IMG/VR virus record: IMGVR_UViG_3300032334_000818
Span: 1 to 38,178 of that record
DNA: 38,178 nt
Source of the DNA: a virus
Reading direction: 5' to 3' (one strand)
Shown: piece after piece, positions 1 through 38,178 of the stretch
Layout of the letters: every line of letters begins with the position of its first letter
Position numbering within the stretch: the first letter of the stretch is position 1
The notes under the pieces: model-generated
What the model saw: the letters and a program-made list of their open reading frames with translations, nothing else
Database searches by the model: none
What the model was told of the DNA's origin: nothing
Position numbers and translations under genes: made by a program

Positions 1-1
1 A

Positions 2-46
2 ACAGGGCAGATCACGGTCTACGCCCTTTGCCAAGACAACCCATAA
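2..46 (+). CDS. C-terminal end of an upstream gene (partial)
   Basis: The frame beginning at base 2 is open from the window edge and ends with TAA at 44-46, giving a 14-residue tail (TGQITVYALCQDNP). The stop touches the ribosome-binding site of the next gene, the tight packing seen throughout this block. No function can be assigned from so short a piece, and the frame could be open by chance. Confidence 0.4.
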   Translation, partial: TGQITVYALCQDNP

Positions 47-60
47 GAAAGGAGTTCACC

Positions 61-288
61 ATGAAAGCAAAGCGTGCGGTCGGCGCAGCAAAGCCAGACG
101 AAGTGCTACAGGCAATCCGAAATTACATTGGTGACTTTGGCTTCGCCCCAACGGTTCGAGAGCTGGCAAGCCTGCTTAATTGTGGGCATAGCACGATTCA
201 GCGGGCGGTAGCCCAACTGGAGAAGGATCGTCAGATCACCTTCCAGAAAAAGATTGCGCGGGGCATTGTCCCTGCGAAAACGGCATAG
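61..288 (+). CDS. Winged-helix DNA-binding protein (LexA N-terminal type)
   Basis: A 75-residue protein whose core (about residues 12-68) matches the LexA-type winged helix: a helix ending in IRNYIGDFGFAPTVREL, then a recognition segment NCGHSTIQRAVAQLEKDRQI and a short wing. There is no peptidase domain, so it is not a full LexA repressor. It is probably a small phage transcription regulator. I chose ATG 61 over the TTG at 28 because AGAAAGGAG lies at 46-54, six bases upstream. It heads the small-gene run and nearly abuts the next gene. The DNA-binding fold is well supported; the target is unknown. Confidence 0.75.
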   Translation: MKAKRAVGAAKPDEVLQAIRNYIGDFGFAPTVRELASLLNCGHSTIQRAVAQLEKDRQITFQKKIARGIVPAKTA

Positions 289-297
289 GAGGGAATG

Positions 298-822
298 ATG
301 GTTAAGAAGAAGCCTTCGGGCAAGCCCCTAGACGAACTACTAGACGACGCTCTTCGCGCCAAGAAGGAAGTGACCCCAGACACGGGTGATCTCCTCTTTG
401 ACGAAGACTATGGCTACGACTACCGATCAAGGTTCCGCCAGCCGGTCAAGGACACCGAAGAGTTTGCTAACCGAGCAGTATCGTTGGCTGAAGAACGTGC
501 GCACCTGATCAAGCGGCAGGATGAACTCATTGATGACGTGCGTCGGATTGTGGAGTACCTCAATCAGCGCTATGGCTTTGGGATCTATGACAACGGTCAG
601 GCGACCTTCTTGCGCGCCGCTAAGGCGCTGTTGAACGAAGGGTTTGGCGAGCGCTATCAGGCGTCTGGTCTGCGCTCTAGTTATGTCTTCTGTGCCGTCT
701 GCGCCTGCGAGCTGTGCGTTAGGCGCACTGATGCAGAGGCAAAGGCAACGCGTCCGGGGGTCTACGCAATCCCTGACTGCTGTGGGCATAAGGAGATCTC
801 TGGGGCTATCCTTCCGTTCTGA
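298..822 (+). CDS. Hypothetical protein with C-terminal Cys cluster
   Basis: A 174-residue soluble protein with no family I recognise. The N-terminal half is charged. The C-terminal part has closely spaced cysteines (CAVCACELC, then a CCGH 30 residues on), which could form a zinc site in the small-ribbon style frequent in this window. ATG occurs at 295 and 298. AGGAGGG at 287-293 gives better spacing to 298. The stop overlaps the next start (TGATG at 820-824), indicating translational coupling. Function unknown. Confidence 0.65.
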   Translation: MVKKKPSGKPLDELLDDALRAKKEVTPDTGDLLFDEDYGYDYRSRFRQPVKDTEEFANRAVSLAEERAHLIKRQDELIDDVRRIVEYLNQRYGFGIYDNGQATFLRAAKALLNEGFGERYQASGLRSSYVFCAVCACELCVRRTDAEAKATRPGVYAIPDCCGHKEISGAILPF

Positions 823-1172
823 TGGCAAGGAAAAAAGAGACCGTCCGTCTCTTGATGAACCGAGACAAGATGCTGAGGGAACAGGCAGAGGAGTTTCTCT
901 CTTACAACGAGTATCGCCGCCAAGGCGGCGCTAAGAAAGGAGCCAACGTGACAGAAACAAAACAAAGCCTTACGAAAGATCAACAGCAAGCGCTGCTTTC
1001 CTTCTTTCAGGAGTTTCAGCATGGATATCTTGTAGATCTTGCAGAGTTCCATGAACGGCTAATTGCAATCCCTGAGGTCTCCGTAGACCTTATCCGTGAG
1101 TACACGAGAATTTATAAGCTTATTAAGATGGGCTGGGAGCAGACGGCTAATAATTTACAGGGGGATGAGTAA
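822..1172 (+). CDS. Hypothetical small helical protein, possible dual start
   Basis: A 116-residue charged, helix-rich protein with no recognised family. Its ATG overlaps the preceding stop. An internal in-frame GTG at 948 is preceded by a much stronger ribosome-binding site, AGAAAGGAG at 934-942, five bases away. The main product may therefore be the 74-residue C-terminal part, or both forms may be made. A perfect palindrome (CGCCGCC/GGCGGCG, about 915-930) lies just upstream of that internal site. The stop overlaps the next gene (TAATG). Function unknown. Confidence 0.6.
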   Translation: MARKKETVRLLMNRDKMLREQAEEFLSYNEYRRQGGAKKGANVTETKQSLTKDQQQALLSFFQEFQHGYLVDLAEFHERLIAIPEVSVDLIREYTRIYKLIKMGWEQTANNLQGDE

Positions 1173-1528
1173 TGAAAACTTTCGTAATCTGCGGGACACT
1201 TATTTTTTGCTCACTCATAGGTTCTATTAGTAACGCCACCGTAACTGGAAAGCACTATGCTTTCTACGACGCCAATGGGGTGGTACGGCAAACGATTCAG
1301 GGAGATTTAGACGATTCCCAACTAAGCGTTTTCATGCAAGACTACGCAATTCTTTTTAAGGCTGTTGGATACGTTGAGTTTCAACCCGAGGATGGCATCC
1401 GCATTGGCACCGATCTTGACGGTAGTCCCGATGCCGCAACCCCATCTGCTGCTCCCACCGATGATTTACCAAGTAATTCCCCAGATCAATCAACCCCGTT
1501 GCCAAGTGTCCCTATCTGCGCCCCATAA
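1172..1528 (+). CDS. Secreted paralogue of the small fibre-block protein
   Basis: A 118-residue protein. Residues 1-22 form a Sec-type signal peptide (hydrophobic core FVICGTLIFCSLIGS). Residues 27-85 are a domain clearly homologous to the 67-residue protein at 17818: 25 of 46 aligned positions are identical, including GDLxxxQLxVFxxDYAILF. The C-terminal 35 residues are Ser/Pro-rich. The copy at 17818 follows the glycine-rich fibres and has no signal peptide, so this copy looks like a duplicated fibre-associated domain redirected for export. The start overlaps the preceding stop, with GGGGGATGAG as the ribosome site. Molecular function unknown. Confidence 0.75.
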   Translation: MKTFVICGTLIFCSLIGSISNATVTGKHYAFYDANGVVRQTIQGDLDDSQLSVFMQDYAILFKAVGYVEFQPEDGIRIGTDLDGSPDAATPSAAPTDDLPSNSPDQSTPLPSVPICAP

Positions 1529-1540
1529 GGGTTAGCAAAA

Positions 1541-1906
1541 GTGTGGGGCGTGCTGGAAACTAGTTCTGAGGCGTTTCGTGGGCATCACCGATTCGCCTTT
1601 GCCGTAGGTGAGTGGTTAAAGATTCGGCAAGAGGGTTCAGTCTGCCTTGTATCAGATGTTGACAACCTCCCATTTGCCCGGCTGTCATGTAATATTGACG
1701 GCACCGAACCCCCTAAGGGATGGTTCTGGCTCCGATGGTGGGGCGAGAACGAAAGCTTTTGGGAAGAGGTTGCCGATCTCTTTGAGGTTGGCGGGGAAGA
1801 AGTGGTTGTGTCTGAATTCGTGACAACACGAGCAGTCAGGCTCCGACCGTCAGGGAGAACAAGCGATGAGCAGCATCAAGCAAAAGGCGTCAACCGAGAA
1901 GGCTGA
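1541..1906 (+). CDS. Hypothetical protein
   Basis: A 121-residue protein beginning with GTG. It is rich in Trp and acidic residues (for example GWFWLRWWGENESFWEEVADLF) and is probably a small globular domain. I do not recognise the family. AAGG at 1527-1530 is a weak, distant ribosome site, so the start is uncertain. The C-terminus overlaps the next gene by 41 bases. Confidence 0.5.
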   Translation: MWGVLETSSEAFRGHHRFAFAVGEWLKIRQEGSVCLVSDVDNLPFARLSCNIDGTEPPKGWFWLRWWGENESFWEEVADLFEVGGEEVVVSEFVTTRAVRLRPSGRTSDEQHQAKGVNREG

Positions 1907-2051
1907 TGTCACGCAAGTTAATCGGTACTACTACGCTGAAAAGCCATCAACAAAGACTGACTGGGCAAATAGCGAGCCGTTCATGCGGATTGTTGGAGCC
2001 CTACTCTTTGTTGGGTTTCTCTTTATTGTCGGAAAGATCTTTGGGTACTAA
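1866..2051 (+). CDS. Small single-pass membrane protein
   Basis: A 61-residue protein with a hydrophilic N-terminal 40 residues and one strong transmembrane segment at the C-terminus (MRIVGALLFVGFLFIVGKIF). GGGAG at 1853-1857 precedes ATG 1866. It overlaps the previous gene by 41 bases and ends one base before the next start. It could be a holin-like, superinfection or membrane-modifying protein, but nothing in the sequence separates these. Confidence 0.6.
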   Translation: MSSIKQKASTEKADVTQVNRYYYAEKPSTKTDWANSEPFMRIVGALLFVGFLFIVGKIFGY

Positions 2052-2285
2052 ATGGAAAAAGGCTCCGCAGAAGATGAAGGACGAGCGTTTGGCGAGGTAG
2101 CCGCCAAGACCTTGACGCAAGATGAAGCGCGCGAGGTTATTCAGGGTTTGTCAAAAACCCTGTACGCAGTCAGGGAGTACGGCACCGTTGCGTCCGGAGC
2201 TAGGGATACTGAGCAGTTTTTACTTTCTGCAATCCGAGGCCTAGCGAGCAAAGCCACGCCTGGGCTTGGTGAGGAAAACAAGTGA
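2052..2285 (+). CDS. Hypothetical small helical protein
   Basis: A 77-residue, predicted all-helical, acidic/alanine-rich protein with no recognised motif. ATG 2052 immediately follows the previous stop. Its own stop overlaps the next gene (GTGA at 2282-2285), so it sits in a coupled operon. Confidence 0.6.
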   Translation: MEKGSAEDEGRAFGEVAAKTLTQDEAREVIQGLSKTLYAVREYGTVASGARDTEQFLLSAIRGLASKATPGLGEENK

Positions 2286-2812
2286 TCTGGGATGAGCTGC
2301 CTGGCGACCTGACTGAGGCGCATCACTTTGCGCTTGAGGAGTTAATTAATGAAATTTCTGCCGAGTGCGAAGGCACAGATTCTCCAGTCATTGCAGAGAT
2401 TGGTCGCCACAACCCACAAGTGACCGTCGCCGTAGCTCAAATCTGCTCAGAGATTGAGAAGTCCGCCCGTCCAGAATTCCTCTCGTTTAACGAGACGTTT
2501 GATCACGGCATGGCAGAGACAATCCGAGATCAGGGCTTTGAGGAGTACATCCGTTTCTTTAACCACAATGTGGAAGAAGCCGCAGATGACGTTGAGGACG
2601 GGTCATTCAACTTAATTATTATTAACGCCAAGACTGCTGCGCAGGTTGAGCGCCTGCTCTGGGACTGGACGCAGAAACTAGTCGTGGGCGGCAGGGTCAT
2701 TGGGATCTATGACGACTACTCTATCTTGGCAGTAAAGAAAGTCACGAAGGGCGACTACACGCGCATTGGCGATGATGGCTGCCTTTGGCTGATTAGCGCC
2801 TTTACTCGATAG
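2282..2812 (+). CDS. Class I methyltransferase-like protein (degenerate Methyltransf_24 type)
   Basis: A 176-residue protein. The second half has the layout of the O-methyltransferase/Methyltransf_24 fold: a beta strand with acidic end (SFNLIIINAKTAAQVERLL), then a W-x-L-x-GG strand (KLVVGGRVIGIYDD) matching the usual LxPGGxxxxHD. The SAM-binding motif I appears as VIAEIGRHNPQVTVAVAQ, which lacks the normal glycine-rich loop. The usual D of the post-strand motif is N here. It may be a substrate-specific methyltransferase or a catalytically dead derivative. The GTG start overlaps the previous stop. The last 11 bases overlap the minus-strand gene ending at 2802. Confidence 0.55.
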   Translation: MIWDELPGDLTEAHHFALEELINEISAECEGTDSPVIAEIGRHNPQVTVAVAQICSEIEKSARPEFLSFNETFDHGMAETIRDQGFEEYIRFFNHNVEEAADDVEDGSFNLIIINAKTAAQVERLLWDWTQKLVVGGRVIGIYDDYSILAVKKVTKGDYTRIGDDGCLWLISAFTR

Positions 2813-3104
2813 GCTGGTTAGCCTTCGGTCGTTCCTGCCAAGTTTTGAGGGCGCGCTCGTAGGTAAGGTCTTTTAGGGACTCATCTGTCCACAAAGTCTT
2901 TGTACTATCAATATCGTGGTATTGGTGCCGGCAGTACCAGCCACCACCTTTGAGGTCAACCATGGCTCCATGCCCGGGCTCAATCGGACACTCCGGACCC
3001 CACATCCAGCCAGTGCGCACCCACTTGGGATGGCAGGACTCCCGAACTGGCTCTTCAATCGCCCAGTCCGGCAGTTGCTCTGATGGTCTGCTCTTGACAG
3101 TCAT
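2802..3104 (-). CDS. Small Cys/His-rich protein, leaderless gene on opposite strand
   Basis: A 100-residue protein rich in Trp, His and Cys (CHPKWVRTGWMWGPEC, then HGAMVDLKGGGWYCRHQYHD), suggesting a small zinc-binding domain. No family is recognised. It is the only minus-strand gene in the left block and fills what would otherwise be a 300-base gap. It has no ribosome site. A near-perfect promoter, TTGACA at 3139-3134, 17 bp, TAGCCT at 3116-3111, ends six bases before the ATG, so the mRNA should begin at or near the A of the start codon. It converges on the methyltransferase-like gene with an 11-base overlap. Confidence 0.7.
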   Translation of the reverse strand: MTVKSRPSEQLPDWAIEEPVRESCHPKWVRTGWMWGPECPIEPGHGAMVDLKGGGWYCRHQYHDIDSTKTLWTDESLKDLTYERALKTWQERPKANQPIE

Positions 3105-3110
3105 AGGTGG

Positions 3111-3139
3111 AGGCTAAGTGGATCAAGAAACTGTGTCAA
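3111..3139 (-). promoter_or_regulatory. Sigma70-type promoter for a leaderless mRNA (2802-3104)
   Basis: On the minus strand TTGACA (3139-3134) and TAGCCT (3116-3111) are separated by exactly 17 bp, and the ATG at 3104 follows the -10 after six bases. The -35 lies inside the plus-strand gene starting at 3118. Confidence 0.75.
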
Positions 3140-3273
3140 GCCCAAAAGAATCTCCAGCCGACCCCGAAGAACTAATTTTGACCTGTCTTAACTGCGGTGC
3201 TAAGATGGATGAGTTAAAGTGCAAACTAGTGTGCGAATGCGGATACTTTGCTTCGTGCTCGGATTATTATTGA
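3118..3273 (+). CDS. Small zinc-ribbon protein (51 aa)
   Basis: A 51-residue reading frame starting with GTG 3118, with ribosome site GGTGGAGG at 3106-3113 four bases upstream. An acidic N-terminal 20 residues is followed by a zinc ribbon with CLNCG, then KLVCECGYFASCSDYY, giving two Cys pairs plus an extra Cys. Stand-alone ribbons of this type usually bind zinc and act in nucleic-acid or protein contacts. It ends seven bases before the next start. It is only 13 bases from the divergent gene at 3104, so its DNA also contains that gene's promoter. Confidence 0.75.
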   Translation: MDQETVSSPKESPADPEELILTCLNCGAKMDELKCKLVCECGYFASCSDYY

Positions 3274-3280
3274 GGTGAAC

Positions 3281-3634
3281 ATGTCAACAGACAATCTAAC
3301 CCCGATTGAAGAACTAAGCATTGACGCCGAACTAAAAGAGCTTGACAACGTTTTATTGGCAACACAGCGCATTTGGTTGATTGAGCGATCTGAGTCAGGC
3401 GTTTGGGGCGTTGGGGTAGTCCGAGATCTCCCAGAGCACCAGTGGCCCAACCCAGAGGAGATTGACAGACCCATCTACTCCTCAGACAAGTTTGAGACCA
3501 TTGCTTACCGCAGGCACGAGAACCTTGCAAAGGCAATCCATGATACTCGAGTTGACCTTGAGTTCCGAAACGAAAAGGAACTTTCAAGCCCCGATGAACT
3601 TGATAGCGTCACAGAAGCAAAAGGGGCCGAGTAA
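3281..3634 (+). CDS. Hypothetical acidic protein
   Basis: A 117-residue acidic protein with no recognised family. Its middle (TQRIWLIERSESGVWGVGVV) looks like a small beta sheet. I chose ATG 3281 over the upstream ATG at 3248 because GAGGTG at 3272-3277 is placed for it and the upstream segment overlaps the zinc-ribbon gene. The stop overlaps the next ATG (TAATG). Confidence 0.65.
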   Translation: MSTDNLTPIEELSIDAELKELDNVLLATQRIWLIERSESGVWGVGVVRDLPEHQWPNPEEIDRPIYSSDKFETIAYRRHENLAKAIHDTRVDLEFRNEKELSSPDELDSVTEAKGAE

Positions 3635-4356
3635 TGTCGTATGCCCTTGCCAATGTTCCACCAATCGGTTGCTACGTCCGCCGGGAGTACCTGCGTGATC
3701 TGCAGGACGGATTTGGAGAGTTCACCCCAGCATATTGGGTAACCGTTAAAGCCATCCGCCACCGCGCCCTATACATTGAGGCATTTCTTCCTGAGTACGG
3801 TGCGCTCTACGACAAGCTCCCGCTTAGCGCGTTTGTGCAAAAACCAAATACCCCAAAGGTTGACCTCAGTCTAGGGGAGCTGCAACTGTGGGACGCAAAC
3901 TCAACCCAACTTGCCGTGATTGAGAAAGCAGTCCTAAAAAACATGCGCTGCAAGTTCCGGACCTCTAGTGGTAAATGGAGCGAGGGACACTACATGTTTA
4001 CCGTAGACATGGTTCATAGCGATCCAAATGAAATCAACGCTAACTGGGCAAGTCTCCCTGCTGAGCACAAGTCATATAACTTTATCCGGCTGGATAATGG
4101 GCAGTACGCAGCCCAGCCAAACAACCGCATCCTTTGGTTAGATGAGGCACTTGTCTACAGGGAAACAAAGATGCCGGACTTCAGGGTCAGCACAAAAGAA
4201 TTTGCGGCGGAAGGGGCTCGCTGGCAACTTGGCGCAGAAGACTCTTGGAACTACGAAACGCAAGATGCAAAAGCAGAGAAGAAATTTGTCCAGCCGCTTA
4301 ATCCAGATCCAATCACCGCCCTTGCAAAAACGCTAAAGGCATCAGTCTCAGAATAG
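3634..4356 (+). CDS. Hypothetical protein, 240 aa
   Basis: A 240-residue soluble, aromatic-rich protein with no transmembrane segment or signal peptide. I cannot place it in a family. The start is coupled to the preceding stop. It is the last gene before a 79-base gap that holds a hairpin and a -10-like box, so it may end a transcription unit. Confidence 0.65.
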   Translation: MSYALANVPPIGCYVRREYLRDLQDGFGEFTPAYWVTVKAIRHRALYIEAFLPEYGALYDKLPLSAFVQKPNTPKVDLSLGELQLWDANSTQLAVIEKAVLKNMRCKFRTSSGKWSEGHYMFTVDMVHSDPNEINANWASLPAEHKSYNFIRLDNGQYAAQPNNRILWLDEALVYRETKMPDFRVSTKEFAAEGARWQLGAEDSWNYETQDAKAEKKFVQPLNPDPITALAKTLKASVSE

Positions 4357-4365
4357 GGGCAGTGC

Positions 4366-4396
4366 CGCCGAGGAGAAAGGAGTTCAAGCCTCGGCG
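4366..4396 (+). other. RNA hairpin presenting a Shine-Dalgarno sequence in its loop
   Basis: CGCCGAGG (4366-4373) pairs perfectly with CCTCGGCG (4389-4396). The 15-base loop contains AGAAAGGAG. No start codon follows within normal range. The loop 13-mer AGAAAGGAGTTCA also occurs at 46-58 ahead of the first gene. No U tract follows, so it is not a standard terminator. It may be a regulatory or processing element, or a relic of a lost gene start. Confidence 0.5.
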
Positions 4397-4423
4397 ACCA
4401 AAAGATCCTACACTATCTTGATG

Positions 4424-4429
4424 TATACT
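4424..4429 (+). promoter_or_regulatory. -10 box (TATACT) six bases before ATG 4436
   Basis: TATACT is followed by six bases and ATG 4436, the same spacing found at seven other starts in the window. No good -35 is visible at 16-18 bp. Confidence 0.5.
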
Positions 4430-4435
4430 GCTGAA

Positions 4436-4651
4436 ATGTCGGGAGAGAAGGGCAATGCCCCTACGGATCGGGTTTGGGCTATCTGGGTTTTGTATGCCCA
4501 AGATTTCCCTATGTCTATTTGCCTTGATCAAAGGGCGGCAGATGACGACCTTCCATACCTAGTAACTGTTGGTGACGCAGAAGAGCCGCTCTGTCGGCTG
4601 AGTGACGAGGAGACCTCATGGCTTCTCGCTAGAAAGGTAGGAATCCGATGA
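4436..4651 (+). CDS. Hypothetical small protein, probably leaderless
   Basis: A 71-residue protein with no recognised family (core RVWAIWVLYAQDFPMSICLDQ, then DDDLPYLVTVG). ATG 4421 and TTG 4418 are also in frame. I chose 4436 because a TATACT -10 box ends six bases upstream and no start here has a ribosome site. The stop overlaps the glycosyltransferase start (ATGA at 4648-4651), so it probably leads the sugar-gene transcript. Confidence 0.55.
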   Translation: MSGEKGNAPTDRVWAIWVLYAQDFPMSICLDQRAADDDLPYLVTVGDAEEPLCRLSDEETSWLLARKVGIR

Positions 4652-5301
4652 GCCGTTTGTTAATGATTGTTCCAAGCCGCAAGCGAGCAAATTCTTGCTT
4701 AGAAGTCCTAGCAGAGTTTAATAAAAACTCTGTTGACGCGGACATTCTGTTTGGTCTTGATGACGACGATAAGAGCGAATACGCTCCAGAAGTGCTTGAG
4801 CACGCAGAAATTAACCCACGGCTACGGATGGGCGGCACGCTTAACCTCTTAGCAACAAAGTACGCCAATAAGTACGAGTACTTAGGCTTTATGGGTGACG
4901 ATCATCGCCCGCGCACGCAGGGATGGGACGTGAAGCTTTGCCAAGCAATTGGCAACAAGCCAGGCGTTGCATACGGCAACGATTTGCTCCAAGGGGCAAA
5001 CCTGCCAACGGCAGTTGTCCTATCCTCAGAGATTGTTCAGAGGATTGGCTACATGGTCCCACCAACACTGATCCATATGTACATGGACAATTTTTGGCGA
5101 GACTTTGGGGATAAACTGGGAAACCTTCAATATCTCCCAGATGTAATACTTGAACACTTGCACTACCTTGCCGGCAAAGCGGTTAACGACTTGCAGTATC
5201 AGGAGGTAAATGCCTCCCACGTCTATGAAAATGACCGAATTGCCTATGCGCTTTATCAATCCGGTCAATTTGATAAAGACATCCACAAAGTCCTCTCGTG
5301 A
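4648..5301 (+). CDS. Glycosyltransferase (GT-A/GT2-like)
   Basis: A 217-residue protein with the start of a GT-A fold: IVPSRKRANSCLEVL at residues 7-21, an acidic run LDDDD at 37-41 and a FMGDDH at 81-86 in the place of the metal-binding DXD. It lacks a membrane segment. Enzymes of this family move a sugar from a nucleotide donor to protein, lipid, glycan or modified base. It is coupled on both sides, and its stop overlaps the sugar epimerase, so the two probably act in one pathway. The acceptor cannot be read from sequence. Confidence 0.75.
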   Translation: MSRLLMIVPSRKRANSCLEVLAEFNKNSVDADILFGLDDDDKSEYAPEVLEHAEINPRLRMGGTLNLLATKYANKYEYLGFMGDDHRPRTQGWDVKLCQAIGNKPGVAYGNDLLQGANLPTAVVLSSEIVQRIGYMVPPTLIHMYMDNFWRDFGDKLGNLQYLPDVILEHLHYLAGKAVNDLQYQEVNASHVYENDRIAYALYQSGQFDKDIHKVLS

Positions 5302-6173
5302 ATATCCTTATTACTGGGCACAGGGGATTTGTTGGGAAGCACTTCCGAAAGTTTTATGAGAGTCAGGGGCATCAGGTTTTTGGCATTGATATCGTTGGGG
5401 AGCCGTCTAGGGATGCTCGAGACTTCTTTCGCAAGGATGATATTCAATGGGATCTAGTTATCCATCTTGCGGCAGTAGTTGGCGGTCGCGCAAAGATTGA
5501 GGGTGACCCTCTCTCTGTTGCCGTAGACCTCTCTATTGACGCAGAGATGTGGCAGTGGTCAATTAGAACTAAGCAGAAGCGTGTTGTCTATTTCTCCTCT
5601 TCTGCCGCCTACCCGATTGAACTTCAGGCAAGAGATGAGCACGTATCTCTATCCGAGCACATGATTAACCTTAACGACATCCGTAGTCCAGATTTTACTT
5701 ACGGCTGGTCAAAGCTGACAGGTGAATACCTTGCGCAATTTGCGGAGGCAGAAGGCGTGCGTACTCACATTTTCCGACCGTTCTCTGGTTACGGCGAGGA
5801 CCAGGCGCTTGATTACCCATTTCCGTCGTTCATTGACCGAGCAAAGCGCAAAGCAGATCCTTTTGAAGTTTGGGGCGATGGGCTCCAAACCCGCGACTTT
5901 GTGCATATTGACGATATTGTTCAGACTGTTAATGCTGCTGTTGAACAAGATTACCGAGAGCCGCTCAATATTGGAACGGGCCGACCAACCTCGTTCCTTG
6001 AACTTGCAGACCTTGTCACCAGCCAGGCTGGCTATTCGCCAGAGATCATTACGCACCCAGATAAGCCTGTTGGCGTGTTCTACCGAGTTGCCGACCCCGT
6101 GATGAATTTCCAAATCTGGAAGCCTCGTATTACTCTTGAAGAAGGTATCCGCCGAGCACTTTTGACAGATTGA
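5298..6173 (+). CDS. NAD-dependent sugar epimerase/dehydratase (extended SDR)
   Basis: A 291-residue extended short-chain dehydrogenase/reductase. The Rossmann motif GHRGFVG is at residues 7-13, HLAA at 56-59, a catalytic Ser in YFSSSAAY near 101 and the YxxxK pair at Y135/K139. RDFVHIDD and NIGTGRPTS are typical of nucleotide-sugar epimerases and reductases. The GTG start overlaps the glycosyltransferase stop (GTGA). It most likely makes or remodels the donor sugar for that enzyme. The exact sugar is not determined. Confidence 0.85.
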   Translation: MNILITGHRGFVGKHFRKFYESQGHQVFGIDIVGEPSRDARDFFRKDDIQWDLVIHLAAVVGGRAKIEGDPLSVAVDLSIDAEMWQWSIRTKQKRVVYFSSSAAYPIELQARDEHVSLSEHMINLNDIRSPDFTYGWSKLTGEYLAQFAEAEGVRTHIFRPFSGYGEDQALDYPFPSFIDRAKRKADPFEVWGDGLQTRDFVHIDDIVQTVNAAVEQDYREPLNIGTGRPTSFLELADLVTSQAGYSPEIITHPDKPVGVFYRVADPVMNFQIWKPRITLEEGIRRALLTD

Positions 6174-6190
6174 CCTCCTGCCACTACGAT
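6162..6190 (+). promoter_or_regulatory. Sigma70-type promoter for the Nmad1 gene
   Basis: TTGACA (6162-6167), a 17-bp spacer and TACGAT (6185-6190). The predicted start near 6197 coincides with the first base of the ribosome site AGAAAGGAGG (6197-6206), giving a leader of about 14 bases. The CCTCC at 6174-6178, which could pair with this site, would lie upstream of the transcript. Confidence 0.75.
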
Positions 6191-6210
6191 GTGGTCAGAA
6201 AGGAGGCATC

Positions 6211-6588
6211 ATGGAACCTATTGAACATTTAATTTATAAAGACGATGCCGAAACGTTTGATAAGACGTTTGCACAGATCTATAACGAGGCATACGCCCTT
6301 TTAGTCGCCAAGCAACAGCGTTATGGCGACTCAAACATTGAGCAGCTTGGTCTGCACGGCGTTATTAGCCGCATTGCTCACGACAAGGTTGCCCGGGCAA
6401 AGAAGTTCATGAACGGCAAGATCGTGAACGGTCAAGTCATTCTTGACCCACTAGATCACACTACAGACGAGTCGCTTGCTGACACACTTTTAGACATTGC
6501 AAACTACGCGCTTATTGCCGTAGCCTTGCAGCGCGGCCAGTGGGGACGACCACTTGAGAGCGATTTGCCAGAGCGACCAAAGAAGTGA
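6211..6588 (+). CDS. Nucleotide modification associated domain 1 protein (DUF1599-like)
   Basis: A 125-residue protein with the layout of the Nmad1/DUF1599 family: YGDSNIEQLGLHGVISRI at residues 38-55, DKVARAKKF at 58-66 and DESLADTLLDIANYALI at 86-102. Established knowledge: the family is found in phages and mobile elements near base-modification genes; its biochemistry is not settled. It follows the glycosyltransferase and epimerase but has its own strong promoter and the full ribosome site AGAAAGGAGG. A role in altered DNA bases is inference. Confidence 0.75.
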   Translation: MEPIEHLIYKDDAETFDKTFAQIYNEAYALLVAKQQRYGDSNIEQLGLHGVISRIAHDKVARAKKFMNGKIVNGQVILDPLDHTTDESLADTLLDIANYALIAVALQRGQWGRPLESDLPERPKK

Positions 6589-6809
6589 ACAACCAACTTC
6601 TCCAAGCCATTAAGGTAGCCAGACAAGACGGTCGTGTTGATGCGATTAAAGATCTGCACCAGCGCATTATTGAACTGGCTGACTGGGCTGAGGCGAAGTC
6701 AGATGACGATCAATACCATCGCGGAATGCGCGATGGTCTCATTATGGCAATGGAGGCGATTGGATTAAACCGATGGAAATCAAAGAAAGATACGAAGTCT
6801 GGAAAATAG
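6585..6809 (+). CDS. Hypothetical small helical protein
   Basis: A 74-residue charged helical protein starting with GTG that overlaps the preceding stop (GTGA). It resembles small phage proteins with repeated helices (KVARQDGRVDAIKDLHQRI, then DQYHRGMRDGLIMAM) but no family is recognised. Its last 37 bases overlap the next gene. Confidence 0.6.
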   Translation: MNNQLLQAIKVARQDGRVDAIKDLHQRIIELADWAEAKSDDDQYHRGMRDGLIMAMEAIGLNRWKSKKDTKSGK

Positions 6810-6982
6810 AGTTAGTTGGTAAAGGAGAATGGAGATGGGCAATTTGGGATACCCAAGAAAAAAGGGTAGCGTTCAGCGGGGCGGAAGAAACCTGCGAAGC
6901 AGCGACGAAGACGGCTCAGGAATTATTTACTACTCTGATGCTTATCGCAGAACTGGACCTAAGTCCAGAAAGCTCGGGGTAG
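6773..6982 (+). CDS. Hypothetical small protein with Trp-rich beta core
   Basis: A 69-residue protein. The N-terminal half reads as a small beta hairpin (YEVWKIELVGKGEWRWAIWD) followed by a helix (EETCEAATKTAQELFTTL). No family is recognised. The start lies inside the preceding gene without a clear ribosome site. An overlapping frame (6829-7272) is also open here; I prefer this one for 6773-6982 because its composition is more protein-like. Confidence 0.5.
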   Translation: MEIKERYEVWKIELVGKGEWRWAIWDTQEKRVAFSGAEETCEAATKTAQELFTTLMLIAELDLSPESSG

Positions 6983-7047
6983 ATCGCTGGCTGGCTACGT
7001 CTATGTTGATCTCATTCCCGCCGATGGGCGAAGAGCGAGAGGCTGAG

Positions 7048-7272
7048 GTGACAAGTGAGTCTATGGAGTCGGTAAAGATGACCCTTGACGCGATCTCTGG
7101 ATCAAAGTCGTTTGTTGACGTAACTGCCCCTACTGGCAAAGACCCAGTCTGGACAATTGAGGCAAGAGTTGAGATCAACGGGATGATGCAAGAGTTTTCC
7201 CAGTCGTCAATGGATCTCAACGATGCTCTCTCTAAGACAATGTTCTGGGCGAACGGAATCAGCAAATGCTAA
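7048..7272 (+). CDS. Hypothetical small protein
   Basis: A 74-residue protein with an alternating beta pattern (KMTLDAISGSKSFVDVTAP, then WTIEARVEINGMMQEF). GTG 7048 is preceded by GAGAGG at 7037-7042. The frame is open further upstream (ATG 7003, or ATG 6829 after AAAGGAG), so a protein of up to 147 residues overlapping the previous gene is possible. The stop overlaps the next ATG. Function unknown. Confidence 0.5.
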   Translation: MTSESMESVKMTLDAISGSKSFVDVTAPTGKDPVWTIEARVEINGMMQEFSQSSMDLNDALSKTMFWANGISKC

Positions 7273-7475
7273 GCAAGAAGCAGAGGCGCCTTGGCGACCT
7301 GCTTGACCGCGCGGTTGATGGGCCTTTGCCGATGATGCTTGTTGGCATTGCGGACGGCGCAAATGGAAAGATTGAAGTTATTGCCAGAATGGCATACATT
7401 GCTGGCATTAAGCGAGCGTTGGAAATCGTTCGCGAGGAGGAGGCTAGAGATGACGCGCAAACAAAAGATTCGTGA
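7266..7475 (+). CDS. Hypothetical small helical protein
   Basis: A 69-residue protein with two helices (RRLGDLLDRAVDGPLPMMLV and MAYIAGIKRALEIVREEEA). ATG overlaps the previous stop and its end overlaps the next gene by 26 bases. No family recognised. Confidence 0.55.
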   Translation: MLSKKQRRLGDLLDRAVDGPLPMMLVGIADGANGKIEVIARMAYIAGIKRALEIVREEEARDDAQTKDS

Positions 7476-7806
7476 GATCCTAATGCGGACGCCAAACGAG
7501 TGGGTTGGCGGAGACAAGCTTATGCAGTCAGATACTGGGGGCGGTCGGTTTGGTGCTCGTATTGAAGAGCTTCGCAAAGACGGAGACGAGATTGAGGCGC
7601 GCAGGCATCCAGACCCAAAGCGTGCAATCTGGCAGTACCGCATTATCAAAATCGCCAATAGCCAGACTGGGGACTGGCTTTGCGCAACCTGCAGGCATCC
7701 TGTCTCTTCTGGCTTTGCGGCATCATTCTCTTCTACGCTTGCGGATGGCATCAAATCTGGCTATTGCCCTAACTGCAAATCAGGACGGTTTTTCAAGACA
7801 TCATGA
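7450..7806 (+). CDS. Winged-helix plus zinc-ribbon protein
   Basis: A 118-residue two-domain protein. Residues 1-65 look like a winged helix (KIREILMRTPNEWVGGDKL, then GARIEELRKDGDEIEARR). The C-terminal 45 residues hold CATC and CPNC pairs about 30 residues apart, a zinc ribbon. GAGGAGGAGG just upstream of ATG 7450 decides the start over the upstream ATG at 7339. It is probably a DNA-binding regulator or accessory protein. The stop overlaps the protease start. Confidence 0.65.
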   Translation: MTRKQKIREILMRTPNEWVGGDKLMQSDTGGGRFGARIEELRKDGDEIEARRHPDPKRAIWQYRIIKIANSQTGDWLCATCRHPVSSGFAASFSSTLADGIKSGYCPNCKSGRFFKTS

Positions 7807-8726
7807 AAAAGTTTTGGCTGTTCTTTGTTTCGGTTGCGATTCTCTTCTTTCCGTCGCCAGTTGACGCGGCGGCAGCAAAGAAGAAAGCAACATTTAGGGC
7901 AGTAGACAATGTCCCAAGTGCATCTGGCGGCGGATGGGCACAAGATCGAGTAAATCAACCATGGGACAGCCTTGACGGAAAGACACTTGCTGGGGCGCCA
8001 ATGGGCGCAGGGATTACCGTCTACGTTATTGATACGGGTGTTGGTACAAACGATTGCCATGGGCACGGTTCATTCATGGCAAGCCTTATTAATAGCGCAT
8101 CTTATGGCATTTCCTCTCTAGCCAACGTCGTTGGCATTAAGGCACTTGGTTGTGATGGAACGGGAACGCTTGCTCAAGTCATTACTGCAATCCAATGGGT
8201 TGATGCCCATGCCGAATATTCGTCATCCATTGTGAATATGAGCTTGGGCGGAAACGCAAACCCAGAACTAGACGCGGTTGTGAATGCTTTGGCGGTGAAA
8301 ATGCCAGTTGTGGTTGCTGCTGGAAATGAGTCCACCGATGCCTGCACTAGAAGTCCGGCTCGTGCCAAATCTGCAATTACTGTTGCTGCAATGACAAAGA
8401 ATCACCTAAGGTCAATATTCTCTAACTGGGGTAAGTGCGTAGACATTTGGGCGCCAGGTAGCGCAATTGATGGGTTGAATAAGTTGGGTGATCCTATGAC
8501 TGCAAGCGGAACAAGCCCAGCAACGGCACTTGTTTCTGCTGCTATTGCGTACATTGCAGACAGAGATGAATCAACCACGATGCAGGCAGCGCTAACCATT
8601 ATGAAGGAAAGTAGCGACATCGTCATCATTGATGGAAGAACTAATGGGGTAAAACCGTATGTTCTTTGGGTGCGCGATGCCCCCTATCGTTGGATTAGAA
8701 CCGCCTACCCGTCTTCACTGAACTAA
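7803..8726 (+). CDS. Secreted subtilisin-like serine protease (S8, proteinase K type)
   Basis: A 307-residue protein. Residues 1-22 are a signal peptide (MKKFWLFFVSVAILFF, cleavage near VDA-A). The S8 catalytic triad is Asp77 (VIDTG), His88 (GHGSF) and Ser238 (SGTSPA), with oxyanion Asn175 (AAGNE). Four cysteines could form disulfides. The segment after the signal peptide already resembles a mature subtilase N-terminus (GWAQDRVNQPWD), so the usual I9 inhibitor propeptide is missing. The protein is therefore shorter than most secreted subtilases. The ATG overlaps the previous stop (ATGA). The 3' end overlaps the terminase gene tail-to-tail by 32 bases. It should act outside the cell membrane; the substrate is unknown. 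Confidence 0.9.
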   Translation: MKKFWLFFVSVAILFFPSPVDAAAAKKKATFRAVDNVPSASGGGWAQDRVNQPWDSLDGKTLAGAPMGAGITVYVIDTGVGTNDCHGHGSFMASLINSASYGISSLANVVGIKALGCDGTGTLAQVITAIQWVDAHAEYSSSIVNMSLGGNANPELDAVVNALAVKMPVVVAAGNESTDACTRSPARAKSAITVAAMTKNHLRSIFSNWGKCVDIWAPGSAIDGLNKLGDPMTASGTSPATALVSAAIAYIADRDESTTMQAALTIMKESSDIVIIDGRTNGVKPYVLWVRDAPYRWIRTAYPSSLN

Positions 8727-10110
8727 AGTAGAACTGGCTTCCAGATAGATCTGCGGCATAAACCAAAGCATCTACAAGGTCATCATGCTCGCCATTTGGA
8801 AAAGCCCCCATCTCTGCCTCAAGGTCTGAGATCCCCGGTCCGCCTTTAAGGTGGAACACCTTTCCTGATTCGTATCGAGCAGCCAGACCGCGTGCGCGCG
8901 TAACCTTATCCTTGTCTGGTCGCACTGGTCGGGCAGGAAGATTGGTCGTCCCCAGAACTTCGCGAACAAACGTGCTCTGATGCTGAACAGATTCAATGTT
9001 TACCGACTCAAGGTTGCGAGAGCCATCATTTGCTCGGTTTCCGTTTGGGATAAGGTATTCCGGCCAGAGAAGCCTTGGACCACCCTCTTCGCAGAGCTCA
9101 CCGTTGTTGTCAACCCCCGTCAACCATTTCTTGTGACCCTCGGCTAATCGTGCCTTCCACGCTCCGATAACGTAAAGATTGTGGTCTGCATCTTCAACAA
9201 CTTCAACAGCGGTTGTATAGTCGCTTCGTTCCGAGGCAGAGGAGGCAAGGTCAACGCCTACTCGATGAGCGCCGTCTGGAACCTTATCTACATATCTAAA
9301 CGAGTCATAACGGAAGATGTTGCCGCCCATAGAGGTGACGTCATTTTGAAACTGTAGCATGAAGATAGGCGTACCCAGCTCTTCTTTCTTGCGATCCATA
9401 TCGGCAACCGTGTACATTTCTGGCCAGAGGATTTTCCCATCCTCAACTGCTCTTCGCAGCATGACTGGAGTGCCTTTAGTTGCAAGACCAGCATAGAAAT
9501 CATCCTCATGCCATCGCGTGCCGATGTACCAACGCTTGGCTCCTGGGACAAGCATCGGGTCAACAACCTGCCAGTAGGTGTCTGAGGCTTTTTGGCGTTG
9601 GACAGCAGTTGCGTTCTCTTTCATTCCCACCATGTCGTCGCCAATCAAGATATCCAATCGGGCGCCTGGCTTGATAGAACCAAGACCATCAGCAAAGCAC
9701 GTAGCATCTTTGCCCATGGTCGCTCCTTTAATTGTCCACACTTCGTCGGTCCACTTAGGTCCAGCCACTCCGCCTTGTGCCCACTCAAAAACTTCAGCAA
9801 AGTGAGGTGACTCAATAATTGCTTTGATTGCACGAGAACGCGCTAAGGCATCAGAAAGCACGGAAGTCAGAATACCAACACGGATCTTCCCTTGATTAAC
9901 GCCAATAAGGCGAGCAACTCGGTGAATGAGTTGAGTGGTCTTTGCATGACCGCGAGGCATCAGGACAAGCGCGCGGTCGCTCTTATCTAAAAATCTTTCC
10001 ATCTCCCGAAGGTGCTTGGGAAAAACAAGGTTAGAGACGTATTCGGCAAACGCCGCGTCAGACGTCTTTGCTCGTTCCCTCAACCACTGTCGGTACATCT
10101 GGCTGTCCAT
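8695..10110 (-). CDS. terL: Terminase large subunit
   Basis: A 471-residue packaging ATPase/nuclease. Walker A is MPRGHAKTT at residues 51-59, Walker B is LDILIGDD at 152-159 and a coupling-type segment GTRWHEDD follows at 197-204. The nuclease domain begins with VGVDLA (Asp287) and ends with the acidic pair in EHDDLVDALVYA near 445-455. It cuts concatemeric DNA and drives it into the prohead. The start overlaps the small subunit gene by 53 bases and has a good ribosome site (AGAGGAGGAG). It converges on the protease gene. Head genes are not adjacent, unlike in many siphoviruses. Confidence 0.95.
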   Translation of the reverse strand: MDSQMYRQWLRERAKTSDAAFAEYVSNLVFPKHLREMERFLDKSDRALVLMPRGHAKTTQLIHRVARLIGVNQGKIRVGILTSVLSDALARSRAIKAIIESPHFAEVFEWAQGGVAGPKWTDEVWTIKGATMGKDATCFADGLGSIKPGARLDILIGDDMVGMKENATAVQRQKASDTYWQVVDPMLVPGAKRWYIGTRWHEDDFYAGLATKGTPVMLRRAVEDGKILWPEMYTVADMDRKKEELGTPIFMLQFQNDVTSMGGNIFRYDSFRYVDKVPDGAHRVGVDLASSASERSDYTTAVEVVEDADHNLYVIGAWKARLAEGHKKWLTGVDNNGELCEEGGPRLLWPEYLIPNGNRANDGSRNLESVNIESVQHQSTFVREVLGTTNLPARPVRPDKDKVTRARGLAARYESGKVFHLKGGPGISDLEAEMGAFPNGEHDDLVDALVYAADLSGSQFYFSSVKTGRRF

Positions 10111-10597
10111 CCGGCTCCTCCTCTAGTGCTTCTGCCCAATTGCGAAGGCGTTTCGCAAGGTCTTGACCGCTTAACTTATCAACTGGGTGTTCAGACAATT
10201 GCATCTGAACAGGTCCGCCGTTTGGGCCACTTACCTCAGTCTTCTGTGCCTCAAAGGCTCCAGTCAGTTTGGCAAGGCGATCTAGAACCTCTAGTTGAAT
10301 CTTCAAGAATGCTGCTTCGCCAGAGATAGACTTTCCCTTGACCGCTCTGTGCCCAGAGGAGGCAAGTTTGGCAATAAGGTTTGCCCGTTCAATCAGCTCC
10401 AGTTTGCTTTCGGCAGACCCAATTCCTTCGTCAATCCACTGTTTTCGGATCGTAGTGATGTGGCGGCGCACCGTGTCTGGGCGCAGATCTACCACAACGG
10501 CGATTTCGTCTACCGGAACGCCCTGTAGTAGCAAGTTCTTAATACTTGCCATAAGGCGATCTTTGTCTTCATTTGAGCGTCGTCCAACTTGTCCCAT
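10058..10597 (-). CDS. terS: Terminase small subunit
   Basis: A 179-residue protein. The N-terminal HTH (residues 12-52, VPVDEIAVVVDLRPDTVRRH) should recognise the packaging site. A helical middle (residues 62-115) would form the ring oligomer, and an acidic C-terminus contacts the large subunit. It sits directly upstream of and overlaps terL. No ribosome site precedes the ATG. TAAGAT ends six bases before it, suggesting a leaderless transcript. It is divergent from the regulator at 10671. Confidence 0.85.
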   Translation of the reverse strand: MGQVGRRSNEDKDRLMASIKNLLLQGVPVDEIAVVVDLRPDTVRRHITTIRKQWIDEGIGSAESKLELIERANLIAKLASSGHRAVKGKSISGEAAFLKIQLEVLDRLAKLTGAFEAQKTEVSGPNGGPVQMQLSEHPVDKLSGQDLAKRLRNWAEALEEEPDGQPDVPTVVEGTSKDV

Positions 10598-10603
10598 GTA
10601 ACA

Positions 10604-10609
10604 ATCTTA
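10604..10609 (-). promoter_or_regulatory. -10 box (TAAGAT) for terS, six bases before the ATG
   Basis: On the minus strand TAAGAT (10609-10604) is followed by six bases and the terS ATG. TTGCAG at 10634-10629 could be the -35 with a long 19-bp spacer. An overlapping TATGAT (10614-10609) is an alternative -10. Confidence 0.5.
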
Positions 10610-10632
10610 TCATAGAATCTGGTCTTTACTGC

Positions 10633-10645
10633 AAGTTGCAAACTT
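10633..10645. promoter_or_regulatory. Candidate operator between terS and the HTH regulator
   Basis: AAGTT-GCA-AACTT is a perfect inverted repeat that covers the -35 (TTGCAA) of the regulator gene and lies beside the -35 candidate for terS. It is well placed for autoregulation by the protein encoded at 10671. This is inference from position and symmetry only. Confidence 0.4.
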
Positions 10646-10664
10646 TCTGCGCATGGTCTAGGAT
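10636..10664 (+). promoter_or_regulatory. Promoter for the HTH/zinc regulator, leaderless type
   Basis: TTGCAA (10636-10641), 17 bp, TAGGAT (10659-10664), six bases, ATG 10671. The AGGA inside the -10 could also serve as a weak ribosome site with seven-base spacing. Confidence 0.65.
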
Positions 10665-10670
10665 CAAAAC

Positions 10671-11357
10671 ATGAAGAACACAGCACAAACCCATAAGTTC
10701 CGTGAGGCGCTTATTTCTGAGATGCGCCGAACTGGCATGTCTACCTATGAACTTGCTCGCCAATCTGGGTGCAGTCATGCCGCAGTTCGTGCGTGGATCA
10801 ACGGAAAGTCCCTCCCTAACTACCAACGAGTTGCTCTTCTTTCTGAAATCTTTGGATCTGAACGGATCAAGCACATTGGCATCTCCGCCCTTGAGCGGAC
10901 CTGCGAGTTCTGTGGCAAGAAGTTTGTCACCACATCTTCTAAGCGCGGTCCAGCCAAGACGTGCGGATCAGAGTGCGCCAAGATGATCAAGAAAACTGGG
11001 ATGCGACCGAAGAAAGAAATTCCAGTCTTTAACGCAATTGCAAACTACTGCGTGACCGACTGCGAGTTTGGCGAATCTGGCTCATGCCGCAACTCCTCAT
11101 GCTATTTGGCGCCATTCACCCCCCTGCCATTTGCTGAGCCAAGCATGCAAACCCCACGAGGAAAGAGAAAAATGTCTGAAGAAGACAAACTAAAGCGATC
11201 TAAATGGGCAATTGCATATTTTTCAAACCCAGAAAATCGTGCAAAAGTTTCCGCCGCGACCAAAGAGGCACTTAACAATAGGTCTAAAGAGCAAAGCGAG
11301 GAGCACGGCAAGGCTATTTCCCGGTTTGCCGAGGCAATGAGGGCTAGTCGAGAGTAG
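10671..11357 (+). CDS. XRE-type HTH regulator with two zinc clusters
   Basis: A 228-residue protein. Residues 8-62 form an XRE-like HTH (STYELARQSGCSHAAVRAWI). A first Cys4 cluster follows at C78, C81, C98, C102 and a second at C127, C131, C139, C144. The C-terminal 60 residues are highly charged and resemble the NUMOD3-type DNA-binding segment of homing endonucleases (MSEEDKLKRSKWAIAYFSNP, then NRAKVSAATKEALNN). No nuclease motif is present. It is divergent from terS with only 73 bases between, so it may control packaging genes and itself. Confidence 0.7.
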   Translation: MKNTAQTHKFREALISEMRRTGMSTYELARQSGCSHAAVRAWINGKSLPNYQRVALLSEIFGSERIKHIGISALERTCEFCGKKFVTTSSKRGPAKTCGSECAKMIKKTGMRPKKEIPVFNAIANYCVTDCEFGESGSCRNSSCYLAPFTPLPFAEPSMQTPRGKRKMSEEDKLKRSKWAIAYFSNPENRAKVSAATKEALNNRSKEQSEEHGKAISRFAEAMRASRE

Positions 11358-11381
11358 CCAAAGTCGTAGAAAGTCTCCCTA

Positions 11382-11410
11382 TGGAGTGCAATACCCTGAG
11401 GCGTTAGAAT
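11382..11410 (+). promoter_or_regulatory. Promoter for the fibre block, leaderless type
   Basis: TAGAAT (11405-11410) is followed by six bases and ATG 11417. The hexamer 17 bp upstream is TGGAGT (11382-11387), only a partial -35 match. There is no ribosome site. Confidence 0.5.
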
Positions 11411-11416
11411 GCGCAA

Positions 11417-11764
11417 ATGGCACTTTCCACCTATGACATCTCGGTTGAGCAGGGATCAGACTATTCCACGGTCATCACATATACGGATGATCAAAATAAT
11501 CTGGTCAACCTAACGGGCTGCTCCACAAGGATGCAGGTTCGGCAATTTGCCAGTTCACCAGCAGCAAGGCTGAGTTTGGTTAGCCCAGATGCCATGGCCT
11601 TAGGCGGAGCGGCGGGGACAATTACATTGTCAATTTCTGCACAGGCAATTTCAACCGTCCCAGCAGGTCAATATGTATATGATATTGAGCTTGTTGATAC
11701 GACGCAGAAAGTACTAAAAATCATTTCTGGATACTTTGTAGTTAATGCAGAGGTGACAAGATGA
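11417..11764 (+). CDS. BppU N-terminal-like baseplate/fibre protein
   Basis: A 115-residue beta-rich protein with the pattern of the BppU N-terminal family: VEQGSDYSTVITYTDDQNN, LTGCSTRMQVR, GGAAGTITLSISAQA, PAGQYVYDIEL and a closing YFVVNAEVTR. In other phages this small domain attaches receptor-binding proteins to the baseplate or tail tip. It opens the adhesin block and overlaps the next gene (ATGA), which fits an adaptor role. Confidence 0.7.
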   Translation: MALSTYDISVEQGSDYSTVITYTDDQNNLVNLTGCSTRMQVRQFASSPAARLSLVSPDAMALGGAAGTITLSISAQAISTVPAGQYVYDIELVDTTQKVLKIISGYFVVNAEVTR

Positions 11765-12057
11765 GCCCAATTACCGTTACAGCAGTAAACCGAAATGTTT
11801 CGGTTACTGGCCGCCTAGGCGCATCACTTTCAGTTACGGGCGGCTCAAGCGCGGGCAATCCGCACGGAACATACACGCACAACCAGGTATCTGCATCGGC
11901 AGTTTGGACGATTACGCACAATCTTAACTGCTACCCAGCCGTGACCGTTGTAGATTCGGCAGGTACTGTTGTTTTTGGCGAGATTGAGTACATTAGCGCA
12001 AACGTTGTTCGCGTCACCTTCACCGCTGGTTTTGGCGGTAAGGCATATCTAAACTAA
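11761..12057 (+). CDS. Small fibre-type beta-domain protein
   Basis: A 98-residue protein. Residues 40-98 are a beta domain of the type ITHNLNCYPAVTVVDSAG followed by FTAGFGGKAYLN, common at the C-termini of phage fibres. Related domains close the proteins at 12068 and 13733. It is coupled to the BppU-like gene. It is probably a structural component of the adsorption apparatus. Confidence 0.65.
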   Translation: MSPITVTAVNRNVSVTGRLGASLSVTGGSSAGNPHGTYTHNQVSASAVWTITHNLNCYPAVTVVDSAGTVVFGEIEYISANVVRVTFTAGFGGKAYLN

Positions 12058-12067
12058 GGAGAGAGAA

Positions 12068-13696
12068 ATGGCAAAGTTCCTCACTAACCTAGATCTTCAG
12101 AAAAATGAGCTCCAGAACGCTACAATCCAGAATCTTGCCACGGCTCCAGCCAGCCCAGTGCAGGGTCAGGTTTACTACGACACCGTTGCTGATGCAATCA
12201 AGGTTTATGATGGCGCTGCTTGGCAGACGCTTGCAACCGGCGGCGGAACTGTAACCTCAGTAACGGCATCTGCCCCGCTCGCTTCGTCTGGTGGCAATAC
12301 GCCAAACATTACTATTCAAGACGGCACAACCAGCCAAAAGGGCGCCGTACAGCTTGAAAACTCCACCTCAAGCACCTCAACGACTACGGCCGCTGTTCCA
12401 GCGTCCGTCAAGTCTGCTTACGACTTGGCTGCCAGCAAGGCAAGCACTGCTAATAAGCTGAGCGATTTTGCCGCAACCAGTTCCGCAGAACTTGCTGGCG
12501 TCATTTCCGACGAGACGGGGACTGGCGCATTGGTCTTTGCTAACAGCCCAACGCTCATTACTCCTGCTCTTGGCACGCCGTCAAGCGCAACGTTGACCAA
12601 TGCAACTGGTCTACCAATCAGTACTGGTGTTTCTGGTTTGGGAACTGGAGTCGCCACATTCCTTGCTACGCCATCGTCTGCAAACCTTGCAAGCGCAGTC
12701 ACTGGCGAAACCGGAACCGGGGCACTGGTATTTGGGACAAGCGCAACTCTTGACGGAGTAACGCTTACCGCTACTGCCAGCACGCCAGTTATTCACGGAA
12801 TTCAACTTCCTGCAACGCACGGGATTTCGTTTGAGGGCGCGACGGATGACGCCAACGAAACACGACTTGAGGCAACAGATCCAACGGCGGATCGCACCAT
12901 TGCCCTACCTGATGCAAGCGGTACGATTGCGCTTACCAATAACAAGCTTAGCGCGTTTGCTGCAACAAGTTCAGCAGAACTTGCTGGCGTAATCTCAGAT
13001 GAAACGGGAACTGGCGCACTGGTCTTTGCCAATACGCCAACCCTTGTCACGCCAAACATTGGCGCAGCAACTGGTACGAGCCTTGTGCTTTCTGGCGACC
13101 TAACCGTCAATGGAACGACCACTACGCTTAATTCCACAACTGTCACCGTAGACGACAAGAACATTGAGCTTGGCTCAGTTACAAGCCCAACCAATACCAC
13201 GGCTGACGGTGGTGGTATTACCCTTAAGGGAACAACTGACAAGACCATCAACTGGGTGAACGCGACCGCAGCATGGACTCTTTCCGAGCACGTAGACCTT
13301 GCCAGCGGCAAGGTATACAGGATTAATGGCACGGAAGTCCTTAGCGGCACGACCCTTGGCAGCGGAGTCACTGGCTCAAGCCTGACCTCGGTTGGCACGA
13401 TTGCCACCGGCGTGTGGAATGGTACCGACATTGCAGTTGCAGACGGCGGTACGGGCGCAAGCACGGCAGCCGGAGCAAAGACCAACCTTGGATTTATGAC
13501 CCGCTATTCTGGCAGCGCCACGTGGACTGCTGGAGAAGCGAAGGCTATCACCCATAGCCTTGGGACAAAGGATGTCACGGTTGCTCTTTACAGCGGCGAC
13601 GATCTGGTCTTTGCTGAAGTAGCCACCACCAGCACAAGCGTGGTGACGGTTACAATCAGCCTTGCTGGGACATATCGCTACGTAATTATTGGGTAA
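12068..13696 (+). CDS. Tail fibre protein 1 (repeat-containing)
   Basis: A 542-residue fibre. Residues 1-57 carry the docking module shared by the five tandem fibres (APASPVQGQVYYDT, then VYDGAAWQTL). The shaft has low-complexity Ala/Thr/Gly repeats, including two 35-residue copies at 12452-12556 and 12941-13045 that are identical at 33 of 35 positions, plus phrases such as PALGTPSSATLTNATGLP well known from phage fibres. The C-terminal 55 residues are a beta domain related to those at 11761 and 13733. GGAGAG precedes the ATG. It likely binds the host surface. Confidence 0.85.
   Translation: MAKFLTNLDLQKNELQNATIQNLATAPASPVQGQVYYDTVADAIKVYDGAAWQTLATGGGTVTSVTASAPLASSGGNTPNITIQDGTTSQKGAVQLENSTSSTSTTTAAVPASVKSAYDLAASKASTANKLSDFAATSSAELAGVISDETGTGALVFANSPTLITPALGTPSSATLTNATGLPISTGVSGLGTGVATFLATPSSANLASAVTGETGTGALVFGTSATLDGVTLTATASTPVIHGIQLPATHGISFEGATDDANETRLEATDPTADRTIALPDASGTIALTNNKLSAFAATSSAELAGVISDETGTGALVFANTPTLVTPNIGAATGTSLVLSGDLTVNGTTTTLNSTTVTVDDKNIELGSVTSPTNTTADGGGITLKGTTDKTINWVNATAAWTLSEHVDLASGKVYRINGTEVLSGTTLGSGVTGSSLTSVGTIATGVWNGTDIAVADGGTGASTAAGAKTNLGFMTRYSGSATWTAGEAKAITHSLGTKDVTVALYSGDDLVFAEVATTSTSVVTVTISLAGTYRYVIIG
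12452..13045 (+). repeat. 35-codon repeat pair in the fibre 1 shaft
   Basis: Copies at 12452-12556 and 12941-13045 encode NKLS(D/A)FAATSS followed by SDETGTGALVFAN(S/T)PTL. The proteins differ at two positions, while the DNA differs at 20 of 105 bases, nearly all synonymous. A shorter related piece (ETGTGALVFGTSATL) lies between them near 12705-12750. Confidence 0.85.
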
Positions 13697-13703
13697 CTAG
13701 TTG

Positions 13704-13726
13704 AGAGCCGAGGGCTCTGGTAGGAT
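13704..13726 (+). promoter_or_regulatory. Hairpin plus -10 box upstream of fibre 2
   Basis: AGAGCC-GAG-GGCTCT forms a perfect six-bp hairpin directly before TAGGAT (13721-13726), which stands six bases upstream of ATG 13733. TTGAGA at 13701-13706 is only 14 bp from the -10, too short for a standard promoter. The hairpin could be an operator or a weak terminator for fibre 1. No U tract follows it. Confidence 0.4.
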
Positions 13727-13732
13727 GGCGCT

Positions 13733-14398
13733 ATGACAAAATTCATAGGTAATTCCATTACCCTGCCAAAGCTCTCGGCTGCTCCCAGCTCTCCCGCGTC
13801 TGGAGACGCCTACTACAACACCACAGATAACACTGCCTATGTCTATAACGGCACGTCTTGGCTAGATCTTGCTGCAAGTGGCGGCGGTTCTGGCGATATT
13901 ACTGAAGTAATTGCTGGTGCTGGCCTAACAGGAGGCGCTACATCCGGCTCTGCCACCCTCAATGTAGGAGCGGGCACTGGCATTACGGTCAACGCTGACG
14001 ATGTGGCAATTAACACCGCAACCGTACCGCTAAAATCTGACAACCTTGGCGCGTTTGCTACCTCAACATCTGCCGCCATTGGTGTGGGGACCATTGAACT
14101 TGGTCACGCTACAGACACAACTTTGGCTCGTTCTGCCGCAGGAATAGTTGCGGTTGAAGGCGTTACGGTTGTAAGGCTATATAGCGCCGCACTTACGGGG
14201 ACGGGCACATCGTTTACCGTCACCCACGGGCTTGGCGCAGTGTGGGTCACCGTCATGGTTTATGATACGACCACAGGTAAATACATTATTCCAGACCACA
14301 CCATTAATCTTTCTTCTGGAACCCCAACGGGAACCGTAACCATCACCTTCCCCGCTTCCGTAACGGGGAGCAACTACAGGGTTGTTATCACAGGGTAA
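13733..14398 (+). CDS. Tail fibre protein 2
   Basis: A 221-residue fibre. The docking module is at residues 8-45 (LPKLSAAPSSPASGDAYYNT, then VYNGTSWLDL). A Gly/Ala/Thr-rich shaft contains ITEVIAGAGLTGGATSG and VGAGTGITVNADDVAIN, phrases typical of phage fibres. The C-terminus is a beta domain (VTHGLGAVWVTVMVYD) related to fibre 1. It is shorter than its neighbours and may be an adaptor or alternative adhesin. No strong ribosome site is present apart from the AGGA within the -10 box. Confidence 0.8.
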   Translation: MTKFIGNSITLPKLSAAPSSPASGDAYYNTTDNTAYVYNGTSWLDLAASGGGSGDITEVIAGAGLTGGATSGSATLNVGAGTGITVNADDVAINTATVPLKSDNLGAFATSTSAAIGVGTIELGHATDTTLARSAAGIVAVEGVTVVRLYSAALTGTGTSFTVTHGLGAVWVTVMVYDTTTGKYIIPDHTINLSSGTPTGTVTITFPASVTGSNYRVVITG

Positions 14399-14407
14399 GG
14401 AGGTAAC

Positions 14408-15544
14408 GTGCCAAGCATCCAAACATCAGCACAGTTGCCAAAATACTCCTCAGCACCATCTAGCCCATCTGTGGGCGATATTTATTTTGACACTACTGAC
14501 AAAGAACCAAAGGTGTATGTCAACATTGACGGTACGCCTAAGTGGCTTGGCCTTGGGCAAAAAACTGTTGTTCAAGCATATGCGCCAGGCTCATACACAT
14601 GGACTCGCCCAACAAATGTGACATACCTTGATTTTATTTTTGTAAGAGGCGCAGGTGGCGGTGGGGCTAGTGGGCATTTATTTGCTGGTCGAGGAACATC
14701 ATCTAGCACTGGGGGAAATGGGGGAGGAAACTCTGCTGCATTACTGTATGCGTCCAATGTCTACGTTGGCGACACTGCAAGTTTTCCTGTGGTTGTTGGT
14801 TCTGGCGGGGCTGGCGGGGCTGCGCGAACATTTTCTAAAGGAGCGTCATCAACGTCAAACACGCAAACCCTTGGAGCCCAAGGCGGTCAAGGCGGCACAA
14901 CATCGTTTGGAGATTTAACAGTTGTTGGAGCACTGGGTGGAAATGCTGGGACCACAATAAATACACAACCAACACTAAGGAATCTTGCATCGTTCACTGG
15001 TATTTTTATGGCTAACTCTACAGAAATCTCTGGTCAATACGGCGGTCAGGGGAGCACTTCAATTGGCACAGGTGGAGCTGGAAATGCTTCAAGCGTACAA
15101 CTTTCAAACTTTTTGTATTACAATCAATCAACATTAACTGCAACGGCTGGTGGAAGTCCATCTGGATCAGGCGGCTCTACGGCAACTGGAACGGCGGGAG
15201 CAGCCGCAGGCGCAGGAAATTCTGTTCTTGGCGGTGGCGGTGGAAGTGGCGGCGGGATTGCTGGGGCATCTGGGGCAACGGCGCGAGCTGGTGGCGCAGG
15301 TGGAACTGGTGGCGGTGGTGCTGCTGGTAGTTGTTTACATGTTCACATTGCGTCAACCTCAACTGTTTCTCGTACTTCTGGCTCTGGCTCTGCTGGCGTG
15401 CAGGGCGGCGGCGGCGGAGCTGGCGGATCAATTTCTTCTACCGCAGGTAGCACCACCATCTATGATGCATCCACAATATCGCTTACCTCTGGGGCGGGCG
15501 GAGCAGGTGGAGACGGTCTTATTATCATTGCGTATCAGGGGTAA
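14408..15544 (+). CDS. Glycine-rich tail fibre/adhesin A
   Basis: A 378-residue protein. The N-terminal docking module is LPKYSSAPSSPSVGDIYFDT. A conserved strand SYTWTRPTNVTYLDFIFVRG opens a long glycine-rich domain with GGGG and GGAGG runs, ending in GAGGAGGDGLIIIAYQG. Glycine-rich domains of this kind in T-even gp38-type adhesins fold as stacked polyglycine-II helices with variable receptor loops. AAGGAGG precedes the GTG start. It is the first of three tandem paralogues. Confidence 0.85.
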   Translation: MPSIQTSAQLPKYSSAPSSPSVGDIYFDTTDKEPKVYVNIDGTPKWLGLGQKTVVQAYAPGSYTWTRPTNVTYLDFIFVRGAGGGGASGHLFAGRGTSSSTGGNGGGNSAALLYASNVYVGDTASFPVVVGSGGAGGAARTFSKGASSTSNTQTLGAQGGQGGTTSFGDLTVVGALGGNAGTTINTQPTLRNLASFTGIFMANSTEISGQYGGQGSTSIGTGGAGNASSVQLSNFLYYNQSTLTATAGGSPSGSGGSTATGTAGAAAGAGNSVLGGGGGSGGGIAGASGATARAGGAGGTGGGGAAGSCLHVHIASTSTVSRTSGSGSAGVQGGGGGAGGSISSTAGSTTIYDASTISLTSGAGGAGGDGLIIIAYQG

Positions 15545-15547
15545 AAG

Positions 15548-16693
15548 ATGCCAGCATTTTTAACCAGTCAGAATCTTCCAAACTATGCATCAGATCCTTC
15601 TTCGCCCGCAGACGGAGATGCATACTTCAATACGACCACAAACTCTGTGCGGATCTATGTAAATTCAACCGCCTTATCGGCTTCTCGTTGGGTTGACCTT
15701 GCTGGGTACCAAGTGGAAACATTTACGGCGGGTTCTTATACGTGGACTCGACCAAGCAACGTGACGCATTTAAAATTTGTCTATGCTATTGGTGCGGGCG
15801 GTGGAGGACAAAATGGCGAATTAAAAGCAGCCCGAGGCGCTATTACCACTGCAAATGGGGCAAGTGGCGGCGGCTATGGCGCAGTTGTCCGGATTGATAA
15901 TTTGTATGTTGGGCAAAATTCTACAATTTCTGTCTCGGTTGCAACTGGTCAGATTGGGGCAACTGCCAAAACGTTTAGCAAATCTTCGGGATCAACAACG
16001 ACAAGCGCACAGGGGTATTCTGCAAGCACAGCATCATATAGCGCAACCACATTTGGATCGTATGTTTCTGCTGGATCTGGAAATGACTATCAAGGGGGCG
16101 TAGCAATTGGACCTTACTACGGAGCGGTTTTATATAATGGAGATCTTGGTGGTGGGGATGGCGGAACAATTGATTATTCTCCAGCAGATGCCGGCAGGTC
16201 CACATTTTCTGGAACTGCATTCACTAGGGCTGCTGCTTCAACAACTCAAGGAGGATTTTCTCCAACGGCAGGAAATGCATCAATCATTTCTGGATCATCC
16301 ACGGGAATTCTTACGGCTGTTGCTAGCACAGTTTCTTCGTCAGGATCTGGGCTTCCCCCAGCAAGTGGAGGAGCATCTGGCGTGTCAACCGCTTCATATC
16401 AGTTTACTGCACCCACGGCTGGCGATGGCGGGGGTGGAGGATCTGGCGGAGGTGGTTCCGCTGGCGCTGGTGCTGGTATGAGTATTGATAGTACTGGTGC
16501 AACAAGCGGTGTGTCTGTAAGCATTACTTCTGGAAAAGGTGCTAACGGAAATATTGGCTGCGGGGGTGGAGCATCAGGATCTGCTGTTCTTAGTGCCGCA
16601 ACAGCACAATATGATGGTCTAACAATTAGCATGACAGTTCCAGCGGGGGGCAATGGTGGCGACGGCCGTATCTATATTGCCTATGTGGCGTAA
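15548..16693 (+). CDS. Glycine-rich tail fibre/adhesin B
   Basis: A 381-residue paralogue of adhesin A, with docking module LPNYASDPSSPADGDAYFNT, the strand SYTWTRPSNVTHLKFVYAIG, a glycine-rich domain and the end GGNGGDGRIYIAYVA. The middle of the glycine-rich part differs strongly from A and C, as expected for receptor-contact loops. It starts three bases after the previous stop with no strong ribosome site, so translation is likely coupled. Confidence 0.85.
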   Translation: MPAFLTSQNLPNYASDPSSPADGDAYFNTTTNSVRIYVNSTALSASRWVDLAGYQVETFTAGSYTWTRPSNVTHLKFVYAIGAGGGGQNGELKAARGAITTANGASGGGYGAVVRIDNLYVGQNSTISVSVATGQIGATAKTFSKSSGSTTTSAQGYSASTASYSATTFGSYVSAGSGNDYQGGVAIGPYYGAVLYNGDLGGGDGGTIDYSPADAGRSTFSGTAFTRAAASTTQGGFSPTAGNASIISGSSTGILTAVASTVSSSGSGLPPASGGASGVSTASYQFTAPTAGDGGGGGSGGGGSAGAGAGMSIDSTGATSGVSVSITSGKGANGNIGCGGGASGSAVLSAATAQYDGLTISMTVPAGGNGGDGRIYIAYVA

Positions 16694-16695
16694 TC

Positions 16696-17808
16696 ATGCC
16701 TAAAATCCTTACTAAATACAACATTCCAAATTATTCCAGCGCACCAGGAAGCCCTATTGCTGGCGACACGTATTTTGATACAGGCACGGATAGCATTAAT
16801 GTCTACGATGGAACAAATTGGTTTGCGCTGAATAGTAAATTAACTGTTGTTTCATTTCCGTTAAATTCAAGCACATGGTTGCGACCAGAAACGGTTACCG
16901 TTCTTGAATTTGCGTTTGCACGCGGCGCGGGTGGCGGTGGTCAATCTGGGCAGATAGTGATTGATACTGCAAACGGAACGCCTAACGCTAAAGGTGGAGG
17001 AAGTGGTGGATCTGGTGCTGTTGCCTATGCAATTGGCATTTATGTGGGCGGAGTATCCTCTGTTTCTGTAAATGTTTCACCTGGTGGAACTGGAGGAACT
17101 GCCGCAACCTTAGTAAAATCCTCAGGAACAGCCCTTGCGGCACAAACGATTACTGGCGGTGGCGCAGGGTCTACATCCGCAACAACGTTTGGCTCATATC
17201 TATCAGCAGGCGCTGGAACCACAAATGCAACCTCAGGCTCTGCTGGGTCTGCTGGGTCAGCATCGGCAACCATCCACGGCGCAATTGTGGTGAACGGAGT
17301 TGCAGGACGGGCATCAGCAGTAACTGGTGGTGCTGCTGGGACTACTGGAATCAGTTCTGGAACTGGTGCCTCAACTTATTTTACAATGCACAATGGCACG
17401 CGAGTTGCTGGTGGAGACGGATCTGCTTCCTACATTACCACATACACAAATGTTTCAATCGTTTTGGGTGGGGCGGGGAATGGCGGCTCTGCTGGGGACC
17501 TTGGCGGCGGCGGCGGAAGCGCTGGTAGTGCCACTCCAGCAACTGTTGGAAATGCTGGAAACGGTGGCGCTGGCGGCGGCGGTGCTGCTGGGGGATCTGT
17601 TTCCTTTGCGGCAAGCGCCAACGCTGTTATTACCGCCAACGCGGGAAACGGTGGCGCAGGGCAAAATGGCGGCGGTGGTGGTGGTGGTGGTAATATGGCA
17701 GTGCGGTTTGCTTCAACGACCACGTCTGCAAACTCAACACTGAACATTCAGGCGGGAGCGGGTGGCGCAGGGTCTGACGGACTACTTATTATTGCATATC
17801 AAGGATAG
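16696..17808 (+). CDS. Glycine-rich tail fibre/adhesin C
   Basis: A 370-residue third paralogue: docking module IPNYSSAPGSPIAGDTYFDT, strand STWLRPETVTVLEFAFARG, a very glycine-rich domain (GGGGGGGG near residue 329) and end GGAGSDGLLIIAYQG, nearly the same as adhesin A. It starts two bases after the previous stop. It precedes the small protein at 17818. Confidence 0.85.
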   Translation: MPKILTKYNIPNYSSAPGSPIAGDTYFDTGTDSINVYDGTNWFALNSKLTVVSFPLNSSTWLRPETVTVLEFAFARGAGGGGQSGQIVIDTANGTPNAKGGGSGGSGAVAYAIGIYVGGVSSVSVNVSPGGTGGTAATLVKSSGTALAAQTITGGGAGSTSATTFGSYLSAGAGTTNATSGSAGSAGSASATIHGAIVVNGVAGRASAVTGGAAGTTGISSGTGASTYFTMHNGTRVAGGDGSASYITTYTNVSIVLGGAGNGGSAGDLGGGGGSAGSATPATVGNAGNGGAGGGGAAGGSVSFAASANAVITANAGNGGAGQNGGGGGGGGNMAVRFASTTTSANSTLNIQAGAGGAGSDGLLIIAYQG

Positions 17809-17817
17809 GAGAAAAGC

Positions 17818-18021
17818 ATGACACGATACGCGTTCACGGATGCAGACAATGTTTGCAAGCAGATTATTACTGGGGATTTGACTGAGGAGCAGTTGGCGGT
17901 CTTTGACGCTGACTACGCGATTCTTTTTCAAGCCACGGCGCGACATGAGATCGGGCTTGAAGACCCAGCTCAAATTGGTTGGGTTCTGGTTGACGGAGTA
18001 TTTACTGATCCAAACGCGTAA
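17818..18021 (+). CDS. Small protein closing the fibre block
   Basis: A 67-residue soluble protein, homologous to the secreted protein at 1172 (25 of 46 aligned positions identical; shared GDLxxxQLxVFxxDYAILF). TAGGAG precedes ATG 17818. Small genes directly after phage adhesins often encode assembly chaperones or cap domains, so either role is possible here. That is inference from position; no such family is recognised in the sequence. Confidence 0.65.
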   Translation: MTRYAFTDADNVCKQIITGDLTEEQLAVFDADYAILFQATARHEIGLEDPAQIGWVLVDGVFTDPNA

Positions 18022-18060
18022 ACTGACAAGAGCAAATAAATAACGTAGAGCGCTAATGTG

Positions 18061-18089
18061 TTGATTGCCTAGCGCAATCATCGGATAAT
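18061..18089 (+). promoter_or_regulatory. Promoter upstream of the secreted surface protein, with hairpin
   Basis: TTGATT (18061-18066), 17 bp, GATAAT (18084-18089). The spacer carries a perfect seven-bp hairpin, TGATTGC (18062-18068) with GCAATCA (18074-18080), which may be an operator. A second inverted pair GCGCTA/TAGCGC overlaps it. The predicted start near 18096 leaves a leader of about 26 bases. Confidence 0.6.
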
Positions 18090-18121
18090 CTCACTGCCCA
18101 CCAAACCGCAGCGAGGTGTCC

Positions 18122-19738
18122 GTGAATAAACTCTTTGTTATCGGTTGTACTTTGTGGCTTATTGCCGCAACGCTTGTGTATTCCATTGTTGTTTCGCCAG
18201 TTCATGGCGCTCAAAACAGTTATGTAGATCGCACGCAAGACTTCTGGATTACTGTTCCCGAGCAAAGCCTCCTTCACATTTGGACTGATCTGTGTGACAA
18301 CAGCACCGCTGGATGGTGCCCCGGAACCGTTGACTCCATGCTCTGGCTATATGACAGCAATGGAAATCTTATTGCCGCCAATGATGACTCGTACACTGAG
18401 CACACGGGTGGATATTCCCTTGCTTCAACAATCCGAATTTCTGTTCCAGCGGGAAACTATCGAGTTCGTGCTGGCGTGTGCTGCGGAGACCCAACGGCAG
18501 ATCGGTTCTATGGAAATCATTACTACATGATTAGCAACTTTGAGGCGGAGCTTGCGCCGGGAACTCCTTCGGCAACATGGACCCCAACGCCCCCACCAAC
18601 CCCTACACCCACACCTACCCCAACACCAACTCCTGAACCAACGCCAACCCCTACACCAGAGCCAACTCCAACCCCAGAGCCAGATCCGTACCTTAATGTT
18701 CCTACGGGACTCATGGTTACGGTTTATTCTGACGGAAGTGTCTACTTGACTTGGGATGCCCCAGAGGCAAGCAATGTGGACATTGAACGATACGGCGTTT
18801 TCTGGACAACAGGAGACCTTGCGGGTTGGGGGGCGCCAGCCTTGGGAACAAACATGACCATTGCCAACAGCGTATTTATTGAGAATGGAGGAGTTGATGC
18901 TACCTACACATTCTGGATTCGAGCAGACAACGACAGCCAACACGTGTACTCAGAGTCCTCACCAAGGGTTTCAGTGTTCGTGCCGCGTATCCCAGAACCC
19001 GAGCCAAGCCCAACCCCAACCCCTACGGAGGTACCATCCATTGAGCCAACCCCAGACCCGACTGCCACACCCGAGCCGACGCCCGAACCGACCGTGGAGC
19101 CTACCCCAACTCCTACGCGCGAACCTGTTCCTAGTGATCCTTCTAGCCCTGAGCCTACACCACGTCCTAGCCCGTCCGTAGACCCGTCTAGGAGCCCCGT
19201 AGAGCCGAGTTTACCCCCAACCCCCTCTCCTAGCCCAGACCCAACAGAAACGCCCCTAGAAACCCCAATTCCGACGGAGGTACCAACCCCTGAACCTAGC
19301 CCATCTGCTGCTCCTGAAAATCCGCTTGAGGCGGCTGGAGCTGCGGTTGAGGCTGTTGGAGAGGCAGTTGGTGCGGTTGCAGAAGCGGCTGCCGAAGCCG
19401 TAGGCGCTGCTGCCGAGGTAGTTGCAGAAGCAGTCGGCGCGGCGGTAGACAAAGTCGCCAATCTCGGTAAAGATATTACTGAAGAAAAGCGTCAGGAGCT
19501 TCGCACCGTTGTCGGCCCTGCCGTCATCATGACCCAGATTGCCCAGGCTGCTGCCGCTGCTGCGGGTGCCGCCCGAGGCGGTAATGGCGGTGGCGGTGGC
19601 GGATTTGGTGGCGGTGATGGTGGCGGCGATAAGCCCAAGGGCGGAAAGCGCTCGTCACGCAGGTCAGGAAATCGGGCTGCTGGGAAGTCCCCGGCAGGAA
19701 AGTCGGCCCCCAAGCCATTGAATAGGAGAAACCGCTGA
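18122..19738 (+). CDS. Secreted multidomain surface protein, probably membrane-anchored
   Basis: A 538-residue protein. The signal peptide is near residues 1-28. Next comes a domain like the bacterial pre-peptidase C-terminal (PPC) beta sandwich (DFWITVPEQSLLHIW, YDSNGNLIAANDDSY, SVPAGNYRVRAG), a Thr-Pro repeat linker, a fibronectin III domain (VPTGLMVTVYSDGSVYLTWD), a second long Pro-rich linker, an Ala/Val/Glu amphipathic helix, a hydrophobic stretch (VVGPAVIMTQIAQAAAAAAG) and a basic Gly/Lys/Arg tail. This suggests an extracellular stalk held by a C-terminal membrane segment with a cytoplasmic basic tail. GTG 18122 is preferred over GTG 18116 because GCGAGGTG precedes it. The stop overlaps the next gene. 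Confidence 0.75.
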   Translation: MNKLFVIGCTLWLIAATLVYSIVVSPVHGAQNSYVDRTQDFWITVPEQSLLHIWTDLCDNSTAGWCPGTVDSMLWLYDSNGNLIAANDDSYTEHTGGYSLASTIRISVPAGNYRVRAGVCCGDPTADRFYGNHYYMISNFEAELAPGTPSATWTPTPPPTPTPTPTPTPTPEPTPTPTPEPTPTPEPDPYLNVPTGLMVTVYSDGSVYLTWDAPEASNVDIERYGVFWTTGDLAGWGAPALGTNMTIANSVFIENGGVDATYTFWIRADNDSQHVYSESSPRVSVFVPRIPEPEPSPTPTPTEVPSIEPTPDPTATPEPTPEPTVEPTPTPTREPVPSDPSSPEPTPRPSPSVDPSRSPVEPSLPPTPSPSPDPTETPLETPIPTEVPTPEPSPSAAPENPLEAAGAAVEAVGEAVGAVAEAAAEAVGAAAEVVAEAVGAAVDKVANLGKDITEEKRQELRTVVGPAVIMTQIAQAAAAAAGAARGGNGGGGGGFGGGDGGGDKPKGGKRSSRRSGNRAAGKSPAGKSAPKPLNRRNR

Positions 19739-19938
19739 TGAACTGGAAGAACATTGGATCGCAGATCATTAACGAACTTGTGTCGCAGTCGTGGACCATC
19801 TTTGGTCTGCTTGTGGGCTGGATTGTCCTCCCAGACGGCGAGACCCGAAACTTTGTTGGAGTAGTGTTGGCGTCTCTGTCACTCGCGTGGCTGGTGACAA
19901 TGCCGCTTCGCCTCTCGTGGGGCAGCGACGAGGAGTAG
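19738..19938 (+). CDS. Small membrane protein (holin-like or partner of the surface protein)
   Basis: A 66-residue protein with two hydrophobic segments (SWTIFGLLVGWIVLP and FVGVVLASLSLAWLVTMPL) separated by a short polar loop, and an acidic end. AGGAGA precedes the ATG, which overlaps the previous stop (TGATG). Size and topology fit a class II holin, but a clear holin lies nearby on the other strand. Coupling to the surface protein suggests a partner role. Its stop is directly adjacent to the stop of the minus-strand gene. Confidence 0.65.
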   Translation: MNWKNIGSQIINELVSQSWTIFGLLVGWIVLPDGETRNFVGVVLASLSLAWLVTMPLRLSWGSDEE

Positions 19939-20142
19939 TTAGCCGATAACGATATCGGTGTTCTGAGGGATCTTCTCTTGCCAGGCCCAGCCTGAACCCT
20001 TGTAGACAACTTTGGGGGCAGAGAAGGTCACTCGCATCTCACCGCTGCACTTCTCGCAGATGACCTTAGCATCATCAGACATGGGTCGGACTACCTCTAC
20101 TACAAGGTCACAAGGCTTGCATTGAAAGTCATATCTAGCCAT
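19939..20142 (-). CDS. FmdB-type zinc-ribbon protein
   Basis: A 67-residue protein matching the FmdB/CxxC_CxxC_SSSS family: MARYDFQCKPCDLVVEV, PMSDDAKVICEKCSGEM, then FSAPKVVYKGSGWAW. The two Cys pairs make a zinc ribbon. The family is widespread, and its regulatory role is assigned by homology only. I chose ATG 20142 because TATACT (20154-20149) ends six bases before it; an in-frame upstream ATG at 20172 lies inside the terminator hairpin. It appears to be an independent, leaderless transcript after the lysis operon. Confidence 0.8.
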   Translation of the reverse strand: MARYDFQCKPCDLVVEVVRPMSDDAKVICEKCSGEMRVTFSAPKVVYKGSGWAWQEKIPQNTDIVIG

Positions 20143-20148
20143 ATTTGC

Positions 20149-20154
20149 AGTATA
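20149..20154 (-). promoter_or_regulatory. -10 box (TATACT) for the FmdB-like gene
   Basis: Minus-strand TATACT is followed by six bases and the ATG at 20142. The -35 region falls in the terminator hairpin, and no good -35 match is seen. Confidence 0.5.
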
Positions 20155-20160
20155 ACAGAA

Positions 20161-20190
20161 GACCCACCCCAAAGGGTGGGTCTTCTTATT
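20161..20190. terminator. Bidirectional intrinsic terminator
   Basis: GACCCACCC (20161-20169), loop CAAA, GGGTGGGTC (20174-20182), then TTCTTATT on the plus strand and TTCTGTTAT on the minus strand. The stem is a perfect nine base pairs. It ends the minus-strand lysis operon after the holin gene and would also stop plus-strand read-through. Confidence 0.85.
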
Positions 20191-20204
20191 GCTGCTAGGA
20201 GAGA

Positions 20205-20603
20205 TTACTTGGTCTCTTCTGCATCAACTTCGTGGAACTCGTGGGCATCTTCGTTAGCAAGGCTTCCTGCAAGTTCATCCGGAATGCCATCCCCATCGGT
20301 GTCAATGGCGCTTCCAGTGATGTGCGAGGTGCTTGCCGCCTCTTCTCGAGCAACCTTAGCCTTGCCAACGCCGAACTTGGCATCCTCTGGGTTCAAGGCG
20401 CGCACAATGATCTGAAGGCAGGCAGCAAGGCCAGCCGAGACCACGGTGCGGAAGTCGCCGCCCGAGATGTCAAGAAGCGGAATGCCAAGACCGAGGGCAA
20501 CGGCGATAGATGTCCCGAGGAAGGCGCGACCAGCCTCAAGGAGCATTTCGTCAATACCCGTGTTGTCCATAATCCACTTGAGCTTTGTCGTGATTGCGTT
20601 CAT
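20205..20603 (-). CDS. Holin with C-terminal calcium-type loop
   Basis: A 132-residue protein. An N-terminal amphipathic region is followed by two hydrophobic segments (AFLGTSIAVALGLGIPLL and VVSAGLAACLQIIVRAL), the layout of small actinophage holins. The C-terminal half is hydrophilic and holds DTDGDGIPDE (residues 101-110), a DxDxDG calcium-binding loop like those of thrombospondin type 3 or dockerin repeats. ATG 20603 is chosen because AGAGAGGG precedes it. It follows the endolysin by 11 bases and should time its release across the membrane. Confidence 0.75.
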   Translation of the reverse strand: MNAITTKLKWIMDNTGIDEMLLEAGRAFLGTSIAVALGLGIPLLDISGGDFRTVVSAGLAACLQIIVRALNPEDAKFGVGKAKVAREEAASTSHITGSAIDTDGDGIPDELAGSLANEDAHEFHEVDAEETK

Positions 20604-20614
20604 AAATCCCTCTC

Positions 20615-21364
20615 TTACTTGTTTACGTGCTGACCGCACGCGGGGCAGGGCGCAGGCTTGACTGGCGCCACTGGCGCAGGAGCCGGCGCTGGAGTCTCAA
20701 CTGGAGCGACCCAACCCTTTGGTGCGCTAACAATAATAACATGCTTAAATGCTGGGGCAACATGTGCCTTTGATACACGCTTGCTATCGGCGAGCTTTAG
20801 CAGGGTGTCCTCACTGATGAGAACGCCAAACTGCTCGTTACCCTTGCCCGAGCGCGTTGGGCATGCCCACTGCCAGCCAAGATCCTTGTCCCAGGCGGCT
20901 GCGGTCATATGCCCATAACCGCTTGCAATGTGTTTAGGGTCTTTCTTATAGCCCCCGCCACCCTTGCCCCACCACTTAGCCCACTTTGTGTGCCAAGCGC
21001 TGATTTCAAGTCCGGCTGGATAGCCAATAGGCTGCTGAACCCAAACGCCAATGGCTGCGCCAGCCTTGGCTGAGGCAACTACATCGTTCCAGTCTTTTGC
21101 CCAGCGGGCTTCTGCGCCAAGAACTTTTGCCGTCTTAATAAGATCGCCAAGAGACGATCCATTGTCGCTAACGCCCTGCTTTTCAACAAAACCAGTAGCC
21201 TTTGCCTTAGCGGCAATGCCATCGCCAGCGGAGAAATCTTTTCCTGCGGCGTATTTAAACGCCCACGATACGCATGCGGCAATGCTTGACGGACCGCAGT
21301 CGTCTAAGATGCCGCCCTTTTCCTCGTGATCAAGCTGAGACTTGACCTTGAACTGGAGTGCCAT
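20615..21364 (-). CDS. Endolysin, C39-like peptidase
   Basis: A 249-residue protein. The catalytic Cys23 lies in DDCGPSSIAACVSWA. His152 in SGYGHMTAAAW and an Asp at 159 or 161 would complete a C39-like papain-fold active site. Pro/Ala-rich linkers (PAPAPAPVAPVKP) lead to a short CPAC ending. There is no signal peptide, so it needs the adjacent holin. It should cut peptidoglycan cross-links. AAGGAGG precedes the ATG. The C-terminal single Cys pair may be half of a wall-binding zinc knuckle. Confidence 0.8.
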   Translation of the reverse strand: MALQFKVKSQLDHEEKGGILDDCGPSSIAACVSWAFKYAAGKDFSAGDGIAAKAKATGFVEKQGVSDNGSSLGDLIKTAKVLGAEARWAKDWNDVVASAKAGAAIGVWVQQPIGYPAGLEISAWHTKWAKWWGKGGGGYKKDPKHIASGYGHMTAAAWDKDLGWQWACPTRSGKGNEQFGVLISEDTLLKLADSKRVSKAHVAPAFKHVIIVSAPKGWVAPVETPAPAPAPVAPVKPAPCPACGQHVNK

Positions 21365-21453
21365 GAAACCTCCTTATGTGATTGCCAAAAGGCTTCCATA
21401 GTTTATCCCGATCTGAAACTAGGGTCTATGGCAAGGGATTCTGCGGCTAAAGC

Positions 21454-24400
21454 CTATAACTTAGCCTCAATTTCCTTAAGGCGTGTGTCAATATCAAGTA
21501 GTGCCCGAACTAGGAGCGCCTCCATCTCGTTTTGGGGAATGTTGACGGCAAGCACCGTAGTCTCTTCCTCGCTCCCAGTTGCAATCTCGGCCTCTTCACC
21601 GTTAATGTTCATGGCTTCAACCCAGTGCTTAAGGTCAGTTGTGGCAACTTGATCTGCAATAAATCCAAGGCGTGTTCCATTATCCGCCACTGAGTCAGTG
21701 CGCTCATGAAGGTGTGGAGCTTTCCACTTAAATGCCACTGGGATAAGTTGTCGCAGGGTATCTATTGCGCCAGAAATCTCGGTAATTTCTTCCTTAAGAC
21801 GTGAATCTGATGGTGTAGTAAGTGCAGCATACTTCCATCCACCTGCACTATAGACATAGAAGCGTGTGTTGGTGTTATCAAGTGCCGTCCCGCCGTTTGT
21901 AACCACGTCAGCAAATACGTCTTGGGTTCCTGTTCCATTTACGGTTGTGGTTGGGGCACCCGGCAAAGACTTAACAATAAGGCAGCCAGGTTGAGTACCA
22001 GACAAAGATACCTTTATATCCGCACCACCAAATTGCCATTGGCGACCATTTGTTCCAGCAAGATCAAGACTTAGTCCGCTTAATGAAGAACTTGCGTAAA
22101 GCGCACCATCAAAACCAATACTTCCGCTAGATGCAATGTCTCCAGTTGCAACAAATTTATCATCTGTTTTTAATGTATTTGCCGCTGATCGGTAAATGTT
22201 TGTATCTTTTCCAGAACCAAAGACAATCCCGCCATTTGCGGCAGTCTGTTGACCTTGAATTCCCATGGTGTCTGCAATGTCCGCGTCAAAAATAAGGGAG
22301 TCGTCGCCAACATAAACCGCAGGGTCTGCTCCGCCAGTTGCTGTCCTAATTGCCGTTGTTACAGAGAGATCCCCAGTGACATTGAGCGTAGACGCAGATC
22401 CAGAGTAAAGGCTGGCTGGGCTTGCGCCGCCAAAGTCAAGGCCGTTTGCCCCAATCTCAATAACGTCGCGTGTAGTTGGTGCTCCAGCAGTTGATCCCTT
22501 GCCGCGTAGGCGAAGGTTTCCACCCTTGCTCGCGTCAACAACAATGCCAGCACCCTCATATGTGACTGCCTGGGTAACAAAGCCAGGTGTCCACGAGCGA
22601 ACAACGGAACCTTCTTCAAACTGCGCGCCGTCTACGTAGACGCTATCCCCAATAGATCCAGTTCCGTACAAATGCAACGTTGGCTTAACCCAAATAACGC
22701 CAACTGGCGTAACAAAGGTATAGGTTATTCGGTACCAGCCCTCGGCATCTGGCGTGAACGATGCATAGTTTGCCGAACCAAGCGTTCCGTTAACGTCTGC
22801 AATCTCGCCGTAAGAGATTGCTTGAGTGTAGCCATCCCCTCGATAGACGCGGAGCTTCAGAGATCTTCCAGACAGAGAAACTGGCTTGACGTATGCAGAC
22901 ATTGTATATCTGGTGTTAGGGATAACAGATACATCGTATTGAGCCGTTGCGCCAACAGTTGATCTATTTGGTTGAATGAATGAAGCGCCAGTTCCCGTTG
23001 CCTTCCAGAGCGCTGATTTTGTGCCAAACCGATGCTGTTCTGAGTCAAGAACAAGTGTTCCGGTATCAGTGGTCCAATTGTCTGGTGGAACAGCAGAAGT
23101 ATTGTACGTAAACGTCATATCGGTGATGTACGGTTTTGTGCCGTCATCAGACGATAGGCGGACAAGTGTCTGTAGGTAACGCTGTGTTCCGATCAATGAG
23201 CCAAGATCGGTACCCCACGTTCCAGTAGTTGCGGAAATAGTTGATGTTGCTCGGTACAATACTGCAGCTTGTGTGTTTGATGGTGGCGGAGAGTAATCAA
23301 ATGCCCATTGACCAGACGACGTAGAGTTAGCATCCCATCCATAAATCGCTTGACCCCAGCGTACCTTGAATGCCGATGTGGACGACTCAGTAGAGGAAAC
23401 ATTTGCACTATCCCAGACTTCAATGGTCCACCAGTAAGCCGTTCCATTGACAAGACCAGTGATAGTTTGCCACCCTGTATATCCAGATGCGGACGTCAAC
23501 CAGGATGGAGCATCGGCATTTGCTGGTACTGAAAAGTTAGTATTAAGACCGTATTCCGCATCAACAACCTTTCCTGAATTGTAATAAGTAGTTGTCTTTG
23601 AGGAATTTGAATAGATCTTAAGACGCCAAGCAGTCTGACTTCCAGTACCACCACTCGTTGACCATGTAAATTTTGGAAGAGCATATTGTGTGGTTGTATC
23701 CCACTCGCGCGCATCGGAGAGATTTGTAATTGGGGCAATGCCGCTTGCCGAAGGGCTAGTAATAGTCACTGTTGGAGTTACTGGAGCGCTTTCGGTATAG
23801 GTAACAGCAATATACGAAGCTGCCCCATTTACTCCGCCAACCCAGTCAGTTGAAGTACCAGCAGTTCCGGCTCCGTAGACGCTGCTATATGCATATGCTT
23901 GCTTTGAGTAGAACTCAATAAAGTCGCCAGTGGACTCTGCAACTTCGGTTGCCATGCGGATAAGAATTCCGTAGTTAGTCGCCCCCCCACCACCAGTGAC
24001 GGACGTTGGAGCCCAAGCGCGAACAATGTCGCTAACGAGGTAGTTAACAGATGCGCCGCGAGTGGTTGTTCCGCTGTTAAGTGTTGCCTCACCGCTCGTC
24101 GTAATACCAGTAGTTGTGTTGATATATGCATTGGTGCTGCCTGTTGCAAACGTAGACCACTCAGTGCTATTTGAACCATTCCAGATTTCGTCGTTGCCGT
24201 ACGTTCCTTCGGACCAAGACTTTGTGATTCTTGAGAACTTTAGATTGCCTGTATTTAAAGTTCCGTGCGTGTCTCGTGTGTAGCCGTTTTTAACGCCATC
24301 GTTGCTATTTGCAACTTTGAAATACAGGACAGCGTTAGTAATGCTTGCCATGCCGCTAAAGTCCGCATTAAACCCTAGGGCAGCACGCATGACGTATCCG

Positions 24401-24519
24401 CCATTCATGCCGATTGGCAAGTGCCAGTCTTGACCCTGTCCAAGGCTGCCGCCGCCAGCGCTATCTGGCTTTAAGATTGCCGAAGAGTCAATTGTTACTG
24501 GAAAATATCTTGTAGGCAT
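21454..24519 (-). CDS. Tail spike/fibre with S74 autoprocessing chaperone domain
   Basis: A 1021-residue protein. Residues 1-245 are a beta-rich domain resembling DNRLRE/carbohydrate-binding modules. A fibronectin III-like domain follows (about 250-390), then a carbohydrate-binding-like sandwich (about 485-645) and a low-complexity shaft. The C-terminal 118 residues are an intramolecular chaperone of the S74 type, beginning SDSRLK (Ser904, Lys909). Known for the family: the Ser/Lys pair self-cleaves and releases the chaperone after trimerisation. The ATG overlaps the previous stop (TAATG). Position after the hub suggests it is the receptor-binding or depolymerase-like spike, though no enzyme motif is seen. 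Confidence 0.85.
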   Translation of the reverse strand: MPTRYFPVTIDSSAILKPDSAGGGSLGQGQDWHLPIGMNGGYVMRAALGFNADFSGMASITNAVLYFKVANSNDGVKNGYTRDTHGTLNTGNLKFSRITKSWSEGTYGNDEIWNGSNSTEWSTFATGSTNAYINTTTGITTSGEATLNSGTTTRGASVNYLVSDIVRAWAPTSVTGGGGATNYGILIRMATEVAESTGDFIEFYSKQAYAYSSVYGAGTAGTSTDWVGGVNGAASYIAVTYTESAPVTPTVTITSPSASGIAPITNLSDAREWDTTTQYALPKFTWSTSGGTGSQTAWRLKIYSNSSKTTTYYNSGKVVDAEYGLNTNFSVPANADAPSWLTSASGYTGWQTITGLVNGTAYWWTIEVWDSANVSSTESSTSAFKVRWGQAIYGWDANSTSSGQWAFDYSPPPSNTQAAVLYRATSTISATTGTWGTDLGSLIGTQRYLQTLVRLSSDDGTKPYITDMTFTYNTSAVPPDNWTTDTGTLVLDSEQHRFGTKSALWKATGTGASFIQPNRSTVGATAQYDVSVIPNTRYTMSAYVKPVSLSGRSLKLRVYRGDGYTQAISYGEIADVNGTLGSANYASFTPDAEGWYRITYTFVTPVGVIWVKPTLHLYGTGSIGDSVYVDGAQFEEGSVVRSWTPGFVTQAVTYEGAGIVVDASKGGNLRLRGKGSTAGAPTTRDVIEIGANGLDFGGASPASLYSGSASTLNVTGDLSVTTAIRTATGGADPAVYVGDDSLIFDADIADTMGIQGQQTAANGGIVFGSGKDTNIYRSAANTLKTDDKFVATGDIASSGSIGFDGALYASSSLSGLSLDLAGTNGRQWQFGGADIKVSLSGTQPGCLIVKSLPGAPTTTVNGTGTQDVFADVVTNGGTALDNTNTRFYVYSAGGWKYAALTTPSDSRLKEEITEISGAIDTLRQLIPVAFKWKAPHLHERTDSVADNGTRLGFIADQVATTDLKHWVEAMNINGEEAEIATGSEEETTVLAVNIPQNEMEALLVRALLDIDTRLKEIEAKL

Positions 24520-27500
24520 TATGCGTATCCAAACGAACTGAGTTCAAATTGATTATTTGTTGCGGTTAGGTTGACCTGGGAAACGTTAGTTACTGATACC
24601 CACGCTGCAAGCTCGGCAGTTGTTGTCTTCGTAGTAACCACTGGGATTACAAATGATGACAATTCAAACGATGAGTTTGGAATCATATTAGCACCGCCGG
24701 GCATTGCCCCAACAGTAATTGCAGTTGCGTTGATACCTTCGCCATCAATAGCGGCCGTAGTGGCGTCGTTGTATACAAGGCGAATTTGCCCATCCTTGAT
24801 GTCAACCCTTTTAGTAGCGGTACCAGTGGACAGGTTGTAGGTTGCTAGGTCATTCAGCGTCAGGCCAGTAACATCCCAAACAGCGCTCTTTTTGCTGCCG
24901 TCCGAGTTGTAGAAAATCATTTCAGAGAGTCCGTTGTCTCCAAGGCGCGAGTTGAACTGGATGTCTCCAGCCTTGATGCTTTCCGCGTTCAGGTTAGTAA
25001 CGTTTACTAGAGCCGCATCAAGTTCTCCAGCAGTGATTCGGTCGGCAGAGATGCTTACTTCGCCGTCCGCGCTTACGTCAACTTTGTCAATGGCTGCCCG
25101 AACCCAACCCTGAACTGTTGTACCTAGGTTGTTTTGGAACTCCGATGACTTGAATAGTTTTCCAAGGGATTCGGTATAGACCATCTGCCCAATCGGATAT
25201 TGAATATTTGGCAAGAACGTTTCGCTACCACCGCTGGTGATGTAGAACGAACTCGTGTTCTCGGTGACGGTGTAAATGACCTTTGGGACGTTGATGCCAA
25301 GTCCGCTGTAGGCGTTGTCAAAGCTGACGTTTACGTCTTCTGGGGTTACGGCAGTGCTTGTGCTTGAGTACCCAGTAATGATTGGATCAGAGGTGGAGAC
25401 GTCAATGGCGGCAAGTTTGTAGGCATAGAAAGTGCCAGGAACAAGATCGTTATCCGTATAAGACGCGGTTGCTACGTCTGGGGCGGTCGGCTGGGCGGCG
25501 CCAGAGATCGGCTCGCTGGTGCTTGCCTTATACCAAGTTCCAATTCTGTAAACCGATCCTGCGCCAGTCTGTGATCCAGTGGTCTGGTTTGCGTAGGTGA
25601 ATGAATTTGGCGCAGGAACGCTGACGATAGTGAACGACCCGTTATACCCAGCGGGAACAAGGTTCTGAATCACAATCTCATCGCCAGCCAGCAACCCGTG
25701 GTTAGATGACGTAGTAAGCGTTGCGACCGACCCAGTTCCTCCTGCCGCAGTGGTTGCCGCTCCTGCAAGGCTTAGTTCTGACCTGAGAACGAGGAATCCA
25801 CCAAAGGCAGCAGAGTTGATTAGGCTTGTCGGGTAATCCCACTTAACAGAGAGCTGCTTGCTTCCGGCGCTAACGTCTGGCAATGCTGGTGTAACGATGC
25901 CGCCAGATGTTGGCTGCCCTGGATACGGGCTTGGCTTTGGCGAAACATATGCAGAGTTCCCAGTGATATCCTGAAGACGCTGCTCAACAAGATACAACGT
26001 GTTCCTCTGAAACGCTAGGTCGCCGCCGAGCTGCACCCTGTAGTAGACATCCTGCCCAATAAGATATCCAACTTGCTTTCTGACGATGAGCGCCTCTGCA
26101 ACGCCAAGTTCATTCCAGACAAACGGAACAACATCGCCAACATTGAGCGGTCCAGAGATGTGCTCAAACTCAAAGGACTTTAGAGCCTGACCCTTCTCTT
26201 TAAAGAACTTCCTTGCTGTTTCTAGGGCAAGAGTTGAATCAACAGCATCGTTTGAGACAATAGAGCCCTCAATCCTTTTGCCTCCGTTTTCCCAAACACC
26301 CTGAACAAAGTCGTAAGTGTTTCGGTATTGCGTAATCTTTTTTGCCCCAGTAAGAACGTCCACCTCTGTATACGGGGCGAAGAGATAGATCCTGTTTGCG
26401 GCCTCTCCGCTCTCTTCTGGGGCGCTTGGGTTCTCAAAGTCACGAAGATCAAGCCCAGAAACAGTGACGTTGTTCCAGTAGGCAAGGTCAGTAATGGTTT
26501 GATCGCTAAAGCCAAATGAGCCAGTAATCTTAGTTGCTTGAATATCGGTGTAATAAACACTGTGGCTTGAGGCAAAGGAATCATGGTGCAGGACAATTGC
26601 CATTTGTGTTGCCGTGGCGGGGACAATGACGATGCCGTAGTTGCGTTCCCACTGGCTGGCAGTGACATACTTTTTGGAGATTTGATACCCGTGAGCGTCG
26701 CCAACAACTGCTCCGGCCCCATTGTAAAACTTGATAACAGGATATGAATTGCTCGGCTGGCTTGCCTTCTGGCGCCACGACCAGAAATACTGCTCGCCGC
26801 TGGCTACCGCAATGCGAGAGCCAGAGGCCATCTCCATGTCTTGATGATCGCTTCCGATGTAATAAGCAGCATCTCCCACGCCATAAGGCCCAGTCGTACC
26901 GTTGGAACTGAGTGTATAGCTCCCTAGGGTCCAGCCAGTAGATACGCCACCCTCAAACAAGCCATTGCTGACAAGGTCAATCTGATTCTTGGGCTTGACA
27001 AAGATGTCAATTGTGAGATTCCCATCGCCATCCAGCGTGCCAGCATTGGCATACGCAACCCCAGTCCCAGGCTTGATCGTTGCCTCAATATTGCTACGCA
27101 TATCGCCACCCTTGATCGGGGTAGGCGTAATTGTGCCGTCTGCGCTGACGCTTCCAACTGCTGCGCCTGAAGTAATGGTTCCAGATGTTGCCGTGACATA
27201 GGTGAATGTGCGCGACGATGGAACGGTTGCAATGGTGTATGAACCGTTCAAGGCCGCATAGCCAGTCGGCCCATTGGTTAGCGTGATGGTAAACGGATGC
27301 CCAACGGAGAAGCTGTGGTCGGCTGACAGAGTGATGGTTGCAATGTCCGCAGCCCGTGCTGCAAACGAAACAGCGCGGTTGACGTTCGGGGTTTTTGGGC
27401 TCCACTTATATGCAGTGTTTAGGTCGTAGACGTTTGCTGCAAGAATACGGAACCTTGTGTCAAGGCCGGTAGCGTTATCGGTTGTAAGGAAGCCAGGAAC

Positions 27501-28232
27501 AGTCACCGTTCCCGTGACTACGGAACTGATGCTATCTGGAACAGCCTTATATTGCTGAAGGGTCAGTTGGTATGGGCCAGCGCCAGTTACCGCAATAATC
27601 TGATGAACCCCGTCATACGTGTCATCACTCAGGTTAACCACAACGGTGTCGCCGATTTGCAGGTTTCGGCTATATGGCGTGCCGACGGCAATGCTGCTAA
27701 CGGTGATTTTTGCAATGCCGCCAGTCCGTTCAGCAAGGGAAGGCGTAAAGGTGTACGTCTGGCTGGTTAGCACCTGCTTAATGGTTGATTGCGCAAGAGG
27801 GGTGTATTCTAGGGATACAAATTCGCTTAGGAGTTCGGTGTAGTCAACCGCCTCAATAGAGCCAACAATTGCACCGCCGTCGCGCTGCTCGGACACTCGA
27901 GTGACAACGCCGCCCCAGAGGATAACGTGGGGGCTAACAGAAACATCGCGGATCTGGATCTCGGTGCGTGGTGGAACTTTCAGGCGGTAGTTTGGGTCGG
28001 CTAGAGCAGCAGTAATGCGCAATGCCTCAGTAGCGCCCGCATAGGCATTCCAGTTTGTCGTGCTAGATGGCAAGATTGTATAGATGTCAGCGTGCAGGGT
28101 TGAAGATTGCCCCTGGTCGTTCTGCTCCCATTCAAGCGTGTCAAACTGGACATGTTTGCTAAAGTCATAGAAGGCGCCCTGGTCCGTTGCCCCAGAAAGC
28201 CGAGGCTGGATGTATACCCTCAGAGTTGCCAT
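24519..28232 (-). CDS. Tail tip/hub minor tail protein with Fn3
   Basis: A 1237-residue protein. Residues 1-165 resemble the N-terminal domains of siphovirus tail-hub proteins (WGGVVTRVSEQRDGG, VEAVDYTELLSEF). A small beta domain appears three times (about 171-241, 292-362 and 833-897; GYNGSFTIVSVPAPNSFTY in the third). The third copy seems inserted into a fibronectin III domain (about 780-960). A carbohydrate-binding-like region lies at 420-570. It follows the tape measure gene by one base, the standard position for distal tail and tip proteins, and precedes the spike. Confidence 0.8.
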   Translation of the reverse strand: MATLRVYIQPRLSGATDQGAFYDFSKHVQFDTLEWEQNDQGQSSTLHADIYTILPSSTTNWNAYAGATEALRITAALADPNYRLKVPPRTEIQIRDVSVSPHVILWGGVVTRVSEQRDGGAIVGSIEAVDYTELLSEFVSLEYTPLAQSTIKQVLTSQTYTFTPSLAERTGGIAKITVSSIAVGTPYSRNLQIGDTVVVNLSDDTYDGVHQIIAVTGAGPYQLTLQQYKAVPDSISSVVTGTVTVPGFLTTDNATGLDTRFRILAANVYDLNTAYKWSPKTPNVNRAVSFAARAADIATITLSADHSFSVGHPFTITLTNGPTGYAALNGSYTIATVPSSRTFTYVTATSGTITSGAAVGSVSADGTITPTPIKGGDMRSNIEATIKPGTGVAYANAGTLDGDGNLTIDIFVKPKNQIDLVSNGLFEGGVSTGWTLGSYTLSSNGTTGPYGVGDAAYYIGSDHQDMEMASGSRIAVASGEQYFWSWRQKASQPSNSYPVIKFYNGAGAVVGDAHGYQISKKYVTASQWERNYGIVIVPATATQMAIVLHHDSFASSHSVYYTDIQATKITGSFGFSDQTITDLAYWNNVTVSGLDLRDFENPSAPEESGEAANRIYLFAPYTEVDVLTGAKKITQYRNTYDFVQGVWENGGKRIEGSIVSNDAVDSTLALETARKFFKEKGQALKSFEFEHISGPLNVGDVVPFVWNELGVAEALIVRKQVGYLIGQDVYYRVQLGGDLAFQRNTLYLVEQRLQDITGNSAYVSPKPSPYPGQPTSGGIVTPALPDVSAGSKQLSVKWDYPTSLINSAAFGGFLVLRSELSLAGAATTAAGGTGSVATLTTSSNHGLLAGDEIVIQNLVPAGYNGSFTIVSVPAPNSFTYANQTTGSQTGAGSVYRIGTWYKASTSEPISGAAQPTAPDVATASYTDNDLVPGTFYAYKLAAIDVSTSDPIITGYSSTSTAVTPEDVNVSFDNAYSGLGINVPKVIYTVTENTSSFYITSGGSETFLPNIQYPIGQMVYTESLGKLFKSSEFQNNLGTTVQGWVRAAIDKVDVSADGEVSISADRITAGELDAALVNVTNLNAESIKAGDIQFNSRLGDNGLSEMIFYNSDGSKKSAVWDVTGLTLNDLATYNLSTGTATKRVDIKDGQIRLVYNDATTAAIDGEGINATAITVGAMPGGANMIPNSSFELSSFVIPVVTTKTTTAELAAWVSVTNVSQVNLTATNNQFELSSFGYA

Positions 28233-31200
28233 TTAGGAGAGCCTCCCTCCATTGACTCGGAACTGGCTTGCCTGAGCCTTGGAAATCTCGTTGGCAAGCT
28301 TGCGGATGTCATTGTCGCTTCGGATGACGGGATTGTTGACGTTGATTGTAACATTGTTAGCGCCCGCCATAGCCATCCCGCCGCCACCGAGCATGCCCAT
28401 TAACTTAGAGGAAATGCTATTGTTTAGTACCATGCCATTTGAGCGCGGAACAAAAAGTTCCGGACCCTGCTCACCGACAAGGTGGAGTTGCCCAGCCCCT
28501 GTGTAGCCACCGCGTGCCAATCCAAGTCTTGTTAGTTTTGCCTCAATCTGGTTTTGGAACGTAACAAGGTTTTGGAAACCAGTTGTCTTAGAGAAGTATC
28601 CAACATCCATCCTTAGGCGACCAGCCACACTTTGCAGTCCAGTATCCTTCGCAAGTTTACCCTCAGCAATGCCCGTGGCAATTCTTGCCTCAAACAACTT
28701 AACAAGTACATCTCGTGTCTTAAGGGCATATTTATCCAGTGCGTCATCTGGGTTTGCCGCAGCAAAGACCGCGCTAGTTAGGTCGGCAACCTTCTTGGCT
28801 TTTGCCACAAGATAGTCAGTTAGGAACTTGTATCCACCGTTCTCCATTGCATTAGCAAGCTCGCCACCCCAGTTGATATCTGGCATTGTTGGGTTTCCAA
28901 TGTCGGCAAGGGCAGTATCAATAAGAGTATTCATTGTTGTCAATTGAGTCTGCATCATAGTCTTTGTGATGCCAAAGTTTTTCTCTAGGTCATCATAGAG
29001 TTGCTTGACGCGCGCCTCAATTTGATTTTTTCGCTGAGTTGCAGATAGGCTTGGGTTAGAGAGAATATTAGCAATGTCCTGGTTGTAGTCGTTGAACATG
29101 TTTTTCATTTCGTCAAGAATGAGCTGTTGGCCCTTCTTGAGTTCTTCAAGGCGTTTCTGGGTAGCCTTAGTCGCAGCAGCCCACTGACCAGAAGCCTTCA
29201 CTTCGTCAAGAACGAGTTCAACGCCTTCTGATTGAAGTTTGTTGATGTCCTCGGCGTATTTCATTTGCGCTTGACGCATTTGAACGCCACGCTGCAGCGG
29301 ATCAATAGACTCGTCGTACATGGATAATTGAGCCATTCCAAGGTCATACTCAGCCTCGGCAATTGCCTTAATGTGCTCTAGTTCGCGCTTGCGCTCCTTA
29401 TCAATCTTGAGGCGCTCCTCAACTGCCTTAACACTCAGTTGACCATTGACAAGATCCTTATCTGTGATAGGAAGGATAGAGTCAAGAAGACCTCGGTATT
29501 CGTCAAAGTTACGAACAAGACCCTGAGCATTGGTTGCCTGTGCAAAACCCATTTCCTGCTCAATCTGTAGTTGCTCTTCAAGGGAAAGATTTGCTTCATC
29601 AAGACCGGTATATGGATTGACCCTTGAGGCTGGATTGAGAATCGCTTGCATTGCTCCTTCAGCCAGGGTCTGCATTGCGGTTGTGGCAACAGCCATCTCC
29701 TGCTTTGCCTTGGCAAGCAGCCAGTTCAAATACTCTTGATTCTTAACAGCATTTTTTTGCTGGTTTACAAGCAAGCCCATCTGGTCGGCAGTATCTTTAA
29801 CAAGACCCTTAGTTTTGTCGCTCTGTACTATCATTTTAAGCTGATGGTCAATTTGCGCTTGACGCCAATACTTTTGCGTCATTGGGTTTTCCATATCCTT
29901 GTTGTATTTCAGCGCCGCAGCATTAAATGCCGCAGCCTTATCTACAACTGCCTGCTCTTCCTCTGGTGTTAAGCCGGTTTCATGAAGCTTGAAGAAACCA
30001 GTTCCGAAAAGACCCTGATCAGATTGCGCGGTAAATGATTCGCCTTTGCCAATCTTTGCAGCAGCACCAAGTTTACCTTCAGGCGCAACAGACATAATTT
30101 TGTCAAGAGCGACATATTCCTTAGTTGTAAGGGCATTAATGGGTCTCTGGAAATACTGAGACAGCGTTGGAGACGTCTTTTTAGCCCAGTCAGCATTTTT
30201 TCCCGCTCTTTCTTCAATTTGCGCATCGTTGATTGCCATAGCAATTGCCGCGCCGGCTGCAATAAATGCAACAGCGGCCAACGCAAGTCCAGCGCTAACA
30301 CCGCCCATTGCAGTTGTTAACTGAGTAAGTGCTGGCCCCAAAACTGGCATTCCAAGCATGACTGTCTTTAATTGAGCAAGACCCGCTGCAAGCCCTGGGA
30401 AATTTGCGGCAGCCATAGCCTTGAGATTTGTCGCAACCATTTTGATGCCACTTGCAAGCTGTGTTGCCATTCCTGCTGGAAGAATGCTCTTCAGGGCGGC
30501 AAAGCCAGTCAGGGCCATTCCGACGTTTTGTACAACTCCACCAATAGACGCAACAGCTCCATCTCCAAATTGCATCAAGCCACCAAGCATCATTGATGCC
30601 ATGCCGATGCCGCCCATGCTGCTTGTAATGCCGCTCATCAGCATGCGACCAACTGGAGCGCCCCTTGCTACGTTTGGCGATGATGGCCCAGGCTTATCTC
30701 CAGCAAAATTGATTGGCATCCCGCCAGGGGCTTTTCCGTAAGAGCCGGGAAGCATCGTCATACCCATGCCTGCTGCTCGTGCCTTCTGGGCAAGCATGTC
30801 AAACTTAATCATTAACTCATTGATCTTCCTACCGACTAGGGCAAACCCTGCAACAATCTTCCCAAATACAAAAGCCGTTCCAAGGGCAAGGAAGAGTGCG
30901 GTGAGTGGACCTTGGAAGAACTTAATCACGCGCAGAAGCTTTTCAATTGCGTCAACGATGAGGTCAATTGCTGGGGTAATTGCCTCTAGCGCAGCAGAAA
31001 TCGTAACAATCGCAGAACTGCTAAATGCCGAGCCAAGTTCGGCGAACATTGGGATAATCTTTTGCTGGATGACAATGATAAGCGGCTCAAAGTTTGCAAC
31101 GGTGCTATCAACTGCCGTCCTAAATCCAGCAAAGTTCTGGTCGTACGCAGTTTTTAGCAATCCGAGGGCGGTAGTGACAAGAATGATTTGGGTTAGGAAT

Positions 31201-33857
31201 GGGTTTGCTGTCTGGAATGCAAACACCGCCTTTGTCAGTGCCGCCGCATAAATTAGAGATCGAGCAAAGTCATTCTGCAACAGACCAAGAACAACCTTGA
31301 TGCCGTTTGCAAGTCCGCCAAACGCTGCTTCAAATGCCATTCCGGTTGCCTTTGTCTTGTCCGAAAGGCCATTAAGCAGATTGGAAAAGTCGCCAAATGA
31401 TCTTACAACAATATTCATTACTTGCTTGCCAAGAACTGTCAAGGCATCAACAAGGACTGTTACCGCCTTGCCAAACTCAATAGCTCGCTTCTTTACGTCA
31501 TCCCTTTGAAGGAAATTTCCTAGTTCATATGTTGTATCGCGAATTGAGTTGTAAAGGGGCAAGAATGCGTCGGCGACGAGCGATTGAGATGTGTCAGCAA
31601 CTGTGCTGAACGCACCAGCAAACGTCTTCGCCTGCTTCTCCATGCCACCGCCAAAGTCTTTTTCAAGACCAGCAAGAATTGCGCGTGATGCTGCTTCTCC
31701 TGAGATTTGTCCGTTTGTAGTAAGTCGTCGTACGGTTTCAATTGCGTTGCTTTCAAGTTGATGGAAAAGCGTTTGATATTGCGCTTTGACCATTTTGCGA
31801 GAGCCAGAACCATCTGTGGTAATTTCTCGCTTCAATTGCTCTGCGATGTATCGGTATCCACCAATACCAGCGTTTGCGAGCTGCATCATGTCGTTTTGGT
31901 AGACACGACCTGCTTGCTTCATCTGCCCAAGCGCATACGTAATACGTCGGAATGCGTCAGCGCCACCACCAAGTGCAGATACTGCGTTACCGACCGCTAC
32001 GATGCCGCCTTCAAATTTGCCAGTCTCTGTATTCTTTTTAAGAACTTCGTCAAGAGCAAATCCGAATGCGCGCATTCGCAGCGCAGATTCTTGAAGTTCG
32101 GCGAAACGGAATGGAGTTACGTTGGCAAACTCGCGAATTGTTCCAATGAGCCCTTTAGCAGCCTCTTCTGCGCTGCCATATCCCATGCGGATGTAGTCAA
32201 TCTTTGCACTTACATCTTCGCTAAGCGAAGCAGACTTGGACATCCCCTCGCCCATGGCAAGCGCTGCCTTTGATTGATTTTCAAACAACGTTGTAAATCC
32301 AACGGTTGCTTGCTCAATCATTGAGTTAAAGCTGATAATGCCGCCCTTTAGGTGGCCGAAGATTTGCCCTAGCTCAGATGCAATCCCTTGAAGAACCTGA
32401 TAACCAGCAGCCATTCCAAGAACATTTTTAATCTGACCAGTAATGGCATCCTGCTGGCGAGCCATTCCCTGAATTGCGCGACCAGCATTATTTGAGGCGG
32501 CGGCAACGGAATTAACCGATTGCGAATACGTTACCTGCGCCGCTGCTCGTTCTTGAACGGCTTGTTTGTAGCGAGGGTTAGATAGTGCCTCCTGCTGGCG
32601 AAGCGTCTTGTGAAGGGCTGCTGCCGACTGTCGGTTAGCCTCAACCTCTTGCTGCAACTGAGCAATGACGCTCTTTGGCGCTGCGTTAGATGCTGCGGAT
32701 GCTGCGGAGGTAGGTGCTGCGGCACCGCTGACTGCTGACTTAGCAGATCCTGCGGTGCTGCTTGCTAGTCGAGAAAGAGCAGAAGAGGCTCGCTCTGCGG
32801 ATACCGCCAGAGCGCGAAGAGCGTTGCTGGCGCCGCCGTCTCCACCTTGAGCGCCACCGCCAAGGGTCTTCCCAGCAAGTTTGTTGGCAATTGGAAGGTT
32901 AGATGCGCCCTCAAGTTCCCGGCGCGTTGGGCGATTGACTGGTCCCGTTGGGTCATAGGACGCCTGCTTAAGCAGCGAGCGAAGACCTCCACCAAGTCGC
33001 GCCTGAAGCGCTGCTGCACTTTCTGCTGGGGCAGCCTGCGCTGCAATCTTTGTGGCAGCCTTAGTCGTTGCGGTTGTCTGCTCGGCAACAACCTTTGCGC
33101 TCTTTGCAGACTTTCCAGATTCTTCTGCAACAACTTTTGATGCCTTGGCTGTTTCTTGCTTTGCAGTAGACTCAACCTTTGCTGCTTCGGCAGCAACCAC
33201 TGCCGCGCGGCTGGCATCTGTTCTTGCCTGCGATACCCTTGGGGACTCTCCCCTGTCAATGGATTGTTCTGCAATCTTATCGGCTGCCGCCCTAGGTACA
33301 ACACTCTTTCCAACTTTCTCCTGAAGATCGCGAACCTGCCTTGCGGCAGATTCAATCATCCCCGTCTTTGTTGGCTTTCCGCCTTCAGAAAGTGTGCCTT
33401 GAAGTTTTTCAAGACCAGCCTTTAGCCCGGCTACCTTTGCTGATGCTCCAGTTGCGCTCTCCCCAAGAACTTTTCCAATCGCTCCAGCCCCACGAGTTGG
33501 ATCAGATAGGGCACTAACGTTTTCCTTAAGCGTAGCAACTTGCCTGTTGAGCGCCTCGCTTGCCGCGCCAACTGGAACCTTCTTTGCCATGCTCTCAAGC
33601 TGTTGAAGGCTTGCCTTTGCATCGGCTAGGGCAACTCGGAATGCTTCTGGTGTCTGACCGCCCGCACCGCCCTTGCGTGCATCTTCAACACCTTGACGAG
33701 TTGATGCCGCCTTGGCACCTGCGGCAGCAGCCTCGTTAAGCTTTTTGTAGGCAGCAAGAAGCGTAAGAATCTGCTTTTCGGCAGCCTCAAGACTTGCAAG
33801 GTTTTTAACACTTGCATCAAGTTCAAGCTGGATTTTTGTGACTTGATCGTCAGCCAT
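28233..33857 (-). CDS. Tape measure protein
   Basis: A 1874-residue protein. The N-terminal 450 residues are Ala/Lys/Gln-rich and coiled-coil-like. A tape-measure core follows (about 500-790, with TVGFTTLFENQSKAALAMG, ANVTPFRFAELQESALRM and MMQLANAGIGGYRYIAEQL). Several hydrophobic segments occur in the middle (for example GPLTALFLALGTAFVFGKIV), then helical repeats to the end. It sets tail length and guides DNA ejection. At about 0.15 nm per residue the tail would be near 280 nm. The ATG overlaps the chaperone gene by eight bases. It is the largest gene in the window. Confidence 0.95.
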   Translation of the reverse strand: MADDQVTKIQLELDASVKNLASLEAAEKQILTLLAAYKKLNEAAAAGAKAASTRQGVEDARKGGAGGQTPEAFRVALADAKASLQQLESMAKKVPVGAASEALNRQVATLKENVSALSDPTRGAGAIGKVLGESATGASAKVAGLKAGLEKLQGTLSEGGKPTKTGMIESAARQVRDLQEKVGKSVVPRAAADKIAEQSIDRGESPRVSQARTDASRAAVVAAEAAKVESTAKQETAKASKVVAEESGKSAKSAKVVAEQTTATTKAATKIAAQAAPAESAAALQARLGGGLRSLLKQASYDPTGPVNRPTRRELEGASNLPIANKLAGKTLGGGAQGGDGGASNALRALAVSAERASSALSRLASSTAGSAKSAVSGAAAPTSAASAASNAAPKSVIAQLQQEVEANRQSAAALHKTLRQQEALSNPRYKQAVQERAAAQVTYSQSVNSVAAASNNAGRAIQGMARQQDAITGQIKNVLGMAAGYQVLQGIASELGQIFGHLKGGIISFNSMIEQATVGFTTLFENQSKAALAMGEGMSKSASLSEDVSAKIDYIRMGYGSAEEAAKGLIGTIREFANVTPFRFAELQESALRMRAFGFALDEVLKKNTETGKFEGGIVAVGNAVSALGGGADAFRRITYALGQMKQAGRVYQNDMMQLANAGIGGYRYIAEQLKREITTDGSGSRKMVKAQYQTLFHQLESNAIETVRRLTTNGQISGEAASRAILAGLEKDFGGGMEKQAKTFAGAFSTVADTSQSLVADAFLPLYNSIRDTTYELGNFLQRDDVKKRAIEFGKAVTVLVDALTVLGKQVMNIVVRSFGDFSNLLNGLSDKTKATGMAFEAAFGGLANGIKVVLGLLQNDFARSLIYAAALTKAVFAFQTANPFLTQIILVTTALGLLKTAYDQNFAGFRTAVDSTVANFEPLIIVIQQKIIPMFAELGSAFSSSAIVTISAALEAITPAIDLIVDAIEKLLRVIKFFQGPLTALFLALGTAFVFGKIVAGFALVGRKINELMIKFDMLAQKARAAGMGMTMLPGSYGKAPGGMPINFAGDKPGPSSPNVARGAPVGRMLMSGITSSMGGIGMASMMLGGLMQFGDGAVASIGGVVQNVGMALTGFAALKSILPAGMATQLASGIKMVATNLKAMAAANFPGLAAGLAQLKTVMLGMPVLGPALTQLTTAMGGVSAGLALAAVAFIAAGAAIAMAINDAQIEERAGKNADWAKKTSPTLSQYFQRPINALTTKEYVALDKIMSVAPEGKLGAAAKIGKGESFTAQSDQGLFGTGFFKLHETGLTPEEEQAVVDKAAAFNAAALKYNKDMENPMTQKYWRQAQIDHQLKMIVQSDKTKGLVKDTADQMGLLVNQQKNAVKNQEYLNWLLAKAKQEMAVATTAMQTLAEGAMQAILNPASRVNPYTGLDEANLSLEEQLQIEQEMGFAQATNAQGLVRNFDEYRGLLDSILPITDKDLVNGQLSVKAVEERLKIDKERKRELEHIKAIAEAEYDLGMAQLSMYDESIDPLQRGVQMRQAQMKYAEDINKLQSEGVELVLDEVKASGQWAAATKATQKRLEELKKGQQLILDEMKNMFNDYNQDIANILSNPSLSATQRKNQIEARVKQLYDDLEKNFGITKTMMQTQLTTMNTLIDTALADIGNPTMPDINWGGELANAMENGGYKFLTDYLVAKAKKVADLTSAVFAAANPDDALDKYALKTRDVLVKLFEARIATGIAEGKLAKDTGLQSVAGRLRMDVGYFSKTTGFQNLVTFQNQIEAKLTRLGLARGGYTGAGQLHLVGEQGPELFVPRSNGMVLNNSISSKLMGMLGGGGMAMAGANNVTINVNNPVIRSDNDIRKLANEISKAQASQFRVNGGRLS

Positions 33858-34403
33858 TATTCAGCAACTTCGCCTTTACTTCTGGTGACCCAAATTGATG
33901 CACAAGGCTCTCAAACGACGAACCCGTGTTTGCAAAGGTGCTGCTGGAACTGCCTGATCGCGGCGACTTGCTCTTTTTCTCCATCTCAGCATCGCGCTTT
34001 TCCGCATATTCTGCGAACATCTTGAGCTGAGGGAGAGTGAGTTGGAGAAATTGCTCAGGCGTGAACCCGAAGGCGTCCGTATAGGACGCCATCAGGCCAC
34101 CCCAATCTATACTTCCCCAGCCGCTTCCGCTTTTCCCTCGGAAACCTCATCAGTCCCGAGAAGCCCGCTGGCTCGGAGCACCTTGTCTACTTCTGTCTGC
34201 ATCGTCTGCACATTAAAACGCTCGCCGACCTGAAGTTCGGTGATTGCTGGCTCTTCCTTGCGGATAACAAGCCAAAGGATCTTCCGAACAACTCCGAATC
34301 GTCCAAGGTCAATCTTGTCGAGTGGCCCGAACTGATCCTCAATCTCCGCTAGGTCGTTAAGGTTGAGTGCTCGCTTTGCCTTAAGTTCTGCTAGATCTGC
34401 CAT
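33850..34403 (-). CDS. Tail assembly chaperone, -1 frameshift fusion (long form)
   Basis: The long product joins 34403-34131 to 34131-33850 by a -1 slip at GGGAAAA, giving 184 residues. After the slip the frame is open without stops and reads SGSGWGSIDWGGLMASYTDA, then FGFTPEQFLQLTLPQLKMF, a pattern typical of the second half of G/GT-type chaperones. A stand-alone ATG at 34092 is inside this frame but has no convincing ribosome site. Known for the family: both forms bind the tape measure protein and recruit tail tube subunits, at a fixed ratio. Confidence 0.85.
34107..34403 (-). CDS. Tail assembly chaperone (short form, G-like)
   Basis: The 98-residue unshifted product, ending AEAAGEV. It begins at ATG 34403, not the upstream ATG at 34442, because GGGAG stands just before it. 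It has a helical acidic core (LNDLAEIEDQFGPLDKIDL, RKILWLVIRKEEPAITELQ) and lies between the major tail protein and tape measure genes, the invariant chaperone position in siphoviruses. It would be the abundant form. Confidence 0.85.
   Translation of the reverse strand: MADLAELKAKRALNLNDLAEIEDQFGPLDKIDLGRFGVVRKILWLVIRKEEPAITELQVGERFNVQTMQTEVDKVLRASGLLGTDEVSEGKAEAAGEV
34131..34137 (-). other. Programmed -1 ribosomal frameshift slippery site
   Basis: Minus-strand GGGAAAA in phase as G GGA AAA, a canonical X XXY YYZ heptamer, 22 bases before the stop of the short chaperone. The downstream -1 frame is open to 33850. Confidence 0.85.
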
Positions 34404-34503
34404 TTTTCTCCCACTAGGCGACATACCATTGGGTAGCCGCAACTTGAACTAAGTCCGCATAAAGGGGTTTCCCTCAACGGGGACGGATGAAGTATACCAA
34501 CAG

Positions 34504-34522
34504 AAAAACGCCAGTTGGCGTT
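34504..34522 (-). terminator. Intrinsic terminator between major tail protein and chaperones
   Basis: On the minus strand AACGCC-AACT-GGCGTT is followed by TTTCTG, a six-bp stem with a U run overlapping its end. It should cut transcription after the major tail protein and lower expression of the chaperone and tape measure genes. Confidence 0.7.
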
Positions 34523-34542
34523 ATTTATTTTCTGGGTGTTTT

Positions 34543-34574
34543 AACGGGCCGAGAGCCGAAGCTCCCGACCCGTT
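34543..34574 (-). other. Strong UUCG-capped hairpin after the major tail protein gene
   Basis: Minus strand AACGGG-T-CGGGAGC, loop TTCG, GCTCTCG-G-CCCGTT: about 14 pairs including wobble. No U run follows. It may stabilise the 3' end of the abundant major tail protein mRNA, act with the terminator 20 bases on, or be a processing site. The rest of 34404-34597 holds only these structures and the chaperone leader. Confidence 0.7.
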
Positions 34575-34597
34575 TAGGAAAGCCCTAGGCTTTACTA

Positions 34598-35215
34598 TTA
34601 CGCCTCAATGAGGACAACGGTTGGCTCAACCGTTCCGCCGCTTGACAGGGTCAAGAGCGACGTATCCACAACAGCCATGAAGTCAACATCCTGAACGATG
34701 ATGTCTTCGCGGGTGAATGGAATGTTTAGCGCAGCCGTGTACGCCTTTGGAAGGTGGATCTTGACCGTCTTGGTTGAGTCATCCGAACGCGAATGGGTAA
34801 AGCGAACGTACAGAGGGCGTGGGAGACCCGCGCCAGAAGTCGCTGCCTGACCGCTTCCGCCGGCAACTGCTGGATCAAAGACCATAGTCCCGCTCTCGCC
34901 CTGACCGATTGTAAGGAAGGTGTTTGTGCTGTTCGCGTTGAAGAAGTTCTTCAAGCTCGCGACATTGAGTTCAACACGTCGGGCTCGCGCCTCAACCTTA
35001 CCACCGTAGAAGGCCTTTGCAATAGCGTAGTTGTACTGACCGAAGAATTCCTTTTCCTGAAAATTGATGTCAAACTCGACATCGCCAGCGATCTGACCAA
35101 TCGTATAAACAGTGGTGTAGCCGCCTGCGGTTGAAGTGAAGTACGACGAGGTACCCTTCGCGCGCCCGCTAACCCAGTATGCGACTTCCAGTACGCCAGA
35201 ACCAAGGCTAAGCAT
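34598..35215 (-). CDS. Major tail protein (tube)
   Basis: A 205-residue beta-rich protein. The length and the position directly before the chaperone/tape measure pair fit the tail tube subunit. Segments such as IGQIAGDVEFDINFQEKEFF and a long central loop (KAFYGGKVEARARRVELNV) suit the tube fold. AAGGAG precedes ATG 35215. It polymerises around the tape measure. The strong hairpin and terminator after it agree with high expression. Assignment rests on context as well as sequence. Confidence 0.85.
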   Translation of the reverse strand: MLSLGSGVLEVAYWVSGRAKGTSSYFTSTAGGYTTVYTIGQIAGDVEFDINFQEKEFFGQYNYAIAKAFYGGKVEARARRVELNVASLKNFFNANSTNTFLTIGQGESGTMVFDPAVAGGSGQAATSGAGLPRPLYVRFTHSRSDDSTKTVKIHLPKAYTAALNIPFTREDIIVQDVDFMAVVDTSLLTLSSGGTVEPTVVLIEA

Positions 35216-35232
35216 GTTCCGTGCTCCTTACT

Positions 35233-35628
35233 TTATGTCTTGATGATGTAAAACCGCATCAACCGTCGGAATTCAAAAGTCTGATCATCGTACCCATCGG
35301 CTTCATAAACCTTATGGAGTAGATGCATGACCGTTGATCCCGTAGTGATACGTTTGCGATTTAGCAATGTATCAATCCGCGCCGAGATCGTATTAAGTTC
35401 CGTGGCACTGACCTTGCTGGAGACAAGCAAATCCACAGTAATCCGATCAATCGCTAGACCTACATCGCTTCTGCCGTTAAGGACGGCAACCCTCACGGCG
35501 GGAAGATTTGACTTCCCTACGTGGGCGATGGGATAGACTTTCTTGTCCGTAGCCGTAGCAGCCAGAAGCCCCTGGAGAGAGCTATCGCCGCTCAGCGTGG
35601 AAAAGAGAGCCTCATACACACCAACCAT
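35233..35628 (-). CDS. Tail terminator/completion protein (DUF3168-like)
   Basis: A 131-residue protein with the pattern of the DUF3168/gp17-like tail completion family: VYEALFSTLSGDSSLQGLL at the start, VYPIAHVGKSNLPAVRVAV, then alternating strands and a closing RRLMRFYIIKT. In siphoviruses this ring ends tube growth and joins tail to head. It leads the tail operon and has no ribosome site. Promoter TTGATG, 17 bp, TAAAGT ends six bases before the ATG, so its mRNA is probably leaderless. Confidence 0.8.
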   Translation of the reverse strand: MVGVYEALFSTLSGDSSLQGLLAATATDKKVYPIAHVGKSNLPAVRVAVLNGRSDVGLAIDRITVDLLVSSKVSATELNTISARIDTLLNRKRITTGSTVMHLLHKVYEADGYDDQTFEFRRLMRFYIIKT

Positions 35629-35634
35629 GCTGCA

Positions 35635-35663
35635 ACTTTACGACTGTTGCGCTAAATCATCAA
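35635..35663 (-). promoter_or_regulatory. Promoter of the tail operon, leaderless type
   Basis: Minus strand TTGATG (35663-35658), exactly 17 bp, TAAAGT (35640-35635), six bases, ATG at 35628. It is divergent from the promoter of the plus-strand cassette. Confidence 0.75.
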
Positions 35664-35687
35664 CCCTCTTTGGTTCTACGCAGATGT

Positions 35688-35724
35688 TTGTTACATAGAC
35701 AATAGCCGCAATTTGCGTAACAAT
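35688..35724 (+). promoter_or_regulatory. Candidate promoter and inverted repeat for the plus-strand cassette
   Basis: TAGACA (35696-35701), 17 bp, AACAAT (35719-35724), seven bases, ATG 35732. The -10 is weak. TTGTTAC (35688-35694) and GTAACAA (35717-35723) are a perfect inverted repeat that brackets the promoter. GTAACAATC also occurs at 10598 beside terS. Confidence 0.45.
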
Positions 35725-35731
35725 CCTTCTT

Positions 35732-36031
35732 ATGGCGAAATCACAAATCCCTGACGACCTTGCCACCTCCCAGGAGGAGGTTGTCGCCCTAGCCTATTGG
35801 AGGGGACACATGGACGCCCGTATGGATGACCTCTCACGAAGGGTTAGCAATATTGACGAAAAGGTCAATACCATTCATGAAGTTGTGCAGAAGATTGCCT
35901 CCGATATGAACGCCAAAGAAGCAACCGAGCAGCAGGCAAAAAGCGCCATCCGATGGTTGCTTCCAGACGCAACTGTTGCTATTGCTGTTGGGCTTGGCAT
36001 CCTTGCAATTGTGCTGAGGTTCATCCCTTAA
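35732..36031 (+). CDS. XhlA-like coiled-coil membrane protein
   Basis: A 99-residue protein. Residues 28-75 are a coiled coil (MDARMDDLSRRVSNIDEKV, TIHEVVQKIASDM) and the last 25 form one transmembrane segment (ATVAIAVGLGILAIVLRFI). This is the layout of haemolysin XhlA-type or antiholin-like proteins and some superinfection proteins. No ribosome site is present. It opens a plus-strand cassette placed inside the minus-strand structural operon. Confidence 0.65.
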   Translation: MAKSQIPDDLATSQEEVVALAYWRGHMDARMDDLSRRVSNIDEKVNTIHEVVQKIASDMNAKEATEQQAKSAIRWLLPDATVAIAVGLGILAIVLRFIP

Positions 36032-36035
36032 CCCT

Positions 36036-36066
36036 CCCCACACAAGTTGTGTGCACGGGCTTGTTT
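36036..36066 (+). terminator. Possible weak terminator after the XhlA-like gene
   Basis: CACACAAGTTGTGTG forms a short hairpin with CCC/GGG flanks, followed by CTTGTTTTA. The U-rich part is interrupted, so termination is uncertain. The T-rich part overlaps the next promoter. Confidence 0.35.
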
Positions 36067-36088
36067 TATCTTATTGCCGTGGTATGAT
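36061..36088 (+). promoter_or_regulatory. Promoter for the HTH/phosphoesterase pair
   Basis: TTGTTT (36061-36066), 16 bp, TATGAT (36083-36088). The predicted start near 36095 gives a leader of about 47 bases that contains the hairpin at 36109-36128. Confidence 0.6.
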
Positions 36089-36108
36089 CTCCCCTGTGAG
36101 GAATATAG

Positions 36109-36128
36109 TCCGTCATACTATTGACGGA
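36109..36128 (+). promoter_or_regulatory. Leader hairpin touching the ribosome site
   Basis: TCCGTCA (36109-36115) and TGACGGA (36122-36128) form a perfect seven-bp stem around TACTAT. The 3' arm runs into GGAGGAAGGGGAG, the ribosome site for ATG 36142. It could limit translation as RNA or act as a DNA operator for the small HTH protein. Confidence 0.5.
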
Positions 36129-36141
36129 GGAAGGGGAGATT

Positions 36142-36396
36142 ATGTCGGCAAGCAATAACCTGTTAGGCGAGATTCGCCAACTGCAGGAGAAGAAGCACCA
36201 CGGAGCCTCCTGCAGCGTTCGGGCGCTTAAGCGCAATCTGGACAAAGAGGCGCTGGCAGCCCTCTCTGAGGCATTTGCCGAGGAGACTATTGACTCGGTC
36301 ACTATTGCTACGTGGCTGACCTCAAAAGGTCATAAGGTCAATTCGTGGACAGTCAACCGTCACCGACGTGGCTTGTGCTCGTGTGAACAGCGATGA
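36142..36396 (+). CDS. Small HTH protein
   Basis: An 84-residue protein. The C-terminal half is a helix-turn-helix: DSVTIATWLTSKGHKV, then NSWTVNRHRRGLCSC, ending in Cys and Arg residues. ATG 36142 follows GGAGGAAGGGGAG, so the frame upstream to 36121 is not used. The stop overlaps the phosphoesterase start (ATGA). It is possibly a regulator of its own operon, acting on the inverted repeat in its leader, but that is inference. Confidence 0.65.
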   Translation: MSASNNLLGEIRQLQEKKHHGASCSVRALKRNLDKEALAALSEAFAEETIDSVTIATWLTSKGHKVNSWTVNRHRRGLCSCEQR

Positions 36397-37601
36397 GTGA
36401 ATTAGAGAAGCTCAGGTCGGTTCAATCCGCCAAGGAAAATGCTCGTCGCCCAAGGAAGGATCACCCAGAGGGCTGGGAGCCGGGCGTACGCTGGGATCAG
36501 AACAGCCGAAGTGGTGATATCACCGTCAAGCAGAATGGTCCACGCCCAGACTGGGATTCCCTCCTCCGTGAGTGGGGATTTGACCCAGAGGAGTTTGAGA
36601 TCTCGGATGACACCATCCAGTTCCGAACGTGGGATGCCAACATCGGCGATGGGAATACCCAGCGTTTCTATTACTATCGAGCAACAATCCGCACACGGCA
36701 GGACCGTCCTGATACCGATGTCAATGCGCTGATTGCTGAGATCAAGAAGCACAAGCCGATCACCGTCACTTCTGGTGGCGACCGGGCATTTGTCATTGCC
36801 ATTTCTGACACGCAGATGGGTAAGGGCGAGGGTGGTGGCTCCGCTGGCGTTGTTGACCGATTCATTCGCGGTATTGGGCTTGTTGAGCAGCGCTTCAAGG
36901 AACTTGCAAAGGCTGGGCGTTCGTTTGACCGAGTGGTTGTGACCGGTCTTGGCGATCTTGTTGAGAGCACCGATGGGCACTATGCGATGCAGGGATTCCA
37001 AGTGGACCTAGATCGCAGGGAGCAGGTAAAGGTGATGCGCCGATTGCTTGTGAAGGCATTGGAGCGCTGGTCAAAACTTGCCCCCAAGGTCATCGTGGCT
37101 GCCATTCCCGGCAACCACGGTGAGAACCGCAAGAACGGCAAGGCGTACACCACTTTCGGGGATAACGATGATGTAGCTGTATTTGAGCAAGTTGCTGAGA
37201 TTCTTGCAGCAAATCCAGAGGCATATGGTCACGTGTCTTTTGTAATGCCAGATAACGATCTGACCATTACGATTGATGTGCACGGCACCATCATTGGTCT
37301 CGCCCACGGGCATCAGGCACGGTCTGGTGGGGCTGGTCCGATTGCCAAAGTGGCAAATTGGTGGAAGGGTCAGGCATTTGGCGAGCGACCAACTGGGGAC
37401 GCCACGCTGTTGCTAACTGGGCACTTCCACTCGCTGCAGGTGGCCACACATGGGCACAGGACGCATATTCAGGCGCCATCGCTTGATGGTGGCTCTCAGT
37501 GGTTCACTGAGATGACTGGTATTGAGTCTCCAGGCGGTTTGCTTACTCTTACGGTTGGCGCAGACGGCTGGGACGATCTAAAGGTTATTAACTGCGACTA
37601 G
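36393..37601 (+). CDS. Calcineurin-like metallophosphoesterase
   Basis: A 402-residue protein. The N-terminal 130 residues are a separate Trp-rich region (HPEGWEPGVRWDQNS) that may bind nucleic acid. The phosphoesterase core follows: ISDTQMG (Gln in place of the usual DxH His), GLGDLVES, GNHGEN, then AHGHQ and TGHFHS as the metal-binding histidines. Enzymes of this fold act on phosphoesters of nucleic acid, nucleotide or protein. It is coupled to the HTH gene. Its TAG shares bases with the stop of the minus-strand gene at 37598. A strong terminator lies 52 bases beyond. Confidence 0.85.
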   Translation: MSELEKLRSVQSAKENARRPRKDHPEGWEPGVRWDQNSRSGDITVKQNGPRPDWDSLLREWGFDPEEFEISDDTIQFRTWDANIGDGNTQRFYYYRATIRTRQDRPDTDVNALIAEIKKHKPITVTSGGDRAFVIAISDTQMGKGEGGGSAGVVDRFIRGIGLVEQRFKELAKAGRSFDRVVVTGLGDLVESTDGHYAMQGFQVDLDRREQVKVMRRLLVKALERWSKLAPKVIVAAIPGNHGENRKNGKAYTTFGDNDDVAVFEQVAEILAANPEAYGHVSFVMPDNDLTITIDVHGTIIGLAHGHQARSGGAGPIAKVANWWKGQAFGERPTGDATLLLTGHFHSLQVATHGHRTHIQAPSLDGGSQWFTEMTGIESPGGLLTLTVGADGWDDLKVINCD

Positions 37602-38143
37602 CGACCCGATCTGATCTGTCGCGCTAGGCGATTCCGAACTTCTTTATTGAAAACCTGAGCGAGATCAGCGCTCAGGTTTTTCATTGTCTCCGTTCGGTCA
37701 AATTCATCTATACCCTCTGCAAAAAACCCGTATCTTGCTTCAACGCGGGGGAAATAACGTTCTCCTCCTTGGGATGGGTCTTGCGGATCAGCACCGTAGG
37801 TAACGCTAAAGTGACCTCTCCGACCCCGATTGCGCTCAAAGATGCTATACGGAGCACTTTCTGATACCAATGCTTTTTGTAGGCGACCAGTTTTGACTGG
37901 CGTACCAGCGTTCTCCGCCATGCTTCCCTTTGGTCGAGTGCGATGAAAAATCTCAGCAAGGCTGGTTCCGTACTGCACCCCGTATACTGCTTCCTCAAGT
38001 TTCTCAAAGGCAATATCTTGCATTCTTTCAATTGCGCCTAGAGAGGCATCGCTGCGCAAGGCTTTGCTAAGATTCTGCAGCTCGCGAACCATTCCCTCAA
38101 GACCAGAAATGGCACCCCTAGAGCCGATTGTGGCGCGTGCCAT
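37598..38143 (-). CDS. Head-tail connector, HK97 gp10-like
   Basis: A 181-residue protein with the usual form of the HK97 gp10/neck family: GLEGMVRELQNLSKAL at the N-terminus, a helical IERMQDIAFEKLEEAV, then VKTGRLQKALVSESAPYSI and an end with helix RNRLARQIRSGR. It joins the head connector to the tail terminator. The canonical next gene (tail completion, 35628) lies on the same strand but is separated by the 1.9-kb plus-strand cassette. The ATG overlaps an upstream stop (TAATG). Its DNA also contains the cassette's terminator. Confidence 0.8.
   Translation of the reverse strand: MARATIGSRGAISGLEGMVRELQNLSKALRSDASLGAIERMQDIAFEKLEEAVYGVQYGTSLAEIFHRTRPKGSMAENAGTPVKTGRLQKALVSESAPYSIFERNRGRRGHFSVTYGADPQDPSQGGERYFPRVEARYGFFAEGIDEFDRTETMKNLSADLAQVFNKEVRNRLARQIRSGR
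37654..37681 (+). terminator. Intrinsic terminator for the plus-strand cassette
   Basis: CCTGAGCG (37654-37661), loop AGATCAG, CGCTCAGG (37669-37676), then TTTTT. The stem is perfect. It is embedded in the antisense coding region of the gp10-like gene, where it encodes NLSADLAQVF. AAAA at 37650-37653 gives a shorter U run on the minus strand too. Confidence 0.85.
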
Positions 38144-38178
38144 TATCGCTCTACTCGCTGCGCCTTCACAATGACATG
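38143..38178 (-). CDS. C-terminal end of an upstream head/connector gene (partial)
   Basis: The minus-strand frame from the window edge is open and ends TAA at 38145-38143, overlapping the gp10-like ATG. The visible tail reads HVIVKAQRVER. By position it would be a head-closure or connector protein, but the sequence is too short to prove it. Confidence 0.5.
   Translation of the reverse strand, partial: HVIVKAQRVER

Follow-up and report, generated by a model that had tools for sequence, protein, structure and literature searches.

A clade of predicted exported phage subtilases of the proteinase K type without a propeptide

The window, a 38,178-nucleotide stretch of virus DNA (IMG/VR record IMGVR_UViG_3300032334_000818), encodes a protein whose sequence places it among the S8 subtilases of proteinase K/VPR/aqualysin type. 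It is probably an exported, propeptide-independent protease of tailed phages, acting on host-envelope proteins and encoded by an accessory gene. The protein belongs to a family whose members all lack a recognizable I9 propeptide, and in the branch that contains the window protein a segment of the catalytic core between the catalytic Asp and His is also deleted.

The open reading frame was found at the coordinates given by the initial annotation, and Asp77, His88, Asn175 and Ser238 are each exactly where that annotation had placed them. The features of the locus are as follows.

7450–7806, plus strand: gene for a wHTH/zinc-ribbon-like cytosolic protein; its stop overlaps the S8 start (ATGA)
7803–8726, plus strand: S8 subtilase gene, 307 aa, ATG start (Pfam, homology, selection)
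7803–7868, plus strand: predicted Sec-type signal peptide, residues 1–22, MKKFWLFFVSVAILFFPSPVDA (rule-based scan; layout common to all relatives)
7869–7934, plus strand: short polybasic linker, residues 23–44, AAAKKKATFRAVDNVPSASGGG (clade A alignment)
7935–8678, plus strand: catalytic core with proteinase K fold, residues 45–292 (Pfam, homology, predicted model)
8031–8033, plus strand: catalytic Asp77 (sequence, family alignment)
8034–8063, plus strand: shortened Asp-His loop, residues 78–87; VPR/aqualysin, cellular S8s and clade B retain the strand e2 region that is deleted here
8055–8057, plus strand: Cys85, predicted disulfide to Cys117; equivalent of VPR C67-C99
8064–8066, plus strand: catalytic His88 (sequence, family alignment)
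8151–8153, plus strand: Cys117, predicted disulfide partner of Cys85
8325–8327, plus strand: oxyanion-hole Asn175 (sequence, family alignment)
8343–8345, plus strand: Cys181, predicted disulfide to Cys212; equivalent of VPR C163-C194
8436–8438, plus strand: Cys212, predicted disulfide partner of Cys181
8514–8516, plus strand: catalytic Ser238 in GTSPATA, with Pro and Ala at BPN' positions 222 and 225
8679–8723, plus strand: C-terminal tail, W-I-R...YPSS, residues 293–307, present in part of clade A
8695–10110, minus strand: terminase large subunit (TerL), convergent, overlapping the S8 3' end

Peptidase_S8 is the only Pfam match of the open reading frame (E = 2.1e-19). Among proteins of known structure it is closest to VPR (3e-42), a Serratia proteinase K-like enzyme and aqualysin I, and the triad and oxyanion Asn occur in the order of S8A proteinase K-type enzymes, with the GTS motif. 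An AF2 model built with the family alignment has an overall pLDDT of 73, with much of the core above 90. In the model, Asp77 terminates a strand, while His88 and Ser238 are at helix starts, as in subtilisins. VIA-align superimposes the model on proteinase K-type enzymes with Z of about 32 over 235–240 residues (1.9–2.6 Å), and sequence and fold similarity thus both fit the S8A proteinase K type. Specifically, the window protein has in common with VPR (1sh7/1s2n), aqualysin I (4dzt) and proteinase K the fold, the triad, the SLGG and AAGN motifs, the VPR-type cysteines and an export signal. Unlike the proteinase K subfamily, it has no I9 propeptide, its clade lacks 20–22 residues between Asp and His, and it carries GTSPATA in place of GTSMA(S/T)P.

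Other small or unusual S8 groups fit less well. Intracellular subtilisins (ISPs) similarly have no I9 and a short N-terminal extension, but membership was rejected because ISPs are made without a signal peptide and contain LIPY/F, whereas the window protein has a signal peptide and no LIPY/F in its extension. The ISP-like proteases of Bacillus phages SP-15 and Goe3 have an Asp-His spacing of 32 or more and are far from the window protein in the tree. A weak profile match to mycosins, the T7SS proteases (TIGR03921), scores 68.6 against a cut-off of 278.75 bits; as there is also no C-terminal membrane anchor, mycosin membership was rejected. No membrane helix is found in the C-terminal tail, and the last 45 residues have no hydrophobic stretch. 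QhpE (NF049966) is likewise a small, unusual subtilisin-like protease, but a cytoplasmic single-turnover leader peptidase (PMC7876137); the window protein scores 39.7 against its cut-off of 165.

Iterated IMG/VR searches yielded 46 loci of the S8 family. From these, 27 distinct full-length proteins, window included, define clade A and fall into 10 clusters at 80% identity. The full-length relatives are 45–86% identical to the window protein, and two partial relatives (L005, L006) are 96–97% identical. The BFVD phage protein A0A6J5RRB1, labelled mycosin, is 53% identical. The triad, the oxyanion Asn and Cys85, Cys117, Cys181 and Cys212 are invariant in 27 of 27 clade A proteins. Clade A is under strong purifying selection: dN/dS between the window gene and four relatives is 0.05–0.07 overall and 0.03–0.06 in the core. 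The low dN/dS, together with the invariant triad and Asn in 27 sequences, indicates that the features of this open reading frame are not due to chance. Of two genome-contig scans for S8 relatives, the first found none and the second only ordinary S8s. One record, L054 (CAKLQH020000012.1, 'Acinetobacter phage MD-2021a'), resembles a bacterial chromosome, with a sulfate transporter, an alpha/beta hydrolase and an ordinary precursor protease, and is probably mislabelled.

A TerL-based scan extends the family. Among the best 80 loci, near-duplicates included, 69 extend 900 bases or more past the 3' end of TerL and are testable, and an S8 gene lies beyond TerL in 63 of these. It is present in 42 of 44 loci whose TerL is at least 84% identical and in 21 of 25 whose TerL is 72–75% identical; the latter group is designated clade B. 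The clade B S8s have intact triads, an Asp-His spacing of 30–31 and an additional C-terminal Cys pair. The gene is cleanly absent in 6 of the 69 (L090, L091, L129, L132, L134 and L153), and these loci, with the same terminase and no flanking S8, form natural with/without pairs.

The signal peptide claimed by the initial annotation is supported by a rule-based scan. It consists of K2K3, a hydrophobic segment at residues 5–16 and V-D-A at residues 20–22, and this layout is repeated in 27 of 27 distinct sequences, window included. Alignment of the N-terminal block (WAQDRVNQPWDSLDG...ITVYVIDTG) with the solved relatives indicates that the mature-type domain begins near residue 40–45, which leaves about 22 residues between the signal peptide and the conserved W45; measured from the predicted cleavage site the distance is 22 residues only. 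The usual subtilase propeptide has about 75 residues. In line with the annotated absence of an I9 domain in this interval, Pfam gives no I9 match there. Neither the window, nor the 56 kb contig from a relative with 97% identity (G001), nor four further related records contain a match to I9 (PF05922) at E ≤ 1, while the same search recovers I9 in B. subtilis. A separate propeptide gene, which would have spoken against a propeptide-less enzyme, is thus not apparent, there being no I9 on the combined map of the window and the relative's genome.

Clade B argues that the absence is not peculiar to the window. In clade B the mature-type N-terminus follows shortly after the hydrophobic segment, with neither propeptide nor linker, and Pfam finds no I9 in the S8 proteins of either clade. 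Because the mature-type domain of clade B starts right after the signal, the loss of the propeptide is real and group-wide. In a tree that also includes cellular Actinomycetota S8s and ISP-like phage proteases, the two clades join in a single group (support 100/98; A alone 100/99, B alone 98/95), placed among proteinase K-like cellular enzymes and far from the SP-15/Goe3/MTATph1 type. An I9 domain is upstream of S8 in 7 of 10 tested close cellular S8s, and the other three have about 200 or more residues there. Since A and B are one group and 7 of 10 cellular relatives carry I9, the most simple reading of the sequences is that the phage branch lost I9. In cellular S8 domains aligned with the phage family, the spacing is 30–36 wherever the Asp-His pair is readable, and deletion of the e2 region would, most simply, be later than the loss of I9, within clade A.

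The 22-residue linker of clade A is itself a candidate for a minimal cis-acting propeptide, that is, a strand in the cleft that silences the enzyme until cut and may help folding. The signal peptide is followed by a K-rich linker in 27 of 27 full-length clade A proteins, and the lysines lead into an [FY][RK][AV] motif; K-K-K-x-x-[FY]-[RK]-[AV] is conserved across all 10 clusters. In the AF2 model of the signal-less chain, T30-A33 form a strand, in addition to strands T120-T122 and 142–150, which by homology would flank the substrate cleft on either side. The propeptide-bearing chains 3whi and 3afg align from residue 1 of this model, and the N-terminal extension of ISPs offers a precedent (PMC6220982). 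The signal-less model thus hints at an ISP-like arrangement of the linker. However, in the model of the chain with its signal, the T30-A33 strand is gone and the pLDDT of the linker is below 50; the LIPY/F motif is absent, and the linker is missing from sister clade B. Because of the lost strand and the linker-less clade B, we treat the ISP-like arrangement as a rival only, and a minimal propeptide as possible but unlikely.

Folding by means of an external chaperone or a trans propeptide, phage- or host-encoded, is suggested by Aeromonas sobria ASP (S8B), a known secreted subtilase that, like the window protein, has no propeptide and that requires ORF2 (PMC5638518, PMC9549277). ASP is kexin-like and larger, and its chaperone gene is adjacent; none is seen beside the window S8. 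In the relatives with enough sequence, the locus runs from a glycosyltransferase-like gene through an epimerase, three to four small genes and the zinc-ribbon gene to S8, after which TerL and TerS are encoded on the other strand. The S8 gene is the last of a plus-strand run that includes sugar genes and genes of nucleotide-modification type and that converges on the terminase. The zinc-ribbon gene, immediately upstream of S8 in every relative with the locus listed, gives no Pfam match and lacks a signal peptide. With this gene upstream and convergent TerL downstream, there is no secreted chaperone gene of ASP/ORF2 type on either side. No I9 was matched in the window or the five related records, and the window's other signal-bearing candidates (1172–1528 and 18116–19738) were not found in those five records, some of which are fragments. 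A helper in trans is therefore improbable. A promoter/terminator scan gave nothing above chance.

Those two candidates have features of their own. The product of 18116–19738 (plus strand) has a signal peptide, a weak PPC-domain match, a long stretch of Pro/Thr repeats and a Gly-rich C-terminus, and looks secreted and surface-like. The open reading frame at 1172–1528 (plus strand), which encodes a signal peptide, sits in a stretch with no nucleotide match in the closest relative and shares the motif YAFxDAxxVxxxIxGDLxxxQLxVFxxDYAILFxA with 17818–18021 (plus strand). Elsewhere in the window, a CGPSS-containing, papain/C39-like open reading frame at 20618–21364 (minus strand) lies beside a short holin-like one and is a probable lysis enzyme; it has no confident Pfam match.

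The conserved cysteines, which the initial annotation missed, bear on where the enzyme resides. VPR C67/C99 and C163/C194 are disulfides of the extracellular aqualysin/VPR type, and the four cysteines of the window protein at the corresponding positions argue for an oxidizing, extracytoplasmic location. Lysines directly after a signal peptide are unusual for Sec export, and the polybasic stretch after the hydrophobic segment would suit an uncleaved anchor that holds the enzyme in the membrane, perhaps facing inward. All relatives nevertheless have Ala-x-Ala-like sites, the cysteines at the extracellular disulfide positions are invariant, and the polybasic stretch is absent from clade B, which makes such an anchor quite unlikely.

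The Asp-His region also departs from known relatives, a feature missed by the initial annotation. Asp and His are 11 residues apart in the window protein and in 27 of 27 full-length clade A proteins, compared with 33 in VPR and 31 in aqualysin, so that about 20–22 core residues are deleted. A typical core has strand e2 and some 30 residues between Asp and His; the AF2 model has no strand between the two residues. The active site also varies. GTSPATA (8514–8531) places Pro and Ala at BPN' positions 222 and 225, while the nucleophile remains Ser; at position 225, some clade A members have Ala and the others Pro. Engineered peptide ligases use M222P and P225A with S221C (PMC7921005), and the Ser-Pro-Ala-Thr-Ala that follows GT holds natural counterparts of the first two of these subtiligase/peptiligase substitutions, with Ser retained. 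Catalysis could suffer from the loss of e2 and from Pro225Ala, and the missing edge-strand segment and the variable residues 222 and 225 would be compatible with an exported protein that has little or no proteolytic activity and acts by binding. Against this, every full-length protein of clades A and B keeps Asp, His, Asn, Ser and the GTS motif, and core dN/dS is low. A dead binding protein is distinctly improbable on these grounds; the conserved triad, in particular, makes an inactive product unlikely.

The window and G001, which overlaps it at 46–8392 and 28114–38178, would close a map of about 75.8 kb, circular or permuted, as inferred from the two related genomes; the window record is about half of a phage genome (window 1–8392 and 28114–38178 overlap with L074–L076). 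G001 has an S78 prohead protease domain beside an SU10-type capsid protein gene. The protease domain is part of an unusual 819-aa fusion (L076:1786–4245) with an Hva1_TUDOR match and a ferritin/Dps-like domain, whose gene adjoins the SU10-type major capsid gene. No tRNAs were found in the relative's contig. TerL was not found in 200 genomes from the family of an Actinomycetota MAG, a search run without a positive control. Although S8 adjoins the terminase genes, a head or tail maturation protease is highly improbable and the identity of a prohead protease was rejected: the S8 protein carries a signal peptide, the separate S78 enzyme leaves it unneeded in that role, and S8 is missing from 6 of 69 relatives.

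The same absence, together with the separate S78 enzyme, makes S8 an accessory rather than a virion-maturation gene, and dispensability and export favour a role in host interaction. Median identity between S8 pairs is 48%, compared with 86% for TerL and 84% for the epimerase. S8 is not a uniquely fast-evolving gene, a possibility we rejected, and because small neighbours are equally divergent (U2 43%, zinc ribbon 36%), its divergence fits a host-interaction role only weakly.

The preferred reading is an exported, propeptide-independent serine endopeptidase made during infection. Translation of S8 would be coupled to that of the preceding gene, and the protein would be made with a Sec signal that is removed at about residue 22. 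The chain, which has no I9 intramolecular chaperone, would fold outside the cytoplasm, probably aided by two disulfides formed by the invariant cysteines, into a core that, by sequence and in the predicted model, is without the edge strand e2 segment. The mature enzyme would then cleave proteins of the host envelope or the medium, in an accessory role in host interaction and not in head maturation. Surface shaving, release or prevention of re-adsorption are plausible roles, suggested by export and dispensability only.

The enzyme class, a public family member (A0A6J5RRB1) and propeptide-less subtilases (ASP, ISPs) are already known. Secreted subtilases are textbook proteins that require a propeptide for folding. 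A recent survey names ASP as the exception and counts two subtilases without a propeptide (PMC9549277). A partial coverage of the literature gave no report of an exported, propeptide-less phage S8 clade. As far as could be found, what is new is the exported proteinase K-type clade without a propeptide, its e2-less branch and its recurrence as a phage gene.

Tentatively, these proteins may form a clade of autonomously folding secreted subtilases without a propeptide, one branch of them without e2, in which phage evolution removed the kinetic folding barrier typical of secreted subtilisins; the pressure was perhaps for fast production within a single infection. Dozens of propeptide-free exported phage members, a sister branch with a full core and I9-bearing cellular relatives make up a test series that could show which changes free subtilase folding from the propeptide. 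The family is thus a natural test case both for the folding of this enzyme class and for the use of a secreted protease by a phage. The frequent carriage of an exported protease as an accessory gene across a large group of uncultured phages points to envelope proteolysis as a phage strategy.
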